A stretch of DNA of 64,000 nucleotides, from the NCBI RefSeq assembly GCF_900187885.1, contig NZ_FYEK01000027.1, forward strand, positions 273,630 to 337,629, in the 5' to 3' direction. Positions 1 to 64,000 of this stretch are shown here, in pieces; the first letter of the stretch is position 1, and each line of letters opens with the position of its first letter. A model generated the notes under the pieces. That model did no database searches, was not told the DNA's origin, and saw only the letters and a program-made list of their open reading frames with translations. Source of the stretch: Thermoflexus hugenholtzii JAD2 (GTDB lineage Bacteria; Chloroflexota; Anaerolineae; Thermoflexales; Thermoflexaceae). Position numbers and translations under genes: made by a program.

Positions 1-13
1 GTCGCTCCCCCGG

Positions 14-1273
14 TCATTCGTAGCGGAGGGCGACGATGGGGTCGAGCCGGGCGGCGCGCCAGGCCGGGTAGAGGCCGAAGAAGAGCCCGACGGCGGCGCT
101 CACCCCCACGGCCAGGAGCACGGTATCCAGGCCCACCGCCGCCCGCACCTCTCCGCCGCTCAGGGCGTTGATCGTCGAGGCCAGGGCGATCCCGGCCCCG
201 GTCCCCAGGATGCCGCCGAGCATCGTGATTAGGATGGCCTCGGTAAGGAACTGGAGCAGGATGTCTCGCTGACGGGCTCCCACGGCCTTGCGCAGGCCGA
301 TCTCCCGCGTCCGCTCGGTCACCGACACCAGCATGATGTTCATGATCCCGATGCCCCCCACGATCAGGGAGATGGCGCCCAGCGCCCCCAGGAACACGGT
401 AAGCACGCTGGAGATCTGCCCGAAGATCGAGATCAGCTCGAACTGGGTCAGGATGGCGAAGTCGTCTTCATCCCAGAAGCGAATGCGGTGTCGCTCCCGC
501 AGGAGCTCCGTGATCCGCCGGACGATTTCGTCCGTGTATTCCGATCGGGCGGCTTGGAGCATGATCCCGGTCACCAGCAGCTCCCCGGTTCGCGGATCCC
601 GGGCGTCGTAGAGCATCTCCTGGGCCACCGTGATCGGGATGAAGGCCAGGTCGTTGTAGTCCCCGAAGGCGTTGCCGCCCTTATCCGACATCACCCCGAT
701 CACCCGGAAGGGGACCCCGTTGATGCGCACCGTCCGCCCCACCGGGTTGGGGACGTCCGGGAAGAGGCGGCGGGCTGGGGTGAGGCCCAGCACGATCACC
801 CGGGAGCGGTTGAGGAGATGGGCCTCCTCGAGGAATGTGCCGTGCTGGGGAGGCCAGTTGCGGGCGGGAGCGTAGCCCGGGGTGGTCCCCAGGATCACCG
901 TCACCGCCTCCCGGCCCTCGCTCTCCAGAGGCCCGAAACGCTGGATCACCGGGACGACGACGGTGACCCGGCCGCGCACCTCTTGTTCGATGGCGCGCAC
1001 ATCCCGCATGGTGAGGGAGGAGATATCCTGCAGCGCGGCCCCTGCGGATGGGCCCTCCGCCGCCGCCCGTGGGATCACGAAGATCAAGTTGGTGCCGAGG
1101 GCGGCGAACTGGTCCTGGATGTAATTCTGCACCCCGCGGCCGATGGCCACCATGGCGATGACGGCAGCCACCCCGATCAGGATGCCCAGGAGGGTGAGGA
1201 CCGCCCGCAGGCGGTTGGCGGCCAGAGTCTCGAAGGCCTGCTGGATGTTCTCCCTCCACAGCGCCGTCCGCAT
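14..1273 (-). CDS. MacB/FtsX-type ABC transporter permease
   Basis: Inner-membrane permease of a MacB-like ABC exporter, 419 aa. One membrane segment lies near residues 20-43 (RAVLTLLGILIGVAAVIAMV). It is followed by a large extracytoplasmic MacB core domain to about residue 275, then three C-terminal membrane segments. The cytoplasmic motif TERTREIGLRKAVGA near residue 318 is the hallmark of FtsX/MacB permeases and contacts the ATPase. The ATG at 1273 has an AAGGAG ribosome site 6 nt upstream. It is the third gene of a TetR-adaptor-permease operon, 35 nt behind the adaptor. No ATP-binding subunit lies between adaptor and permease, so it may be beyond the left edge. Substrate cannot be read from sequence. 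Confidence 0.93.
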   Translation of the reverse strand: MRTALWRENIQQAFETLAANRLRAVLTLLGILIGVAAVIAMVAIGRGVQNYIQDQFAALGTNLIFVIPRAAAEGPSAGAALQDISSLTMRDVRAIEQEVRGRVTVVVPVIQRFGPLESEGREAVTVILGTTPGYAPARNWPPQHGTFLEEAHLLNRSRVIVLGLTPARRLFPDVPNPVGRTVRINGVPFRVIGVMSDKGGNAFGDYNDLAFIPITVAQEMLYDARDPRTGELLVTGIMLQAARSEYTDEIVRRITELLRERHRIRFWDEDDFAILTQFELISIFGQISSVLTVFLGALGAISLIVGGIGIMNIMLVSVTERTREIGLRKAVGARQRDILLQFLTEAILITMLGGILGTGAGIALASTINALSGGEVRAAVGLDTVLLAVGVSAAVGLFFGLYPAWRAARLDPIVALRYE

Positions 1274-1308
1274 TCAAAGCTCCTTTCCGAAGGATGGCAC
1301 AGGTAGGA

Positions 1309-2691
1309 TCAGCGCCCGAAGAAGATCCGGAAGGAGGAGGCCGGTTGCACCTCGCTCAGGGCCACTCGGTCGCCCTCCTGCAGCCCTTCCAGGACCTCGC
1401 TCTCCGTCTCCCCCTGGGCGCCCAGGCGGATCTCGACTTCCTCCACCCGGTCGCCGATCACCCGATACACGAAAGCCCGGCCGGTCTCCCGATCCCGCCG
1501 GACGGCGGCGTTGGGCACCAGGAGCACGTTCTCCCGGCGCTCCACCTCGATCTCCACAGTGGCGCTCATGCCGGCGCGCAGAACGGGATCCCGCTCATCC
1601 AGCACCACGCGGACCCGGTAGGTGGCGGCGCCGCCGGTCTCCGTGGCGGCGGGGGCGATGGCGTCGATGTGCCCGCGGAAGGACCGGCCCGGCAGGGCGT
1701 CCAGGGTGATCTCCACCGGCATCCCTTCCTTCAAGCGCACGACATCGACTTCATCGACGGTCAGGTCCAGATAGAGATCGCTCAAATCAGCCAGGATGAT
1801 GGCCCCGCCGGGGATGCCGGCCCCGACCACCTGGCCGATTTCGATGTTCACCGCGATGACGGTGCCATCGAAGGGAGCCAGCAGCGTCGCCTGCTCTAGG
1901 CGGCGGCGGGCCTGCTCCAGCTGCAGGCGGGCCTGCTCCAGCTGCAGCCGCGTCCGCTCCACGGTGAGGGCGTCCGGCTGAAGCCGGGCCAGGCTGGCCT
2001 GAGCCTGCGCCAGCTGGGCTCGAGCGGCCTCCAGCTGCTCCGGCCGCGCCCCGGCCTTCATCTTCTCGTATTGCAGGCGGGCGATCTCCGCCTGGAGCTC
2101 CGCCTGTCCCACCCGGGCCCGGGCCAGGTCGACGTCGATGGGGGCGGAGAGGGGAGAGCCGGCGGTTTTATCCCGGGTCAGCTGGGCCTGCCAGATGGCG
2201 TTCTTGGCCACCTCGTAGTTCAGCCGGGCGATCTCCAGATCCATGGGATCCGGGCCCTGCTCCAGGGCCCGGAGGGCGGCTTGCGCGCTGCGCACCGCCG
2301 CACGGGCCGCGGCCAGCTCTTCCGGCTTCGGCCCCTGAACGGTCTGGCTGTAGACCACCTGCTGGGTGAGATAAGCGACCTCCGCCTGGCGCACCGCCAG
2401 CTCCAGATCCGTGGTGTCCAGGCGGGCCAGGGGTTGCCCTTCGCGCACCGCCTCGCCTTCCCGAACGAAGATCTCGGCCACCGTGCCGGCGGTGGCGAAG
2501 TTCAGCACAGCCTGGGCGCGGGGACGGATCTTCCCCGCCGCGCTCAGGGTGACCCGGAGGGTCCCCCGCCGGATCGTTGCGGTCTCCGGCAGGGCGGGGG
2601 AACGCCCCCGGGCTTGCGCTAAGAAGGCCCCGGCCCCGATGAGGGCGAGGAAGAGCAATCCGCTGAGGAGCCATCGAACGCGGCCTTTCAT
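1309..2691 (-). CDS. Periplasmic adaptor (HlyD/MacA-type) of efflux system
   Basis: Membrane-fusion protein, 460 aa, that would link the neighbouring FtsX-type permease to extracytoplasmic export. An N-terminal hydrophobic segment (about residues 6-26) acts as anchor or signal. The split biotinyl-lipoyl-like barrel is visible as GTVAEIFVREGEAVREGQPL near residue 68 and LLAPFDGTVIAVNIEIGQVV near residue 270, bracketing a long alpha-helical hairpin rich in Leu, Gln, Ala and Arg. A beta-barrel and membrane-proximal domain follow (VEITLDALPGRSFRGHIDAI). The start ATG at 2691 has GGAGGA 6 nt upstream and lies 18 nt after the regulator gene, so it is probably cotranscribed. Part of the helical hairpin is encoded by a 21-bp tandem repeat. 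Confidence 0.93.
   Translation of the reverse strand: MKGRVRWLLSGLLFLALIGAGAFLAQARGRSPALPETATIRRGTLRVTLSAAGKIRPRAQAVLNFATAGTVAEIFVREGEAVREGQPLARLDTTDLELAVRQAEVAYLTQQVVYSQTVQGPKPEELAAARAAVRSAQAALRALEQGPDPMDLEIARLNYEVAKNAIWQAQLTRDKTAGSPLSAPIDVDLARARVGQAELQAEIARLQYEKMKAGARPEQLEAARAQLAQAQASLARLQPDALTVERTRLQLEQARLQLEQARRRLEQATLLAPFDGTVIAVNIEIGQVVGAGIPGGAIILADLSDLYLDLTVDEVDVVRLKEGMPVEITLDALPGRSFRGHIDAIAPAATETGGAATYRVRVVLDERDPVLRAGMSATVEIEVERRENVLLVPNAAVRRDRETGRAFVYRVIGDRVEEVEIRLGAQGETESEVLEGLQEGDRVALSEVQPASSFRIFFGR
1890..1952. repeat. 21-bp tandem repeat inside adaptor coiled coil
   Basis: Three adjacent 21-bp units starting at 1890, 1911 and 1932 share the core CCTGCTCCAGCTGCAG on the plus strand; the last two are almost identical and the first is diverged. 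On the coding strand each unit encodes a seven-residue heptad (LEQARxx-like) of the adaptor's helical hairpin. The array therefore sets the length of the coiled coil in heptad steps. Confidence 0.75.
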
Positions 2692-2709
2692 GAAGCGTCC
2701 TCCTAAAGT

Positions 2710-3315
2710 TTAGGTTCGAGAGGGATCCTCGATGCCTCGGAGCACGAGGGTGGCCAGCTGGTTGGCGATCTGTTCCGGGGGGAGGGCCGCCAGCTCGGGA
2801 TCCAGCTCCATGCCGAAGACGGTCACGCCGTGCAGGGCGCCCCAGATGGCCCACATCACCAAGGCGGGGTGCAGCGGACGATAGCGTCCCTGACCCAGCT
2901 CCGCCACCAGCATGCGGCGCACTTCCTCCAGAAGCGGCCGCGCGATCTGATCCAGGAAGGCCCGGCGCACGGCTTCGTCGGTGCGGATCTCCTGATACAG
3001 GGCCTGCATGAGCGGCAGTTGCGCGCGCATCGCGACCAGGCGCTCCCGGAGGAACTCCTCCAGCCAGCGCTGCGGCTCCATGGCCGGTAGCGCCTGCAGG
3101 TGGCGCTGAATCGGCTGGACGGTCAGGGCCTCAAACATCGCCAGCAGGAGATGCCGTTTGGTTGGGAAGTAGCGGAACAGCGTGCCCTCCGCCACCCCGG
3201 CCTCCCGGGCGATCTGCCGGGTGGTTGCTCCCCGAAACCCGTGCTGGGCGAAGACCCGGGCCGCCGCCTCTAAGATCTGCGTCCGCCGGATCTCCGGAGC
3301 CTTCCGCGGCCCCAT
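2710..3315 (-). CDS. TetR/AcrR-family transcriptional regulator
   Basis: Ligand-responsive repressor expected to control the adaptor/permease operon that follows it. The N-terminal helix-turn-helix is clear: RRTQILEAAARVFAQHG, then TTRQIAREAGVAEGTLFRYF near residues 30-50. The C-terminal all-helical ligand domain is divergent, as usual in the family. I place the start at the ATG at 3315 (MGPRKAP; 201 aa) because GGAGG lies 5 nt upstream. An in-frame ATG at 3327 and a GTG at 3342 are possible, but the GTG lies inside the palindromic operator. Autoregulation is likely, since the operator overlaps the gene's own start region. Confidence 0.92.
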   Translation of the reverse strand: MGPRKAPEIRRTQILEAAARVFAQHGFRGATTRQIAREAGVAEGTLFRYFPTKRHLLLAMFEALTVQPIQRHLQALPAMEPQRWLEEFLRERLVAMRAQLPLMQALYQEIRTDEAVRRAFLDQIARPLLEEVRRMLVAELGQGRYRPLHPALVMWAIWGALHGVTVFGMELDPELAALPPEQIANQLATLVLRGIEDPSRT

Positions 3316-3328
3316 CCGCGCCTCCATG

Positions 3329-3344
3329 GAGTGAGTGCTCACTC
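3329..3344. promoter_or_regulatory. Palindromic TetR-type operator
   Basis: A perfect 16-bp inverted repeat, GAGTGAGTGCTCACTC, sits between the -10 box of the minus-strand promoter and the TetR start codon. TetR/AcrR regulators commonly bind palindromes of the TGAGTGA/TCACTCA type. The position, directly downstream of the -10, would block initiation of the regulator-efflux operon. Confidence 0.8.
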
Positions 3345-3374
3345 ACTATAAAGCGGAGCGGAGGAGGCCTGCAA
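3345..3374 (-). promoter_or_regulatory. Promoter of TetR-efflux operon
   Basis: On the minus strand a -35 box TTGCAG (3369-3374) and a -10 box TATAGT (3345-3350) are separated by 18 nt. The -10 abuts the palindromic operator, so this is the probable repressed promoter for the regulator, adaptor and permease genes. Confidence 0.65.
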
Positions 3375-3405
3375 CTTTCGGGCGGGCCGGTCGCTCCGCC
3401 CCGGG

Positions 3406-3411
3406 TATAAT
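3406..3411 (+). promoter_or_regulatory. Possible -10 box for YfhO-flippase gene
   Basis: A perfect TATAAT lies about 42 nt upstream of the ATG at 3453, in the region divergent from the TetR gene. No good -35 hexamer is present 16-18 nt upstream, so only the -10 is supported. Confidence 0.4.
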
Positions 3412-3452
3412 GGACCCGCGATGGGATCCTGCGTGGGAGGGCGGATGAGAGG

Positions 3453-6400
3453 ATGCGACGAGGGATGAGGTGGCTCTCCCGTCTGGGGCCGATGGGGATC
3501 TTCGCTCTGCTGCCGGTGTTGCTGCTGGGTCCCACGTTGACTGGGTCGCGGACCATCCTCCCGGCGGATAATCTTTACGAGTGGCAGCCCTGGCGGGCAG
3601 CGGCCACCGCTTTCGGGATCGGGGTTCCTCACAACGCGCTGCTCTCCGACCTGGTGCTGGAGAATTACGCGTGGAAGCGCTTTCTCCTCGGGGCCTTGCG
3701 GCGGGGAGAGCTCCCTCTATGGAACCCGTATCTGTTCGCCGGCGCGCCCTTCCTGGCCAACGGGCAGCACTCCGCCCTCTATCCGTTCACCGTCCTTTTC
3801 CTAATTTTCCCCCTCCCTCAGGCCTACGGGCTGTTTAATGCCCTGCAGCTTTTCTTAGCCGGCCTGGGGATGTATGCCTTGGCGCGGGCCTGGGGCCTGA
3901 GTCGGGCTGCAGCGACCTTCGCCGGGGTTGCCTATGAGCTGAGCGCCTTCATGGTGGTCAGCATGGTGTTCCCCATGATCATCGCCGGCGCGGCCTGGCT
4001 CCCCTATCTTCTCGCCGCCCTTCACGGGATGATCGAGCGGCGTCCGTTGCTCGGCCGCCCGGCGGCCCTTCCCTGGACGTTGCTGGCGGCCCTCGCCCTG
4101 GGCATGAACATCCTGGCCGGGCACGTGGAGATCACCTACTACACCGTCCTGATCGGCCTGGGCTACGGCCTGTGGGGGGCGTGGCGCGCCCGGGCCCGGA
4201 TCCGCGCCGCGCTGGAGACTCTGGGATGGACCGGCCTGGCGGTGGGCTTGGGGTTCGCTCTGGGGGCGGCCCAGTGGATGCCGCTCTATGAGGTGGTGCG
4301 GGAGAATTTCCGCGAGGGGACGGCGACCCTGGAGCAGGTGCTGGGCTGGGCCTATCCCTGGCGCCACCTCCTGGTCTTCCTGATCCCGGATTTCTACGGC
4401 AACCCCAGCCACCATGGGGTGCGAGATGTGTTCAGCGGGGCCTGGGTGCCCTTCACGGTGAACGCCTACGGCCAGCCCAACCCGAACGGGGCCTTCACCA
4501 GCCACTGGGGGATCAAGAACTATGTGGAAGGAGGGGCATATCTGGGATTGTTGCCGTGGAGCTTCGCTCTCCTCGCGCTGCTCCGCTGGCGATCCCTCGC
4601 CCGCTCCCGCGTTCCCATCCTCTTCCTGGTCCTCCTCGCGGCGCTCTCGTTCTCGTTCGCCTTCGGGATGCCCACGTATGCGTTGCTGTATTACGGCCTG
4701 CCGGGCATCAACCAGCTCCACTCGCCCTTCCGCTGGATCTGGCCCTTCACCCTGGCGATGGCGGGTCTGGCGGGAGCGGGATTTGAGGTGGCGCTGCGGG
4801 AGGAGGGGAAGGCGGTGCGGTGGATGGCCCTGGGATGGATGGGAGTGGGGGCGCTCACCCTAGCCGCCCTGGTCCTGGCCCGCTGGGGGATGCCGGAAAC
4901 CGCCCTGTCCCTCGCCGAGCGGGCCCTCCATGCCTTGGCCAAGGCGCCGGAGGCCTTCCCGGACGGACGCACGTTTTTCTCTTATCAGTTCTGGAACCTG
5001 CTTCGTTTCGGCGGGGTGGCCCTGGGGAGCGGCCTGGCCCTCCGGCTGTTTCAACCCCGTCCGGTTCGCCGTGTCCTGCCCATCGGGATGCTGGCCCTGG
5101 ACCTGCTCCAGGCGGGGGCGGGGTTCTATCCGGCCGCCGATCCCCGCTGGCTGGACTTCGTCCCGCCGGTCGTTCGGTTCCTGCGCCAGGATCCCGGTCC
5201 GTGGCGGCTGACGACCTTCGATCCGCACGGGCGCAAGACCTTCAATGCCAACGGCCCCTGGTTGTATGATCTGCAAGACGTGCGGGGCTACGACTCCATC
5301 ATCCTCAAGCGTTACGTGGCCTATATGTCGGCCATCCAGTCCCAGCACGAGCTGCCCTTCAATCGCATCGCCCCCCTCACCGATCCGGCCGCCCTGGATT
5401 CCCCGCTGCTGGACGCCCTGAATGTGAAATACGTGGTCACGGAGGAGGAGATTCCCTCGCCCCGTTACACGAAGGTTTACGAAGGGGAAGTGCGGGTCTA
5501 CCGCAACGAGGGCGCCATGCCCCGGGCGTGGACGCTGCCTCTGACGGCCACGGTCTTCCACCGGGACCCCTTCGCGGCGCTGCGGCAGTTCGATCCGCGC
5601 TTCCATGCGGTGGTGGATCGCCCACTCCCGGAGCTGGAGCGGTTCGGGGAGCGGGGGACGCCGCGCCCGGCGGCGGTCACCGTTTACGGGATCAACGAGG
5701 TGTGGGTGGACGCGGCGGTGGAGGAGCCCTCCTGGCTGGTGCTGGCGGACACCTTCTTCCCGGGGTGGGTGGCGTATCGGCGGCCCATCGGGGGGAGCGA
5801 GCAGGAGGAACGGTCGCTGGAGATCTACGCCGTTAACGGCCTGTTCCGGGCAGTGATCCTGCCGCCGGGCCGCTGGACGGTGCGGTTCCGCTACAGCCCG
5901 CTTTCGGTGAAGCTGGGATTCTTCACCACCTTCATCGGCGGGATGGGGATGATTTTCCTGGCGGCCCTCTGGCTCTGGGGGCGCCTGTATCGGGAGGAGC
6001 TGGAGCACTCCACCGCCCGCCGCGTCCTCAAGAACAGCCTCACCGCCATGGCCCTCAACCTCTTCACCCGCTCCATCGATTTCGCCTTCGCCGCCCTGAT
6101 GCTGCGCATCCTGGGCCCGGAGGCGGCGGGGAAGTATTACTTCGCCATCGTCCTGGTGGGCTGGTATGAGATCCTCTCGAACTTCGGCTTGAACGTCTGG
6201 CTCACGCGGGAAGGGGCGAAGCGCCGCGATCAGGTCAATCGCTATTTCGTCAATAGCTCAGCCCTGCGTCTGATCCTGCTTGCCGCCTGGCTGCCGCTCC
6301 TGCTCCTGGTCACCGGGCTCTGGATGGGGCTGTTCCGCCTGAGCGGCGACACTGCCCTGGCCATCCTGTTGCTGGCCCTGGCCCAGGTTCCCGCCAGCCT

Positions 6401-7463
6401 CTCCACCGGCATCACCGCTCTCTTCTACGTGTATGAGAAGGCGGAGATCCCCGCCGCCCTCACCGTGGTGACCGTCCTACTGAAGGTCGGCTTCGGCGTG
6501 CCCATCCTCCTGATGGGCGGGGGGTTCGTCGGGCTGGCGGCCTCCTCGGTGGTCGTCAATGGGATCACCCTGGCCCTGCTCAGCGGCATTGCCTTCCGGA
6601 CCTTCTTCCGCCCGCGCTGGGAGGACGATCCGGCCCTGCGGCGGGAGATGATCCGCGAATCCGCCCCTCTGATGCTGAACCATCTCCTGGCCACCCTGTT
6701 CTTCAAGATCGATGTCCCCATCCTCCAGGCGTTGAAAGGGGATGTGCAGGTGGGGTGGTATAGCACCGCTTACAAGTGGCTGGACGCGCTGAACATCATC
6801 CCCGCCTACACGACCTTCGCGGTGTTCCCGGTGATCTCCCGGCAGGCGGCCGGCTCGACAGAGGCCATGCGGCGTTCAGTGATCCTCACCCTCAAAGGTC
6901 TGGCAGCGATCGCCGTCTTCATCGCGGTGCTCTTCACCTTCCTGGCCGAGCCCCTCTCGTATCTCCTGGGGGGCGCCCAGTATCTCCCTCACGCGGCCAT
7001 CGCCCTGCGCATCATGATCTGGTCCATCCCCATCGGGTGGATGAACAGCCTGATCAACTATGTGCTGGTGGCCCTGGGCCGACAGCGTTACCAGACCAAA
7101 GCCTTCCTCATCGCCCTGGGGTTTAACGCCCTGTCGAACCTGCTGGCGATCCCGCTCTTCGGGTATATAGCGGCGGCGGTGATCACCATCCTGTCCGAGA
7201 TCGTCGAGGGGCTCGCTTTCTATTACGACCTGCGGCGGAGGATAGGGCCGTTGCCTTGGGGGGAGATCCTGGGGCGGCCGCTTCTGGCGGGCGTCGTCAT
7301 GGGTAGCCTCATAGCCGCCCTCTGGAGGACGACGCCGATCCTCGCCCTGCCCTTAGGCGCCCTCGGTTACGGGCTCGCCTGGTGGGCGCTGCGGCCCTTC
7401 AACGCGGAGGAGTCGGCCCGGATCCGCGAGATGCTCCCACTGCGCCGCTCCCCCCCGGCTTAG
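3453..7463 (+). CDS. YfhO-type membrane protein fused to polysaccharide flippase
   Basis: Polytopic protein of 1336 aa with two recognisable halves. Residues 1 to about 850 match the YfhO family (GT-C-like membrane glycosyltransferases acting outside the membrane). They hold many membrane segments, the early PADNLYEWQPW and LPLWNPYLFAGAPFLANGQ motifs, and a soluble region at about 540-810. From about residue 856 (RVLKNSLTAMALNLFTRSID) the sequence becomes an oligosaccharide flippase of the MATE/Wzx type, with a further 12-14 membrane segments. No stop or frameshift separates the halves, so this looks like a true fusion of sugar transfer and lipid-linked sugar export. The start is uncertain: ATG 3453, or ATG 3465 preceded by GAGGG. 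Confidence 0.88.
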   Translation: MRRGMRWLSRLGPMGIFALLPVLLLGPTLTGSRTILPADNLYEWQPWRAAATAFGIGVPHNALLSDLVLENYAWKRFLLGALRRGELPLWNPYLFAGAPFLANGQHSALYPFTVLFLIFPLPQAYGLFNALQLFLAGLGMYALARAWGLSRAAATFAGVAYELSAFMVVSMVFPMIIAGAAWLPYLLAALHGMIERRPLLGRPAALPWTLLAALALGMNILAGHVEITYYTVLIGLGYGLWGAWRARARIRAALETLGWTGLAVGLGFALGAAQWMPLYEVVRENFREGTATLEQVLGWAYPWRHLLVFLIPDFYGNPSHHGVRDVFSGAWVPFTVNAYGQPNPNGAFTSHWGIKNYVEGGAYLGLLPWSFALLALLRWRSLARSRVPILFLVLLAALSFSFAFGMPTYALLYYGLPGINQLHSPFRWIWPFTLAMAGLAGAGFEVALREEGKAVRWMALGWMGVGALTLAALVLARWGMPETALSLAERALHALAKAPEAFPDGRTFFSYQFWNLLRFGGVALGSGLALRLFQPRPVRRVLPIGMLALDLLQAGAGFYPAADPRWLDFVPPVVRFLRQDPGPWRLTTFDPHGRKTFNANGPWLYDLQDVRGYDSIILKRYVAYMSAIQSQHELPFNRIAPLTDPAALDSPLLDALNVKYVVTEEEIPSPRYTKVYEGEVRVYRNEGAMPRAWTLPLTATVFHRDPFAALRQFDPRFHAVVDRPLPELERFGERGTPRPAAVTVYGINEVWVDAAVEEPSWLVLADTFFPGWVAYRRPIGGSEQEERSLEIYAVNGLFRAVILPPGRWTVRFRYSPLSVKLGFFTTFIGGMGMIFLAALWLWGRLYREELEHSTARRVLKNSLTAMALNLFTRSIDFAFAALMLRILGPEAAGKYYFAIVLVGWYEILSNFGLNVWLTREGAKRRDQVNRYFVNSSALRLILLAAWLPLLLLVTGLWMGLFRLSGDTALAILLLALAQVPASLSTGITALFYVYEKAEIPAALTVVTVLLKVGFGVPILLMGGGFVGLAASSVVVNGITLALLSGIAFRTFFRPRWEDDPALRREMIRESAPLMLNHLLATLFFKIDVPILQALKGDVQVGWYSTAYKWLDALNIIPAYTTFAVFPVISRQAAGSTEAMRRSVILTLKGLAAIAVFIAVLFTFLAEPLSYLLGGAQYLPHAAIALRIMIWSIPIGWMNSLINYVLVALGRQRYQTKAFLIALGFNALSNLLAIPLFGYIAAAVITILSEIVEGLAFYYDLRRRIGPLPWGEILGRPLLAGVVMGSLIAALWRTTPILALPLGALGYGLAWWALRPFNAEESARIREMLPLRRSPPA

Positions 7464-7487
7464 TCTGCGCGCTCCTTAAGGGGGCGC

Positions 7488-7709
7488 TCATGCCTCCTCA
7501 AAGGGATCCCACGCCGGGTTCGTGTAAGCCCAGCGGCAATGGATGTGATCGTTGGCGTTGCAGATCAGGTCGTGGGAACAGCGACGGGCGAGGACCCGAT
7601 AAGCCATGTCGGAGAGATGATCGCTCCGCGGGTAGATCCGCTGCTCCAGCAACGCCACCTCGGTCTTCAGGATCGGACAGTAGCGGGTTTCCACCAGATA
7701 CCATGCCAT
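7488..7709 (-). CDS. Small Cys/His-containing protein, unknown function
   Basis: A 73-aa protein I do not recognise. Cys11, Cys44, Cys50 and Cys58, plus His46, His55 and His57, could form a metal site (RRCSHDLIC and DHIHCRW), but the spacing matches no zinc-ribbon family I know. The ATG at 7709 has a strong purine-rich ribosome site (GAGAGGGGGC), and a plausible promoter lies upstream. It is convergent with the YfhO-flippase gene, 24 nt away. The good translation signals make it a likely real gene. Confidence 0.7.
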   Translation of the reverse strand: MAWYLVETRYCPILKTEVALLEQRIYPRSDHLSDMAYRVLARRCSHDLICNANDHIHCRWAYTNPAWDPFEEA

Positions 7710-7743
7710 GGATGCCCCCTCTCAAAAAGGATCACCCACTTTG

Positions 7744-7778
7744 ATCCTATTCGGAAGTGCTCAGGGGGATGAAGTGCT
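7744..7778 (-). promoter_or_regulatory. Promoter region with paired GAAGTGCT repeats
   Basis: On the minus strand TTCATC (7768-7773) and TAGGAT (7744-7749), 18 nt apart, form a plausible promoter for the 73-aa gene. Two direct copies of GAAGTGCT (7754-7761 and 7771-7778, 17 nt apart) cover the -35 and spacer and may be an operator. Confidence 0.4.
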
Positions 7779-7839
7779 TTTCTTCAGGTGTGGAGGGTGA
7801 GGATCGTCCGGTTCCGGGGGACGAAGTGGGATTCGGCCC

Positions 7840-10083
7840 TCAGCGCCTTCGTTTTCCTGCGACTCCAAGGACCAGACCCATCAGCCCGCCTATCATGGCC
7901 ATGCCCAGGCCGATCCGCAGGCTCCCCGGTCGGAACCGCAACGTCACCCGGTGACGTCCCGGGGGTACCTCCACGCCCCGGAAGACAGCGTTGGTCCGGT
8001 AAATGGGGACGCGGAGGCTATCCACTGTGGCCTGCCAACCAGGGTAAAAGGTGTCTGAGAGGATTAGCAGGGCGGGAGCGTCCGTCTCCACATCCAGGAT
8101 GACCTCATTCGGGCTGTAGCGAGCGACCCCGATCCGTCCTCGACCTTCCCCGTTGAGCCGCGGCCCGTTCTGGACAACGGCGATCTCCTCCGGACGGAAG
8201 TGTTCGTCCAGCACCCGTTTCAGCGCCTCGCCGTAGTGGCCCACAACCTCCGTCCGGTAAACCAGCCAGACCCGGGGGAGGGCCCGGGTGTGGAGGTGGA
8301 TGTCGATGGCCGGATCGTCCACGAAAACGGGCCAGATCCCCTCGCCGCCGGGAGGAGCCCCTTTGGGGACCACAATGTATTTGACCCCCAGCATCCGGTA
8401 AGCAGGATGGGTTGCGGAGGGGATCCACCAGCGCAGGATGTTGAACTCCCGGAGCTCCATCGGGTTGCCTGTTCCCTGGGGGACCTCGAAGCCGGCCATC
8501 TGCAAGGCGATGGGGGGCCAGAGGTCGCGCGCCGCCGGATCCACATCCACCCGGAACCAGCCGGGATCCGCGCGCAGGAAGCGCAGGGCCTGCGGATGAG
8601 GATCCCGGTGAGGCGGGGAGGGTTCCGCTTCGGCGGTGGCTCCCAGGGCCACCAGCTCGGCGGTCAAAAGCAGCGGCAGGGCGGGGCGAAGCCATGTCCT
8701 CCCCTGTGAGATCGCCCAGCTGGACAGAGCGGTTCCCCACGCCAGGAAGGCGGCGAAACGCAGCCCGGTTACGGCGCGCGCCCGGGCGGGTCCTTCCGGG
8801 GCTTCCGCAGCCCAGCGCGGGGCGATCCCCCAGAGCACCAGCCCGCCCATCGACAACGCCATGGCCCAGAGGATCACTGTTCGCGGACGCAAGCGACGGA
8901 GCTGTTCAACCCCCATGGCACCGGCGATGGCCAGCGCGAAGGAAACCAGATAGATCGCCCGGGCGGTTTTCCAAGTCTCCGAGAACAGGGGGAGCCGAGC
9001 CAGGGCAGGGTAGAGCGGCCCCTGGTAGCCAAGGGAGAACAGCAAGGCCAGCGTGCCCAGGCCGATCAGCCCCCACGTCCAACGAAAACGCAAGGTCCCG
9101 AATACCCCCAGCAGGGCCAGATACAGGGTCACCGATCCTGCGTAGCCGCTCTCCACACGATTTGCCGGAAGCCAGAACTGATCCGCTCCCCGCCCGTGGA
9201 AGAGCGGGCTGAGGAAATCGATGAGCATCGCGGGTGGAAATTCATACCCCCGCCGCTGCTCGAGGGGAACGCCGGCGCGATCCGTCATGGGGAGCCGCTC
9301 CAGACCGGGGAGGAGGGAGGGGGCGGCCAGGGCGATGCCCAGCAGCCCGGCTAAGGCCAGCCGTCCGATTCGGTAGAAGCCCCGGGGCCATCCCCCTTCC
9401 ACCGCTTGCCCGAAGGCGTAAAGCCCCACCGCGATCATCCCATACAGCGCTGCCTGTCCGTGCCCGGAAAGGAGGAGTAGGGCGATGGGAAGGGCACCGA
9501 GGGGGATCCTGTGGGTTCGCCGCGCGGCTTGGTCCACACCGGCCAGCGCCCACGGGAGCCAGGCCATTGCGTCGTTGAACTGGGGGTGGCCCAGGTGGAC
9601 CACAAATGGGTCCGAGAACATATAGGCGAGGGCGCCGGTGAGGGCGGCGGAGCGTCCCAGCCTCCAGATCGGCGAACGACGCAGATACACATACATCCCG
9701 ACTCCGGCCAACCACAGGCTGAATGCGCCGCGCAGCAGCACCCATCCCGGCGGGATCGGGGAAGCCAGGAAGAGGGGCCAGTTGAGGGGGTTGAACAGGC
9801 CGTATTGCCCCTCGGAGAAGATCGGGTCCCCTCCCAGCATCCGGGGGTTCCACAGCGGAAGGACGCCGCGTCTCAGCTCTTCGGCCACGAAGGACCAGAC
9901 CGGATACAGTTGCCCCCACAGATCGCCGCCTCCCTTGGGGAAACGGTATCCGGCGATCCAGAGGGGCCAGAAAAAGAGGGCTGTCGCGCCGATCAGGAAC
10001 AACGCCGGCGTCCCGTCCCGGCGGACGGCCCGGAGGATTCCCTTCCAGCGGGCGAGCGTGGGCGTTTCATCGGCGATGATCAT
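7840..10083 (-). CDS. YfhO-family membrane protein
   Basis: Large polytopic membrane protein, 747 aa, of the YfhO family of GT-C-like proteins. Typical signatures are the N-terminal RGVLPLWNPRMLGGDPIFSEGQYG block (equivalent to LPLWNPYLFAGAPF in the fused paralogue), about a dozen membrane segments, a soluble C-terminal part including TFYPGWQATVDSLRVPIYRT, and a final membrane helix. Bacterial YfhO proteins are implicated in glycosylating cell-envelope polymers; acceptor and sugar here are unknown. I use ATG 10083; an adjacent in-frame TTG at 10086 is less likely. The gene lies 223 nt downstream of the Cys/Met enzyme on the same strand. Confidence 0.87.
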   Translation of the reverse strand: MIIADETPTLARWKGILRAVRRDGTPALFLIGATALFFWPLWIAGYRFPKGGGDLWGQLYPVWSFVAEELRRGVLPLWNPRMLGGDPIFSEGQYGLFNPLNWPLFLASPIPPGWVLLRGAFSLWLAGVGMYVYLRRSPIWRLGRSAALTGALAYMFSDPFVVHLGHPQFNDAMAWLPWALAGVDQAARRTHRIPLGALPIALLLLSGHGQAALYGMIAVGLYAFGQAVEGGWPRGFYRIGRLALAGLLGIALAAPSLLPGLERLPMTDRAGVPLEQRRGYEFPPAMLIDFLSPLFHGRGADQFWLPANRVESGYAGSVTLYLALLGVFGTLRFRWTWGLIGLGTLALLFSLGYQGPLYPALARLPLFSETWKTARAIYLVSFALAIAGAMGVEQLRRLRPRTVILWAMALSMGGLVLWGIAPRWAAEAPEGPARARAVTGLRFAAFLAWGTALSSWAISQGRTWLRPALPLLLTAELVALGATAEAEPSPPHRDPHPQALRFLRADPGWFRVDVDPAARDLWPPIALQMAGFEVPQGTGNPMELREFNILRWWIPSATHPAYRMLGVKYIVVPKGAPPGGEGIWPVFVDDPAIDIHLHTRALPRVWLVYRTEVVGHYGEALKRVLDEHFRPEEIAVVQNGPRLNGEGRGRIGVARYSPNEVILDVETDAPALLILSDTFYPGWQATVDSLRVPIYRTNAVFRGVEVPPGRHRVTLRFRPGSLRIGLGMAMIGGLMGLVLGVAGKRRR

Positions 10084-10263
10084 CAAGGCTCTCGCCCCAT
10101 CCGGCGGCTTGGGGGCTCTCCCTCACGTGGGATCCAGGGGATCGGCATCCGGCTGCCGCGCGGGACGAGGATCCGCGAGGCCTATGCCCTCGCGCGCTTC
10201 CCTGGTCCCCAAACAGAAGTTTACTGCTTTCGGCGCGCGGCCGTTTCAACCAGGTATAGCATC

Positions 10264-10298
10264 GGACCGGCCCGGGAGGCGTCCGGCTTCCCCGGTCC
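10264..10298 (-). terminator. Hairpin downstream of Cys/Met enzyme gene
   Basis: GGACCGG (10264-10270) and CCGGTCC (10292-10298) form an inverted repeat just after the stop codon of the minus-strand PLP enzyme. No T-tract follows, so termination is uncertain. The rest of the 10084-10306 gap holds a second small hairpin (GCGAGG/CCTCGC near 10175) and a possible minus-strand TATACC at 10253. Confidence 0.4.
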
Positions 10299-10306
10299 AG
10301 AGCCTG

Positions 10307-11536
10307 CTAAGGAAGGCGGGCCAGGGCCTGTTCCAGGTCGGCCAGCAAATCGTCCGGGTCCTCGATGCCCAGCGAGAGACGGACCAGGTTGTCCGTGATG
10401 CCGATGGCGGACCGCTCCTCGGGGTCCATCTCATAGTAGGACATCAGGGCGGGTTGTTCGATCAGGCTCTCCACCCCGCCCAGGCTGGGCGCGATATACG
10501 GGATGTGCAGGGCGTCGATGAAGCGGGAGGTGCCCTCGCGATCCGCCGCGACTTCGAAGGTGACCACCCCCCCGAACCCGCGCATCAGGCGGCGGGCGAC
10601 GGCGTGATCCGGATGGGAAGGCAGCCCCGGATACCAGACCCGGCGGATGCGGGGATGGGCGCTGAGGAACTCGGCCACCCGCATGCCGTTCTCGTTCTGC
10701 CGATGCACCCGCAGGGCCAGGGTCTTCAGGCCCCGCAGGACCAGATAAGCCGCGTGGGGATCCAGGATGCCGCCGATCATCGCCTGCATCTCCCGCAGCC
10801 CGGCGATCAGGTCGGCGGATCCTGCCACCACCCCGGCCATCACATCGTTGTGGCCGGAGAGATACTTGGTGGCGCTGTGGATCACGAGGTCGATCCCATA
10901 ATCCAGGGGGCGCAGGTTGATGGGGGTGGCGAAGGTGGCGTCCACCACCGTGCGGATGCGGCGCCGACGGGCGATCTCCGCCAGCCGCTCCAGGTCCATC
11001 ACCCGCAGATACGGGTTGGTTGGGGTCTCCGTGAAGATGAGCCGGGTGTTGGGCCGGATCGCGGCCTCGAGGGCTTCGAAATCCCCGATGGGCACCACCG
11101 TGGCCTCCACGCCGAAGCGGCGCAAGAACTGGAGCACGAACTGGCGGGTGCGCCGGTAGGCGTCTTCCGTGACGATCAGGTGGGCTCCGCTGCGCAGGGA
11201 GGCGAAGAGGATGGCGGTGACCGCGGCCATGCCGGAGGAGAAGGCTGCCGCGGCCTCCGCCCCTTCCAGGGCAGCCACCCGGGCCTCCAGGGCGGCGACG
11301 GTGGGGTTCCCGTAGCGCCCGTAATCCACGCGGCCGCCGGCCGCGCCCCACTGCCGGGCCTCCTGGAAGGCGATCAGGTCCGCCGTGTCCCGGAACGCAT
11401 AGGTGGCGGTCTGGACGATGGGTGGGACCACCGCGTGGTAGGGGTTATGGCGCTCCGCACCGCCGTGCACCGCCCGCGTGGATGGGCCGCGGATCTCCAG
11501 CGAGGTGGCGCATCCGGTTTCCGTCTGCAGCTCCAT
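10307..11536 (-). CDS. Cys/Met metabolism PLP-dependent enzyme (cystathionine gamma-synthase/lyase family)
   Basis: PLP enzyme of the trans-sulfuration family, 409 aa. Diagnostic features are the YGRYGNPT phosphate-binding loop, FSSGMAAV, and the Schiff-base lysine in SATKYLSGHND (Lys224). The C-terminal SLGGVESLIEQPA segment is also typical. Family members act as cystathionine gamma-synthase, cystathionine gamma-lyase, O-acyl-homoserine sulfhydrylase or methionine gamma-lyase, and sequence alone does not settle which. A SAM-I riboswitch upstream argues for a biosynthetic role in methionine or homocysteine formation. ATG 11536 is chosen because AGGAGGT lies 8 nt upstream; an in-frame extension to 11614 would run into the riboswitch leader. 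Confidence 0.93.
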   Translation of the reverse strand: MELQTETGCATSLEIRGPSTRAVHGGAERHNPYHAVVPPIVQTATYAFRDTADLIAFQEARQWGAAGGRVDYGRYGNPTVAALEARVAALEGAEAAAAFSSGMAAVTAILFASLRSGAHLIVTEDAYRRTRQFVLQFLRRFGVEATVVPIGDFEALEAAIRPNTRLIFTETPTNPYLRVMDLERLAEIARRRRIRTVVDATFATPINLRPLDYGIDLVIHSATKYLSGHNDVMAGVVAGSADLIAGLREMQAMIGGILDPHAAYLVLRGLKTLALRVHRQNENGMRVAEFLSAHPRIRRVWYPGLPSHPDHAVARRLMRGFGGVVTFEVAADREGTSRFIDALHIPYIAPSLGGVESLIEQPALMSYYEMDPEERSAIGITDNLVRLSLGIEDPDDLLADLEQALARLP

Positions 11537-11635
11537 CGCCGGCACCTCCTTTATCCGTTGCGGAAGAAGATGATGCGATCCTTCGACCACCTCTGAGACG
11601 GATGGGAGGAGCAAGGCGAGGCCTGTAGGGATAAC

Positions 11636-11664
11636 AAAAAGGCCCCTTCTGGGAAAAGGGGCCT
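11636..11664 (-). terminator. Rho-independent terminator of SAM riboswitch
   Basis: Read on the minus strand, AGGCCCCTT and AAGGGGCCT form a G+C-rich stem with a short loop, directly followed by TTTTT. It lies between the aptamer and the coding region, as in an expression platform that stops transcription when SAM is bound. Confidence 0.88.
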
Positions 11665-11678
11665 CGCGTCAGGCCACC

Positions 11679-11821
11679 CTTATCTCCCAGAAGCGCGGCG
11701 AACGCTTCTGCCGGACTTGGCACCTTACCCGCGCGGCCGTTCGCCGGTCGGCCGCCCGCTACGGCGGGCAGGTTGCCGGGGCTTCATCGGGCCGGGTCCC
11801 TCCACCCACTCTGGATAAGAG
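11679..11821 (-). ncRNA. SAM-I (S-box) riboswitch aptamer
   Basis: On the minus strand the conserved S-box elements occur in order. They are the P1 5' strand CTCTTATCCAGAG (11821-11809), GGTGGAGGGA, the GATGAAGCCCCGGCAACC block, GGTGCCAAGTCC, GCAG, and the P1 3' strand GGGAGATAAG (about 11688-11679). An intrinsic terminator and the Cys/Met PLP enzyme follow. High SAM is expected to favour termination. Confidence 0.95.
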
Positions 11822-11849
11822 CGGCACCCATATTCGGTTGTTTGGGATG

Positions 11850-11878
11850 ATTATAGCGAGGACCCTTCGCGAATGCAA
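11850..11878 (-). promoter_or_regulatory. Promoter of SAM riboswitch transcript
   Basis: On the minus strand TTGCAT (11873-11878) and a perfect TATAAT (11850-11855) are separated by 17 nt. Transcription would begin near 11843, about 20 nt before the aptamer. Confidence 0.8.
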
Positions 11879-11949
11879 ATCTCGTCCCTCTGGCCTCAGC
11901 GCCTTCCGGGCTCCGGAGAGGAAGCCGCGGCGCATAGAGGCCTGTGTGG

Positions 11950-11978
11950 TTGCTGCTACCGTTCAGCCTCGATATAAT
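11950..11978 (+). promoter_or_regulatory. Promoter of the 12-15.6 kb operon
   Basis: TTGCTG (11950-11955) and TATAAT (11973-11978) are 17 nt apart. The predicted start of transcription, near 11985, lies about 93 nt before the GTG at 12078. This excludes any upstream extension of the first gene. Region 11537-12077 contains only this promoter, the riboswitch, its terminator and its promoter. Confidence 0.75.
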
Positions 11979-12077
11979 CTTGTAGGATATCGGCGCTTCG
12001 ACTTGCAAATCACGGGGCGTCGCCCCCGGAGGAGCGCCGCATCGCAGGCTTCAAGGCGGATCTGTGAGGAGCAAGCG

Positions 12078-13652
12078 GTGGCGATGGCATGGCCCGGCCC
12101 GATGGATTGGGAGCACATGGAGATCACGGAAGCGGATCTGGAGGCGTTGCTGAACCGCTTCCTGGAGGATCCGCTTCCCCGCACCGATGAGGAGCTGGCT
12201 CGTATCCTGATCCGGCAGCGCCTGCAGGAGATTGAGGAGCGCCGGCGTGCTGCCCTCGCCGGCACCCGTCCCTTCCGCCCCCGGGATCGCTATGAGGTGG
12301 GGGAGCGCCTCTTCTTCCCACACATGGGTTTCGCAGTGGGAACGGTAGTGGGGATCCGCGAGGGTCATAACCCCGAGATCGGCCCCTTCAAGGTGATCCA
12401 GGTGCGCTTTGAAGAGGATGGGACCGTTCGGGAGTTCGCAGCGGAGTATCCGCTTCCACATCGCCTCAACGATCTGGATGGGTGGCGGGGACCTGATGAG
12501 AAGGAGCTGCGCCCGGAGGAGATCTGGGACCGGTGGGGGCCGCGCATCCGGGAGCAGCTGCGGGCGCGGCTGGAGGCCAGCCCGGATTTCGTCCGGGTAG
12601 GGGATCACTGGTTCCCTCGGGCCTTGCTGGTGGAGCTCCATGAGGGCCACCTGAATCTGGTGGAGGCGGTCCTCGATGTCCACAACGGAGGGCCTCTCTC
12701 GCCGGAGGAGCTCCTGCCGCATCTGGAGCTCCCGGCGGATGTTCCCCTGCCCCTGCGGGTCTTCTCCCTGAACGCGGCCCTCTACCGGGATCCTCGCTTC
12801 GATGAGGTGGGTCCAGCAGGTCAGTTCCTGTGGTTCCTGCGGCGGATGGAACCCCTGGAGGTGCAGGAGACGCCACCCCGCCTGCAGGGTCGACCCTATG
12901 GGGGGGACCGCGCGCGCCTCGATGAGGCCCTGCGGCGCATCGCGGCGGAGATCGATGACGAGCTCAGCGACCCGGAGGAGATCCGCCCGGGCCTGGGGGA
13001 GGCCGATGAGGTGATCTGGGTCGCTTCCTATCCTCATTTGCGAAGTGGGACAGCGCCCCTCACCCGGCGCACCGGCCAGGTCTTCCCCCTGGGCCGAACC
13101 CATCGCATCCGTTTTGAGTTTGAGGATCCGGTTAGCGGCCGACGCTGGCCCGGATGGGTGGTGCGGGAGCGGAAATACGTTTTCGGCCTCAAGGAATGGT
13201 ATGAGGCCTATCAGGTCCAGCCGGGCTGCCTGGTGGCCTTCCGACGCTCCCCGGAGCCCGGCGTGATCCGGGTGACATTGCGGGGCCGCAGCCGGCGCGA
13301 CTGGGTGCGGGTGGTTCGGGCGGAGGAGGGCCAGCTGGCCTTTGAGATGCTTCGTCGGCAGATCCCGGGCGAGTTCGATGACCAAAGCCTGATCGTTGTG
13401 GATGATCCGGCGGCCCTGGAGGAGCTGTGGACCCGCTGGCGGAACCGTCCGGCCCGGGCTCTGGCTCAGCAGTTGCTTCCATCGCTGGCCCGGCTCACCC
13501 CTCAGGGCACCGTCCACGCCCGCACGCTCTACCAGGCTGTGAACCTGCTGATCCGGACGCCGCCGGAGCCGCTCTTCGAGGAGATGATGAGCCTGCCCGG
13601 GTGCCTCTACCTGGGCGATGGATACTGGCGGTGGCGGGAGGAAGAGGCATGA
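12078..13652 (+). CDS. Uncharacterised protein with SH3-like and B3-like segments
   Basis: A 524-aa soluble protein that I do not recognise as a named family. The N-terminal 60 residues are helical and charged. A segment around residues 75-125 (YEVGERLFFPHMGFAVGTVV) resembles an SH3/KOW-like barrel. Near residue 370 a stretch with LKEWYEAYQVQPGCLVAF resembles the core of B3-like DNA-binding folds. Both likenesses are by eye only. The C-terminus is helical. I choose GTG 12078 because GAGGAG lies 6 nt upstream; ATG 12084 is an alternative. It is the first gene of a five-gene operon and overlaps the next by 4 nt. A nucleic-acid-related role is a guess. Confidence 0.75.
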   Translation: MAMAWPGPMDWEHMEITEADLEALLNRFLEDPLPRTDEELARILIRQRLQEIEERRRAALAGTRPFRPRDRYEVGERLFFPHMGFAVGTVVGIREGHNPEIGPFKVIQVRFEEDGTVREFAAEYPLPHRLNDLDGWRGPDEKELRPEEIWDRWGPRIREQLRARLEASPDFVRVGDHWFPRALLVELHEGHLNLVEAVLDVHNGGPLSPEELLPHLELPADVPLPLRVFSLNAALYRDPRFDEVGPAGQFLWFLRRMEPLEVQETPPRLQGRPYGGDRARLDEALRRIAAEIDDELSDPEEIRPGLGEADEVIWVASYPHLRSGTAPLTRRTGQVFPLGRTHRIRFEFEDPVSGRRWPGWVVRERKYVFGLKEWYEAYQVQPGCLVAFRRSPEPGVIRVTLRGRSRRDWVRVVRAEEGQLAFEMLRRQIPGEFDDQSLIVVDDPAALEELWTRWRNRPARALAQQLLPSLARLTPQGTVHARTLYQAVNLLIRTPPEPLFEEMMSLPGCLYLGDGYWRWREEEA

Positions 13653-14110
13653 GCAGCCGTCCGGGTCCATCGCTGCAGCGCCTGATCAAACCTACCCTCG
13701 ATACTCCTTTCCACATCGACCTGGACTGGTGGAAGCGCAAGGGCCAGGATCTGCGGGTGTATTTGATGAGCCATCTCTGCCCGGAGCATCGGGAGCGCTT
13801 CCTCGCTCACCCGGAGGAGACGGAGATCGACTGGGTGGATCCAGAGACCGCCGAGGTGCGGCGGGTGGATGGGCTGTGGCATATCCTCCTGCAGCATTGC
13901 AGCCGCCAGCCGGATTTCATCACGCCTCAAACCCCGCTCACCGATGCGGTGTTCCGGCTGTTGTTGGTGAACGGCAACCAGCCCATGACCCCGCGACAGA
14001 TCGCCCAGGCCCTCCAGAAGCGCACCGGCCGGTGGGAGGACCCTCAGAAGATCCTCCAGACCATCGGCGGGCGCGTGGTGCATCAGGGGATCCGACCGGT
14101 CCTGGAGTGA
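13649..14110 (+). CDS. Uncharacterised winged-helix-like protein
   Basis: A 153-aa protein with no family I can name. The C-terminal half (LTDAVFRLLLVNGNQPMTPR, then QIAQALQKRTG and a short GGRVVHQGIRPV hairpin) has the pattern of a winged helix: three helices followed by a beta wing. The N-terminal half is rich in Trp, His and acidic residues. Its ATG overlaps the stop of the preceding gene (ATGA), so the two are translationally coupled and probably act together. It is followed after 6 nt by a ThiS/MoaD-like gene. Confidence 0.75.
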   Translation: MSSRPGPSLQRLIKPTLDTPFHIDLDWWKRKGQDLRVYLMSHLCPEHRERFLAHPEETEIDWVDPETAEVRRVDGLWHILLQHCSRQPDFITPQTPLTDAVFRLLLVNGNQPMTPRQIAQALQKRTGRWEDPQKILQTIGGRVVHQGIRPVLE

Positions 14111-14116
14111 GCCCCG

Positions 14117-14362
14117 ATGCAGGTGACGGCGAAGCTGCATGCGATCCTGCGCCGCTACCGCCCCACCGGGATCCGGGATGAAGGGATCCCGGTGGAGATC
14201 CCGGAGGGAGGCACCCCTCGCGATGTCGCGGCGGCGCTGGGGATCCCTCTGGAGCTGATCCACGCGGTCTTCGTCAACGAAGTCCAGGCCACGCTGGATA
14301 CGCCTCTTCAACCCGGGGATGTGGTTCGTCTCTTCCCACCGGTGGTGGGGGGCGCCGAATAA
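14117..14362 (+). CDS. MoaD/ThiS-family sulfur-carrier-like protein
   Basis: Small beta-grasp protein, 81 aa, typical in length for ThiS/MoaD. The family pattern is visible in the middle (VEIPEGGTPRDVAAALGIP), the VFVNEVQA strand, LQPGDVVRLFPPVVGG and the C-terminal double glycine. In active sulfur carriers the Gly-Gly is terminal and is adenylated by an E1-like enzyme. Here two residues (Ala-Glu) follow it, so either trimming is needed or the protein is not a carrier. No E1-like, MoaE or thiamin gene is nearby. It sits in an operon with two unknown proteins, DUF4062 and DUF72 genes. Confidence 0.85.
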   Translation: MQVTAKLHAILRRYRPTGIRDEGIPVEIPEGGTPRDVAAALGIPLELIHAVFVNEVQATLDTPLQPGDVVRLFPPVVGGAE

Positions 14363-14389
14363 TCCCCGGCGACACCCTGAAACAAGGCC

Positions 14390-14935
14390 ATGGCCGAGCC
14401 CATCCGGCTCTTTGTGAGCAGCAGTCCGGACCTGGAGGCGGAGCGGGAAGTGGTCGGGCAGGTGGTGGCCGGCCTCCCGATCCGGCTGGGGTGGGAGATC
14501 CGGCACACCCCGAAGCCGGGGGAGGCCCTCGCCCCCGCCCTGGAGGCCGTGGAGGCCGCGCATCTGTATGTCTTCATCCTGGGCATGGATTACGCCGCCC
14601 CCATGGGGCTGGAGTGGGGACGGGCGGTCCGGGCACGGAAGCGAACCCTGGTCTTCGTGAAAGAGGTCCCACACAGCCCGGCGGCGGCCCTGTGGTTGAG
14701 CGAGCACGGGGCGAAGGTCGAGCGCATCGCTTTCGATTCGCTGGCTGCCTTCCGCCATGCCTTTGAACGTCACCTGATCCAGGCCTTGCTGGATCTGGCG
14801 GAGACGTTGCGGCTCCATCTCGATGAGATCGAAGGGCTGGCCGCACGGATGAAGGCGCTGGAGGAGGCAGCCCTTCAAGCCCCTGCCGTGGCCCGGGGCG
14901 CGGACCGCAGCGCTATCATCCTGGGGGAGCGCTGA
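14390..14935 (+). CDS. DUF4062 domain-containing protein
   Basis: 181-aa protein that opens with IRLFVSSSPDLEAEREVV, the signature of DUF4062, a TIR-like Rossmann fold found in signalling and immunity-associated proteins. The core continues with AHLYVFILGMDYAAPMGLEW. No effector or nucleotide-binding module such as NB-ARC or TPR is attached, unlike many DUF4062 proteins, and the C-terminal 60 residues are helical. It follows the ThiS-like gene by 27 nt and overlaps the DUF72 gene by one base (TGATG), so it belongs to the same operon. Biochemical activity is unknown. Confidence 0.85.
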   Translation: MAEPIRLFVSSSPDLEAEREVVGQVVAGLPIRLGWEIRHTPKPGEALAPALEAVEAAHLYVFILGMDYAAPMGLEWGRAVRARKRTLVFVKEVPHSPAAALWLSEHGAKVERIAFDSLAAFRHAFERHLIQALLDLAETLRLHLDEIEGLAARMKALEEAALQAPAVARGADRSAIILGER

Positions 14936-15660
14936 TGGGCCCCCGTTGCTGGATCGGGACGTCCGGGTGGGTTTACCCCCACTGGCGCGGCGTGTTCTAC
15001 CCCGAAGATCTCCCGCAGCGCCGCTGGTTCTCCTATTACGCGGCTCATTTCGACACGGTGGAGATCAACAACACCTTCTATCGTCTGCCCTCCGAGGCGA
15101 CCTTCGATCGCTGGCGCGACCAAGCCCCGGAAGGCTTCCGCTACGCCGTGAAGGCCAACCGGTATCTCACCCATGTCCGCCGGCTGAAAGATTGCGCGGA
15201 CCCCCTCGTGCGCTTTCTGGAGCGCGCTCGGCGCTTGGGCGATCGCCTGGGGCCGATCCTCTATCAGCTTCCTCCCGGGTGGCCACCGGATCCCGGCCGC
15301 CTGGCGGCGTTCGCGGCCCTCCTCCCCCCGGATATGCTTCACGTGTTTGAGCTTCGGGATCCCCGCTGGTGGATTGAGCCGGTGCGGGAGGTGCTGGCCC
15401 GAGGCGCGCTCTCCTTCTGTCTGTTCGATATGCCGGAGCTCTCCCCTCCGCTCTGGGTGACCGGGCCGGTGGTGTATATCCGGTTTCATGGATCGACGGC
15501 CCTCTATGCGGGGCGTTACGCTCGCGAAGCGCTGGCGGCCTGGGCGGAGCGCATCCGGGGGTTCCTGCATGCTGGCTATGAGGTCTACGTGTATTTCAAT
15601 AACGACGCCTTCGGCCACGCCGTGATCAACGCCATGGAGTTGCGGGAGATGCTGGGGTGA
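14935..15660 (+). CDS. DUF72 (YecE-like) domain-containing protein
   Basis: A 241-aa TIM-barrel protein of the DUF72/YecE family, whose biochemical function is unknown. Landmarks are the N-terminal WIGTSGWVYPHWRGVFYP, FDTVEINNTFYRLPS and FRYAVKANRYLTH, and the late VVYIRFHG and VYVYFNNDAFGHAVINA motifs. All are family hallmarks, and length is normal. It is the last gene of the plus-strand operon starting at 12078 and is convergent with radA, with only 4 nt between the stop codons. Confidence 0.93.
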   Translation: MGPRCWIGTSGWVYPHWRGVFYPEDLPQRRWFSYYAAHFDTVEINNTFYRLPSEATFDRWRDQAPEGFRYAVKANRYLTHVRRLKDCADPLVRFLERARRLGDRLGPILYQLPPGWPPDPGRLAAFAALLPPDMLHVFELRDPRWWIEPVREVLARGALSFCLFDMPELSPPLWVTGPVVYIRFHGSTALYAGRYAREALAAWAERIRGFLHAGYEVYVYFNNDAFGHAVINAMELREMLG

Positions 15661-15664
15661 GCGG

Positions 15665-17029
15665 TCATCCGGGGAACGCCACGGCGATCGCCTCGGCGAG
15701 GGTGCGCGCGGGCAGCAGGGTGAGCTCGGGCGGGATCTCCCGCAGGCGTCGGGCGGTTCGGGGGAGGAGACAGCGCCGGAAGCCCAGCTGGGCCGCCTCC
15801 GCCAGGCGCAGCTCCATATGTCCCACGGCCCGCAGCTCCCCGGATAGCCCGACCTCCCCGATGAACACCATGTCCGGCGGAAGGGGGCGGTCCCGGGCGG
15901 AGGAGACGATGGCCATGGCGATGGCCAGGTCGGCGGCTGGCTCGTCCACCCGCAGCCCCCCCACCACGTTCACGAAAAGGTCGTGATCGTGCAAGCGCAG
16001 GCCCACCCGTTTGGTGAGCACGGCGACCAGGAGCAGGAGGCGGTAAGGATCCACCCCGTTGGCGGTGCGCCGGGCGGCCCCGGGAGGGGCGGGGCTGACC
16101 AGGGCCTGGATCTCCACCAGCAGCGGGCGGGTGCCCTCCATGGTCACGGCCACGGCGGAGCCGGAGGCCTGGATGAGGCGTTCGGCCAGGAAGAGCTCGG
16201 AGGGGTTGGGCACCTCGGCCATGCCATCCCCGCGCATCTCGAAGACCCCCACCTCCGAGGTGGCCCCGAACCGGTTCTTCACGCTGCGCAGCAGGCGGAA
16301 GGCGTGATACCGATCCCCCTCCAGGTAAAGGACGGTGTCCACAATGTGCTCCAGCAGCTTGGGCCCGGCGATCAGCCCCGCTTTGGTGACGTGGCCGATC
16401 AGGAAGATGGTGATCCCCAGGTTCTTGGCCATGGCCTGAAACCGGACGGCGCACTCGCGCACCTGGCTGACGCTCCCCGGAGGGGAAGGGATCTCCTCCA
16501 CGTAGACGGTCTGGATGGAGTCCACGATCACCAGGCGGGGGCGCATCCCCTGGATGTGATCCGCCAGGGCGTCCATCCGGGTTTCGTTTAGGAGATACAG
16601 ATGGGGATTGTGTAAGCCCAGGCGGTCGGCGCGCATCTTCAGCTGGCCGAGGGATTCCTCCCCGGAGATATAGAGGACGGGGAAATCGGGGCCGGCCATG
16701 CGATCGGCCAGCTGCATCAGGAGGGTGGATTTCCCAATCCCCGGATCGCCGGCCACCAGGACCAGGGAGCCGGGCACCACGCCGCCGCCCAGCACCCGGG
16801 CGAACTCCCCGATGGGCAGCGGCCAGCGCGTCACCTCAGCGGCTGCCACCGCCGGAAGCGGCACCGGCTGGGCCCCCGGTTTCCCGGCGAGGCCCACCGC
16901 CCGCACGGTGGGAGCGGGGGACATCTCCACCAGGGTGTTCCACTCCCCGCAGTCCGGGCAGCGCCCCATCCACTTCGGGTGCACCGCCCCGCACTTCTGA
17001 CACACATATTGCGTTCGCGGTCGCGCCAC
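15665..17029 (-). CDS. radA: DNA repair protein RadA (Sms)
   Basis: RecA-like ATPase that promotes branch migration in homologous recombination; 454 aa, full length. The N-terminal zinc finger has Cys10, Cys13, Cys24 and Cys27 (CQKCG...CPDCGEW). Walker A is GDPGIGKST with Lys100. The RadA-specific KNRFG motif is present, followed by a C-terminal Lon-protease-like domain ending in LPARTLAEAI. I choose GTG 17029 with GGAG 7 nt upstream, because the frame extends further only through a stretch lacking RadA similarity. It is convergent with the DUF72 gene. Confidence 0.96.
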   Translation of the reverse strand: MARPRTQYVCQKCGAVHPKWMGRCPDCGEWNTLVEMSPAPTVRAVGLAGKPGAQPVPLPAVAAAEVTRWPLPIGEFARVLGGGVVPGSLVLVAGDPGIGKSTLLMQLADRMAGPDFPVLYISGEESLGQLKMRADRLGLHNPHLYLLNETRMDALADHIQGMRPRLVIVDSIQTVYVEEIPSPPGSVSQVRECAVRFQAMAKNLGITIFLIGHVTKAGLIAGPKLLEHIVDTVLYLEGDRYHAFRLLRSVKNRFGATSEVGVFEMRGDGMAEVPNPSELFLAERLIQASGSAVAVTMEGTRPLLVEIQALVSPAPPGAARRTANGVDPYRLLLLVAVLTKRVGLRLHDHDLFVNVVGGLRVDEPAADLAIAMAIVSSARDRPLPPDMVFIGEVGLSGELRAVGHMELRLAEAAQLGFRRCLLPRTARRLREIPPELTLLPARTLAEAIAVAFPG

Positions 17030-17158
17030 GTCAGATCTCCAGATCGATGGGAGGCCAGGCCTGTTCTGCGCAGCTTCCGACGATGAGGTCCGCGAATGGA
17101 GCATGCTTGCTCGCCATCATTTTAACATAGCGAGAGGGGATCCCTCCCGTGCACGGAT

Positions 17159-17187
17159 TTGCTGCTTCCCGTCGTCTGTGGGATGAT
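17159..17187 (+). promoter_or_regulatory. Candidate promoter of oxidoreductase operon
   Basis: TTGCTG (17159-17164) and GATGAT (17182-17187) are 17 nt apart upstream of the 2-oxoacid oxidoreductase genes. The -35 hexamer is identical to that at 11950. The -10 is a weak match. Confidence 0.4.
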
Positions 17188-17255
17188 CCTTTGAGGGAGC
17201 AGGGAACCGGGGCGCGCTGGGGGAGTGGGGATCTTTCACAAAGGGGATGGCTTCC

Positions 17256-18371
17256 ATGGAGGCCGATCGCGCGCACCGGGTTCTCCTGGACGGATCCCGT
17301 TTGATCGTTGAGGCCTGCGTGCAGGCCGGAGCGGACGTTTATGTAGGTTATCCGATCACCCCTGCGAATCTGATCTTCTCATATGCCAGCCAGCGCTTCC
17401 CCATCGCCCTGCCGGCTCCCGATGAGATCACCGCGCTTCAATGGATGGCGGGCCTCTCCGCCGCCGGCTTTTTACCGGTGACCGCCACTTCCTTCCCGGG
17501 CTTCGCGTTGATGGTGGAGTCCATCAACATGGCCTATATGATGGAGCTCCCCATGCTGATCATACTGGTCCAGCGGCTGGGACCCTCCACGGGGACGGCT
17601 ACGGTCGGCGCGCAGGGGGACGTGCTGCTTCTGGACGGCCTGATCTCCGGGGGTTATCCGCTCCCGGTTTTTTGCCCCGCGGATCTTGAGGATTGCTGGC
17701 GGCTGCCGCCGATCGCTTTGCAAACCGCTGTAGATCTGCGCACACCTGTGGTTCTGCTCAGCTCGAAAGAGATGGTGATGACGCAGCACAGCTTCGACCT
17801 GAGCCGCCTCTCACCGATTGAGCCCATCCGCCGCTCTTTCTATCAGGGATCCGCCCCATATCGGGCCTATGATCCAGGGGATGGTCTGGTCCCTCCCTTC
17901 CTCCCGGTGGGCAACGAGCGCCATCCGGTGCGGTTGAACGCCTCCACGCACGATCGCTCCGGGATCCTGCGGTCAGCCGACGAGGAGGCGATCGCCAACA
18001 CACGCCGTTTGGGGGAGAAAATCGAGGCGCTCACGCCAGTCCTTTATGAGCTGGACGAGCAGGAGGGGGCGCGTGCGCTGATCGTCAGCTATGACATTAC
18101 CAGCGGGGCGGCCCGGGAGGCCGCGGCGATCCTGCGGGCCCAGGGCGTGCCGGTTTCCCTGCTTCTCATCCGCACGTTGCTGCCGATCCCCGCGATCTAC
18201 TATGAAGTGCTGGCCCGATATCCCCGGGTGGTGATCGCAGAGGAAAACACCCAGGGCCAGCTGGCCCGTCTGCTCTTCGGGTGGCGGACCCCTGACCATG
18301 TCCGCCGGGTGGGCGCGGTCGGGCGCATGGTGCGTCCGGAGGAGATCGTTCGGGAGGTCCTGGCTCCATGA
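17256..18371 (+). CDS. 2-oxoacid:ferredoxin oxidoreductase, alpha subunit
   Basis: Alpha subunit (pyrimidine-binding TPP domain plus transketolase-C-like domain II) of a CoA-dependent 2-oxoacid:acceptor oxidoreductase, 371 aa. Recognised by DVYVGYPITPANLIFSYAS near the N-terminus, the MAYMMELPMLIILVQRLGPS segment (family PxVxxxxQRxGPS) and C-terminal LLIRTLLPIPA. The enzyme oxidatively decarboxylates a 2-oxoacid to acyl-CoA and reduces ferredoxin. The substrate could be pyruvate, 2-oxoglutarate or a branched or aryl oxoacid. ATG 17256 is preferred because AAGGGG lies 9 nt upstream; ATG 17247 would touch that site. It overlaps the beta-gamma gene by 4 nt. Confidence 0.9.
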   Translation: MEADRAHRVLLDGSRLIVEACVQAGADVYVGYPITPANLIFSYASQRFPIALPAPDEITALQWMAGLSAAGFLPVTATSFPGFALMVESINMAYMMELPMLIILVQRLGPSTGTATVGAQGDVLLLDGLISGGYPLPVFCPADLEDCWRLPPIALQTAVDLRTPVVLLSSKEMVMTQHSFDLSRLSPIEPIRRSFYQGSAPYRAYDPGDGLVPPFLPVGNERHPVRLNASTHDRSGILRSADEEAIANTRRLGEKIEALTPVLYELDEQEGARALIVSYDITSGAAREAAAILRAQGVPVSLLLIRTLLPIPAIYYEVLARYPRVVIAEENTQGQLARLLFGWRTPDHVRRVGAVGRMVRPEEIVREVLAP

Positions 18372-19660
18372 GCGCCTTCCTGACCCGTCCGGATCTGCCT
18401 TTCTGTAAGGGTTGCGGGCACCACTTTGTGGTGCGCAGCACGGTGAAAGCGCTGGAGATCCTGGGGGTGGATCCCCTGGATGTAATCCTGGTCACGGACA
18501 TCGGCTGCCACGGCATCGTTGATGGCCACTTCGCCACCCATACCGTGCATGGACTTCATGGGCGGGCGGTAGCCCTGGCGGCAGGGATTGCCATGGGGCT
18601 TCCACCGGGTAAGAAGGTCATTGTTTACGTCGGAGATGGAGGGGCCACCATCGGCTTGCAACACATCCTGGAAGCGGCGCGGATGAATGTGGATCTCACC
18701 GTGGTGGTGCACAACAACATGCTTTACGGGATGACCGGTGGCCAGCCCAGCGGGTTGACCCCCCGGGGCTTCCGCACGGCGATCACCCCGCAAGGTGTGA
18801 AGTTGCCTCCCCATGATCTCTGCCAGCTGGCGTTCGACGCCGGGGCCTCCTTCGTGGCCCGTGTCCTCGGGCAAGGGGATTTCTCCGAAGTCCTCCACCG
18901 GGCGATGAGGACGGAGGGGTTCGCGCTGGTGGAGGTCCTGGAGCTCTGTGTGGAATATGGGGTGAAGTGGAATCCGGGCCTGCGGCTGAAGGCCCTGGTC
19001 GAAGAGGCCGGCCTGGCCCTCGGGACCTGGGCGCGCCCCCCCCGGCCTGTGTTCCGCCTGCCTGAGGCGGCAGACGGATCTCCGGGCCCGCGCGGCCCGG
19101 GGTTGCTGGACCTCCCTCCGGTGGAGACGAAATTCCACTCTACCCTGAGGGGACGCTGGGCCCTGGTCCTGAGCGGCTCCGCCGGGGAGGGGGTGCAGCA
19201 GGCGGCGATGATCCTGGCCCGCGCGGCGATGGCAGCCGGGCTCCATGTGGCCCGCCGGGGCAGCTATCCGGTGACAGTGGGGGTAGGCTTCTCCACAGCG
19301 GAGCTCATCCTCTCCGCGGATCCCATCCTGTATCCGGGGGTTCAGGAGCCGGATGCGGTGGTGATCACCTCTGAGGATGGCCTCTCCCATCAGCAGGATC
19401 GGATTCGAGGGATGCGTCGGGGGATCCTCTGGCTGGAGGCCTCCCTGTCGGTCCCGGAGACCGGAGCGGAGGTGCGGCTCCGGCGTTTCCGGGAACCCGC
19501 AGGAGCTCGCTACGCCGCCCTGTATGCGCTGGGGGTGGTCCTTCAGGAAACCGGGATCCTCCCCCTGGAGGCCCTTCAGGAGGCCATCCGGGAGAGCCCC
19601 CTGGGTTCGCAGTTCCCCTTCCATCTGCTCCCGCGTGAGAACGGCGGGAGCGGCGGCTGA
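18368..19660 (+). CDS. 2-oxoacid:ferredoxin oxidoreductase, fused beta-gamma subunit
   Basis: A 430-aa fusion. Residues 1-240 are the beta subunit, which binds the TPP diphosphate and an Fe-S cluster: CKGCGHHFVVRS near residue 14, VTDIGCHG, the Mg-TPP motif VGDGGATIGLQHILEA, and NNMLYGMTGGQ. From about residue 258 (WALVLSGSAGEGVQQAAMIL) it is the gamma subunit, normally a separate protein that helps bind CoA. Alpha and beta-gamma genes are translationally coupled. No ferredoxin-like delta subunit is next to them, so electrons must go to the beta cluster and then to a free ferredoxin. Confidence 0.88.
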   Translation: MSAFLTRPDLPFCKGCGHHFVVRSTVKALEILGVDPLDVILVTDIGCHGIVDGHFATHTVHGLHGRAVALAAGIAMGLPPGKKVIVYVGDGGATIGLQHILEAARMNVDLTVVVHNNMLYGMTGGQPSGLTPRGFRTAITPQGVKLPPHDLCQLAFDAGASFVARVLGQGDFSEVLHRAMRTEGFALVEVLELCVEYGVKWNPGLRLKALVEEAGLALGTWARPPRPVFRLPEAADGSPGPRGPGLLDLPPVETKFHSTLRGRWALVLSGSAGEGVQQAAMILARAAMAAGLHVARRGSYPVTVGVGFSTAELILSADPILYPGVQEPDAVVITSEDGLSHQQDRIRGMRRGILWLEASLSVPETGAEVRLRRFREPAGARYAALYALGVVLQETGILPLEALQEAIRESPLGSQFPFHLLPRENGGSGG

Positions 19661-19676
19661 TGGAATGCCTTTGTTC

Positions 19677-19710
19677 CTCTAATGATCTTCTAATGGAAGC
19701 GGCCTAAAAT
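19677..19710 (+). promoter_or_regulatory. dnaK promoter with 11-bp-phased repeats
   Basis: CTCTAA (19677-19682) and TTCTAA (19688-19693) are direct repeats with an 11-bp period, both followed by TG. Exactly 11 nt after the second comes a -10 box TAAAAT (19705-19710). No TTGACA-like -35 is seen; the repeats occupy its place. The same arrangement precedes hsp20. Confidence 0.6.
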
Positions 19711-20005
19711 GGGGGCCGTGGAGAACAGGGGGGATCCGTGGCGTGGGTCTGCCGGAACTGCGGGATTGAGTTCGACTGGCAGCCGGTCCGGGTGGGCCGG
19801 CACGCTTACTGTTGCCTGGGATGCGCCCAGGGAGGGCCGTGCCAGTGTGATTACGCCCGGTTGCCATCGCCCACAGCGCCGACGGCGCTGGCTCAGCGTG
19901 GGCCCTTCCCGTCGGCGCAGATGCGGATCCGGCGACCCGCCCCCCTGGCGGGCGTTTCCCATTCGGAAGGAGGGGAACCGATGAATCCTGCGGAGGAGGT
20001 CTCCG

Positions 20006-21895
<1,890 letters not shown>

Positions 21896-21907
21896 GGCCG
21901 ATCGAGC

Positions 21908-21949
21908 TCCTCCCCGGTCTCCGTTCAGAAGAACGGAGGCCGGGGAGGA
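21908..21949 (+). terminator. Strong hairpin after dnaK
   Basis: A 19-bp stem (21908-21926 with 21931-21949, one G-U pair) closes on an AGAA loop just after the dnaK stop. No T-tract follows, so it may be a terminator of low-U type or an mRNA-stabilising end. It separates dnaK from the BON-domain gene. Confidence 0.65.
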
Positions 21950-22016
21950 CGAACCGGCGCGCATCCTGCGTTCATCATTCCAGACCTTCTCCTCACTCCC
22001 AGCCGGAGCGGAACCC

Positions 22017-22472
22017 ATGGATCTGGATGTGATGGACGACGCGACCCTGCAGGCGAAGGTGGAAGAGCGCCTCTACCGTTATGATCCCCTTCGCGTGAAT
22101 TTCCATCTGATCCGGATCTGCGCGCGGGACGGACGGGTGATCCTGGAGGGGGTGGTGCCTTCCACTTCCATGAAGCGTATGGCGGAGACCCTCGCCCGGG
22201 CGGTGCCGGGAGTGCGGGAAGTGCAGAACGATCTGATCTCGGATCCCGAGATCGAGGCCGAGCTGGGCCTGCGCCTGGCGGCGGATCCAGACCTCAGCCC
22301 GCCGCGCGCCCGGGTGCTGGTCACCAGCGTCCAGGGTGATGTCACGCTGGCTGGCTGGGTGCCCGATGAGGCCGCGCGCCAGCGCGCGGAGGAGATCGCC
22401 CGCTCCGTCCGCGGCGTTCGTAATGTGGTGAACAACCTGCGCGTGAAGGCGCTGGCCCGGCGGGCAGCCTGA
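22017..22472 (+). CDS. Protein with two BON domains
   Basis: A 151-aa protein with two BON repeats. The first, around residues 10-75, reads LQAKVEERL...ARDGRVILEGVVPS...LARAVPGVREVQNDL. The second, around residues 80-145, reads VTSVQGDVTLAGWVPDEAA...SVRGVRNVVNNLRV. BON domains are associated with phospholipid interaction and osmotic or envelope stress proteins. No signal peptide or membrane helix is visible, so it may be cytoplasmic. It stands between dnaK and hsp20, consistent with a stress-related group. The ATG at 22017 has only a weak ribosome site (CGGAGCGG). Confidence 0.85.
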   Translation: MDLDVMDDATLQAKVEERLYRYDPLRVNFHLIRICARDGRVILEGVVPSTSMKRMAETLARAVPGVREVQNDLISDPEIEAELGLRLAADPDLSPPRARVLVTSVQGDVTLAGWVPDEAARQRAEEIARSVRGVRNVVNNLRVKALARRAA

Positions 22473-22474
22473 GG

Positions 22475-22530
22475 CTCTTACGAAACTCTTATGCGGCTCT
22501 TGCGCGGCTCTAACACAGCCGAATTACGAT
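22475..22530 (+). promoter_or_regulatory. hsp20 promoter with four 11-bp-phased repeats
   Basis: Direct repeats CTCTTA (22475), CTCTTA (22486), CTCTTG (22497) and CTCTAA (22508) recur every 11 bp. Exactly 11 nt after the last comes a -10-like TACGAT (22525-22530). Motif, period and distance match the dnaK promoter. The downstream unit probably includes hsp20, groES and groEL. Confidence 0.6.
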
Positions 22531-22578
22531 AGGGGGATGGAACGCCCCGATCCCAGGAACGGCACGAGGAGGCCTGCG

Positions 22579-23022
22579 ATGGCTGGCGAGATCCGCCGGT
22601 GGGATCCCTTCCAGGAGGTCCTCTCCCTTCGGCGGGCCATTGACCGCATCCTGGACGAGGCCTTCGCCCGTCCCTCCCTCTTCTTTGGCTCCGCCGATTG
22701 GCCGGCGGTGGATATTTACGAAACCAAGGACGAGGTGGTGGTGAAAGCCGCCGTCCCCGGGGTCCGGCCGGAGGATCTGGAAGTGACGGTGAGCGGGAAC
22801 ACCGTCACCCTCCGTGGGGAGCTCCGGGAGGAGCAGGAGGCCCGGGAGGGATCCTGGGTGCGTCAGGAGCGTCGCTTCGGCGCCTTCACCCGCTCCTTTG
22901 TGCTCCCGGTTGAGGTGGTCGCAGACAGGGCCACGGCGGAATACGAGCATGGGGTCCTGACCCTGCGGCTGCCCAAAGCCGAGGCGGTGAAGGCGCGGAC
23001 GATTAAAGTCAAGGTGAAGTAA
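22579..23022 (+). CDS. Small heat-shock protein (Hsp20/alpha-crystallin family)
   Basis: ATP-independent holdase chaperone, 147 aa from ATG 22579. That start is chosen because GAGGAGG lies about 7 nt upstream; an in-frame ATG at 22537 has no such site. The start MAGEIRRWDPFQEVLSLRR is typical of bacterial Hsp20. The alpha-crystallin domain is complete: PAVDIYETKDEVVVKAAVPG, then VSGNTVTLRGELREE, RRFGAFTRSFVLP, and the C-terminal YEHGVLTLRLPKAE motif. It is followed after 45 nt by groES. Confidence 0.95.
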   Translation: MAGEIRRWDPFQEVLSLRRAIDRILDEAFARPSLFFGSADWPAVDIYETKDEVVVKAAVPGVRPEDLEVTVSGNTVTLRGELREEQEAREGSWVRQERRFGAFTRSFVLPVEVVADRATAEYEHGVLTLRLPKAEAVKARTIKVKVK

Positions 23023-23067
23023 GCAGTCTCTCAACCCCCTAATCTGAGTTCCCCGAGGAGGGCAGAG

Positions 23068-23370
23068 ATGGCGGAGCTCAAACTTCGACCGCTTGCGGAT
23101 CGGGTGGTGGTGGAGCCCATCGAGCGGGAGGAGATGACCCCGAGCGGCATCATCCTCCCGGAGACGGCGAAGGAGCGCCCTCAGGAAGGCCGCGTGATCG
23201 CCGTGGGCCCGGGGCGCGTGGATGAGAGCGGCAAGCGGGTTCCGATGGAGGTCAAGGTCGGCGATCGCGTCCTCTTCGCCAAATACGCCGGCACCGAGTT
23301 TAAGGTGGATACCACCAAGAAGCTCCTCATCCTCAAGGAGAGCGATATCCTGGCGATCATTGAGGAGTAG
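23068..23370 (+). CDS. groES: Co-chaperonin GroES (Hsp10)
   Basis: Co-chaperonin lid for GroEL, 100 aa. The N-terminal [20 protein letters not shown] is characteristic. The mobile loop is recognisable in [19 protein letters not shown], followed by [11 protein letters not shown] and [14 protein letters not shown]. The ATG at 23068 has GAGGAGGG upstream. It is 55 nt before groEL and 45 nt behind hsp20. No CIRCE inverted repeat is seen upstream, so regulation by HrcA is unlikely. Confidence 0.98.
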
Positions 23371-23425
23371 GGGCGAAAAACCTCTCCCCCTCAACCTTTA
23401 ATCCCAGAGAAGGAGGTGATCGGAG

Positions 23426-25063
23426 ATGGCGCCCAAGCAGCTGGTTTTCGGTGAGGAGGCTCGCCGCCGCCTGAAGCGCGGCATCGACATCCTGGCCAAC
23501 GCGGTGGGGACCACGCTGGGGCCCAAGGGCCGCAATGTGGCGCTGGACAAGAAGTGGGGGGCCCCCACGATCACCCACGATGGGGTGACGGTGGCCAAGG
23601 AGATCGAGCTGCCCGATCCCTATGAGAACATGGGCGTGCAGCTCCTCAAGGAGGCGGCCACCAAGACCAACGACGTGGCCGGCGATGGGACGACTACGGC
23701 GACGGTCCTGGCTCACGTGATGGTCACGGAGGGGATGAAGAACGTGGCCGCGGGGGCCAACCCGATGCTCCTGAAGAAGGGCATCGAGATGGCCGTCAAG
23801 GCCGTGGTCGAGGAGATCAAGCGGATGGCCAAGCCGGTCCAGAGCAAGGACGACATCGCCCACGTGGCCGCCATCTCCTCGGCGGACCCGGAGATCGGGA
23901 ACCTGATCGCCGAGGTGATGGACAAGGTGGGCAAGGACGGCGTGATCACAGTGGAGGAGTCCAAGACCGGCCTGCCCTTTGAGACCGAGTATGTGGAGGG
24001 GATGCAGTTCGATCGGGGCTACATCTCGCCCTACTTCGTGACCAACCCCGAGACCATGGAGGCCGTGCTCGAGAACCCCTACATCCTGATCCACGACAAG
24101 AAGATCTCCGCCGCGGCGGATATCATCCCGGTCCTGGAGCGCCTCCTCCAGGAGGGCGAGACCCGCTCCCTGCTGGTCATCGCTGAGGATGTGGACGGTG
24201 AGGCCCTGGCGACCCTGGTGCTCAACAAGCTGCGGGGCATCATCAACGCCGTGGCGGTGAAGGCTCCTGGCTTCGGCGAGCGCCGCAAGGCCATGCTCCA
24301 GGACATCGCCATCCTCACCGGCGGGCAGGTGATCAGCGAGGAGCTGGGCCGCAAGCTGGAGAACGTGCGCATCTCCGACCTCGGCCGGGCCGACAAGGTG
24401 GTGGTGACCAAGGATGACACCACCATCATCGGCGGGCGCGGCGATCCGAAGGCCATCAAGGGCCGCATTGAACAGATCAAGGCGGAGATGGAGAAGACCA
24501 CCAGCGACTACGACCGCGAGAAGCTCCAGGAGCGGCTGGCCAAGCTGGCCGGCGGGGTGGCCATCATCCGCGTCGGCGCGGCCACCGAGGTTGAGCTCAA
24601 GGAGAAGAAGCACCGCGTGGAGGACGCCCTGTCGGCGACCCGCGCCGCGGTGGAGGAGGGCATCGTCCCCGGCGGCGGCGTGGCCCTGCTGAACGCCGCT
24701 AAGGCCCTGGATAACCTGAAGGCCGATGGCGACGTCCAGACGGGCATCAACATCGTGCGCCGCGCCCTGGAGGAGCCGCTCCGCCGCATTGCCGAGAACG
24801 CCGGCGAGGACGGCGCAGTGGTGGTGGAGATGGTGCGCCGCCTCCAGAAGGAGAAGAACAACTCGAACATCGGTTACAACGTGCTCACCGGCGAATACGT
24901 GGACATGGTGGAGGCGGGCATCATCGACCCGGCCAAGGTGACCCGGACCGCCCTGGAGAACGCCGCCAGCGTCGCGGCCATGATCCTCACCACCGAGGCC
25001 CTGGTCACCGAGGTGCCGGAGAAGAAGAAGGAGACCACGCCGACGCCGTCCGAGGAGTTCTGA
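23426..25063 (+). CDS. groEL: Chaperonin GroEL (Hsp60)
   Basis: Cytoplasmic folding chaperonin, 545 aa, full length. Conserved elements include the N-terminal [20 protein letters not shown], the ATP-binding [14 protein letters not shown], and [15 protein letters not shown]. Further along are [39 protein letters not shown] and the C-terminal [20 protein letters not shown]. The C-terminus ends in [11 protein letters not shown]-like acidic/Pro sequence rather than the Gly-Met repeat of many GroELs. The ATG has AAGGAGGTGA upstream. A G+C-rich terminator hairpin follows. Confidence 0.98.
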
Positions 25064-25086
25064 TCCCGGGTCGAAGCCCGGATCCG

Positions 25087-25123
25087 ACAGGGGCGGGTCC
25101 TCGGCCCGCCCCTGTCCCTTTCC
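25087..25123 (+). terminator. Terminator after groEL
   Basis: ACAGGGGCGGG (25087-25097) pairs with CCCGCCCCTGT (25105-25115) around a short loop and is followed by a T-containing run (CCCTTTCCC). It ends the chaperonin unit. Confidence 0.7.
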
Positions 25124-25164
25124 CGGATCGCCTGACAGCCTGCTGACGCAGGAGGTGATGGCCG

Positions 25165-25401
25165 ATGCCCATCTATGAATACGAGTGCCCGGTCTGCGGC
25201 ATCCGCTTCGAGCAACAGCAACGCTTCACCGATCCTCCTCTGGAGCGTTGCCCGGAGGGCCACCCGGGCGTGCGTCGGGTGCTCTCCCCCGCCGGGATCA
25301 TCTTCAAAGGCGACGGCTGGTACATCACCGAGAGCCGCAAGTCCACGAACAAGGGAAAGGAGAAGTCCGAAAGCGGTTCGTCCTCCTCGTCCTCCGAATG
25401 A
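25165..25401 (+). CDS. FmdB-type zinc ribbon protein
   Basis: 78-aa protein of the FmdB/CxxC-CxxC-SSSS regulatory family. It starts MPIYEYECPVCGIRFEQ with the first knuckle at Cys8 and Cys11. The second knuckle is CPEGH (Cys29, His33) instead of the usual CPxC, so the metal site is modified. The C-terminus ends in the Ser-rich tail typical of the family (SGSSSSSSE). AGGAGGTGATGG precedes the ATG. It lies about 100 nt after groEL, beyond a terminator, and has its own terminator. Regulatory role is presumed from family name only. Confidence 0.92.
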   Translation: MPIYEYECPVCGIRFEQQQRFTDPPLERCPEGHPGVRRVLSPAGIIFKGDGWYITESRKSTNKGKEKSESGSSSSSSE

Positions 25402-25423
25402 ACGGCCGCCCTCCCACAGGGGC

Positions 25424-25476
25424 CTGGGGGCCAGGTCGGCGCGGCGGACGCCGGCCGGGCCCCCAGCGTTTTGTTT
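25424..25476 (+). terminator. Terminator after FmdB-like gene
   Basis: CTGGGGGC (25424-25431) pairs with GCCCCCAG (25459-25466), with further G+C-rich pairing inside, and is followed by CGTTTTGTTT. Confidence 0.75.
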
Positions 25477-25502
25477 GTGGGAAAGATCTCCCACCGCGCG
25501 CT

Positions 25503-25532
25503 GCGACAGGCCGGTCTCGCCCGGTTTATACT
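25503..25532 (+). promoter_or_regulatory. Promoter of DUF3048 gene
   Basis: GCGACA (25503-25508) and TATACT (25527-25532) are 18 nt apart, and the -10 is good. The start of transcription would be near 25539, which fits the ATG at 25566. Confidence 0.5.
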
Positions 25533-25565
25533 TCAAACAGGAGAGATCCTTTAGGAGGAGGAGAT

Positions 25566-26708
25566 ATGGGATTCAGGATGCGGCCGCCTCGATGGCTCAT
25601 GATCCTCGGGGTAATGGGACTCAGCGCCTGCGCCTTCCGCACGACGGCGGGGGAGGTTCGGCTTCCGACGCCGACCATGCCGCCTCCCCTCGTCGCGGTG
25701 GATTCTCCACCCCAGCCCTCACCCACCCCTTCTCCTGCTCCTTCGCCGACCCCCACCCCGCCGGTATGGTCGAGCGAGCTCCCGCCCGATGTGAACCCCC
25801 TCACCGGCCTGCGCGTGCCGGATCCCGCTGTGCTGAACCGACGGCCCCTGGCCATCAAAATCTCGAACTACCCTCCGGTGGTCCGACCCCAGTCCGGGGT
25901 GGATCTGGCCGATTTGGTCTTTGAACACTATGCGGAGGGCGGGGTGACGCGTTTCACCGCAGTTTTCCTGAGCCAGGACGCCGAGCCGGTGGGCTCCGTG
26001 CGCAGCGCCCGGCTCATCGATCTGGAGATCCCTGCGATGTTCCAGGCTATCCTCGCCTACTCCGGGGCCAGCGCCGGCGTCAACGCCCGCATCCGGAACT
26101 CGGACTTCTTCGAGCGGGCCCTGAGCCCGGATTTCGGGGTCGGAGCCCCGATCTTCTGGCGCATCCCTCGCGAAGGCGTGGCCCTGGAGCATACCCTCTT
26201 CACCAGCACCCGGCGGCTTTGGGAGGAAGCCACCCGTCGCGGGATCAACACCCGTCCGAACCTGCGGGGGATGATGTTCTCAGAACAGCCCCCACCCGGC
26301 GGCCGGCCGGTCTCCACGCTGATCATCCCCTATCGCGTGGAGCCGGTCACCTGGCGCTACGACTCCGGGTCCGGACGCTGGCTTCGCTGGACGGCTGGTC
26401 AGCCCCATATGGATGCCCTCACAGGCCGCCAGCTCTCCGCCGCGAACGTGGTCGTGGTTTACGCCCATCACCAGACTACGGACATCCTGGAGGACCGGTT
26501 GGGCAACTACTCCATTGAGATCCAGATCTGGGGAAGCGGGCCGGTCCAGATCTTCCGGGATGGGCGGATGTTCGAAGGGCAGTGGCAACGCTTTCGGCGG
26601 GAGGACATGCTCCGCTTCGTGGACGCCCAGGGGCAGCCCATCCCCTTGAAGCCGGGCAACACCTGGTTCCAGATGGTCCCGCTGGATATGCGGATCCAGA
26701 TACCCTAA
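25566..26708 (+). CDS. DUF3048 domain lipoprotein (YerB-like)
   Basis: Secreted lipoprotein of 380 aa. The signal peptide ends in the lipobox LSAC near residue 20, followed by a Pro/Thr-rich linker to about residue 70. The DUF3048 domains then begin with DVNPLTGLRVPDPAVLNRRP and include VFEHYAEGGVTRFTAVFLSQ and VGSVRSARLIDLEI. A C-terminal part reads VVYAHHQTTDILED. YerB-like proteins are cell-surface proteins of unknown biochemical role. The ATG at 25566 is chosen for its AGGAGGAGGAG ribosome site and because the signal peptide starts there. A longer in-frame reading would cross the terminator and promoter. Confidence 0.92.
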   Translation: MGFRMRPPRWLMILGVMGLSACAFRTTAGEVRLPTPTMPPPLVAVDSPPQPSPTPSPAPSPTPTPPVWSSELPPDVNPLTGLRVPDPAVLNRRPLAIKISNYPPVVRPQSGVDLADLVFEHYAEGGVTRFTAVFLSQDAEPVGSVRSARLIDLEIPAMFQAILAYSGASAGVNARIRNSDFFERALSPDFGVGAPIFWRIPREGVALEHTLFTSTRRLWEEATRRGINTRPNLRGMMFSEQPPPGGRPVSTLIIPYRVEPVTWRYDSGSGRWLRWTAGQPHMDALTGRQLSAANVVVVYAHHQTTDILEDRLGNYSIEIQIWGSGPVQIFRDGRMFEGQWQRFRREDMLRFVDAQGQPIPLKPGNTWFQMVPLDMRIQIP

Positions 26709-26847
26709 CGGAGCGAAGGGAAACCTTGTCCGCGCGGCAAGCATGGATCCTCGAACTCGGATTCGGAAAACCTTAATCCGGATGGCCCTTCGGCGCGCCC
26801 GGCCGGGGGCCGGGAGCCGGTGGGAGCTCCTCGCCCGGAGGTCGCCT

Positions 26848-27381
26848 GTGTCCGGCCTTCCTGACCTGCGCGCGGTTCTCGATCCCATCCCGTGGGCGGT
26901 CGTTGGCGCCATGGCGGCCCGCTATTATATGCCGGAGCGGGCAACCCAGGCTCTGGACATTGCCATCCGGGCCGCGGATGGGCCGGAGGCCCAACGGCGG
27001 TTGCAGGCGGCCCGCTTCTGGTATGAAGGGGAGCTGGCGATCCCGGGATCCTCCTGGGTTTCCCCGGAAGGATGGCGCCTCGATGTGCTGGAGCTGCACG
27101 ATCCCTGGGCTGAAGAAGCCCTGGAGGCGGCCCAGGGGAATCGGGACGAGGCCGGGCTTCCGATCATGCCGCTGCCCTACCTGATCCTGATGAAATTCGA
27201 GGCAGGCCGGCTGCAGGACCTGGCGGACATCGCCCGCATGCTGGGCCAGGCGACCCCGGAGCAGTTCCGGGACGTCCGGGCGCTGTTCCGTCGGCATCGC
27301 CCGGCGGATCTGGAGGACCTGGAGAGCCTGCGGCTCCTGGGACGCATGGAGCGAATGGGCCCGGAGGAGAGCGCCTCCTGA
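26848..27381 (+). CDS. Nucleotidyltransferase-like protein
   Basis: 177-aa protein resembling the small nucleotidyltransferase-fold proteins often annotated as AbiEii- or MNT-like. It has WAVVGAMAARYYMPERATQALDIAI near the N-terminus, LDVLELHDPWAEEAL in the middle, and the characteristic LPYLILMKFEAGRLQDLADIARML towards the end. The usual G-S-x10-D-x-D nucleotide site is degraded: the pattern reads VVGAMAARYYMPERATQALDI, with Gly-Ala for Gly-Gly/Ser and one Asp. GTG 26848 is chosen because GGAGGT lies 5 nt upstream; a frame from 26743 is open but has no ribosome site. No HEPN or HTH partner is next to it. Confidence 0.7.
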   Translation: MSGLPDLRAVLDPIPWAVVGAMAARYYMPERATQALDIAIRAADGPEAQRRLQAARFWYEGELAIPGSSWVSPEGWRLDVLELHDPWAEEALEAAQGNRDEAGLPIMPLPYLILMKFEAGRLQDLADIARMLGQATPEQFRDVRALFRRHRPADLEDLESLRLLGRMERMGPEESAS

Positions 27382-27399
27382 CCGAGGGAGGTGAGGGAG

Positions 27400-27816
27400 A
27401 TGGTAATCACCGAGCGCCTGACGGTGCGAACGCATGGGAACAACCACATCGTGGATTTGACGGAGCGGGTGGCGGAGGCCGTCGCTCGCTCCGGCCTCCA
27501 GGCGGGCATCGTCGCCCTGTTCGTCCCCGGCTCCACCGCCGGGCTGACCACCATGGAGTTCGAACCGGGAGCGGTGGAGGATCTGCAGCGCTGGTTCGAG
27601 GAGGCCGTCCCGGCAGATCGGGAATACCGCCACAATCTGCGCTGGGGGGACCGCAACGGACATTCCCATCTGCGAGCCTCCCTGATCGGGCCCTCCCTCA
27701 CGGTTCCCTTCCGGGAGCGCCGTCTGTTGCTGGGGACCTGGCAGCAGATCGTGCTGATCGATTTCGACGTCCGCCCCCGCCAGCGTGAGATCGTGGTGCA
27801 GATCCTGGGGGAGTGA
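27400..27816 (+). CDS. YjbQ-family secondary thiamine-phosphate synthase-like protein
   Basis: UPF0047/YjbQ family, 138 aa. Members have been reported to have weak thiamine-phosphate synthase activity, but the true role is unsettled. Family motifs are ALFVPGSTAGLTTMEFEPG, the His-bearing RNGHSHLRASLIGPS, and LGTWQQIVLIDFDVRPR. ATG 27400 is preferred because GGAGGTGA lies 5 nt upstream; GTG 27391 is in frame but lies inside that site. It overlaps the nadE start, so the pair is translationally coupled. Confidence 0.92.
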   Translation: MVITERLTVRTHGNNHIVDLTERVAEAVARSGLQAGIVALFVPGSTAGLTTMEFEPGAVEDLQRWFEEAVPADREYRHNLRWGDRNGHSHLRASLIGPSLTVPFRERRLLLGTWQQIVLIDFDVRPRQREIVVQILGE

Positions 27817-28709
27817 GCGGGATGCGATCCTGGAAGATCATCGAGCGAGATGGGGTGCCGGATCCGCAGCGGATCCGGGAGTGGGTGGATGAGCGGATGC
27901 GCATCGACCCCGAGCTGGTGCGCGGGGTGCTGGTGCGGTTCATCCGGGATGAGATCGGCAAGTTCGGCCTGCGGCGGGCGGTGATCGGCCTTTCGGGAGG
28001 GGTCGACTCGTCGCTGACGTGCTTCCTGGCCGCGGAGGCCCTGGGCCCTGAGAACGTGCTGGCGGTGCGCATGCCCTATCGCACCTCCTCGCCGGACAGC
28101 CTGCTGCACGCCCATCTGGTCATCGAGCAGCTGGGCGTCCCCTCGGAGACCGTGGAGATCACGCCCATGGTGGAGCCGCTCTTCGAGCGGTTCCCGGACA
28201 TGGATGCCCGGCGGCGAGGCAACGTCATGGCCCGCATGCGGATGATCATCCTCTACGACCTCTCGGCGGCGTGGGGCGGGATGGTGGTGGGCACCAGCAA
28301 CAAGACGGAGATCCTGCTGGGCTATTTCACCCTCTACGGCGACGGCGCCTACGCCCTGGCCCCCCTGGGGGATCTTTACAAGAACCAGGTCCGCCAGCTG
28401 GCCCGCGCCGTCGGCGTGCCTGAGGAGATCATCCGCAAGCCTCCCACAGCGGATCTCTGGGTGGGCCAGACCGATGAGGGCGAGCTGGGGGTGACCTACG
28501 ATGAGGCGGACCGCATCCTCTACCTGCTGGTGGAGGAGCGGATGACGCCGGAGCAGGTGATCCGCCTGGGCTTCGATGCGGAGACCGTCCGCCGCCTGTG
28601 GCGGATGGTCCGCGACACCCAGTTCAAGCGGAGGACGCCGATCATCGCCAAGCTGACCTCCCGCACGGTGGGCATCGACTTCCGATATCTGCGAGACTGG
28701 GGGCACTGA
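27813..28709 (+). CDS. nadE: NAD+ synthase
   Basis: Final enzyme of NAD biosynthesis: amidates deamido-NAD+ using ATP. It is 298 aa without a glutaminase domain, so ammonia is the likely nitrogen donor. The PP-loop motif SGGVDSS lies near residues 66-72. VGTSNKTEILLGYFTLYGDG, LAPLGDLYKNQVRQLA and KPPTADLWVGQTDEGELG are further family motifs. It begins with GTG 27813 overlapping the yjbQ-like stop (ATG 27822 is an alternative). Its stop overlaps the rsmD start by one base, indicating an operon. Confidence 0.95.
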   Translation: MSGMRSWKIIERDGVPDPQRIREWVDERMRIDPELVRGVLVRFIRDEIGKFGLRRAVIGLSGGVDSSLTCFLAAEALGPENVLAVRMPYRTSSPDSLLHAHLVIEQLGVPSETVEITPMVEPLFERFPDMDARRRGNVMARMRMIILYDLSAAWGGMVVGTSNKTEILLGYFTLYGDGAYALAPLGDLYKNQVRQLARAVGVPEEIIRKPPTADLWVGQTDEGELGVTYDEADRILYLLVEERMTPEQVIRLGFDAETVRRLWRMVRDTQFKRRTPIIAKLTSRTVGIDFRYLRDWGH

Positions 28710-29284
28710 TGCGGGTGATCTCGGGCTCGGCCCGGGGCCGCCGGTTGAAGAGCCTGCCGGGCTCCGCCACCCGGCCGATCACCGATCGAGTGAAGACCGC
28801 CCTCTTCGACATCCTGGGCCCCCGCATCGTCGGGGCGCGGGTCCTTGATCTCTTCGCGGGCACCGGAAGCGTGGGCATCGAGGCCCTGAGCCGCGGGGCG
28901 GCGGAGGCCGTGTTCGTGGAGAAGGACCCTCGGGCGATCCGGGTGCTGCGGGAAAACCTCCGGGAGACCGGCTTGGCGGACCGGGCCCGGGTGGTGCGAG
29001 CGGATGTTTTCACGTTCCTGCGTTCCGCCCGCGCGGAGGCCTTTGATTTCATCTACATCGCGCCCCCGCAGTATCGAGGCTGGTGGCGCCGCACCCTGGA
29101 GCAGTTAGACGCCCGGCCGGAGTGGATCGCCCCGGAGGGACGGGTCGTGGTCCAGATCCACCCGCGCGAGTTCGAAACGCTGACCCTCCATCACCTGGAT
29201 CTGGTCGACCGCCGGGATTACGGGAGCACTCATCTCCTGTTTTACAGTCGTGGAGAAGGGCATAGGGAGCGAAGGACTTCGTAA
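28709..29284 (+). CDS. rsmD: RsmD-family rRNA (guanine-N2)-methyltransferase with altered catalytic motif
   Basis: SAM-dependent methyltransferase, 191 aa, of the RsmD family that methylates G966 of 16S rRNA. The N-terminal MRVISGSARGRRLKSLPG, RPITDRVKTALFDILG, the SAM-binding VLDLFAGTGSVGIEALSRG and the acidic VFVEKDP are all typical. The catalytic motif, usually (N/D)PPY, reads YIAPPQYRG here, so the acidic or Asn residue is replaced by Ala. Substrate and activity may therefore differ. The ATG overlaps the nadE stop by one base. An earlier in-frame start would run inside nadE. Confidence 0.88.
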   Translation: MRVISGSARGRRLKSLPGSATRPITDRVKTALFDILGPRIVGARVLDLFAGTGSVGIEALSRGAAEAVFVEKDPRAIRVLRENLRETGLADRARVVRADVFTFLRSARAEAFDFIYIAPPQYRGWWRRTLEQLDARPEWIAPEGRVVVQIHPREFETLTLHHLDLVDRRDYGSTHLLFYSRGEGHRERRTS

Positions 29285-29295
29285 GGACATTGATC

Positions 29296-30399
29296 ATGCC
29301 GCGCACCGGGTTCGCGGATCTTCCGCTCCATACAGGCCGGGCGCCTCGCTGGCTCTTCGTCCGCATGACCGCCCTGGCCCGGGAGATCATCACCGTTCTG
29401 GTCGATGAGTTCGGGACGGCGGAGGTGCTCCGTCGCCTGAGCGACCCTTACTGGTTCCAGGCCTTCGGCTGCGTCTTGGGCTATGACTGGCACTCCAGCG
29501 GCCTCACCACGGTGGTCTGCGGGGCTTTGAAGGAAGCCCTGAAGGACGCCGGGCGGGAGCTGGGCCTGTTCGTGGCCGGAGGGAAGGGGAGGGCCTCGCG
29601 GCGCACGCCGGAGGAGATCGCGGCGGCCGCCGCGTACCTCCGAAGTGGCCCCGAAATCCTGATCCAGGCCAGCCGCATGGCGGCGAAGGTCGACAACCAC
29701 GCTCTCCAGGATGGCTATCAGATTTACCATCACGTGATGGTCTTCGATCGAGAGGGACGGTGGGCGGTGATCCAGCAGGGGATGAACCTGGAGAACCGCT
29801 ATGCGCGCCGGTATCACTGGCTGAGCGAGACAGTCGTGGATTTCGTGAACGAACCCCACGCCGCGGTCTGCTGTGATGAGCGGACCCGTCCCCTCAACAT
29901 GGTTGCAGCGGAGGCGGAGGCGGCCCGACATGCGGTGGCCGAGCTCTCCCGCGAGAAGCCCTGGCGGTTGCTTCAGGAGCTCCGGCGCCTGCAGCGCCTG
30001 CGTCTCCCGCCGCACCACGAGATCCTGCTCCGGGACATCCACCCGGATCATCTGGCCTCGATCTTCGTGAAGACCTATGAGGCGCAACCGGCTTCGTTCG
30101 CGGAGCTGCTCGGCCTCCCTCAGGTTGGCGCCAAGACCATCCGGGCCCTCGCTCTCCTGGCGGAGCTGCTCTACGGCACCCCCCTGTCGTTCCGGGACCC
30201 AGCCCGCTTCGCCTTCGCTCACGGGGGGAAGGATCGCCATCCATTCCCGGTAGACCGGGCCCTCTATGACCGTTCGATCCGGATCCTGCACGAGGCGGTG
30301 GCCCGGGCCCGGGTAGGGGATCGGGAACGCCTTGAAGCGTTGCGGCGCCTGGCCGAGTGGCAGCGTGCCCTCCTCCGGTCAGAACACCCGTCCCCATGA
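29296..30399 (+). CDS. DUF763 domain-containing protein
   Basis: 367-aa protein of family DUF763, found mainly in thermophilic archaea and bacteria and of unknown function. The start MPRTGFADLPLHTGRAPRWL is the family signature. Other conserved parts are VLGYDWHSSGLTTVVCGALKE, VDNHALQDGYQIYHHV and WAVIQQGMN. Near the C-terminus LLGLPQVGAKTIRALALLAE has the look of a helix-hairpin-helix, which would suit nucleic-acid binding. ATG 29296 has AAGGA 8 nt upstream. It follows rsmD closely on the same strand. Function cannot be assigned. Confidence 0.9.
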   Translation: MPRTGFADLPLHTGRAPRWLFVRMTALAREIITVLVDEFGTAEVLRRLSDPYWFQAFGCVLGYDWHSSGLTTVVCGALKEALKDAGRELGLFVAGGKGRASRRTPEEIAAAAAYLRSGPEILIQASRMAAKVDNHALQDGYQIYHHVMVFDREGRWAVIQQGMNLENRYARRYHWLSETVVDFVNEPHAAVCCDERTRPLNMVAAEAEAARHAVAELSREKPWRLLQELRRLQRLRLPPHHEILLRDIHPDHLASIFVKTYEAQPASFAELLGLPQVGAKTIRALALLAELLYGTPLSFRDPARFAFAHGGKDRHPFPVDRALYDRSIRILHEAVARARVGDRERLEALRRLAEWQRALLRSEHPSP

Positions 30400-30473
30400 C
30401 CCGAGGCGTGAAAAACCTCCCCGCCCCCTCAACCCGGCGAAGGATGAACCGATCCATTCGGACGAGGTGCGCG

Positions 30474-30827
30474 ATGTCCGGCCTGCTCCATTCGGTGCGG
30501 ATCCCCTTGCTCGTCTTGCTTTACCAGGTCCTGGTCGTGGTGGCCAACATCGGATTCAAGCGCTCCGCGGGGAGCACGACAGCGACCGCTTTCCTGGCCT
30601 GGCAGGCCCTGGGCAACTTGGCGGGTTTCCTGAGCGTCCTGACCTACACTGCGCTCCTTCGCTGGCTCCCGGTCCACGTCGCGGTGGGTCTCACAATGGG
30701 GCTGGGCTTCGCCAGCGTCCAGGTGTTCACCGCCTGGCTGATCTTTCACGAGCCCATCGGGTGGTCGAAATGGCTGGGGACCGTGCTGGTGGTGCTGGGA
30801 ATCACCTTGATCGCCGGGGGGCGCTGA
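30474..30827 (+). CDS. Half-size EamA/SMR-like membrane protein
   Basis: 117-aa protein with four hydrophobic segments: LLVLLYQVLVVVANIGFK; AWQALGNLAGFLSVLTYTAL; VAVGLTMGLGFASVQVFTAW; and LGTVLVVLGITLIAGG. This is the layout of small multidrug resistance or half-size EamA transporters, which work as dimers. The conserved membrane Glu14 of EmrE-type exporters is not evident, so drug export is unproven. ATG 30474 is chosen because GAGGTG lies 4 nt upstream and the first helix begins soon after. The next gene starts 3 nt after its stop. Confidence 0.8.
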   Translation: MSGLLHSVRIPLLVLLYQVLVVVANIGFKRSAGSTTATAFLAWQALGNLAGFLSVLTYTALLRWLPVHVAVGLTMGLGFASVQVFTAWLIFHEPIGWSKWLGTVLVVLGITLIAGGR

Positions 30828-30830
30828 ACC

Positions 30831-31475
30831 ATGCAGACCGTGATGGAGGCCTTCGTCCACCAGCTGGATCCTCTTCTGCGGCGCGCGCATGGCGTTCGGG
30901 AGTTCACCGATGACCCTCGGTGTCTGCTCCGGGTGGCCATCGGCGCATGTCCGCGTGACCTCGTGCTTTGCGATGGCACCCGGCTTCGCCGAGGAGAGCC
31001 TATCCTTGAGCTCCATCTGTGGAACGAGAGGATCCCCCGCATGCCCCCGGAGGGTCCGGATCTGGCTTGGGGTCTGCAGTTCTACCGGCAGGCCATCGCC
31101 TCCCTCCGGTTGATCGCGCGGTGGATGGAGAGCCATCCGGAGGCCCGGAAGGCCCGGGCGCTCCGAGGGGAGACCTCGCTGATCAATCCCATGCGAGGGC
31201 TGATCCGCGACCTGGGCTTTGAGGTGTTTCGGGTGGAACGGGGGGCGAGCGGCTGGCGATGGCTCCGCTATCGGATGGATGATCTTTACGTGTGGATGCT
31301 GATGCAGGCTTACAACCCCGCCAGCCTGCGCGGCAAGTGCCTGTATCAGCTGGAACGGGTGGAGTTCTGGATCTCCCGTGAGCGCTTCCTGGAGCGCTAC
31401 GGGAATGCGCATTCTTTGAGAGGAGAAGCCCGCATCTCTCCTCCTCCGCCTGAGGGGACGCAGGCTGCGTCCTGA
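30831..31475 (+). CDS. YkoP-like domain protein
   Basis: 214-aa soluble protein. The stretch LVLCDGTRLRRGEPILELHLWNERIPRMP matches by eye the core of the YkoP-like domain (DGTxLxxGDxVxELHxxNE), seen alone or with polysaccharide deacetylases. Later parts include GFEVFRVERG and a Trp/Tyr-rich helix. No signal peptide is seen. It is 3 nt after the transporter-like gene and probably cotranscribed. It is convergent with the GT39-like gene. The assignment is by motif memory and is moderate. Confidence 0.65.
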   Translation: MQTVMEAFVHQLDPLLRRAHGVREFTDDPRCLLRVAIGACPRDLVLCDGTRLRRGEPILELHLWNERIPRMPPEGPDLAWGLQFYRQAIASLRLIARWMESHPEARKARALRGETSLINPMRGLIRDLGFEVFRVERGASGWRWLRYRMDDLYVWMLMQAYNPASLRGKCLYQLERVEFWISRERFLERYGNAHSLRGEARISPPPPEGTQAAS

Positions 31476-31510
31476 GCGTTGAACCGGAAGTGGGAGCGGG
31501 GCCCTTGCCG

Positions 31511-34303
31511 CTATGGCGCCGCAGGCCCATGAATGCGCACGGGCAGAAGGATGTGGTCGCTTCCGTCCTCCGCCCGCAAGCGCTGCATGGTCTCGGGGTC
31601 ATACATCACGATGATGAGGCGGCCCTCCCCGCGCAGGGGCTCCCGGAAGGTCACCGGATGCGGATCCTCGATGAACTCCCCGAAGACCCATGAGGTGGTG
31701 GGGGAGCGTCCGTCCGCCGGCGGCCGGTCGTCCTGGCCGATCAGGCGTCCCTCGGCGTTCAGGGCCTGCACCGAGACCACGTAGGGACGCTCGATGGGCG
31801 TTTCGTTCAGCGCCCGCCAGACCAGCTTCACGGTGAGGCTTTCCCCCTCCTGTGGGGTGGTCCGATCCAGGGTGACCCCCACCAGCTCCGCGACGCCGGG
31901 GAACCGACGGCCCACCGGGATGTCGAAGGGCGGGGCCTCGAACCGGCGCGGGCGCCCGGCGATCTCCACCGTGCCCAGCGAGAAGGAGGCCCCCTCTCCC
32001 CAGCGCAAGCGCACTTCGGCTTTCCCCGCCGTCGCCTCGGGGGAGACCCAGAGCGTGCGACGGTCCAGCACAGGCAGGCCCGGGATCCACCGGGAGACCG
32101 GATAGCGGCCGTAGCCTGGATCTCCTTGCTGTCGCCCAAGGATCTCCCCTCCTCGTAGGAGCTCCAGGGTCAGCGGTCGATCCGGCAGGCCGGGGTGTGT
32201 GGCTCGGAGCAGAAGCGATGCATGGAGGGGCTCCCCCGGCGCCACGGCGGAGGTGGAAAGCCGGAAGCCCAGCAGCTCCAGGCCGTCCCCCAGGGGAACT
32301 GGGGCGGGGAGCTGAGGGATCCCCGACATGGTGCCGTAGGGGTCCACCTGCATCCGGGGCGGATCCACCTGGATGGCGCCCAGGACGAGGCTCCGCCCTC
32401 CCGGATTGCGGGCCTCGTCTAGGATGTCCAGCCCTTTGAGATCCGGCTCTCGATATAGGGTGACAGTGAGGGTGTAGGGCCCGGGCGGCGCGCCCAGCGG
32501 GATCGGGACCACGAAATACGTGGTGGTCTCCTCGCCGGGGGTCCAGCGCGCGGTGTAGCGGTGGAGGTCATTCATCAGCATCCAGTCCATCCCGCTGACG
32601 CGTTGCCGGCCGGCGTCCAGGAGGCTGACCGCCGCCTTCAGGTTCTCGGAGATCGGAGCCGGCATGCGCCAGCGGAGGGCGACGGCGATCCCCTCGCCGG
32701 CATGTCCCTCTGTTTCGTAGAAGACGCCGGACAGAAGCAAGCGATCCCCGAAGTTCACCGCCGCCGGCTGCAGCGGCGGCATCGCCACCGGGCGCTCCAG
32801 CTCATACACCCAGAGGGTGTATCCCGGGAACTCCCGGTGATCGATCAGCCGCCCGGCTCGTTCCAGAAGGAAGGGGATGAAGCGCTTGTCGTCGGTCACC
32901 GAGCGGAACCAATGCAGGAGGAAGACGCGCCGTTTGCCGGCGGTGATCGCCTGGAGCTCCGCCAGCCCCTCCGCCTCCCGCCCCCGCATCTTGATCCCCT
33001 GGATGGGGGAAGGCCCTGCGTAATATTGTTGCAGCGTATATTCCTCTGAGTCCACCACGATGGCGTCATCCGGGGTTGTCACCCCGGTGAGATAAGCGGC
33101 CACCCCCCGCACGTCCTCCCGGAAGAAGGCGGGGTCATAGTAGACGATCCACAGCCCCTGGAGGAAGGTGGCGCCGATGGCCACGGCGAGGGCCAGCGCG
33201 AGGAGACGAGTGGGCCCACGTCGGAGGCCCTGCGCCCGCCAGAGATCCACCATCAGGAAGGCGTCGGTGAGCAGCAGCGCCGGTGTGAGCATTAGGATGT
33301 AGCGAGGGTGGACGATGGGCTTCCAGCGGGTGATGCCGAAGACCAGCAGGAGCGGCACCGCAAAGGCGGCCAGCCACAGCGCCGGGGCGGCGGGGACGCG
33401 GCGGAGGTCCCGCCGCCGGCTCCAGAGGGCCAGCGCCAGGGCCCCGGCGAAGGCGAGCCCATAAGCTGCGGAGGCCCCGACGAAGCCGGGGCGGGGGGGC
33501 GGCTCACCGGTCTTCCCGAGCACCTCCCGGATGCCGATGTTGAAGAAGTGCCAGGTGAGGGAGAGGAACTCGGGCAGCGTGGGGAACGTGGCCCGCTCAT
33601 CGCTGTGCTGGCCGGTCTGGCGGTAGGCGGGCGGGAGCCAGGGGGCGTAAGCCAGCACCACCAGCGCCTGGGCCAGCGCCCAGCGTCGGAGATTCCATCG
33701 ACGATCTTCGATGGGTTGGCGCAGGAGCAGGAGAAGGGCGGTCAGGTTCAGGAAGGCCACCGCGACCACCGAGAAGTAGTGGGTATACATCATGGCGGCC
33801 TCTGCCACCCCGATGGCGGCGAGGGTCGAAGCCGGCCAGCGCCGGGTCTTCATCAGGCGGGCCAGCAGGAGGAGGGCGATGAGATATTCCAGGGCGAAGA
33901 GGGTATACATCCGGGTTTCCTGGGAGTAATACACATAAGCGGGGGCCAGGACGGCCAGGCCGGCGGCGAGCAACCCCACGGCGCGCCCGGCTCCCTCCCG
34001 GCCCGCCCGGTAGAGCAGGGGAAGGATCAGGATGCCGAAGATCGTGGAAAGAAAGCGGGTGGTGAACTCGGTGTATCCCGTGAAAGATCCCCATAGGGAA
34101 AGCAACAAGTAATAAAGCGGGGGATGGATATCCACCGCGGTCATGCGGATGGCGGTGAGGAAGCCGTGGCGGGCCAGATAGGTGCTATAGCCCTCGTCCC
34201 ACCACCAGCTCTGGACGGCGATGCGGTGCAGCCGCAAGGCGAAGGCCATCAGGATCAACCCCAGCAGAAGGATCCAAACCCCTATCCGGCGGCTTAAGGA
34301 CAT
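31511..34303 (-). CDS. GT39-type membrane glycosyltransferase with long extracytoplasmic tail
   Basis: 930-aa protein. The N-terminal half has about 11 membrane segments and the GT-C hallmark acidic loop WWWDEGYSTYLARHG, followed by AVDIHPPLYYLLL, as in ArnT/PMT-like GT39 enzymes that use polyprenyl-phosphate sugars. The C-terminal 450 residues are beta-rich and repetitive (ALRWRMPAPISENLKAAVSL and VTLDRTTPQEGESLTVKLVW are two similar segments), probably extracytoplasmic carbohydrate-binding-like domains. ATG 34303 is chosen because GGGAGGAG lies 7 nt upstream. It is divergent from the first response regulator. Confidence 0.87.
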   Translation of the reverse strand: MSLSRRIGVWILLLGLILMAFALRLHRIAVQSWWWDEGYSTYLARHGFLTAIRMTAVDIHPPLYYLLLSLWGSFTGYTEFTTRFLSTIFGILILPLLYRAGREGAGRAVGLLAAGLAVLAPAYVYYSQETRMYTLFALEYLIALLLLARLMKTRRWPASTLAAIGVAEAAMMYTHYFSVVAVAFLNLTALLLLLRQPIEDRRWNLRRWALAQALVVLAYAPWLPPAYRQTGQHSDERATFPTLPEFLSLTWHFFNIGIREVLGKTGEPPPRPGFVGASAAYGLAFAGALALALWSRRRDLRRVPAAPALWLAAFAVPLLLVFGITRWKPIVHPRYILMLTPALLLTDAFLMVDLWRAQGLRRGPTRLLALALAVAIGATFLQGLWIVYYDPAFFREDVRGVAAYLTGVTTPDDAIVVDSEEYTLQQYYAGPSPIQGIKMRGREAEGLAELQAITAGKRRVFLLHWFRSVTDDKRFIPFLLERAGRLIDHREFPGYTLWVYELERPVAMPPLQPAAVNFGDRLLLSGVFYETEGHAGEGIAVALRWRMPAPISENLKAAVSLLDAGRQRVSGMDWMLMNDLHRYTARWTPGEETTTYFVVPIPLGAPPGPYTLTVTLYREPDLKGLDILDEARNPGGRSLVLGAIQVDPPRMQVDPYGTMSGIPQLPAPVPLGDGLELLGFRLSTSAVAPGEPLHASLLLRATHPGLPDRPLTLELLRGGEILGRQQGDPGYGRYPVSRWIPGLPVLDRRTLWVSPEATAGKAEVRLRWGEGASFSLGTVEIAGRPRRFEAPPFDIPVGRRFPGVAELVGVTLDRTTPQEGESLTVKLVWRALNETPIERPYVVSVQALNAEGRLIGQDDRPPADGRSPTTSWVFGEFIEDPHPVTFREPLRGEGRLIIVMYDPETMQRLRAEDGSDHILLPVRIHGPAAP

Positions 34304-34567
34304 CCCGACGCTCCTCCCAGGGTCCATCGGAGTCCGAAGCCCGAGCAGGCCCCTGCCGGCCCGGGCTCCGGCCAGGGATCCCATGGTAAGCGGGATCGCC
34401 CCCTCCGGCGAACCGACCAGGGGGGACGAAAGTCCTATATCCAGAGTGGCGATCCTCCTCTATACTCAACTCAAAATAATTGGCGCTCGGGGTGAGCCAT
34501 GAAGGGATCCGGATGGTTCTTATCTTCAATGCCCGATATGCAGACCGCAAAGAGAGGGGATCTCCCG

Positions 34568-35257
34568 ATGTCTCCTACTTTGTTGGTAATCGATGACGAT
34601 CGGGAATTCATCGATCTGCTCCGCAAGCGCCTGGAAGGGGCCGGATATCGGATTCTGGCGGCCCTGGATGGAGAGACAGGGCTGCGGATGCTGGAGTCGG
34701 AACGACCGGATTTGGTGATCCTGGACATCATGATGCCGGGGATGGACGGCTATGAGGTCTGCCGGCGGATCCGCCAGGTCTCCGAGGTCCCGATCCTCAT
34801 GCTGACGGCCAAGGGGATGACCCCGGATGTGGTCCGAGGCCTGGAGGTGGGAGCGGACGATTATGTGACCAAACCCTATGAAACAGATGTGCTACTGGCC
34901 CGCATCCGGGCCCTCCTGAGAAGAGCCCAGCGCCAGCCGCCGCCGGAGCAGGGGGTTTACCGGTGCGGGGAGATCGTGCTGGACCTGGATCAACATACCG
35001 TGACGGTGGCCGGGCGCCCCGTATCGCTCACCCCCCTGGAGTTCCGGTTGTTGAGCGTGATGATGCGCAACCCCGGGCGTCTGCTCCCCCACCGTTATCT
35101 CCTCACCCAGGTTTGGGGCCCTGAATACGCGGAGGATGTGGACAACCTCAAACTGTATATTCACTATCTCCGTCAGAAAATCGAGCCAGATCCTCGTCAC
35201 CCTCGTTACATCCTCACAGAGTGGGGGATCGGTTACCGGTTTCAATGTGAAGGATGA
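34568..35257 (+). CDS. OmpR/PhoB-family response regulator
   Basis: 229-aa two-component regulator. The receiver domain has Asp9-Asp10-Asp11, phospho-acceptor Asp53 (VILDIMMPGMDGYEV), Thr in MLTAKG and Lys in YVTKPY, all intact. A winged-helix DNA-binding domain follows (LTPLEFRLLSVMMRNPGRLL ... VDNLKLYIHYLRQKIEPDP ... GIGYRF). ATG 34568 is used, with AGAGAGGGG upstream; upstream in-frame ATGs at 34544 and 34499 exist. No histidine kinase is adjacent, so it is an orphan in this window. It is the first plus-strand gene before the polysaccharide cluster. Confidence 0.95.
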   Translation: MSPTLLVIDDDREFIDLLRKRLEGAGYRILAALDGETGLRMLESERPDLVILDIMMPGMDGYEVCRRIRQVSEVPILMLTAKGMTPDVVRGLEVGADDYVTKPYETDVLLARIRALLRRAQRQPPPEQGVYRCGEIVLDLDQHTVTVAGRPVSLTPLEFRLLSVMMRNPGRLLPHRYLLTQVWGPEYAEDVDNLKLYIHYLRQKIEPDPRHPRYILTEWGIGYRFQCEG

Positions 35258-35551
35258 GCGCTTCATGATCTAAAATCCCGCTCCTCCTTCGAGGGCCTGG
35301 GAGAGACCTCCGGCGGCCTCCCCGGTCTTCTATTCCTCTCCAAAGTTCGGCAGCATATCCCGCAACGTCGATCCGTCCAGCTTGCCCCCTCGCCGATGCC
35401 GCCTTCCAAATGAATTCAAACGAAAATCTCCACCTTTTCCAACTTCTGTTGGGTAAAGTGTGAGAGGAAGAGGAAGAGACGGGGCGGTCCTGGGGGTGGG
35501 ACATGGTCCGGTTCTCCCTGGGTTCCCAAGATAGAAGGGGAGGGATAGGCG
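35258..35551 (+). other. Intergenic region between response regulators
   Basis: 294 nt with no coding signal. It holds a small inverted repeat CCAAC-TTCT-GTTGG at 35439-35452 in a locally A+T-richer stretch. This could be an operator or promoter region for the second regulator and the polysaccharide genes. No convincing -35/-10 pair was found. Confidence 0.4.
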
Positions 35552-36337
35552 ATGGTGAATGGGACGCGAAAGGAGCCGGCGAGAGGGGGTTTCAACGGCG
35601 ATGCGGCGCTGCGGGTTCTGGTGGTGGACCCCAGTCCGGAGATGCGGCAGCTGCTTCAGCAGGCGTTGAGTGCGGAACCGATGCAGGTGTATGTGGCTTC
35701 CGGGCCTACGGAGGCCCTGGCCATGCTCCCAGTGGTGACCCCCCATCTCATCCTCACCGAGCTCGTCTTTCCAGATCATGACGGCTTCCGTTTCTGTCAG
35801 CAGCTGCGAGCAGCCACCTCCAGCCCCATCCTCGTGATCTCCGCAGCCCGCTCGAATCAGGACATTGTGCGGGCCTTCGATATGGGAGCGGACGATTTCA
35901 TCCCCAAGCCCTTCGCCCTGATCGAGCTGCAGGCCCGCATGCAAGCCCATCTGCGCCGTCAGGCCTGGCAGGGGCATCAGCGGGCGCTGACCTACTATGC
36001 GGACGATCATCTGGTTATCGATCTCAACCTGCAGGAGGTGAGGGTTCGGGGGCAGCGGGTTCGTCTCTCCCGTATTGAATACCGGTTGCTGGCCTGCCTG
36101 CTTCAGCACGCCGGTCGCGTGGTCCGCCATGAGACTCTGCTCCAGGCGGGCTGGGAAGATCAGGGATGGGATCCTCATTATCTAAAGCTGTATATCCGTC
36201 ATCTGCGGAACAAGATCGAGCCGGATCCCTCCCGCCCCCGATACATTGTGACGGTGTGGGGCGTGGGCTACCGCTTCTGCCCGCATCCCTCAAAGGCTTC
36301 CTCACAACCCCAGGACTTCCAGGAGGTTGAGCCATGA
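35552..36337 (+). CDS. Atypical OmpR-family response regulator (Asp to Glu receiver)
   Basis: 261-aa protein with receiver and OmpR-type winged-helix domain. In the receiver the phospho-acceptor position is Glu70 (LILTELVFPDHDG) instead of Asp, and the second residue of the acidic pair is Pro27 (VVDPSPEM). Ser in ISAA and Lys in IPKPF remain. Glu at the acceptor site often mimics phosphorylation, so this regulator may be constitutively active and independent of a kinase. The DNA-binding domain is intact (LSRIEYRLLACLLQ ... HYLKLYIRHLRNKIEPDP ... VGYRF). It overlaps the epimerase gene by 4 nt (ATGA), tying it to the polysaccharide operon. Confidence 0.93.
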   Translation: MVNGTRKEPARGGFNGDAALRVLVVDPSPEMRQLLQQALSAEPMQVYVASGPTEALAMLPVVTPHLILTELVFPDHDGFRFCQQLRAATSSPILVISAARSNQDIVRAFDMGADDFIPKPFALIELQARMQAHLRRQAWQGHQRALTYYADDHLVIDLNLQEVRVRGQRVRLSRIEYRLLACLLQHAGRVVRHETLLQAGWEDQGWDPHYLKLYIRHLRNKIEPDPSRPRYIVTVWGVGYRFCPHPSKASSQPQDFQEVEP

Positions 36338-37254
36338 AATGTCTGGTCACGGGCGGGGCGGGCTTCATCGGCTCCCATGTGGTGGACGCGCTGATCGCCG
36401 ATGGGCATGAAGTCGTGGTGGTGGACAATCTGAGCACGGGCCGGCGGGAGAACTTGAATCCGCGGGCGCGCTTCTATGAGATCGACATCCGCAGCCCGTC
36501 CCTGGCGGAGGTGTTCGAGCGCGAGCGCCCGGAAGTGGTCAATCATCACGCGGCCCAGATGAGCGTGCGGATCTCCATGGCGGATCCCATGTATGACGCG
36601 GACGTGAACGTGCTGGGCTCGCTCAACCTGATCCGCCTCTCCCTGCAGTATGGGGTGAAAAAGTTCATCTACATCTCCAGCGGGGGTGCGGTCTACGGGG
36701 AGCCGGTCTACCTACCCTGCGACGAGGATCACCCGATCCGTCCGCTCTGCCCGTATGGGGTCACCAAATTCATCGTGGAGCAATACCTGGCGCTGTTCCA
36801 TCACCATTATGGGCTGCGCTATACCGTCCTGCGCTACCCGAACGTGTATGGCCCCCGACAGGATCCGGAGGGGGAGGCCGGGGTGGTGGCCATCTTCATC
36901 GGGAGGATGTTGCGGGACGAGCCGGTGGTGATCAACGGCACGGGCGAGCAGATGCGGGATTTCGTGTATGTGGAGGATGTGGTGGAAGCGAACCGGATGG
37001 CCCTGGAGAACGGGGATGCGGAGGTTTTCAACCTGGGGAGCGGGCGGGGGACCACGGTGAACGAGATCTTCCAGATGTTGGCGGCCATCACCGGCTACCG
37101 CCGGGAGCCGATCTATGGCCCGCCGAAACCCGGGGAGACCTTCCGCATCTATCTGAGCGCGGAGCGGGTAAAGCGGGCTTGGAGCTGGCGCCCGCGGGTG
37201 GACTTGGAGGAGGGGCTGGAGCGGACCGTAGCCTTCTTCCGGGCTCGGCGGTGA
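36334..37254 (+). CDS. NAD-dependent nucleotide-sugar epimerase
   Basis: Extended short-chain dehydrogenase, 306 aa, of the UDP-glucose 4-epimerase type. The Rossmann motif is TGGAGFIGSH at residues 6-15, NLSTG follows, and catalytic residues are in SSGGAVYGEP and YGVTKFIVEQY (YxxxK). VLRYPNVYGPRQDPEGEAGV and MRDFVYVEDV are typical of GalE-like enzymes. It would supply a UDP-hexose (for example UDP-galactose) for the polysaccharide made by the downstream genes. Exact epimerisation is not decided by sequence. It overlaps the atypical regulator upstream and precedes the chain-length/kinase gene by 12 nt. Confidence 0.92.
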   Translation: MKCLVTGGAGFIGSHVVDALIADGHEVVVVDNLSTGRRENLNPRARFYEIDIRSPSLAEVFERERPEVVNHHAAQMSVRISMADPMYDADVNVLGSLNLIRLSLQYGVKKFIYISSGGAVYGEPVYLPCDEDHPIRPLCPYGVTKFIVEQYLALFHHHYGLRYTVLRYPNVYGPRQDPEGEAGVVAIFIGRMLRDEPVVINGTGEQMRDFVYVEDVVEANRMALENGDAEVFNLGSGRGTTVNEIFQMLAAITGYRREPIYGPPKPGETFRIYLSAERVKRAWSWRPRVDLEEGLERTVAFFRARR

Positions 37255-37266
37255 GGGGAGCCTCCC

Positions 37267-39318
37267 ATGGAGCGTTTGCAACCCTATCTGGATGCCCTCC
37301 GCCGCTGGTGGTGGTTCCCGGTGCTGTGCGCCCTCTTGGCCGGGCTGGGCGGCTATTTCTACACCCGGCAGCAGCGACCGGTCTACGCCGCGCGGGTCAC
37401 CCTGATGGTGGGCTCCAGCCTGATGAATCCCAGTCCGGACCCCCAGGAGATCGGCCTCAGCCGGACCCTGGCCCAGATCTATGGGGAGATGGCCCGGCGC
37501 CGGCCGGTGCTGGAGCAGACCATCCGGCGGCTCAACCTGACCCTCTCGCCGGATGCCCTGGCCCGGGCGGTGGAGACCCGCGTGGTGTTCAACGCCTCGC
37601 TCCTGGAGATCTACATCTACGACTTCGACCCCGAACGGGCGGCAGCGCTGGCCAACGCCCTGGCGCAAACCTTGATGGAGCAGGCGCCGGGGGCGCGGAC
37701 GGCGGCGGATGAGCAGTTCCTGCAGGCGCAGCTGAACGACATTCAGAAGAAAATCGAGGACACTGATCGGAAGATCCAGGAGCTGCGCCAGCAGATGGCC
37801 CGGATGACTTCGGCGGCGGAGCTCCGGGAGGCCCAGGATCAGCTCCAGGCCCTGGAGCAGCTGAAGCGCGACTACCAACAGACCTACGCCCAGCTGATCG
37901 GGGTGATGAACCAGGGTCGGGTGAACACCCTGCGGGTGCTGGAGCCCGCGCTTCCGCCCTCCCGACCGGTCTCCCCCAGCCTGTTGCGGAACCTGATGCT
38001 TTCCAGTGGGGTGGGGTTGGTCCTCAGCCTTAGCGTGTTGATGACCCTGGAGCTGTTGATGGGCCGGGCAGTGCAGTGGGATGGGGGCCTGACCATGTTC
38101 AACCTCCCCGTCCTGGGTGCCATCCCCCACTGGCGCAATCGGAAGGACCCGCTCGTCGTCCGCAGCGCCCCGGATTCCCCGGACGCCGAGAGTATCCGCT
38201 CCCTGCGCCTCCGGGTCCTCCAGCTGCTGGGGCGGGAGGGACCCCGGACGGTGCTGGTCACCAGCCCGACGCCGGAGGACGGCAAGTCTTTCGTGGCCAG
38301 CAACCTGGCGGCGGCCCTGGCCGAGGCCGGTGTGCGCACAGTCCTGGTGGAGGCGGATCTCCGCGGGGGAACGGTGGCTCATCTCTCCCCTCAGGAGATC
38401 TCCCACGGGCTGGTGGATTATCTGGAGGCCGAAGGGGAGGGGCTTCGCCTGGAGGATCTCCTGATCCCCATCGATGGCGGCCTCACGATCCTCCCGATGG
38501 GACGGATCCCGCGGGATCCCGGGTGGTTGCTGAGCTCGCCCCGCTGGCGGGCGATGCTGAGGCAACTGCAAGAACGTTATGAGATGGTGGTCCTGGATGG
38601 GCCGCCGACGCTGTTCACAGCCGAGCTGGAGCTCCTGGCCCGGGCGGCGGATGGGATCCTCTTGGTGGTTCGGGATGGGGAAACCCCGCGCCGGATGGTT
38701 GGGCAGGCCCGTTACGTCCTCCGCGGCCAGCGGATCCTGGGCCTGGTCGTCAACGATGTCCCCCGGCGGAAGCTCGGCCAGCGCTATGGTTACGCATATG
38801 GTTACGGGTATGGCTATGGCCGCTATCGGAAGCGCGCAGAAGCCCGAGGGCTCGCCTATGGGATCCGGGGCTGGTGGGCGCGGCGGCAGGCTCGCCCGGC
38901 CAAGACGGCAGCCTGGGAGAAGCCGGCCCCATCGCCGGCATCGCCCGAGCCGCCGGCCGGTTCTCTCGAGACGCCTTCCAGGCCGCTCTTTCCGCCTCCT
39001 GTCTTGATGCCCGGCCCGGCGTCAGAGCCGCCGGCTCCATCTGCTGCGGAGGAGGTCCTTCCGATGGAACGTGAGGAAGCGCGCGGGCCCTTCCTGGGCC
39101 TCCGGCCGGAGGAGCTGGAAGGAGTTTTCCTGGAGGAGGAGACCGCCCCGGCAGCGGAGGTAGAGCCTGTGAAGGCAAAGGCCGCCGCCATGCCTTTCGT
39201 CGATGTGGATCCGGAGCTGTTGCAGGAGCTCCTCGACGGACCGGCGGAGGAAACATCCGTGGCGCTTGCGACGTCGCAGGAGCCGGAAGAGGAGGGAAAA
39301 GAGGGTGAGGCCGGATGA
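37267..39318 (+). CDS. Wzz-BY-kinase (polysaccharide chain-length and export regulator)
   Basis: 683-aa bacterial tyrosine kinase of the Wzc/CapB type. The N-terminal Wzz domain is flanked by membrane segments near residues 17-35 and 240-260, with a coiled coil between (DIQKKIEDTDRKIQELRQQM). The kinase has Walker A TPEDGKS near 335, Walker A' VLVEADLR and Walker B VVLDGPPT. A cluster of seven tyrosines near residues 507-520 (RYGYAYGYGYGYGRY) is the usual autophosphorylation tail. Unusually, about 170 further residues follow, Pro-rich then strongly acidic. It likely cycles with polymerisation and export of the exopolysaccharide. It overlaps the flippase gene by 4 nt. Confidence 0.93.
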   Translation: MERLQPYLDALRRWWWFPVLCALLAGLGGYFYTRQQRPVYAARVTLMVGSSLMNPSPDPQEIGLSRTLAQIYGEMARRRPVLEQTIRRLNLTLSPDALARAVETRVVFNASLLEIYIYDFDPERAAALANALAQTLMEQAPGARTAADEQFLQAQLNDIQKKIEDTDRKIQELRQQMARMTSAAELREAQDQLQALEQLKRDYQQTYAQLIGVMNQGRVNTLRVLEPALPPSRPVSPSLLRNLMLSSGVGLVLSLSVLMTLELLMGRAVQWDGGLTMFNLPVLGAIPHWRNRKDPLVVRSAPDSPDAESIRSLRLRVLQLLGREGPRTVLVTSPTPEDGKSFVASNLAAALAEAGVRTVLVEADLRGGTVAHLSPQEISHGLVDYLEAEGEGLRLEDLLIPIDGGLTILPMGRIPRDPGWLLSSPRWRAMLRQLQERYEMVVLDGPPTLFTAELELLARAADGILLVVRDGETPRRMVGQARYVLRGQRILGLVVNDVPRRKLGQRYGYAYGYGYGYGRYRKRAEARGLAYGIRGWWARRQARPAKTAAWEKPAPSPASPEPPAGSLETPSRPLFPPPVLMPGPASEPPAPSAAEEVLPMEREEARGPFLGLRPEELEGVFLEEETAPAAEVEPVKAKAAAMPFVDVDPELLQELLDGPAEETSVALATSQEPEEEGKEGEAG

Positions 39319-40760
39319 CCGGGATGGCACGGGTGGTGCTCCGCAACACGCTGTTCTCCCTGCTCGGGCGCCTGACGGTGAAGGCCCTCGCCTTCGCCTT
39401 CTCGGTGTGGGTGGTGCGGCGCCTGGGGCAGGAGGCTTTCGGCCAGTATGCTACGGCCCTGGCTTATGTGACGGCCTTCGCGATCTTCTCCGACTGGGGG
39501 CTGGCCCCTTATCTGGTGCGGGAGATCGCTCGGGATCGGGGCCGCGTGGGGGTGCTGGTAGGGAACGCGGTGGCCCTCCGCTTCCTGCTCTCCATCGGGA
39601 CCATCGGGTTGATCCTGGGCGTGGCCCGCTGGAACGGGCAGCCTCCGGTGTTGCTCGGGGGGATCGCCCTGGCGGCCCTCTCGCTGGTGCTGTATGCCTT
39701 CCAGGGTCCTCTGGAGGCAGCGCTCCAGGGGATCCGCCGGCTGGATATCGTCTCGGCCGCAGGGGTGTTGCAGCAGCTGATCTTCGTCGGGCTGGGGACG
39801 CTGGCTTTGTGGAAGGGATGGGGGTTTTACGGCCTGATCGGGGCCTCCCTGATCGGGACCATGGGAGCGTTGCTGCTCTCTTGGGGAATGAGCCGTTCCC
39901 TGGGCCTTCTCGCCCTGGAGCGTCCGGAGTGGCGATGGTGGCCCGCTCTGTTGCGGGCGGGGTTGCCTTTCGGCCTCATCGGCCTGGCGGTCAATCTCTC
40001 TTACAAAGTGGATACGATCCTGCTCAGCCTGTGGTGGCCAGCGGGGGTGGTCGGCTGGTATAACGCAGCGTATAACCTAATCTTCTCCATCGCGATCCTC
40101 TCCAACGCGGCGAACCTGGCCCTCTATCCCTCCATGGCCGCCCTTCGGGATCATGAGGCCCTGGCCATGGTGGTACGACGCTCCCTGGGTTACCTGTGGA
40201 TGATCTCCATTCCCTTCGCCGTGGGGGGCTGGGTACTGGGGGATCGGCTGATCCCAGGTCTCTACGGGCCCTCTTTTGTCCCCTCGGTCCCGGCCTTTCG
40301 CGTTCTGATCGGCGTTGTCCCGCTGATGTTCCTTTCGGAGTATCTGGGCTACGTGATCCTGGTGCGGGATCGCGAGTGGATGGTGGCCCGCTCTCTGATC
40401 CTAAGCACGTCATTCAACATCCTGACGAACTTCCTGCTCATCCCGCGCTACGGGTTGATGGCCGCCGCGTGGGTCACGCTGCTCACGGAGGCCCTCCTGG
40501 TGGGCCAGTATGGATTCCTCCTCCGGCTGTGGCGGGGGGTGATGGCGGATTGGAGGCTCTTCGTCAAACCGGCCCTGGCCGCGGCGGGGATGAGCTTGGC
40601 CCTGGAGGTCGCACGGGGGCTCCCCCTGGGGGCGCTGTTGCCTCTTGGCGCCCTGGTGTATGGCCTGGCCCTGTGGGGCCTGGGCGCCCTCGGCCCTGCG
40701 GAATGGCATCTGCTGCGTCAGATGATCCATCGAACTCCTGTGGCCGGCGAGGTGGGATAA
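39315..40760 (+). CDS. Oligosaccharide flippase (Wzx/MATE-type)
   Basis: 481-aa polytopic protein with 12-14 membrane segments, of the polysaccharide biosynthesis/flippase family that moves lipid-linked repeat units across the membrane. The start VVLRNTLFSLLGRLTVKALAFAFSVWVVRRLG, read in part as NTLFSLLGRLTVK and VVRRLGQEAFGQYA, is a family hallmark. So is the later YKVDTILLSLWWPAGVVGWYN. Its ATG overlaps the stop of the BY-kinase gene. It is a distant paralogue of the flippase half of the fused protein at 3453. Confidence 0.93.
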   Translation: MTGMARVVLRNTLFSLLGRLTVKALAFAFSVWVVRRLGQEAFGQYATALAYVTAFAIFSDWGLAPYLVREIARDRGRVGVLVGNAVALRFLLSIGTIGLILGVARWNGQPPVLLGGIALAALSLVLYAFQGPLEAALQGIRRLDIVSAAGVLQQLIFVGLGTLALWKGWGFYGLIGASLIGTMGALLLSWGMSRSLGLLALERPEWRWWPALLRAGLPFGLIGLAVNLSYKVDTILLSLWWPAGVVGWYNAAYNLIFSIAILSNAANLALYPSMAALRDHEALAMVVRRSLGYLWMISIPFAVGGWVLGDRLIPGLYGPSFVPSVPAFRVLIGVVPLMFLSEYLGYVILVRDREWMVARSLILSTSFNILTNFLLIPRYGLMAAAWVTLLTEALLVGQYGFLLRLWRGVMADWRLFVKPALAAAGMSLALEVARGLPLGALLPLGALVYGLALWGLGALGPAEWHLLRQMIHRTPVAGEVG

Positions 40761-40763
40761 GCC

Positions 40764-42170
40764 ATGTTCATCGTCCTGGCCGCGCCGCACTATCCTCCAC
40801 GCAACATCGGCGGGGTGGAGTTCTTCGTCCAGGCCCTCGCCCGCGGGCTCCACCGACAGGGGCACCGGGTGGAGGTGGTCAGCGTGGAGCGCATCGAGCA
40901 CGGCCCTTTCCCCCGGGTCACCGCCCAGGTGGATCGGGAGGAGGGGTTCCCGGTGTATCGCCTGACGGTGCGCTGGCGGAAGGGCCCGGCGGGCCTGCGG
41001 GATCGTTACGACAACCCGGCGATGGAGCTGTGGTTCCGGGCGTATTTCCACAGCCGTAGCCCGGATGTCTTCCACTTGAACAGCGGCTATCTGCTGACGG
41101 TTGCGCCGTTGCGGGCGGCGGCCCGGGCCGGGATCCCTACTGTGGTCTCGTTGCACGATTTCTGGTTCCTTTGCGCCCATCACACTCTGTTGCGGCCCAG
41201 CGGGCAGGTCTGCCCGGGGCCGGAGGATCCGGCCGGTTGCGCCTACTGCTGGCTCAGTCAGGGCCGGCGCTACCGGTGGATGGAAAAGGCCCTGGCCGCG
41301 CTGGGCGTGGAGCGCCCCCATCGGAAGGCCGGGTGCCTTCTGCGCCCATGGCCGTTCTTCCGTTCATGGGCCCAGGAGATGGCGGCGCGCCTGCGCGCCA
41401 CGATGTCTGCGCTGAATCAGGCGACCGTGATCCACAGTCCCTCCCGGTTTCTGGTTCAGACCTATCGGACCTTTGGGATGCGTGCGGAGAGGGTTTCCGT
41501 CATCCTGAATTTTGTCCCCCCCGATCTGAGCTTGGGTGTTCCTTGCCGGGAGCGAGAAGACGCGCATGAGGTGCACGTGGTGTATATCGGACAGATCGCC
41601 CCGCACAAGGGAATCCATGTTCTGATCGAGGGGGTGCGGCGGGCGAAAGCCCGGCTGGGGGTGGCGGGCGATCGCGCGTTGCGGCTGACGATCTATGGGA
41701 ACCCTCATGCGTTCCCTGCGTATTCGAGGCTTTTGGAGCAACGGATCGCGGGGGATCCGGCCATCCGGCTGGCGGGGGTCCTCCCTCGGGAGCGGCTGGG
41801 GGAGGCCCTGGCGGAGGCGGACTGGTTGGCCCTGCCCTCCATCTGGCCGGAGATCACCGGCATCGTTGCCCTGGAAGCCCTGGCCGCTGGGGTCCCTGTC
41901 TTGGCCAGCGCGGTAGGGGGCATCCCCGAGGTGGTCCATCACGGGGTCAACGGATGGCTGATCCCTCCTGGCGATCCAGAGGCGATCGCGCAGGCGCTGA
42001 TCCGATCCGTCCGGGAACCGGAGTGGCTGGAGCAGCTGCGCGCGCATACGGGACCCGTTTTCTCCTTTGAACAGGCGATGTCTGCCTGGATCTCGCTATA
42101 TGCGGAGATCGCAGGGAGAGCCCAGACGCCTGAGGTGCTCCAGGAAGCCGCCCTCCATGAATCCACTTGA
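40764..42170 (+). CDS. Glycosyltransferase family 4
   Basis: 468-aa cytoplasmic GT-B glycosyltransferase. The N-terminal domain starts with the acceptor loop YPPRNIGGVEFFVQALARGL. A Cys-rich insertion (WFLCAHHTLLRPSGQVCPGP...CAYC) lies near residue 135. The donor-binding domain has VVYIGQIAPHKGIHVLIEG and the EX7E motif in PEITGIVALEALAAG, followed by GGIPEVVHHGVNGWL. Probably transfers a sugar from a nucleotide donor to the growing lipid-linked repeat unit. It is 3 nt after the flippase and overlaps the next gene by 14 nt. Confidence 0.92.
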   Translation: MFIVLAAPHYPPRNIGGVEFFVQALARGLHRQGHRVEVVSVERIEHGPFPRVTAQVDREEGFPVYRLTVRWRKGPAGLRDRYDNPAMELWFRAYFHSRSPDVFHLNSGYLLTVAPLRAAARAGIPTVVSLHDFWFLCAHHTLLRPSGQVCPGPEDPAGCAYCWLSQGRRYRWMEKALAALGVERPHRKAGCLLRPWPFFRSWAQEMAARLRATMSALNQATVIHSPSRFLVQTYRTFGMRAERVSVILNFVPPDLSLGVPCREREDAHEVHVVYIGQIAPHKGIHVLIEGVRRAKARLGVAGDRALRLTIYGNPHAFPAYSRLLEQRIAGDPAIRLAGVLPRERLGEALAEADWLALPSIWPEITGIVALEALAAGVPVLASAVGGIPEVVHHGVNGWLIPPGDPEAIAQALIRSVREPEWLEQLRAHTGPVFSFEQAMSAWISLYAEIAGRAQTPEVLQEAALHEST

Positions 42171-43128
42171 GGCAGATGCGGTGGGAGGCATCCTCGTTGC
42201 CGTTCTGACCTATAACCGCCTGCATGACACCTTGGCCTGTTTGGAATCCGTGCGGCGGCTGGAGGGCCCGGTGGAGGCCATCGTGGCTCTGGACAACGGC
42301 TCGACGGATGGGACGCCGGAGGCCATCCGCCGGGCGTTCCCCGAGGTCGAGGTATGGGAGCTGGGCGGCAACCTGGGCTACGCGGCTGGGAACAACCTGG
42401 CCCTCCGCGTTGCACAACAGCAGGGGATGGAAGGTGTGTTCCTGTTGAACAACGACACGCTGGTAGATCCCATGTGCCTGGTCGCGCTGCTGGAGGCCGC
42501 GCGCGCATTGCCCCGGGTGGGAGCAGTGGGGCCCTTGGTGTGGGCGTGGCCGCCCTCCCAGGGGATCTGGGCCCTGGGTGGGGAGATCCACTGGCGGCGG
42601 GCCTACACCACGCATCGAGAGGCAGGGCGCGCGGCACCCTCGCAGTGGGAACCTCATCCGGTGGATTTTGTCCCTGGATGCGGGATCCTATTGCTGCGGG
42701 AAGCCCTGGAAACGGTGGGCGGGTTCGATGAACGTTACTTTATGTATTGGGAGGAAACGGACTGGTGTCAGCGGGCCCGGCGCGCAGGCTTCTCGATCTG
42801 GGTGGATCCCCGGGCGCAGATGTGGCACAAGGCCCCGATGGATCCTGATGACCTTTCCGCGGGCGCGCTCTATTACATGACCCGCAATCGCATGCTCTTC
42901 TTCCGGGAGCACACCCAGGGCGTGCGGCGGTGGCTGGCCCTCGCCCACGCTTTCCACGGTGCGATCCGGCTGGCGCGGCGCTACGAACGGGGGGATCAGC
43001 CGGAGCGGGCGCAGGCGATCTGGGAAGGGCTACATGATTTCCTCCATGGGAGGTGGGGACCCCGGGAGGCTGAGGCTCCGGTGGGAAGGATGGGAAAGGA
43101 GGTCGCATGGCCCGCATCCTCTGGGTGA
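42157..43128 (+). CDS. Glycosyltransferase family 2 (rhamnosyltransferase-like)
   Basis: 323-aa GT-A glycosyltransferase. LVAVLTYNRLHDTLACLESV, the ALDNGSTDGTPEAI nucleotide-sugar site, NLGYAAGNNLALR and the DxD-like LLNNDTLVDP are all present, as is the YWEETDWCQRARRAG motif near the active-site lid. This pattern is common in rhamnosyl- and related transferases. ATG 42157 is used because the domain begins right after it; an in-frame ATG at 42067 would lie deep inside the previous gene. It overlaps its neighbours on both sides. Confidence 0.92.
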   Translation: MNPLEADAVGGILVAVLTYNRLHDTLACLESVRRLEGPVEAIVALDNGSTDGTPEAIRRAFPEVEVWELGGNLGYAAGNNLALRVAQQQGMEGVFLLNNDTLVDPMCLVALLEAARALPRVGAVGPLVWAWPPSQGIWALGGEIHWRRAYTTHREAGRAAPSQWEPHPVDFVPGCGILLLREALETVGGFDERYFMYWEETDWCQRARRAGFSIWVDPRAQMWHKAPMDPDDLSAGALYYMTRNRMLFFREHTQGVRRWLALAHAFHGAIRLARRYERGDQPERAQAIWEGLHDFLHGRWGPREAEAPVGRMGKEVAWPASSG

Positions 43129-44312
43129 TGGGCTGGTTCCCCCTGCCGCCGGATAAGGGGGTGCGGATCCGGCTGTCGCAGCTGCTCGACACGCTGGCGG
43201 CGCATCACCGATTGACCCTGGTGGTGCTGGCTGATCCTGAGGCGGAGGTGGAGCGCTACCAGGGGGATCTGGCGGCCCGTTGTGAGGCCCTCTTCGTGTT
43301 CCGTCGCCCCGAGTTCCGGCCGACCCGATGGCGGGCGATCCGCGGCTTCTTCTCTCCCACCCCCCGCTGGCTGGTGGACGTGGAGCAGCCCGAGGTCCAC
43401 GCCCGGGTGCGTCAGCTCTGTCAGGAGCGGACCTTCGATCTGATCCTGGCCTCCCAGCTGCCTTCGGCCATGTATGTCCGCGCGCTGGAAGGCGTCCCCA
43501 AGATCCTCGATGAGGTGGAGAGCGGGCTCTTCCTGGACCAAGTGCGCATGGCCTCGGATCTGATTCGGCGGGCACGGCGGGCGATGATGTGGTGGAAGTA
43601 TGCGCGCTTCATGAGGGGCCTGCTGGCCGCTTTCGATGCCTGCACGGTGGTTTCCGAGGAGGAGGCGCAGATCCTCCAACGGATCGCCCCATGGGCGCGG
43701 GTGGCCGTGATCCCTAATGGGATCGATCTGGAGCGCTACGCGGGGGTGGAGGAGATCCCGGAGCCGGACACACTGATCTTCACCGGGGCGCCGACTTATT
43801 GGGCGAACCGGGACGCCCTGGTGTTCTTCGCGGAGGCGATGTGGCCGGAGATCCGCCGGCGGCGCCCGGGCGTGCGTTTCTTCATCACCGGCCGGACCCC
43901 GGAGGGGGTAGCCCTTCCCCGACCGCCTGGGTGGGTCTACACCGGCTACGTGGAGGATGTGCGGCCCTGGGTGGCCCGGGCCTGGGCACTGGTCGTGCCG
44001 TTGCGGTTCGGCGGGGGGACGCGGGTGAAGATCCTGGAGGCGATGGCCCTGGGGACGCCCGTGGTTTCCACCCGCAAAGGAGCCGAAGGGCTTGAGTTTC
44101 CGCATCCAGAAGCCCTCATCGTTGCGGACACGCCGAATGGATTCGTCCGGGAGGTCTTGGCCTTGCTGGAGGATCCGGAGCGGCGGGCGCGACAGAGTCG
44201 CCTGGTTCGGGAGGCCGTCCGTGCCTATGACTGGCGGTCCCTCGGGGATCGTTACCTGCAGCTAGTGGAGGACGTGATCGGTGAACGGGCTGGCCTTGTT
44301 GCGCGCCATTGA
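43107..44312 (+). CDS. Glycosyltransferase family 4
   Basis: 401-aa GT-B glycosyltransferase. The N-terminus reads ILWVMGWFPLPPDKGVRIRL, where the PLPPDKG loop is typical of sugar transferases of exopolysaccharide clusters. The C-terminal domain has LIFTGAPTYWANRDALVFF, TGYVEDVRPWVARAWALVVP and RFGGGTRVKILEAMALGTPVV. Acceptor and donor are unknown. The gene overlaps the preceding GT2 by 22 nt and the following O-antigen ligase gene by 32 nt, which supports a single long operon. The last gene of the cluster, at 54349, is a similar enzyme. Confidence 0.92.
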   Translation: MARILWVMGWFPLPPDKGVRIRLSQLLDTLAAHHRLTLVVLADPEAEVERYQGDLAARCEALFVFRRPEFRPTRWRAIRGFFSPTPRWLVDVEQPEVHARVRQLCQERTFDLILASQLPSAMYVRALEGVPKILDEVESGLFLDQVRMASDLIRRARRAMMWWKYARFMRGLLAAFDACTVVSEEEAQILQRIAPWARVAVIPNGIDLERYAGVEEIPEPDTLIFTGAPTYWANRDALVFFAEAMWPEIRRRRPGVRFFITGRTPEGVALPRPPGWVYTGYVEDVRPWVARAWALVVPLRFGGGTRVKILEAMALGTPVVSTRKGAEGLEFPHPEALIVADTPNGFVREVLALLEDPERRARQSRLVREAVRAYDWRSLGDRYLQLVEDVIGERAGLVARH

Positions 44313-45714
44313 GAATCCGCTGCGGCACCTGCGGTCTATCCCCCCTGCGGGGTGGGCGGTGGGGCTGGGGCTGTTGCTCGCCCCGCTGATGGGGGCCTTG
44401 GCCCTTACGGCGCGGGGCCGATGGCTGGCCCTGGGGGGGCTGAGCCTTCTGGCCTTCCCCGCCTTGCTTTTCCTTAGCCACTATTCGGTGGAGTTGATCG
44501 TTTTCGCTTCGCTGTTCATCCCCTTCACCCTCTCCACCGGATCCCAGAGCCCGCTGGTGGCCAGCCTGCTTCTCACGGCTCTGTTCGGGGGGATCTGGCT
44601 GCTCCGCTTAGTCTTCGAACGGGAACGGGAGCGCTGGCCGAAGACCGCTGCCACTGTGCCTGTTCTCGGGTTCATGGTGGTCTCGTTGGTTTCGTTTTTC
44701 TGGGGTGAGATCTGGCGGGATCCCATGATCCCCTCGTGGTTTCTGTTCCGGGCCCGCCTGGGCGGGTTGGGGGTGATGTGGCTCTCCCCCCTGGCGTTCT
44801 GGCTGGCCGCCGCTCATCTGCGTCATCCCCGGCAGGTGGACCGGCTGGTCGGGATGTTCCTGATCGCCGGCGTCCTGGGGGCGGTTCAGATCGTGGCCGG
44901 ACGGCCGCTTTTCCCGTTTCTCAACACCGGCGGCCTGTTCCCGCTCTGGCTGTTCAGTTTCGGGGCGGCCCTCCTTCTGTTCCGCCCGATGCCCTGGGGG
45001 CTCCGCATCGGCCTGGGCCTTCTCCTGGGGATCTGGGGATGGTATGTCCTGGTCCCGGGGATTTCCTGGATCAGCGGATGGCTCCCGCCCATCGCCGCCC
45101 TTCTGGTCGTAGCCTGGCTGCGTTCCCGCAAGCTCTTCGCGCTTCTTGCGGCGCTCCTGCTGATCCTGGGGCTGCTTTACTGGGCGCCGCTCCGCTTCTG
45201 GGTGTTCGATTACAACTACGAGACCAGTGGGACCACCCGGCTTCAGGCGTGGGCGCGCAACTGGCAGGTCACGCGGGAGCACTTGCTGTTCGGGACGGGG
45301 CCGGCCGGATACGCGGCATATTACATGACTTACTTCCCGGATCAAGCGATGGCCACTCATAACAACTATCTCGATGTGCTCTCCCAGACCGGCTTGATCG
45401 GCATGGCCTTCTTCCTTTGGTTCCTCGTCGCCCTGGGGCGGGAGATCTATCGCATCTGGCGCTGGGCCGGGGTCTCCGACGCGCAGGCCCGCGTCCTGGC
45501 GGCGGGGCTGATCGGCGGGTTCACCGGCCTGCTGCTGGCCATGGGTTTAGGGGACTGGTTCCTTCCCTTCCCCTACACTCAGACGATCGCCGGCTATCGC
45601 TACACCGTGTGGGGCTGGATCTTCGCCGGGGCGGCCGTGGCCATGGGCCACTACTACCGGAGCCTCCGGCTGCAACGGTTGCACGCCACCCGCATGCGGA
45701 GCTTTCGATCATGA
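44281..45714 (+). CDS. O-antigen ligase/polymerase family membrane protein (Wzy-like)
   Basis: 477-aa protein with about 12 membrane segments. The large extracytoplasmic loop with RLQAWARNWQVTREHLLFGTGP is typical of Wzy_C/O-antigen ligase proteins, as are MATHNNYLDVLSQTGLIGMAFFL. These act on lipid-linked glycans outside the membrane, either polymerising repeat units or ligating them to an acceptor. With a Wzx-like flippase and a Wzz-kinase in the same operon, polymerisation is the more likely role. The GTG start at 44281 overlaps the previous gene by 32 nt, with GGAGGACG upstream. It overlaps the next gene by 4 nt. Confidence 0.88.
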   Translation: MNGLALLRAIENPLRHLRSIPPAGWAVGLGLLLAPLMGALALTARGRWLALGGLSLLAFPALLFLSHYSVELIVFASLFIPFTLSTGSQSPLVASLLLTALFGGIWLLRLVFERERERWPKTAATVPVLGFMVVSLVSFFWGEIWRDPMIPSWFLFRARLGGLGVMWLSPLAFWLAAAHLRHPRQVDRLVGMFLIAGVLGAVQIVAGRPLFPFLNTGGLFPLWLFSFGAALLLFRPMPWGLRIGLGLLLGIWGWYVLVPGISWISGWLPPIAALLVVAWLRSRKLFALLAALLLILGLLYWAPLRFWVFDYNYETSGTTRLQAWARNWQVTREHLLFGTGPAGYAAYYMTYFPDQAMATHNNYLDVLSQTGLIGMAFFLWFLVALGREIYRIWRWAGVSDAQARVLAAGLIGGFTGLLLAMGLGDWFLPFPYTQTIAGYRYTVWGWIFAGAAVAMGHYYRSLRLQRLHATRMRSFRS

Positions 45715-48110
45715 GGCCGACGGTCTCCGTGATCCTGGCCACCTATAACACGCGGGATCTCCTGGCCCGTTGCCTGGAGGCCCTCCCGGCGGCGCTGGAG
45801 GGCGTGGACTACGAGATATGGGTAGTGGACAACGGCTCCCAGGATGGCACGGCGGAGTGGCTGCGAACCGCGCATCCGGAGGTCCGGCTGATCCGCAACC
45901 CGGACAACCGAGGGTTCGCGGCGGCAAACAACCAAGCCATGGCGCAGGCTCGGGGACGCTATTTCCTGCTGCTGAACACAGACACGATCCCCCTTCCGGG
46001 CTCCCTCACGGCCTTGGTGGATTACCTGGAGGGACACCCCGAGGTCGGGATGGCGGGAGGGAACCTCCTGAACCCGGACGGCAGCCCTCAGGGGTGCGCC
46101 GCGGATTTCCCCACCCTGTGGACGGAGTTGCTCCTGCTGACGGGCCCTCTGGGGCGCTGGCTCCTCGGTTCTTCGTTCCCCTTCCATCCTCCGGCGGAAT
46201 CCCCGATGCCGGTGGACTGGGTTTCCGGGGCGTGCCTCCTGGTCCGCCGGGAGGTCGTGGAGGCTATCGGAGGCCTTGATGAGGGCTATTTCATGTATTC
46301 CGAAGAGGTGGACTGGTGCTGGCGGGCCCGACGGGCGGGATGGGAGGTTGTGGTCGTCCCTCCGGCTCGGGTGATCCATCTGGGCAGCGCTACAGCACGG
46401 CGAATGGACGGCTGGCGTCGGCGCTGGCTGTATGCCAGCAAGGCCCGCTTCCTCCGCCGAGCATATGGACCGATCCCGGCGGCCTGCTATGAGGCCGCAG
46501 TGTGGCTCACTACGCTTCTCAAATGGCTGGGGATGAGGCTGATGGGGCGTCCGGCGCAGGCCAAAGCCTACGGAGCGGTGATCTTCCCCGAAGGAGGGCT
46601 GCGCTGGGCCCGGACCTTCCTCACCCCCACCGGCGGGTTTCTCGCCCTCCTCCTCTTCCTCAGCGCGATCTACACGTTCCCCCGGTGGGCGGACTGGAAC
46701 CAGAACTCCCGTCTGGATCTGGTGCTGGCCCTGGTGGAGCAGGGGACGTTCCGCATCGATGCGTTTGTGGAGAACACGGGGGATTACGCCCTCGTGGACG
46801 GGCACTATTACAGCGACAAGGCGCCGGGCCTGGCCTTCGCGGCCGTTCCCATCTATGCGCTCCTGCACCGAGTGCTGGTCCACCCCCTGGCCGAACCCCT
46901 CGCCCGGTATCTGGAGGGATCCCCGGCTTTCCGGGCCACGCTGAACCCGGCCGGCACCGGGGTTTCGCCCTGGAAGGTCCGTTTCGCCATCGCCCTGGTG
47001 ATCCTGAGCGCGCTGGTGGTGGCGCTGCCCTCGGCGACGATCGCTCTCTGGCTTCATGGGCTGCTGCGCCAGCGGTGGGGGACGCATCCGGCCACATGGA
47101 TCGTCCCCCTGGCTTACGGTCTGGGCACGCCGGCTTTCGCATACGCCAACCTCTTCGTAGCCCACCAGTTCGTCGCCGCGCTGCTGATGGCCGCCTTCGC
47201 CCTGGCCTGGGGGATCCGGAGGGGCCTGCTCGGGGATGGCGGGCGGATCCTCCTGGGCTTCCTGCTGGCCTACGCCGGGATCTCGGAGTATCCGGCCATC
47301 CTCATCGCTGCGGGGATCGCCGTGTATAGCATCGGGGGATGGGGTGGATCTCCTCGCCATCTGGCGCGACAAGCGCTGATGCTTACTTTGGGAGGGCTCC
47401 CGCCGGTCCTCCTTGCTGCCTGGCATAACGCCGTGGTGTTCGGATCCCCCTTCCAGCTCGGCTACGCTTACTCTGCTCTCTGGCAGGATGTCCATCGGCG
47501 GGGGTTTTTCAGCCTGCGCGGGCCTTCCTTGGGGGCGCTGTGGGGGATCACCTTCAGCCCGTATCGCGGACTGTTCTTCCGCTCTCCTTTCCTGCTCTTA
47601 GGCCTCCCCGGGATCTGGCGGATGATCCGGGATCCGGGGTGGCGGGCGGAGGGATGGCTGGCCGCGTGGGCGGTCCTCAGTTTCATCGCCTTTAACGCTT
47701 CCTCGGTGATGTGGGATGGGGGCTACGCGGTGGGGCCTCGTTATCTGCTCCCAATGGTGCCGTTCCTGGCCCTGGGGGTGGGCTGGATCGCGCCGTCCTG
47801 GATGCGGAGCCGCGTCGGTGGCGGGCTGTTCTTGTTCTCCGTGCTCTGGAGCATGGGGATGGTGATGCTGGAGAGCCTGGCCGGCCAGCAATTCCCCCAG
47901 TATCAGCGGTTCCCGCTGGTGGACTACGTCTGGCCCCGCTGGCGGGAGGGAGACTTGGCGCGGAACTGGGGGGTGCTGCTCGGCCTGCGGGGCCTTCCCA
48001 GCCTGATCCCGTTGTTCCTCCTCTGGGGGTTCGGCCTCTGGCGGCTGATCCGTCCCACCGGGCCCGTGCTTCGGAGGATGGCGCCGGGGATCCCGGGAGG
48101 CTCTCGATGA
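45711..48110 (+). CDS. GT2 glycosyltransferase fused to polytopic membrane domain
   Basis: 799-aa fusion. Residues 1 to about 290 are a family 2 glycosyltransferase: VSVILATYNTRDLLARCLEAL, VVDNGSQDGTAEW, NPDNRGFAAANNQAMAQARG, LLNTDTIPLPG and YSEEVDWCWRARRAGW. From about residue 300 onward the protein is hydrophobic with about 11 membrane segments and GT-C-like loops such as YSDKAPGLAFAAVPIYALL. No break separates the halves. The start ATG 45711 overlaps the previous stop; an open frame upstream is inside the Wzy-like gene. A single protein may transfer a sugar inside and act on a lipid-linked sugar outside. Confidence 0.87.
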   Translation: MRPTVSVILATYNTRDLLARCLEALPAALEGVDYEIWVVDNGSQDGTAEWLRTAHPEVRLIRNPDNRGFAAANNQAMAQARGRYFLLLNTDTIPLPGSLTALVDYLEGHPEVGMAGGNLLNPDGSPQGCAADFPTLWTELLLLTGPLGRWLLGSSFPFHPPAESPMPVDWVSGACLLVRREVVEAIGGLDEGYFMYSEEVDWCWRARRAGWEVVVVPPARVIHLGSATARRMDGWRRRWLYASKARFLRRAYGPIPAACYEAAVWLTTLLKWLGMRLMGRPAQAKAYGAVIFPEGGLRWARTFLTPTGGFLALLLFLSAIYTFPRWADWNQNSRLDLVLALVEQGTFRIDAFVENTGDYALVDGHYYSDKAPGLAFAAVPIYALLHRVLVHPLAEPLARYLEGSPAFRATLNPAGTGVSPWKVRFAIALVILSALVVALPSATIALWLHGLLRQRWGTHPATWIVPLAYGLGTPAFAYANLFVAHQFVAALLMAAFALAWGIRRGLLGDGGRILLGFLLAYAGISEYPAILIAAGIAVYSIGGWGGSPRHLARQALMLTLGGLPPVLLAAWHNAVVFGSPFQLGYAYSALWQDVHRRGFFSLRGPSLGALWGITFSPYRGLFFRSPFLLLGLPGIWRMIRDPGWRAEGWLAAWAVLSFIAFNASSVMWDGGYAVGPRYLLPMVPFLALGVGWIAPSWMRSRVGGGLFLFSVLWSMGMVMLESLAGQQFPQYQRFPLVDYVWPRWREGDLARNWGVLLGLRGLPSLIPLFLLWGFGLWRLIRPTGPVLRRMAPGIPGGSR

Positions 48111-49636
48111 GCTTCACAGCGGCGATGGTTCAGAGAGTGTTTCAGCGGTGGCGCGCGGTGGCCCTCCGGGGGATCAGATGGCCAGAGGGGTGGCTGATCC
48201 TCTTGGCGGTGGCCAGCCGGTGGCCGCTGCGGGGCCGCTGGCTGTATCACTGGGACTCGGTCAATTTCGCCCTCGCTTTGGATCACTTTGACGTGGCCCG
48301 GGGGCAACCGCACATCCCCGGCTATCCCCTGTATGTGGGTTTGGGACGGATCAGCCGCTGGATCTTCGGGGACCCCCAGACGGCTCTGGTCGCCCTCAGC
48401 GTCGCGGGCACCGCCATGGCCGCGGTCCTGCTCTACCGGCTGGGGGAGGAGTGGATCGGGCCTGAGGCCGGGAAGTGGGCCGCCCTCTTCTGGCTGAGCA
48501 GCCCGCTGGTCTGGTTCTATGGGGAGATCGCGCTCCCCCACGCCCTGGACGCCGGATTCGTGCTGCTGGTGGTGTGGCTGGCGGGGCGGTGTGCCCGAGG
48601 GGAGCGGTGGCATCTCCCCCTCGCCGTGGCCCTGGCTGCCTCCTCAGGGCTTCGACCGCAGAACCTGCTTTTCCTCGGGCCGATCTTCCTCTGGGGGCTC
48701 CATGGCCAGCGATGGCGGGCGCGGGCGGAGGCGCTGATCGGCCTGGGCGGGTTGACCTTGCTGTGGTTGATCCCTCTGCTGGCCCTCAGCGGAGGGCCCG
48801 GGCGTTACCTGGAGATCACTCAGGCCTATAATGCGCATTTCTTGCCTTCCACCCTGGTCTTCGGGCCTGGAGGTCTTTCTGCGCTTCAGCGGAACCTGGG
48901 CAAGCTGGGGGCTTACACCGCCTATGGAGTCGCCGGCGCCGGGTTGCTCCTGATCGAGGGACTTCATGCCCTCCCTGTCCTTTTCCGAGGCCTTCCCGAT
49001 CGATGGCGGACGGCGATGGGGTGGGGGCTCTGGGTGACGCCCGCCCTGATGTTTTACACGCTCATCCATATGGGGCAACAGGGGCTGGTGCTGGTGTTCC
49101 TCCCCGCGCTGCTCCTTCTGGCTGCGGCCCGCGCCGCGTGGGACAGGCGAAGGGGATGGGGGCTGGGCCTCGCTGGCCTGGCCCTGAACGTCGTCCTGTT
49201 CCTGGCCACCCCTGAGCGCCCCCTGGGCCCGGAGGGGATCCGATTGCTCAACCTCTCCACGCTGCGCCACCACGATGCGACCATGGCAGGCCGGTTCGCC
49301 CTCCTGCGCGCGGAGTTCCCACCGGACCGAACCCGGATCGTGGCCTCCCAGTGGCGGTTCTTCGACTTCTATGCGCCGGAATATCCGGTGCTCCCCTTCG
49401 GGCTGGAGGATCCGGCTGAGCGCCCCCGGGAGGAGCGCGTCTGGGTGCGGTTGGAATCCGAGGGGACAGGGTTCATCGTCCTCTTCGAGCCGGAGCTGAC
49501 GCGCTGGGTCCTTCCGGGATCCCAGCCCTGGCGGTGGTGGACGTATGACGGTGTGAAGCTGCCGGGCTGGGCGTGGGCTCCGGGGGATCGCTGGGTCTAC
49601 GGATCCGGGGGGTTCGGGCTGTTCCGGGGACCATGA
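48107..49636 (+). CDS. GT39/DUF2723-like membrane glycosyltransferase
   Basis: 509-aa polytopic protein with about 10 membrane segments. The first extracytoplasmic loop has HWDSVNFALALDHFDVARGQ and HIPGYPLYVGLGRISRWIFG, similar to the loop of DUF2723 or GT-C proteins that act on polyprenyl-linked sugars. WFYGEIALPHALDAGFVLLV and SGLRPQNLLFLGPIFLWG are also recognisable. A short soluble C-terminal part follows. It overlaps the preceding fusion gene by 4 nt. The donor sugar is unknown, and the family call rests on topology and motifs. Confidence 0.78.
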   Translation: MSFTAAMVQRVFQRWRAVALRGIRWPEGWLILLAVASRWPLRGRWLYHWDSVNFALALDHFDVARGQPHIPGYPLYVGLGRISRWIFGDPQTALVALSVAGTAMAAVLLYRLGEEWIGPEAGKWAALFWLSSPLVWFYGEIALPHALDAGFVLLVVWLAGRCARGERWHLPLAVALAASSGLRPQNLLFLGPIFLWGLHGQRWRARAEALIGLGGLTLLWLIPLLALSGGPGRYLEITQAYNAHFLPSTLVFGPGGLSALQRNLGKLGAYTAYGVAGAGLLLIEGLHALPVLFRGLPDRWRTAMGWGLWVTPALMFYTLIHMGQQGLVLVFLPALLLLAAARAAWDRRRGWGLGLAGLALNVVLFLATPERPLGPEGIRLLNLSTLRHHDATMAGRFALLRAEFPPDRTRIVASQWRFFDFYAPEYPVLPFGLEDPAERPREERVWVRLESEGTGFIVLFEPELTRWVLPGSQPWRWWTYDGVKLPGWAWAPGDRWVYGSGGFGLFRGP

Positions 49637-49667
49637 GGAGATCTCATCGGATCGGATGGAGACGCAA

Positions 49668-51314
49668 ATGATCGATGGAATTCGATGGTTGGGCAGGAAG
49701 CATCGATGGGGGCTGGAGCTGGGGCTGTGGGCGGTTGGGATCGGTCTGGTCTCCAGCCTCCCTTACGTCGTCGGCTACCTCGCCATCGGCCCGGAGCGTC
49801 GCTTTATGGGGTTCGCCTTTAACGTGAGCGATCACGTGCAGTATTTCGCGTGGTGGCGGGCCTTTCAGCAGGGTTTCCTGGCGCCCAACCTGCTGACCCC
49901 CGAGCCCACGCCGGCGACCTATTTCAATCTGCTCTGGTGGCTCCTGGCCCAGGTCTCCCGGATCGCCGGGCTGGGCTACGAGGCCACGTATCAGGTGTTG
50001 CGCGTCCTCTCCATCCTGATAACGGTGGCCGTCCTGGGCCTTCTCTATCGCCGGGTGGCCCCCTCGGTTTCACAGGCCCGGGCGATGCTGGCCATGGCCC
50101 TGCTGGGGAGCGGCTTCGCCTGGTTGCATCCGGTGGTGAAACGTCTGCAGGGATGGCTTCCATTCCCCTCCCTGATGGCCCCTTATGTTCCTTCCATCGC
50201 GGAGCCCAACACCTTCTTTTCGGCCATCGCCTATCCCCATTTCCTGATCGCCCTGGCCTCCATCACAGCCATTCTCTGGCTGGCCTATGAAGGGATAGAG
50301 TGCGGCCGCTGGCGGGCCAGCCTGGGAGCTGGCCTGCTCGCCCTCTCCCTCAGCCTGCATCACACCTATGACCTGCTCACCATTGGGGCGGTCCTCGGGG
50401 GATGGATCCTGTGGCGGATGATGACGCGCCGCTCCGTCCCATGGGCGGAGGGCGCTCACGCGGCGCTGGTGCTGGGGATGGCGGCTCCGGGGGCGCTCTA
50501 CATGGCTTGGCTAACCCGCCAGGATCCCACGTGGCGGGAGGTGCTGGCCCAATTCGTCAACGCCGGGGTGTTCACGCCGCCCCCGCTGCAGCTCCTCCTG
50601 CTCCTGGGCCTTCCCTTCCTTCTGGCCCTCGTCGGCCTGGGGGATCCCCGGCGCTGGCGGGCCTGGACGCCTGTGGAGGCGTGGATGGGGGTGTGGTTCC
50701 TGGCCCATCCCCCCTTGGCGTATCTGCCCCTGAGCTTTCAGATCCATCTGCTGAACGGCTGGCAGGTTCCCATCGCCTACTGGGCCGTGCGCGGCGTGGA
50801 GCGCATCGTCCAGCGGCGGCCCGCACTGACTTTCTCCCGGGGGATGCGATGGGCGTTGATCCTCTCTCTTCCGGCGAACCTCTATCTGCTGGGATGGCGC
50901 ATCCTGGACTTGAGCCGGGGGCAGCCTCCTTACAGCCTGCATCGGGATGAAGTGGCCGCGCTGGATTGGGTGGCCGCGCATGGCTGTGCGGACGGGGTGG
51001 TCATGGCCCCCGAGCCGGTGGGGGCTTTCGTCCCCATGTGGACTGGCTGCCGGGCCTTTCTCGCTCACTGGACCGGGACGCTGCGGTTTTTCGAGCGCCG
51101 GGAGCAGGTTCGCACTTTCTACAGCCCGGCGATGGGAGAGCCCGCGCGCCGGGCGCTGATCGAGCGCTATGGGATCACTCGGGTGATCGTAGGGGCGGAT
51201 GGAGCTTCGCTGGAGGGGATCCCGTGGCTGATCCCCGTGTTCCAGCGCCCGCGTGCCGCAGTCTTTGTGGTTCAGATGGCCCGTGAAGGCGCAAGCCCGG
51301 GAGGAGCGCCATGA
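49668..51314 (+). CDS. Polytopic membrane protein, probable GT-C glycosyltransferase
   Basis: 548-aa protein with about 11 membrane segments. The first extracytoplasmic loop contains MGFAFNVSDHVQYFAWWRAF, where Asp-His may serve like the GT-C acidic motif. The soluble C-terminus has AALDWVAAHGCADGVVMAPE and ends in a small alpha/beta region (RYGITRVIVGADGA). ATG 49668 is preferred because GGAG lies 6 nt upstream; ATG 49656 is possible. It overlaps the next gene by 4 nt. No named family is certain. Its place in the cluster suggests work on a lipid-linked sugar. Confidence 0.75.
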   Translation: MIDGIRWLGRKHRWGLELGLWAVGIGLVSSLPYVVGYLAIGPERRFMGFAFNVSDHVQYFAWWRAFQQGFLAPNLLTPEPTPATYFNLLWWLLAQVSRIAGLGYEATYQVLRVLSILITVAVLGLLYRRVAPSVSQARAMLAMALLGSGFAWLHPVVKRLQGWLPFPSLMAPYVPSIAEPNTFFSAIAYPHFLIALASITAILWLAYEGIECGRWRASLGAGLLALSLSLHHTYDLLTIGAVLGGWILWRMMTRRSVPWAEGAHAALVLGMAAPGALYMAWLTRQDPTWREVLAQFVNAGVFTPPPLQLLLLLGLPFLLALVGLGDPRRWRAWTPVEAWMGVWFLAHPPLAYLPLSFQIHLLNGWQVPIAYWAVRGVERIVQRRPALTFSRGMRWALILSLPANLYLLGWRILDLSRGQPPYSLHRDEVAALDWVAAHGCADGVVMAPEPVGAFVPMWTGCRAFLAHWTGTLRFFERREQVRTFYSPAMGEPARRALIERYGITRVIVGADGASLEGIPWLIPVFQRPRAAVFVVQMAREGASPGGAP

Positions 51315-52804
51315 GCCGGCTCGCGCGTGTGCTCCTGGTGGTCATGGGCGGGATCGGGTTAAGTGCCCTGGCCTTCTATCGGTTAGCGCTCTATCCTCCG
51401 ACCTGGTTCGACGAGGGCTCTCACCTGCATGTGCCCAAAGCGCTGGTCCGCTGGGGGGTATACGCCGATTACAGCAGCGAGGGCTTCCGGTTCTCGGGGC
51501 CGATCCTGGGGGTCGGGCCCACCGTGCTGTTGCCGATCGCAGGCGCCTTCCAAGTGTTTGGGGTGGATCTGTGGCCGGCGCGCTGGGTGATGGCCGGTTA
51601 CCTGCTGCTCACGGCCAGCCTGTTCTTCGCCATGGCGCGCCGCTGGGTTCCGGGATCCGGAGCGGCCTTCGCAACCCTCTGGTTCGTGTTCACGCGGAGC
51701 CTGGACACCGTGGCCTACGGGCGTCAGGTGCTGGGGGAGGTCCCGGCGATGGCCTTCCTGGCCCTGGGGCTGATCGGCTGGGCGCGGATGGCCCGGGATC
51801 GGTGGGGTGGGATCCTCATGGCGGGAGTCGGGTTCGGGCTGGCCCTGATCACCAAGAACCAGTGGGGCATCTTCCTCATTCCCGGCCTGCTGGCGATGGC
51901 GATCTTGGGGAAGGCGTTCTACCGGGAGCGGGCCTGGGCGGGGAACCTGGCGATCGCGGGGGTGGCCCTGGGGTTCTGGGGGGTCTGGCAGGGGATCCTG
52001 TGGGGCCTCCTGAACCCGGATCCGGTGCGGAGCCTGACGGAGCTGCGGGCCATCGCCGGTGGGAGCGTGATGGTGTTCCCCTCGCCGCGCATGGGAGCGA
52101 CCGCCCGCAGCCTGCTCACCGTCTTCGACGGAGCCTTCCTCCCCTTCCTCCTGTATGTGGCGGCGCGGAGCGCCCAGCGGACGCCGGAGGGGTATCGCTG
52201 GGGGATGATCGGGGTCTTGGCCGCCTTCAACATCGGATGGCTGGTGACCGCTTCGAACGGCTGGCTGCGCTACGCTTACCCGGGCCTGGCGCTCCTGAGC
52301 CTGGGAGCTGGTGGGATGCTGGAGGACCTCCGGAGGCAGGCAAAGAAGTCGTGGGGCCTTTCCGCGGCCCTGACCGCCTGGCTGGCGGTTCTGCTGCTCG
52401 GCTCCGCCGGGGTGGTGGCGGCGCGGATCGCCCGAGGCGGTGACGGCTCGGCCTTCGCGATGGCGCGCTATCTACGCGCCCATATCCCGGAGGCGGCGCG
52501 GATCGAGACGTGGGAGCCGGAGATGATGGTCCTCACGGATCATCGCTACCATCAGCCCCCTCAGCCCCTGCTGGATGTCGCCTCCCGCTTTATCTGGTTC
52601 GGTGGCCCGCCGCCCTCGGCCGTCTATCGCTGGGAGGCCAGCGATCCGGACTACGTGCTGGTGGGGGCGTTCGGGCGATGGGTGCAGCTGTATCGGGAGG
52701 TGGAGGAAAGCTGTCCGCCGATCGCCTCCTTCGGCCCTTATCGCCTGTATGCGCCCCGGGAGTGCACGATGCTTCGATCCGGAGATAGGAGCGTGCAGCC
52801 ATGA
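51311..52804 (+). CDS. GT39-type membrane glycosyltransferase
   Basis: 497-aa polytopic protein. Near the N-terminus the loop PPTWFDEGSHLHVPKALVRWG carries the Asp-Glu pair typical of GT39/ArnT-like GT-C enzymes. It has about 10 membrane segments and a soluble C-terminal part (RIETWEPEMMVLTDHRYHQP) that lies outside. Likely adds a sugar from a polyprenyl-phosphate donor to the extracytoplasmic polymer or to protein. Its start overlaps the previous stop, and its stop overlaps the start of the Asp-box protein, so it belongs to the same operon. Confidence 0.85.
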   Translation: MSRLARVLLVVMGGIGLSALAFYRLALYPPTWFDEGSHLHVPKALVRWGVYADYSSEGFRFSGPILGVGPTVLLPIAGAFQVFGVDLWPARWVMAGYLLLTASLFFAMARRWVPGSGAAFATLWFVFTRSLDTVAYGRQVLGEVPAMAFLALGLIGWARMARDRWGGILMAGVGFGLALITKNQWGIFLIPGLLAMAILGKAFYRERAWAGNLAIAGVALGFWGVWQGILWGLLNPDPVRSLTELRAIAGGSVMVFPSPRMGATARSLLTVFDGAFLPFLLYVAARSAQRTPEGYRWGMIGVLAAFNIGWLVTASNGWLRYAYPGLALLSLGAGGMLEDLRRQAKKSWGLSAALTAWLAVLLLGSAGVVAARIARGGDGSAFAMARYLRAHIPEAARIETWEPEMMVLTDHRYHQPPQPLLDVASRFIWFGGPPPSAVYRWEASDPDYVLVGAFGRWVQLYREVEESCPPIASFGPYRLYAPRECTMLRSGDRSVQP

Positions 52805-54324
52805 TGAGCTGGAAGCTTCGATCCGGGTGGATCGCCCTGCTTGCCGGGCTGTTCCTGGCTCTGGGGACCGGAAGGTTCGCTCCCGCCTTCGGGCAGGGCG
52901 AGGCCGTCCGGTGGGAGAAGCCGGTGCGGCTTTCGGATCCGAACCGGATGGCTTGGTTCCCTGATGTGATTGCAGATGATGCAGGGAATGTGGTGGTGAT
53001 CTGGTCTGGAGGCATTCGCAGGGGGAAGTCCGCCTTCGATGCCTTGATGCTCGCTCGGTTTCATAAAGAAAACTGGTCTAACCCTGTGGATATTCAGGCT
53101 ATGCCTGCATTCGAGGACGTGGGGGTTGCAGTTCGCAACTCCATCGCCTTGGATCGCTATGGGGACGTGGTGGTGACTTTTCGAATGCCTCTGAGTCTCT
53201 ATTTCTCGAAGGCTCCTATGCAATCGGTGGACTCCGCTCAGTCCTGGACACCGCCCCGTCGGCTTAGCGGATCCAATGTGGCCTATTACAACGAGTTGGG
53301 GGTAGATCGGGAAGGCCGGATCCATGTGGTCTGGTCGGAGATCGTAACCAACCCTTCATGCGAGCAGTGTGCGGATATCTTTTATCGCTTCTCCGATGAT
53401 GATGGAGAAACCTGGTCTCCGCCGGTCAACCTCTCCCGAACCCCTGGGGATGATTCCTTGAAGCCTCACCTCTGGATCGGCGAAGGGGGCTGGCTGTATG
53501 TGACCTGGCAGGAAAGTGAGGGCCTCTTCACAGGCGGTGGGAAGCCCGCTGGTGTCCGCTTGGCCCGCTCGCCGGATCGAGGTCGCACCTGGAAGGAACC
53601 GATGTGGATCACGGCCACTATAGGCACTCCTCAGCAAGCGGTGATTGGAGAGGATGGCCAGGGGACGCTCCTCCTGATCTGGCGGACGGCAGAGGGCCCC
53701 GGGGTCTATTTTCAACGCTCCCGCGATCATGGCGAGAGTTGGACCTCGCCGACCTTGCTTCCTGGCTTCCAGGCCCGGCCGTGGACTCAGATCCCGTATG
53801 ATGACTACGACATGGCTATGGACAGCCTGGGCCGGTTGCATTTCGTGGGCGTGGGGGCGTTGGGGGCGGAGGGCCAGTTGGGGGTCTGGCATCTGATATG
53901 GGATGGAGCAACCTGGCAGGGGCCCTTCCTGGTCTCCACAGGCCGGAACCTCCCAGAGTGGACCCGGCTGGTGGTTTCGGAAGGGCGCCGACTGCATTTG
54001 GTATGGTTCGAGCGAGATCCAGAGCATCTCTACAAATCCGAAGAGGGTCGATATACAGTATGGTATAGCACCGCGCTGACCAATGCCCCACCGGTCCGGC
54101 GCACGCCGGTGCCCACTCCTACCCCGACGCGCTCGCTCCCGCTGCCTTCCGGAGCGCGGGTTCTTCCGACCCCTACCTCCTTTGTCCCGCGGACGATGGA
54201 TCCGAACCTGCCGGCGGGCCAGCCCCGGCCGGATTCCGAGGCGCTACGTCTGATCGTTCTGATGGGTGGAGGAGTGATCGTATTGAGCACCATCGGCGGA
54301 TGGGCGTTGCGGCAGCGCTCATAG
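52801..54324 (+). CDS. Anchored sialidase-like (Asp-box) surface protein
   Basis: 507-aa exported protein. Signal peptide at residues 5-32. The body is a probable six-blade beta-propeller with three clear Asp boxes: SDDDGETWS, SPDRGRTWK and SRDHGESWT. Near the C-terminus come a Pro/Thr-rich stalk (TPVPTPTPTRSLPLPSG), a membrane helix (LIVLMGGGVIVLSTIGGWAL) and a short basic tail, which would anchor it at the surface. The Arg triad and Tyr/Glu pair of true sialidases were not identified, so it may bind rather than cleave glycans. Base composition is lower in G+C than in its neighbours. Confidence 0.83.
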   Translation: MMSWKLRSGWIALLAGLFLALGTGRFAPAFGQGEAVRWEKPVRLSDPNRMAWFPDVIADDAGNVVVIWSGGIRRGKSAFDALMLARFHKENWSNPVDIQAMPAFEDVGVAVRNSIALDRYGDVVVTFRMPLSLYFSKAPMQSVDSAQSWTPPRRLSGSNVAYYNELGVDREGRIHVVWSEIVTNPSCEQCADIFYRFSDDDGETWSPPVNLSRTPGDDSLKPHLWIGEGGWLYVTWQESEGLFTGGGKPAGVRLARSPDRGRTWKEPMWITATIGTPQQAVIGEDGQGTLLLIWRTAEGPGVYFQRSRDHGESWTSPTLLPGFQARPWTQIPYDDYDMAMDSLGRLHFVGVGALGAEGQLGVWHLIWDGATWQGPFLVSTGRNLPEWTRLVVSEGRRLHLVWFERDPEHLYKSEEGRYTVWYSTALTNAPPVRRTPVPTPTPTRSLPLPSGARVLPTPTSFVPRTMDPNLPAGQPRPDSEALRLIVLMGGGVIVLSTIGGWALRQRS

Positions 54325-54348
54325 CTTTATTCATTGAGGAGAGAGCCC

Positions 54349-55533
54349 GTGCGGATCCTGATGCTCACGCAAGTGTTGCCCTATCCGCTGGCCAGCGGAC
54401 CGCAGATCAAGACGCATTACGTCCTGCGCTATCTGGCCCGACATCATCGCATCACCCTGGTCTCCTTTGTCCGCTCCGACGGAGAGGCTCGGTCCGCTGA
54501 GGCGTTGCGCCCCTATTGCGAGGCGATCCACACCGTCCTCCTCCCCCGCTCCGGATTTCGGGATGGGGTCGCCCTCCTACGGGCGATGATCACCGGCGAA
54601 CCCTTCGTGATCGCCCGGGATCACCGGCCTGCTCTCTACCGCTTGCTGGAACAATTGAACATGGCCGGATCCTTCGACGCGGTCCACGCGGATCAGCTCA
54701 ACATGGCGCCCTATGCGCTTCCGGTGCGGGCGCGGCGGGTGCTGGATGCCCACAACGCGGTCTGGCAGATCGCGGAGCGGCTGGCCCGGGCGATGCCGCC
54801 GGGACCCTTGCGGTTCCTCGCGGCCCAGGAGGCCCAGCGCCTGAGGCGGTATGAGGGGAGGATCTGTCGGGCCTTCGATCACGTGGTTGCGGTGAGCGAA
54901 AGCGACCGGGCGGCCCTGGAGGAGGCAGCGGGCGAGAAGCTGCCGATCCTTGTGGTCCCCATCGCCCTGGATCCTGAGGATTTCCCTCCCATCCCCCGGG
55001 AGCCCGGGGCGAAGGGTGTGTTGCACATCGGAGGGTTGCACTGGCCGCCGAACGCGGAGGGGATCCGGTGGTTCCTGCGGGAGGTGTGGGGGCAGGTGCG
55101 GGCAGCGGTGCCGGAGGCCCGGCTGTTTCTGGTGGGAGCCCGCCCTCCCGCGGATCTGCGGGCGTGGGCGATCCGGGATCCCTCGGTCATTGTGCCGGGC
55201 TTTGTGGCCGATCCCACCGCCTACTGGCGGCAGAGCGCGGTGGTGATCGTCCCGCTTCACGCGGGCAGCGGCATCCGGGTTAAGATCCTGGAGGCGTGGT
55301 CCCGGGGGATGCCGGTGGTGAGCACCACCATCGGCTGTGAGGGGCTGAAGGCTTACCATAGGGAGAACATCTGGATCGCGGACGATCCGGAGGGCTTCGC
55401 CCGGGCAGTGATTGCCATGCTCCGGGACCCTGGGGAGGCGCGCCGGATCGGGGAGGCCGGCCAGGAGACCATCCGGGCGTTTTATGACTATCGGGTAGCC
55501 TGTCGTCCCCTGGATACCATTTATCCGCGTTAA
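54349..55533 (+). CDS. Glycosyltransferase family 4
   Basis: 394-aa GT-B glycosyltransferase similar in layout to that at 43107. The N-terminus reads VRILMLTQVLPYPLASGPQI, and DAVHADQLNMAPYALPV is the typical acceptor-domain segment. The donor domain shows VLHIGGLHWPPNAEGIRWFL and VVIVPLHAGSGIRVKILEAWSRG. GTG 54349 is chosen because GAGGAGAG lies 5 nt upstream; a TTG at 54334 would sit before that site. It is 24 nt after the Asp-box gene and is the last plus-strand gene of the polysaccharide cluster. It is convergent with the secreted glycosidase-like gene. Confidence 0.92.
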   Translation: MRILMLTQVLPYPLASGPQIKTHYVLRYLARHHRITLVSFVRSDGEARSAEALRPYCEAIHTVLLPRSGFRDGVALLRAMITGEPFVIARDHRPALYRLLEQLNMAGSFDAVHADQLNMAPYALPVRARRVLDAHNAVWQIAERLARAMPPGPLRFLAAQEAQRLRRYEGRICRAFDHVVAVSESDRAALEEAAGEKLPILVVPIALDPEDFPPIPREPGAKGVLHIGGLHWPPNAEGIRWFLREVWGQVRAAVPEARLFLVGARPPADLRAWAIRDPSVIVPGFVADPTAYWRQSAVVIVPLHAGSGIRVKILEAWSRGMPVVSTTIGCEGLKAYHRENIWIADDPEGFARAVIAMLRDPGEARRIGEAGQETIRAFYDYRVACRPLDTIYPR

Positions 55534-55611
55534 ACGGGAGAGAATGGCAGAGATCCTCCGGATTAGGGACAGAGGCCACCCTCAATCCCGCTTGCGGGCC
55601 ATCACGAGGCA

Positions 55612-58173
55612 TCAGGGCGATCGACCCGTGCGAGCGATCAGGGGAAGATAGACCTGACTCTCCCGGGACAGTGTGGTGAACGTTCCTCTCTTTGCCTCGC
55701 TCGCACCGTTCGAGTTCACAGATTGAACCTCGTAGCAGTAGGTGGTCTGCGGGCTTAAGCCGGGGAGCCCCACTGCGTGTTCAACGACCCATTCGGTCTG
55801 AGTGACCGTTCTTTCCCAGTTATCACAATTCTGTCCATATCGAACCCGGCTGTCTGCGGGTTGTGAGGTCTGCCATCGAATGACGGCCACGGTGGCCAGC
55901 GGGATCGCCGTCGGGCCAGAAGTGATCGCCGGTGGGACAGCACCCTGGGGAGGGGAAACCTGGAGGACAAAGGATTGCTCAGCGGAGGCCCCTCGTGTGT
56001 CTGTTGCTTGAACAACAACCGGAAAGGCGCCGGTTGATGAAGGGATCCCATAAAGGAACCCGGTTTGCGTATCCAGGCTCAGCCAAGTGGGTCCTGAACG
56101 GATTCGATAGGTTACTGGATCTCCGTCTGGATCCATTGCGTTGATGTTGTAGGCGAAGGGCAAGCCGACGGAGGTGAAAACAGTGCGAGGTTGTGAGGTG
56201 ATCACCGGAGGGGTGTTCTGGGATCCGCTGGAGACGAGGATCTCAAATTCCTGAACGCTGGATGCTCCTTGAGGATCGCGAGCTCGAAGGCGGACTGCAA
56301 ATCGGCCTGCTTGCTGGGGGATCCACTGGAGGATTCCGTTGTCTGGATTCAGCTGCATGCCGGGAGGGCCTTGCTCCAGGCTATATGTCACCTGAACTAG
56401 GCTATTCGGCTGACCGGTCGGGTCAGGGTCATAGGCCTCTGCGTTGTAGAAATATGGCCTTCCAACTACTGCAGCGGTGATCGGAGAGGAGATGAAGTAG
56501 GGGGGATCATTGGTGGGATCCCCGAACGTGAGGGAGGGCAGGCTGGTGAACCCCCTCAGGTATTGAGGCTCATAATGGATCCGGAACTTCGTGCGTCCGT
56601 TAATTGTTTGTAAGGGGTAACGATTCCCCAGGGGATCGAAAAGAACCGCTGGGCCGTTGATCCCGTTGGCCACAGCCTCAATGTCTCGATTCCCTTCATT
56701 GCTCCAGATCACCAGGATGGTTTCCTCGCCGTTCTTGAAGAGGTGACCTTCCACAAAGGAGGGAGCTTCGCTGATTCGCCCGTAGTAAACAGCGCTCTGC
56801 AACTGATCTGCCAGGGCGCGAACAGCGAGGGCCCGTTCGGTGAGGATCCGTGCGGGGTTCCCATCGAGGAGTGATTGATCGTAGTTGTAGCTGAAGAAGA
56901 AAACCTTCTTCGCGCCGACGGCCAGATTTCCTACAAGGGTTTTGGCGGGGGACAGGAGGGGGACAACCTGTCCGCCCCGGAAGTAGCTGCTTTCCTCGGG
57001 GCGCCAGTGGATGCCGCCTCGCAGAGGAGAGAGAGCTTCTGTGTTCCAGACCGGTTTCATCACACCGTAGCTCTGCATAACCTGAAGGTAGGTATTGATG
57101 CTTCCGCAGCAACCATCGGGGGAGAGCCCTTCGCCGCTTCCTTCCTCCAGATAATGAACCGAAAGCACATCGAAGAGCGTGAAGCCCGGGTCCCGGCGTT
57201 CTTCCTCCAGCATCAGGCGGAGCACCTGAGAGTCTCCCTGATAGAGATCGGCGGCCAGGATGCGAGCAGAGGGGTCCACGCTCCGGATCACCTGAGCGAC
57301 GCCGCGGAGGAAGGTCACATAAAGGTTGAAATCACAGGGCTGCCACCAGCCACAACCGTCGATCTCGTTGCCGACGATCCAGTTGTGAACCTGTTCTCGA
57401 TAGGCCTGAGCAACCCGGCGCAGGTTTTGATAAAACGCGCTGTTGTAATCCCGCGCTCCTGGGGGGGCTCCTCCGATGAGCTTGAAGATGGGGGTGATGT
57501 CACTGGAGAGGGCTTCCGACACGAAGGATTGAACTGAAGGGGTCAGGGCTTCCAGGACGCTGCTATCTGTGTCGACGGGGATATCGAAGTGAACCCACTT
57601 GATCCCCAGGTGGGCGATCTGAGCGGCGAAGCCGGGGTAGGGATCGATGGCGATGATGAAGCCGAGGGGGGAAGGGCTATCCGGCCCCAGCCGGATGATG
57701 GGGTCCACCAGCCCGATGCGCAGATCTTGCAGCTCCCCCTGATCGGTGAAGAGGTCCAGGCGATAAAACCCGTAGCGGGTCAGACGATCTGTGGGAAGCA
57801 CCAGCCATGCCCCTCCGGTAGGATCCACCTGGATCTGTCCATCGCTTTCAAAGATCTCTCCGTTGATGGTCCAATCTGCCGGGCCGTAGGCATCGGTCAA
57901 GCGATAGCGGACCCTGGTAGGGCGCTGATCGATATGAAGCCGGATCGGATCGCCGAGGATGAACAGCCCCCCGTTGGGGAGGGCAGAGCCGCTGAGGCTC
58001 AGGGCGCCTCTGACAGGGGATCGGTCTGAAACAACGGGCGGAGGGATCTCCGGCTGAAGGAGGGAAGGCGGATTGGGCGTAGGGGGTATAGTTCGAAGGA
58101 GGGCAGATAAAGCCGCCGAGGCAATGACCAACCCAGCGAAGGCAATTGCCGGAACAATGAGACGACGAAGCAT
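55612..58173 (-). CDS. Secreted glycosidase-like protein with Ig/FN3 repeats
   Basis: 853-aa exported protein. Signal or anchor helix at residues 3-25, then a beta-sandwich (about 60-150). A TIM barrel of the clan-A glycosidase kind spans about 160-470, with acid/base candidate Glu270 in WIVGNEIDG and nucleophile candidate Glu379 in VWNTEAL. Two cadherin/He_PIG-type Ig repeats follow (PPYFISSPITAAVVGRPYFY; PPVITSQPRTVFTSVGLPFA), and an FN3-like domain ends the protein. The last residues contain VYLPLIAR. ATG 58173 is chosen: GGAGG lies 6 nt upstream, and the promoter at 58222-58250 would start the mRNA downstream of ATG 58221. Substrate unknown. Confidence 0.8.
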   Translation of the reverse strand: MLRRLIVPAIAFAGLVIASAALSALLRTIPPTPNPPSLLQPEIPPPVVSDRSPVRGALSLSGSALPNGGLFILGDPIRLHIDQRPTRVRYRLTDAYGPADWTINGEIFESDGQIQVDPTGGAWLVLPTDRLTRYGFYRLDLFTDQGELQDLRIGLVDPIIRLGPDSPSPLGFIIAIDPYPGFAAQIAHLGIKWVHFDIPVDTDSSVLEALTPSVQSFVSEALSSDITPIFKLIGGAPPGARDYNSAFYQNLRRVAQAYREQVHNWIVGNEIDGCGWWQPCDFNLYVTFLRGVAQVIRSVDPSARILAADLYQGDSQVLRLMLEEERRDPGFTLFDVLSVHYLEEGSGEGLSPDGCCGSINTYLQVMQSYGVMKPVWNTEALSPLRGGIHWRPEESSYFRGGQVVPLLSPAKTLVGNLAVGAKKVFFFSYNYDQSLLDGNPARILTERALAVRALADQLQSAVYYGRISEAPSFVEGHLFKNGEETILVIWSNEGNRDIEAVANGINGPAVLFDPLGNRYPLQTINGRTKFRIHYEPQYLRGFTSLPSLTFGDPTNDPPYFISSPITAAVVGRPYFYNAEAYDPDPTGQPNSLVQVTYSLEQGPPGMQLNPDNGILQWIPQQAGRFAVRLRARDPQGASSVQEFEILVSSGSQNTPPVITSQPRTVFTSVGLPFAYNINAMDPDGDPVTYRIRSGPTWLSLDTQTGFLYGIPSSTGAFPVVVQATDTRGASAEQSFVLQVSPPQGAVPPAITSGPTAIPLATVAVIRWQTSQPADSRVRYGQNCDNWERTVTQTEWVVEHAVGLPGLSPQTTYCYEVQSVNSNGASEAKRGTFTTLSRESQVYLPLIARTGRSP

Positions 58174-58221
58174 CCCTGGCCTCCATACCATGGATTCTAA
58201 CCTAAATCCAACGCCAACCAT

Positions 58222-58250
58222 ATTCTAACGATATCCCTGATCCCTGTCAA
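58222..58250 (-). promoter_or_regulatory. Promoter of secreted glycosidase-like gene
   Basis: On the minus strand a consensus -35 TTGACA (58245-58250) and TAGAAT (58222-58227) are separated by exactly 17 nt. Transcription should start near 58215. This is the closest match to consensus in the window and decides the start of the gene below it. Confidence 0.85.
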
Positions 58251-58323
58251 CTAATCAACCAAGTAGTGCACGCATGTATCCTTCATAGAGTCTGGGCTGA
58301 GCCGGAGCGCTTGTGTGCCTTCT

Positions 58324-60183
58324 TCAGACGTTGGCGCCTTTCCCGGGCCAGAGCATGGGGAGCAGGCAGATGGCGATCCCATAGACCGGATATTGAAAGC
58401 GGAAGTCCGGGGCGGTGAGCAGAGGGAACCAGAGTAACGTGTGAATCACGGCAGGCCCGGTTAGCGTCCAGGCGATTTGTAGCCCGTAGCGCCTGGCCAG
58501 GATGCTTCCTGTAAACAAGATTAAATACAGAAAAAGAGCAGGCCGCCAGAACAGCCAGATCCACTCGTGCTTCAATGTCTCCCCCAGGAGACGCCACAGC
58601 GCTCCACGTAACCTGGGGAACAGAGCCCTTGATGACAGCCCCAATCGATTCGAAGGGGTTCCCCACTCAAACGCATAGACATAGGCATCTGGAGGTTCTG
58701 TGATCCGCCACAGGAAATCTGTGCTGCAAAGATAATGTCGGATCATCGCGCCGGGGTTCCGAGCGATCAACCTTGCCCACAGGGATAGAAACTCGCCAGC
58801 GTGGGCATCGAAGAAGGACCGATTCAGGACATTGTTGTTCACGACCGGATCCACGAACCGGCATGTGTAAGCGCGGCGCCATAGTTCCAGAGGTTGAATC
58901 TGATTTAGGAAATCTCGCTCGGTAGAGGTCAGCGGCGTGCCAGCATAGATCAGGGCGGCCACGTGGTGGATGGGGACCTGCAGGGCGAACCAGCGGGGGA
59001 CAGCAGGGATGCGCAGCACATACATCTCGGAAGCCTGAACGGCAAGATAGCAGACCAGGATCGGAAGGATGGTTCGAAGAAAGAGGCGAATCCTCTGGCG
59101 TGGCCAGAGCATGGCGACCGTGCCTATCGTAAGAAAGATGACCGGCAACCCGTTATGACGATAGAGCGCGACGGCAAGACCGGAGCCCGCAATGCCTATC
59201 CAGGTGCTCCACGCAGGCTCGCGGCGGTCCAGAAAATCCCGGGCCAGATGGAGGAACCCTCCAGTTAAACCCAGCAGCCCAATGGCATATGGGACATCTT
59301 TCCAGAGTGTGACGCTCATCATCCCATGGCCCGGAGCCAGGGCGCTCAGCCCAACCATCCCCCATCGACCCAGCGATGGGATACCCCATCGCTCCAGCGC
59401 CCGCGCGATCACTCCGATCATCAGACCCAGCATAATCATTTGAGCGAGCACTACACTTGCCGGAGAGGGCCAGATCTGATAGATCAAGGCCATGGAAAGC
59501 GTGTGGACAGCAGGATGAACATTATTGAAATGTCCACTCAAGATCTGCTCCCACTGATAAAGTGCATCTACTGGAAGAATTCCGGGATAAAATGTCACGA
59601 AATAGACCGACCATATCAACCAACAAGGAAAAGCATAGGCAACAACCATCCATCTTGAAGAAGAGGGTTTTGATATATGAATGTGCTCAATTTTCTTAAA
59701 TATTGAAATTATATTTACAAAAAATAACCCAAGGAAAAATGACGAAACCGTCACATAAGCCGCAGTGATAAAATCCTCAGCTGGATCGCCGATGAACCAT
59801 CTTGTCCATGGCGCAGAGCGGAATCCGTGAAGGGAGCGGATGGCTTCTGGGGTGATCCCGGGTGGTGGGAGAACTCGATCGGAAATGTGAGCAGAGGGAT
59901 CTTGAAATGGAGATGGAACAGGAAGAGCGATGGCGATTACGAGGCTTAGTGCCAGAGTGGTGCCCCATTCTGTAGCCTGTAAGGGCCTGGCGTGGAGGGC
60001 CCGATGCATCAAGAAGATTAGGATCCCAAGTCCCAGGCTGATCAGGAAAACCCTCGGGGGCTTCTCCCCAGGCAGATAGCGAGGACTGAGATATAGCAAC
60101 AGCCATACACTGACTCCTGCGATCCAGCCATATTCGAATCGGAAACTCCTGTTCTGCGCTCGGAGAACTCTATTCAGCCCCAT
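58324..60183 (-). CDS. Polytopic membrane protein, DUF6020-like
   Basis: 619-aa protein with about 12 membrane segments. The loop VTFYPGILPVDALYQWEQIL, then HFNNVHPAVHTLSMALIYQI, resembles DUF6020-type membrane proteins, which look like GT-C glycosyltransferases. LAPGHGMMSVTLWKDVPYAI, ALYRHNGLPVIFLTIG and a C-terminal PDFRFQYPVYGIAI are further landmarks. Base composition is clearly lower in G+C than the surroundings; 59641-59760 is only about 29% G+C by hand count. ATG 60183 is chosen, with AAGGGA upstream; a GTG at 60210 is possible. The difference suggests a separate, perhaps transferred, origin. Confidence 0.78.
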   Translation of the reverse strand: MGLNRVLRAQNRSFRFEYGWIAGVSVWLLLYLSPRYLPGEKPPRVFLISLGLGILIFLMHRALHARPLQATEWGTTLALSLVIAIALPVPSPFQDPSAHISDRVLPPPGITPEAIRSLHGFRSAPWTRWFIGDPAEDFITAAYVTVSSFFLGLFFVNIISIFKKIEHIHISKPSSSRWMVVAYAFPCWLIWSVYFVTFYPGILPVDALYQWEQILSGHFNNVHPAVHTLSMALIYQIWPSPASVVLAQMIMLGLMIGVIARALERWGIPSLGRWGMVGLSALAPGHGMMSVTLWKDVPYAIGLLGLTGGFLHLARDFLDRREPAWSTWIGIAGSGLAVALYRHNGLPVIFLTIGTVAMLWPRQRIRLFLRTILPILVCYLAVQASEMYVLRIPAVPRWFALQVPIHHVAALIYAGTPLTSTERDFLNQIQPLELWRRAYTCRFVDPVVNNNVLNRSFFDAHAGEFLSLWARLIARNPGAMIRHYLCSTDFLWRITEPPDAYVYAFEWGTPSNRLGLSSRALFPRLRGALWRLLGETLKHEWIWLFWRPALFLYLILFTGSILARRYGLQIAWTLTGPAVIHTLLWFPLLTAPDFRFQYPVYGIAICLLPMLWPGKGANV

Positions 60184-60226
60184 CGGAGATCCATCCCTTC
60201 CATCGTCCACTTTAATCCCATGACAC

Positions 60227-60253
60227 AGTATAGGAATTTCGGGTTAGAATCAA
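60227..60253 (-). promoter_or_regulatory. Candidate promoter of DUF6020-like gene
   Basis: On the minus strand TTGATT (60248-60253) and TATACT (60227-60232) are 15 nt apart, a short spacer. On the plus strand the same area has ATGACA (60220) and TAGAAT (60245), 19 nt apart, which might serve the divergent glcF-like gene. Both are tentative. Confidence 0.4.
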
Positions 60254-60302
60254 GGGGTAAAATCGTAGGAGTTGTGAAAGCAGTCATCTCTGGAGCCCTG
60301 AG

Positions 60303-61640
60303 ATGAATGGCTTGTATCGTCTCTTCGAGGCAACCCTGAGCCCGTGGGTGGCGCTAAGGGAGGGACCGGATTACGAGGCGCTGCTGACCTGTATCCGGTG
60401 CGCCCGCTGCCTCCCGGTCTGTCCGACCTATCAGGAGACGCTCCACGAGGCGCAGTCCCCCCGGGGGCGCCTGGCCCTGCTTCGGGCGGTGGAAGAGGGC
60501 CGGCTGCCCCTCGATGAGTCCGTGGAGGCTCATCTCTATCATTGCCTGGATTGCCGGGCGTGCAACACGGTCTGCCCGGCGGGGGTCCCCATCGGAGAGC
60601 TGATCGTCGCTGGCCGGGCGGCTACGGCGGCCCAGCGCCCGCGGCCATGGTGGTTGCGTCTGCTCCTGGAGCGCGCCCTGGGCTCACCCCGGGCGGCCGA
60701 GTGGGCGGCTGCGCCCCTGCGCGGGGCCTGGCGCCTGGGCCTGATCCCCCTCGCCCGCTGGCTGTTCCGGTTCTTCCCTCCGCTGCGGGAGCTGCTGGAC
60801 TGGGTTCCGCGTCCCGCCCCTCCGGTCCGCCGGGCGTTGCGCGATCGCCCGGCCCCGGCGGAGGCTCGTTACCGGGTGGGCTTCTTTCTGGGCTGTGTGA
60901 TGAACGCGGTGTATGGGGACGTGGTGCGGGCCAGCGTTCGTCTGCTGGAGCGTCTGGGGTGCGCAGTGGTGGTTCCGTGGGATCAGGCGTGTTGTGGCGC
61001 GCCTCAGGACGATCAGGGCCTGCGGGAGGCGGCCCGGCGCTTCGCCCGTCGCAACATCGCCGCCTTCGAGGCCCTGGGGCCGCTGGATGCGATCGTGGCG
61101 GACTGCGCGGCGTGCAGCGGTTTCTTGAAAGAATACCCCCATCTGCTGGCGGAGGATCCGGAGTGGGCGGACCGCGCGCGGGCCTTCGCCGCCCGGGTCC
61201 GGGACCTCACCGAGTGGCTGGAGGCGATCTGGCCAGAGGAGCTCCAGCCGATCGCTTCCGGTCTCCGCTTGACGTATCATGAGCCATGTCATCTGAGCCA
61301 CGTCCAGGGGGTGCGGCGGCAACCCCGGGCGTTGCTCCTGCGGCTGCGAGGGGCGACGTTCCGGGAGCTGCCGGACGCGGCGCGCTGTTGCGGCAGCGCG
61401 GGCATCTACAACCTGACCCATCCGGCCATGTCCCGCCGGCTGCTGGAGCGGAAGATGGCGGACATCGCCGCCACGGGAGCCTCCGTGGTGGTCACCGCCA
61501 ACCCGGGATGCCTGCTCCAGCTGGAGTGGGGCGTCCGCCGGTCGGGGCTCGCCGTGCAGGTCCGGCATCTCTCCGAGCTCCTGGACGCGGCGCTCTCGTC
61601 TTCCGAGGGGAGGGAAGGATCAGGATGGGGCGCTGGGTGA
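60303..61640 (+). CDS. glcF: Fe-S oxidoreductase, GlcF-type
   Basis: 445-aa protein of the glycolate oxidase iron-sulfur subunit/heterodisulfide reductase D type. Two [4Fe-4S] motifs lie at the N-terminus: Cys30, Cys33, Cys36 and Cys40 (CIRCARCLPVCP), and CLDCRACNTVCP near residue 80. Two CCG domains follow, with ACCGAPQDDQGLREAARRFA and HEPCHLSHVQGV...ARCCGSAG. In glycolate or D-lactate oxidases it passes electrons from the FAD subunit to the membrane pool. The FAD subunit (GlcD) is not adjacent, so the substrate is open. It overlaps the radical SAM gene by 16 nt. Confidence 0.92.
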   Translation: MNGLYRLFEATLSPWVALREGPDYEALLTCIRCARCLPVCPTYQETLHEAQSPRGRLALLRAVEEGRLPLDESVEAHLYHCLDCRACNTVCPAGVPIGELIVAGRAATAAQRPRPWWLRLLLERALGSPRAAEWAAAPLRGAWRLGLIPLARWLFRFFPPLRELLDWVPRPAPPVRRALRDRPAPAEARYRVGFFLGCVMNAVYGDVVRASVRLLERLGCAVVVPWDQACCGAPQDDQGLREAARRFARRNIAAFEALGPLDAIVADCAACSGFLKEYPHLLAEDPEWADRARAFAARVRDLTEWLEAIWPEELQPIASGLRLTYHEPCHLSHVQGVRRQPRALLLRLRGATFRELPDAARCCGSAGIYNLTHPAMSRRLLERKMADIAATGASVVVTANPGCLLQLEWGVRRSGLAVQVRHLSELLDAALSSSEGREGSGWGAG

Positions 61641-62650
61641 TCCCGCCGGAGGTCCATGGGAACGGCCGCTTTGTCATCTCCCGCCGTGAGTTCGTCCCAG
61701 CTTACTTGAAGACCTACGAAGAGGGCCGGCTGAAAGAGAAGGTGGAGGAGGCCCTCTCCCACCTGGGGCCCTCCTGTCGGGTCTGTCCGCGCCTGTGCAA
61801 GGGGGTGAACCGCCTGGAGAACGCCTTCGGGGTCTGCCGGGTGGGGCGCTACGCCCGCGTGGCCAGCGCCTTCCCCCACTTCGGCGAGGAGGACGTCCTG
61901 CGCGGCTGGCGGGGGTCCGGGACCATCTTCTTCTCCTGGTGCAATTTGCGTTGCGTTTTTTGCCAAAACTATGAGATCAGCCAGCTGGGGGAGGGGGAGG
62001 AGCTGACGCCGAAGGAGCTGGCCCGGCTGATGATCCGCCTGCAGGAGATGGGCTGTCACAACATCAACTTCGTCACCCCGGAGCACGTGGTCCCGCAGAT
62101 CGTGGAGGCGCTCCCCTATGCCATCGAGATGGGCCTGCGGGTTCCCCTGGTGTATAACACCAGCGCCTACGACAGCCTGGAGAGCCTGCGGGTGATGGAG
62201 GGCCTGGTGGATATCTACATGCCGGATTTCAAGCTCTGGACCCCCGAGCGGAGCCGGAAGTATCTACTGGCGGCGAACTATCCGGAGGTGGCCCGCCAGG
62301 CCATCGCCGAGATGCACCGCCAGGTGGGCGAGCTCCGGGTGGACGAGGACGGCCTGGCGCTGCGCGGCGTGCTGGTGCGCCATCTGGTGATGCCCAGCCT
62401 CCTGGACGAAACCCGGGAGATCATGCGCTGGCTGGCCGGCCTCTCCCGGGACACCTATGTCAACCTGATGGATCAATATTACCCGGCCTGGAAGGCGAAG
62501 ACGGACCCCCGCTACGCGGAGATCAACCGGCGGGTGTTCCGCCGGGAGATGGAGGAGGCCTTCCGGATCGCCCGGGAGGCCGGGCTGTGGCGTTTCGACG
62601 TCCGCTGGCGGATGGTGATCCCCGGCCTGGAGTGGATCGCCGTCGAATAA
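61625..62650 (+). CDS. PflX-type radical SAM protein
   Basis: 341-aa radical SAM protein related to pyruvate formate-lyase activating enzymes (YgiQ-unrelated, PflX type). The cluster motif is Cys106, Cys110 and Cys113 (CNLRCVFCQNYE). An N-terminal Cys cluster (CRVCPRLCKGVNRLENAFGVC) is a hallmark of this subgroup. NINFVTPEHVVPQIVEALPY and LVDIYMPDFKLWTPE are also characteristic. The ATG at 61625 starts inside the end of the glcF-like gene. No glycyl-radical enzyme is in the window, so the target is unknown. Confidence 0.92.
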   Translation: MGRWVIPPEVHGNGRFVISRREFVPAYLKTYEEGRLKEKVEEALSHLGPSCRVCPRLCKGVNRLENAFGVCRVGRYARVASAFPHFGEEDVLRGWRGSGTIFFSWCNLRCVFCQNYEISQLGEGEELTPKELARLMIRLQEMGCHNINFVTPEHVVPQIVEALPYAIEMGLRVPLVYNTSAYDSLESLRVMEGLVDIYMPDFKLWTPERSRKYLLAANYPEVARQAIAEMHRQVGELRVDEDGLALRGVLVRHLVMPSLLDETREIMRWLAGLSRDTYVNLMDQYYPAWKAKTDPRYAEINRRVFRREMEEAFRIAREAGLWRFDVRWRMVIPGLEWIAVE

Positions 62651-62725
62651 CCTGAGGCGAACCGGCGACGCGCCCGAAGCAAGGCGCATTCTGATCTGGA
62701 ACGCAGATCTCAACGGAGCGGCGCG

Positions 62726-63649
62726 ATGACAGCGGAGATGATCCCAGACGGCGAAAGGGTGGTGGGCGTCCGGTTCCATCCGGTCGGCAAGATCTATCAC
62801 TTCGACCCGGGGCCTTACGACCTGCAGGTGGGCGATTGGGTGATCGTGGAGACCCCCCGTGGCAAGCAGTTGGGCCGCGTGGTCTCCCTGGGGATGCCCC
62901 GCAGCGGACGGATTGAAGGCCCCCTGCGGCCGGTGGAGCGGCCGGCCACCAACCGGGACCTGGCCATCCGCAAATACTGGGAACGCAAGGAGATCGAGGC
63001 GCTGGTGGTCGCCCGTGACCACGCCCGCCAGCTGGGCCTTGCCATCAAGATCGTGAAGGTCGAGATCTCCTTCGACGGCAAGCACATCTCCTTCCTCTAT
63101 CACACAGAGGAGAAGGTGGATCTGGAGCCCCTTCGGGAGCGGCTGGCGGCCATCTACCGGGGCCGCCAGGTGGAGCTCCGGCTGATCGGGCCCCGGGACG
63201 TGGCGAAGATCATCGGCGGGATGGGGGCGTGCGGCCTCGAGACCCGCTGCTGCGCCCTGTTCCTCACCGAGTTCAGCCCCATCTCCATCAAGATGGCCAA
63301 GGAGCAGGGCCTCTCCCTGAATCCGGAGGATATCACCGGGATGTGCGGGCGGCTCCGGTGTTGCCTGATCTACGAATACGAGCAATACGTCCGGGCGAAG
63401 CAGGAGCTGCCCAAGAAGGGCAAGGCGGTGATGACCCCTTATGGGGAAGGGGTAGTGGTGGAGGTGCTCCCCCTCAAAGAGGCGGCCCTGGTCCGCGTGG
63501 GCGATCAGATCCATGAGGTGCCCAAGGAGCAGCTCCAGCCCCTGGAGGAGCTGAAGGCCCTCCAGCAGAAGGCGGAGCAGCCATGCAACAACGGGGAGAA
63601 CTGCACCTGCGGCCGACGCGGCGGAGGGAACGGGGAGAACCCCGGATAG
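62726..63649 (+). CDS. PSP1 domain protein (RicT/YaaT-like)
   Basis: 307-aa protein of the PSP1/YaaT family, called RicT in Bacillus, where it forms an Fe-S-containing complex that affects RNA processing. Motifs are VVGVRFHPVGKIYHFDPGPY, VGDWVIVETPRGKQLGRVV, HTEEKVDLEPLRERLAAIY and RDVAKIIGGMGACGLETRCC, then GMCGRLRCCLIYEYEQY. The Cys residues in the last two segments are the conserved cluster ligands. A C-terminal Cys/Gly-rich tail (CNNGENCTCGRRGGG) adds three Cys. It starts 75 nt after the radical SAM gene. Confidence 0.93.
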   Translation: MTAEMIPDGERVVGVRFHPVGKIYHFDPGPYDLQVGDWVIVETPRGKQLGRVVSLGMPRSGRIEGPLRPVERPATNRDLAIRKYWERKEIEALVVARDHARQLGLAIKIVKVEISFDGKHISFLYHTEEKVDLEPLRERLAAIYRGRQVELRLIGPRDVAKIIGGMGACGLETRCCALFLTEFSPISIKMAKEQGLSLNPEDITGMCGRLRCCLIYEYEQYVRAKQELPKKGKAVMTPYGEGVVVEVLPLKEAALVRVGDQIHEVPKEQLQPLEELKALQQKAEQPCNNGENCTCGRRGGGNGENPG

Positions 63650-63681
63650 CGAGCGCCCGGGGTTGAGATTCCGCCTGATGG

Positions 63682-63718
63682 GGGCTGGGTGGAGGAGGGA
63701 AGGCCCGCCGCCCAGCCC
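63682..63718 (+). terminator. Hairpin after PSP1 gene
   Basis: GGGCTGGG (63682-63689) and CCCAGCCC (63711-63718) form an 8-bp inverted repeat 33 nt after the stop codon. No T-tract follows. It would lie inside any upstream extension of the next gene, which favours the GTG at 63749 as that gene's start. Confidence 0.4.
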
Positions 63719-63748
63719 GAAGATCCTCTCGATGAGGTCCAGGAACCG

Positions 63749-64000
63749 GTGACGGCGACCGCAGACGTGGTGATCTGCGGGGCGGGGATTGCGGGGATCT
63801 CCGCCGCTTATCATCTGAGCCTTCGGAAGCCTTCCCTCCGGATCCTCTTGGTGGATTCAGGCCCCCCGTTGGGCCTCACCAGCGACAAGTCCACCGAGGC
63901 CTACCGCAACTGGTGGCCGGGGCCCGACGGGGCCATGGTCCGCCTGATGAACCGGAGCATCGATCTCCTGGAGGAGCTGGCCCGGGCGACGGGGAACGCC
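63749..64000 (+). CDS. FAD-dependent oxidoreductase (partial, cut by window end)
   Basis: First 84 codons only. After GTG 63749 the protein opens with the dinucleotide-binding motif DVVICGAGIAGISAAYHLSL and an acidic end of the second strand (RILLVDSGPP). This is typical of DAO/glycine-oxidase-like FAD oxidoreductases. TSDKSTEAYRNWWPGPD is the loop after the fold's first helix. AGGA lies 4 nt upstream. GTG 63689 is an in-frame alternative. Substrate cannot be judged from the fragment. Confidence 0.8.
   Translation, partial: MTATADVVICGAGIAGISAAYHLSLRKPSLRILLVDSGPPLGLTSDKSTEAYRNWWPGPDGAMVRLMNRSIDLLEELARATGNA

Follow-up and report, generated by a model that had tools for sequence, protein, structure and literature searches.

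What does a response regulator do when its receiver carries glutamate at the phospho-acceptor position and its gene stands at the head of a set of polysaccharide genes? A gene of this kind, here termed RR2, lies in a 64,000-nucleotide stretch of DNA from Thermoflexus hugenholtzii JAD2 (the whole stretch is termed the window), next to a second regulator gene, RR1. A reading of the window made without database searches (the sequence-only reading) had proposed that the glutamate makes RR2 constitutively active and that RR2 controls the polysaccharide genes, perhaps in competition with RR1. We follow up that proposal with domain searches, structure prediction, orthologue alignments, a tree and comparison of the locus among genomes. 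The features that matter here are these:

31511-34384, minus strand: GT39 (the name used here), a divergent membrane glycosyltransferase-like protein (PMT_2, 44.0 bits; cut-off 26.1)
34423-34438, no strand assigned: near-palindrome GGGACGAAAGTCCTAT between GT39 and RR1, from aligned upstream regions
34568-35257, plus strand: RR1, a canonical OmpR-type response regulator with no kinase alongside (Pfam)
35413-35461, plus strand: island B, a conserved block and probable operator/promoter of the RR2-polysaccharide operon (alignment, pattern search)
35552-36337, plus strand: RR2, a pseudo-receiver regulator of OmpR/KdpE type (translation, Pfam, alignment, tree, AlphaFold2 model)
35627-35632, plus strand: codons of Asp26, retained, and Pro27, where the second Mg-binding acid is lost (alignment)
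35759-35761, plus strand: codon of Glu70 at the phospho-acceptor position, GAG in six of six genomes (alignment)
35906-35908, plus strand: codon of Lys119, the conserved receiver lysine, present in six of six genomes (alignment)
36334-37254, plus strand: NAD-dependent sugar epimerase/dehydratase (Epimerase, 217.8 bits)
37267-39318, plus strand: Wzc-like chain-length/tyrosine-kinase-type protein (TIGR01005 and Wzz, both below cut-off)
39315-40760, plus strand: Wzx-like flippase (Polysacc_synt, 96.9 bits)
40764-42170, 42067-43128 and 43107-44312, plus strand: three glycosyltransferases (Glyco_trans_1_4 and Glycos_transf_2, above cut-off)
44281-45714, plus strand: Wzy/O-antigen-ligase-like polymerase (Wzy_C, 50.3 bits; cut-off 31.7)
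45417-48110, plus strand: long open reading frame (ORF) with a family-2 glycosyltransferase domain (Glycos_transf_2, 92.6 bits)

RR2 is a protein of 261 amino acids in which Response_reg (80.0 bits, residues 22-130) is followed by Trans_reg_C (80.6 bits, residues 167-242), both well above their Pfam cut-offs; this is the OmpR/PhoB-type order of receiver and winged helix. The key receiver residues, their columns checked by alignment, are Asp26, Pro27, Glu70, Ser97, Phe116 and Lys119. Glu70 occupies the phospho-acceptor position and Pro27 replaces the second Mg-binding acid, while Asp26, Ser97, Lys119 and the DNA-binding domain are retained. Translation, Pfam domains and alignment columns thus bear out the two substitutions and the intact DNA-binding domain that the sequence-only reading had named. 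Without a phosphorylatable Asp at the end of beta3, RR2 falls outside the canonical response regulators; with a receiver that is recognised at 80 bits and catalytic residues that are missing (Glu70, Pro or Ser at position 27), it belongs with the aspartate-less regulators or pseudo-receivers.

The receiver fold appears in the predicted structure, where block means of pLDDT are 88-97 over residues 21-130. The AlphaFold2 model as a whole (mean pLDDT 82.2, pTM 0.53) has two well-formed domains, whose relative placement is unreliable at these values. In the model Glu70 directly follows strand 66-69, Ser97 ends strand 93-97 and Lys119 directly follows strand 115-118; Foldseek places the receiver 1.2-1.3 Å from that of KdpE (1zh2). 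RR2 also carries a scaffold for coupling: Ser97 at the T position, Phe116 at K-3, Ala98 at T+1, Pro74 at D+4, Gly78 at D+8, and Lys119. The names of these positions and their meaning are from PMC12632262. At K+2 RR2 has Phe121; a Phe at this position in CheY biases toward inactive conformations (PMC12632262) and, by analogy, would argue mildly against a built-in active bias of RR2.

An intact copy of RR2 was found in six Thermoflexus genomes, designated G000-G005, of which G000 is the genome of the window, which spans 273630-337629 of contig C27. Two pairs are close (G000 and G004 are 98% alike, G002 and G005 nearly identical), so that the six amount to some four independent lineages; the contigs of loci L021-L024 are those already present in G003, G001, G002 and G005 and were counted once. 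Glu70, Ser97, Phe116, Lys119 and Asp26 are present in all six aligned orthologues. Five have Pro at position 27 and the sixth has Ser, the second acid being lost in every case. Orthologues with Asp at the acceptor site in the same context, which the sequence-only reading had named as evidence that would count against it, number none of six in the alignment, and the occurrence in six genomes rules out chance or sequencing error as the cause of Glu70. All 68 other sequences in our tree have Asp at the site, two of them odd and partly degenerate (L134_817 and L141_742).

The tree holds 74 sequences, drawn from the best-scoring loci and not a random sample; 78 loci were read, and 92 ORFs passed the coverage filter before duplicates were removed. 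In it the six RR2 sequences form a single clade (support 100/100, with a bootstrap that had not converged), whose stem has a length of 1.78 changes per column and which has no resolved sister group. A recent tandem duplication of RR1 as the origin of RR2 is unsupported, given their identity of 36-39% and their separate clades, though the RR2 stem is long and its deep placement in the tree uncertain. We also built a profile from the six orthologues and ran it against 396 Anaerolineae genomes, scoring six candidates per genome. The orthologues themselves score 522-555 bits; the best score in the 387 genomes outside Thermoflexus is 205 bits, and the search found no RR2 orthologue there. Within the genus an orthologue is absent from G006 and G008, and G007 holds a remnant only. 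RR2 is genus-specific within the genomes searched.

Rates of substitution were compared in six pairs from four genomes. dN/dS is 0.089-0.193 for the RR2 receiver, 0.014-0.053 for the RR2 DNA-binding domain, 0.024-0.088 for the RR1 receiver and 0.032-0.067 for the epimerase, all of them rough ratios since dS approaches or exceeds 1 in many comparisons. Mean identity is 0.772 for the RR2 receiver against 0.921 for that of RR1. As judged from these sequences, constraint on the RR2 receiver appears relaxed relative to the RR1 receiver, yet real.

Is RR2 tied to the polysaccharide genes, as the sequence-only reading had it? The order RR1, RR2, epimerase, Wzc-like gene is found in every genome that has RR2, and RR1, RR2 and the Wzc-like gene are absent together from G006, G007 and G008, in the sense that none of these has an orthologue of RR1 or of the Wzc-like gene or an intact orthologue of RR2; both observations support the link. 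The Wzx-like, glycosyltransferase and Wzy-like genes come next in five genomes, the contig of G002 ending inside the Wzc-like gene. GT39 lies beside RR1 on the same contig in five of the six (G003 has it on a separate contig, C388). The epimerase is 91-97% identical in the other five loci. The Wzc-like protein scores 122 bits with TIGR01005 (cut-off 411.7) and 22.3 bits with Wzz, just below the cut-off of 25.5; by eye, it has a RYGYAYGYGYGYGRYRKR run beyond the kinase-like part, a possible tyrosine cluster, and a long tail rich in Pro and Glu.

The genomes without the pair are drafts, with completeness of 84% (G006), 76% (G007) and 90% (G008), so that for G006 and G008 the joint absence may be missing sequence; this does not hold for G007, where the locus itself is on a contig (L071, about 9412-13400) and is decayed. 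There the GT39 ORF is 924 amino acids long and 80.5% identical over 915, RR1 is missing, RR2 is reduced to a DNA-binding part with an internal stop, and the epimerase is cut, with the first 135 of 306 residues left. The polysaccharide operon, RR1 and RR2 included, seems to persist or disappear as one unit. RR2 is apparently the first gene of a surface-sugar operon, whose membership we infer from the spacing of the genes.

The junction of RR2 with the epimerase gene is less uniform than the gene order. The 4-nt overlap seen in the sequence-only reading is real (36334-36337), but translational coupling through it is certain in two loci of six, possible in two more and absent from the last two. 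The two certain cases, where the overlap involves the homologous epimerase start, are G000 and its 98% relative G004. In G002 and G005 the homologous ATG lies 185 nt beyond RR2, but a further in-frame ATG upstream of it shares 4 nt with the RR2 stop; a start there would lengthen the epimerase by 63 codons. The gap to the homologous start is 163 nt in G001 and 79 nt in G003, and neither has an overlapping in-frame ATG. Overlap coupling as a general feature is therefore unsupported. There is no conserved block between RR2 and the epimerase start in the four genomes without the homologous overlap, and a simple scan of the window and of loci L070 and L066 found no terminators or promoters between the two genes on the RR2 strand. 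In L066, terminator-like stems occur there on the opposite strand.

RR1, the neighbour of RR2 in six of six genomes, is a canonical, chemically intact regulator (Response_reg 111.6 bits, Trans_reg_C 84.8 bits; search run on 34499-35257), and its start ATG at 34568 has a counterpart in all six. None of the 32 HATPase_c matches of the genome falls in the 64-kb window; the nearest on the contig, at C27:269850-270104, is about 38 kb from RR1. Judged by position, both regulators are orphans, which leaves room for a distant kinase acting on RR1.

Control DNA was sought by alignment in the interval between RR1 and RR2. Four divergent genomes agree in 26 of 30 columns of its island B, whereas over the interval as a whole 29% of ungapped columns are identical. 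A 27-letter pattern of the block, allowing up to three mismatches, was found exactly once per genome in the five RR2 genomes searched; G008 and the controls gave no hit. A possible -10 element, GGGTAAAGTGT at 35451-35461, follows; it is our own reading and has no support from a scan: a consensus search found no sigma-70-like promoter in 34380-37300 or in the corresponding parts of L070 and L066. The lack of a sigma-70 consensus match would be consistent with a promoter that depends on an activator, though it is no proof of one. Island B also holds a direct repeat of TTCAAAC with 22 bp spacing (35415-35443), exact in G001, G003 and G005; the second copy in the window is TTCCAAC, with one mismatch. 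These repeats are candidate half-sites for an OmpR-type regulator, a suggestive assignment only.

An operator shared by the regions upstream of RR1 and RR2 was considered and rejected. The best 14-base matches between the two intergenic regions are no better than those of shuffled sequences, being reached by 26 of 300 shuffles in G005, 57 in G001, 114 in G000 and 160 in G003. A pattern built on the shared match occurs only in the block before RR2, in three of six genomes.

Several known regulators provide comparisons. CmrR and CmrT of Clostridioides difficile (PMC12548384) are, like RR1 and RR2, two OmpR-family regulators encoded together, and CmrT resembles RR2 in having Glu at the acceptor site, in having lost the second Mg-binding acid and in keeping the T/S residue and the Lys. 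The arrangement of canonical and Glu-type genes in CmrRST, adjacent and inherited together, recurs in all six Thermoflexus genomes. CmrRST differs in that it includes CmrS as a partner and is under an elaborate control region, which contains a c-di-GMP riboswitch as well as an invertible element; the Thermoflexus pair has no histidine kinase gene in its operon (no HATPase_c in the window) and, unlike CmrRST, precedes polysaccharide genes. RR2 moreover lacks the Asp that follows the acid pair in CmrT, having Ser28 instead. The likeness of RR2 to CmrT, drawn from residue pattern and gene arrangement, may be convergent.

Mutations in CmrT are instructive as to which residues count. The E53A change left motility near wild type and caused no substantial two-hybrid change, while D9A and K102A reduced both motility and dimerisation (by two-hybrid); all changes, E53A included, were statistically significant for motility (PMC12548384). 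By analogy, the invariant Asp26 and Lys119 may matter more in RR2 than Glu70 does.

More widely, RR2 shares an Asp-less receiver fold joined to a DNA-binding domain with ChxR, HP1043, RitR, BldM and WhiI (PMC4395418, PMC12632262). Aspartate-less receivers of OmpR type comprised 609 sequences, 2% of that architecture (PMC4395418), and RR2 retains Ser at the T position and Phe at K-3, as do 47% of pseudo-receivers (PMC12632262). KdpE is the best NCBIfam and PDB match of RR2, but the score with the KdpE equivalog is 166.1 bits, short of its cut-off of 325; KdpE has the acidic pair and the Asp that RR2 lacks in the alignment, and RR2, unlike KdpE, is set among polysaccharide genes. Among the literature matches listed, judged by title and opening of the abstract, no publication treats this RR1-RR2 locus, and we found none joining pseudo-receivers and Chloroflexota. 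RR2 is a fresh example of an already known class of aspartate-less regulators rather than a new type of system. What sets it apart is that, at the head of an operon, it is consistently paired with an orphan regulator of canonical type.

On balance we favour, with modest confidence, a reading of RR2 as a phosphorylation-independent pseudo-receiver regulator whose level is set by transcription of the operon and which works with the orphan RR1. From the residues present, the usual phosphorylation would be impossible, while receiver and winged helix are predicted still to fold; RR2 would probably dimerise and bind DNA without phosphorylation. The loss of phosphorylation chemistry together with the retention of coupling from pocket to dimer face would fit a protein in or near its DNA-binding form. 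Since RR2 comes first after a promoter-like block and the polysaccharide genes follow it, its amount should track expression of the operon, and its activity would be determined by expression and not by a kinase. Any signal-dependent step would most likely come from RR1, acting at the block before RR2, at the RR1 upstream region or at both, with RR2 as a putative feedback partner of RR1. Operon membership, DNA binding and dimerisation of RR2, its target, the direction of regulation and phosphate mimicry by Glu70 are all matters that we infer.

It is possible, if doubtful, that the sequence-only reading is right in its stronger form, with Glu70 reaching Ser97 and Lys119 and holding the active state, such that RR2 drives the polysaccharide genes whenever it is made and competes with RR1. 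Retention of Glu70, Ser97, Phe116 and Lys119 in all six genomes agrees with this, as do reports that a D-to-E change can yield phosphate-independent activity and that Glu is the commonest replacement, at 26% of aspartate-less receivers (PMC4395418). The idea of constitutive activity through Glu70 is nonetheless weakened: D-to-E alone is often insufficient, ChxR still bound DNA after its Glu was changed to Asp or Ala (both PMC4395418), and CmrT E53A, for all its statistical significance in motility, had little effect (PMC12548384). Phe at K+2 does not favour the active state, and since the Glu70 codon is GAG in all six genomes there are no silent changes by which selection at this position could show directly. 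As for competition, cooperation between RR1 and RR2 or a heterodimer of the two is as likely. RR2 might act chiefly as a partner of RR1, joined to it at the alpha4-beta5-alpha5 face and altering the DNA choice or activity of RR1, a tentative reading that we rank level with a locked-on RR2. The two genes adjoin in six of six genomes and are both missing in three of three others, and Asp114, Asp115, Glu125 and Arg129, which we take to lie on that face, are invariant in RR2; RR1, however, has Val at the position of Glu125. CmrR and CmrT pulled each other down and their pairing was proposed, but heterodimers were not seen in that paper's two-hybrid assays (PMC12548384); BldM/WhiI heterodimers have been described (PMC12632262).

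Two further readings are less probable. An input of another kind might gate RR2, either a ligand that the sugar pathway supplies or phosphorylation on Ser/Tyr, with the Wzc-like protein as the candidate kinase; alternative modifications of aspartate-less receivers have been discussed (PMC4395418) and the Wzc-like gene lies within the operon, and we consider this quite improbable. That RR2 is a degenerating pseudo-regulator with little function left is very unlikely indeed: its receiver evolves faster than that of RR1 (the mean identities given above) and only a remnant is left in G007, but dN/dS is far below 1 in both of its domains, it is intact in all six genomes that keep the operon, and the G007 remnant accompanies a cut epimerase and the absence of a Wzc-like orthologue. 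Also unlikely, in our view, is a kinase-free circuit built on an RR1/RR2 heterodimer whose ratio follows from the place of RR2 as the first operon gene; such a circuit would let the operon limit itself or behave as bistable, would need no dedicated sensor kinase and might take an input from the Wzc-like protein.

How pseudo-receivers are switched on and off has been called a mystery (PMC12632262). RR2 is a clean natural case, with one clade, Glu fixed in six copies and a canonical partner adjoining; its candidate operator is unique, and among its relatives G007 shows the system in a decayed state. Thermoflexus is a thermophile, so its proteins may be stable and easy to handle in biochemical work.

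The region between GT39 and RR1 has a conserved element of its own. AGGAC or GGGAC, then GAAA, then GTCCTAT, is present in six of six aligned upstream regions of RR1; the palindrome TAGGAC-GAAA-GTCCTA is exact in four, the left arm being GGGGAC in the window and in G004. It is reminiscent of boxes of DosR/NarL type. A search of 30000-40000 found no Rfam family. When the palindrome was searched with a free centre, 15 of 17 places had TTTS or SAAA there, and a reversed control pattern had more hits in every genome, so that the count of palindromes alone is not significant. By eye, a copy in L107 (G000) lies about 170 nt past the end of a thioredoxin reductase-like ORF, and copies in L110 (G005) and L109 (G008) each have a glycosyltransferase-like ORF on one side and a divergent ORF on the other.
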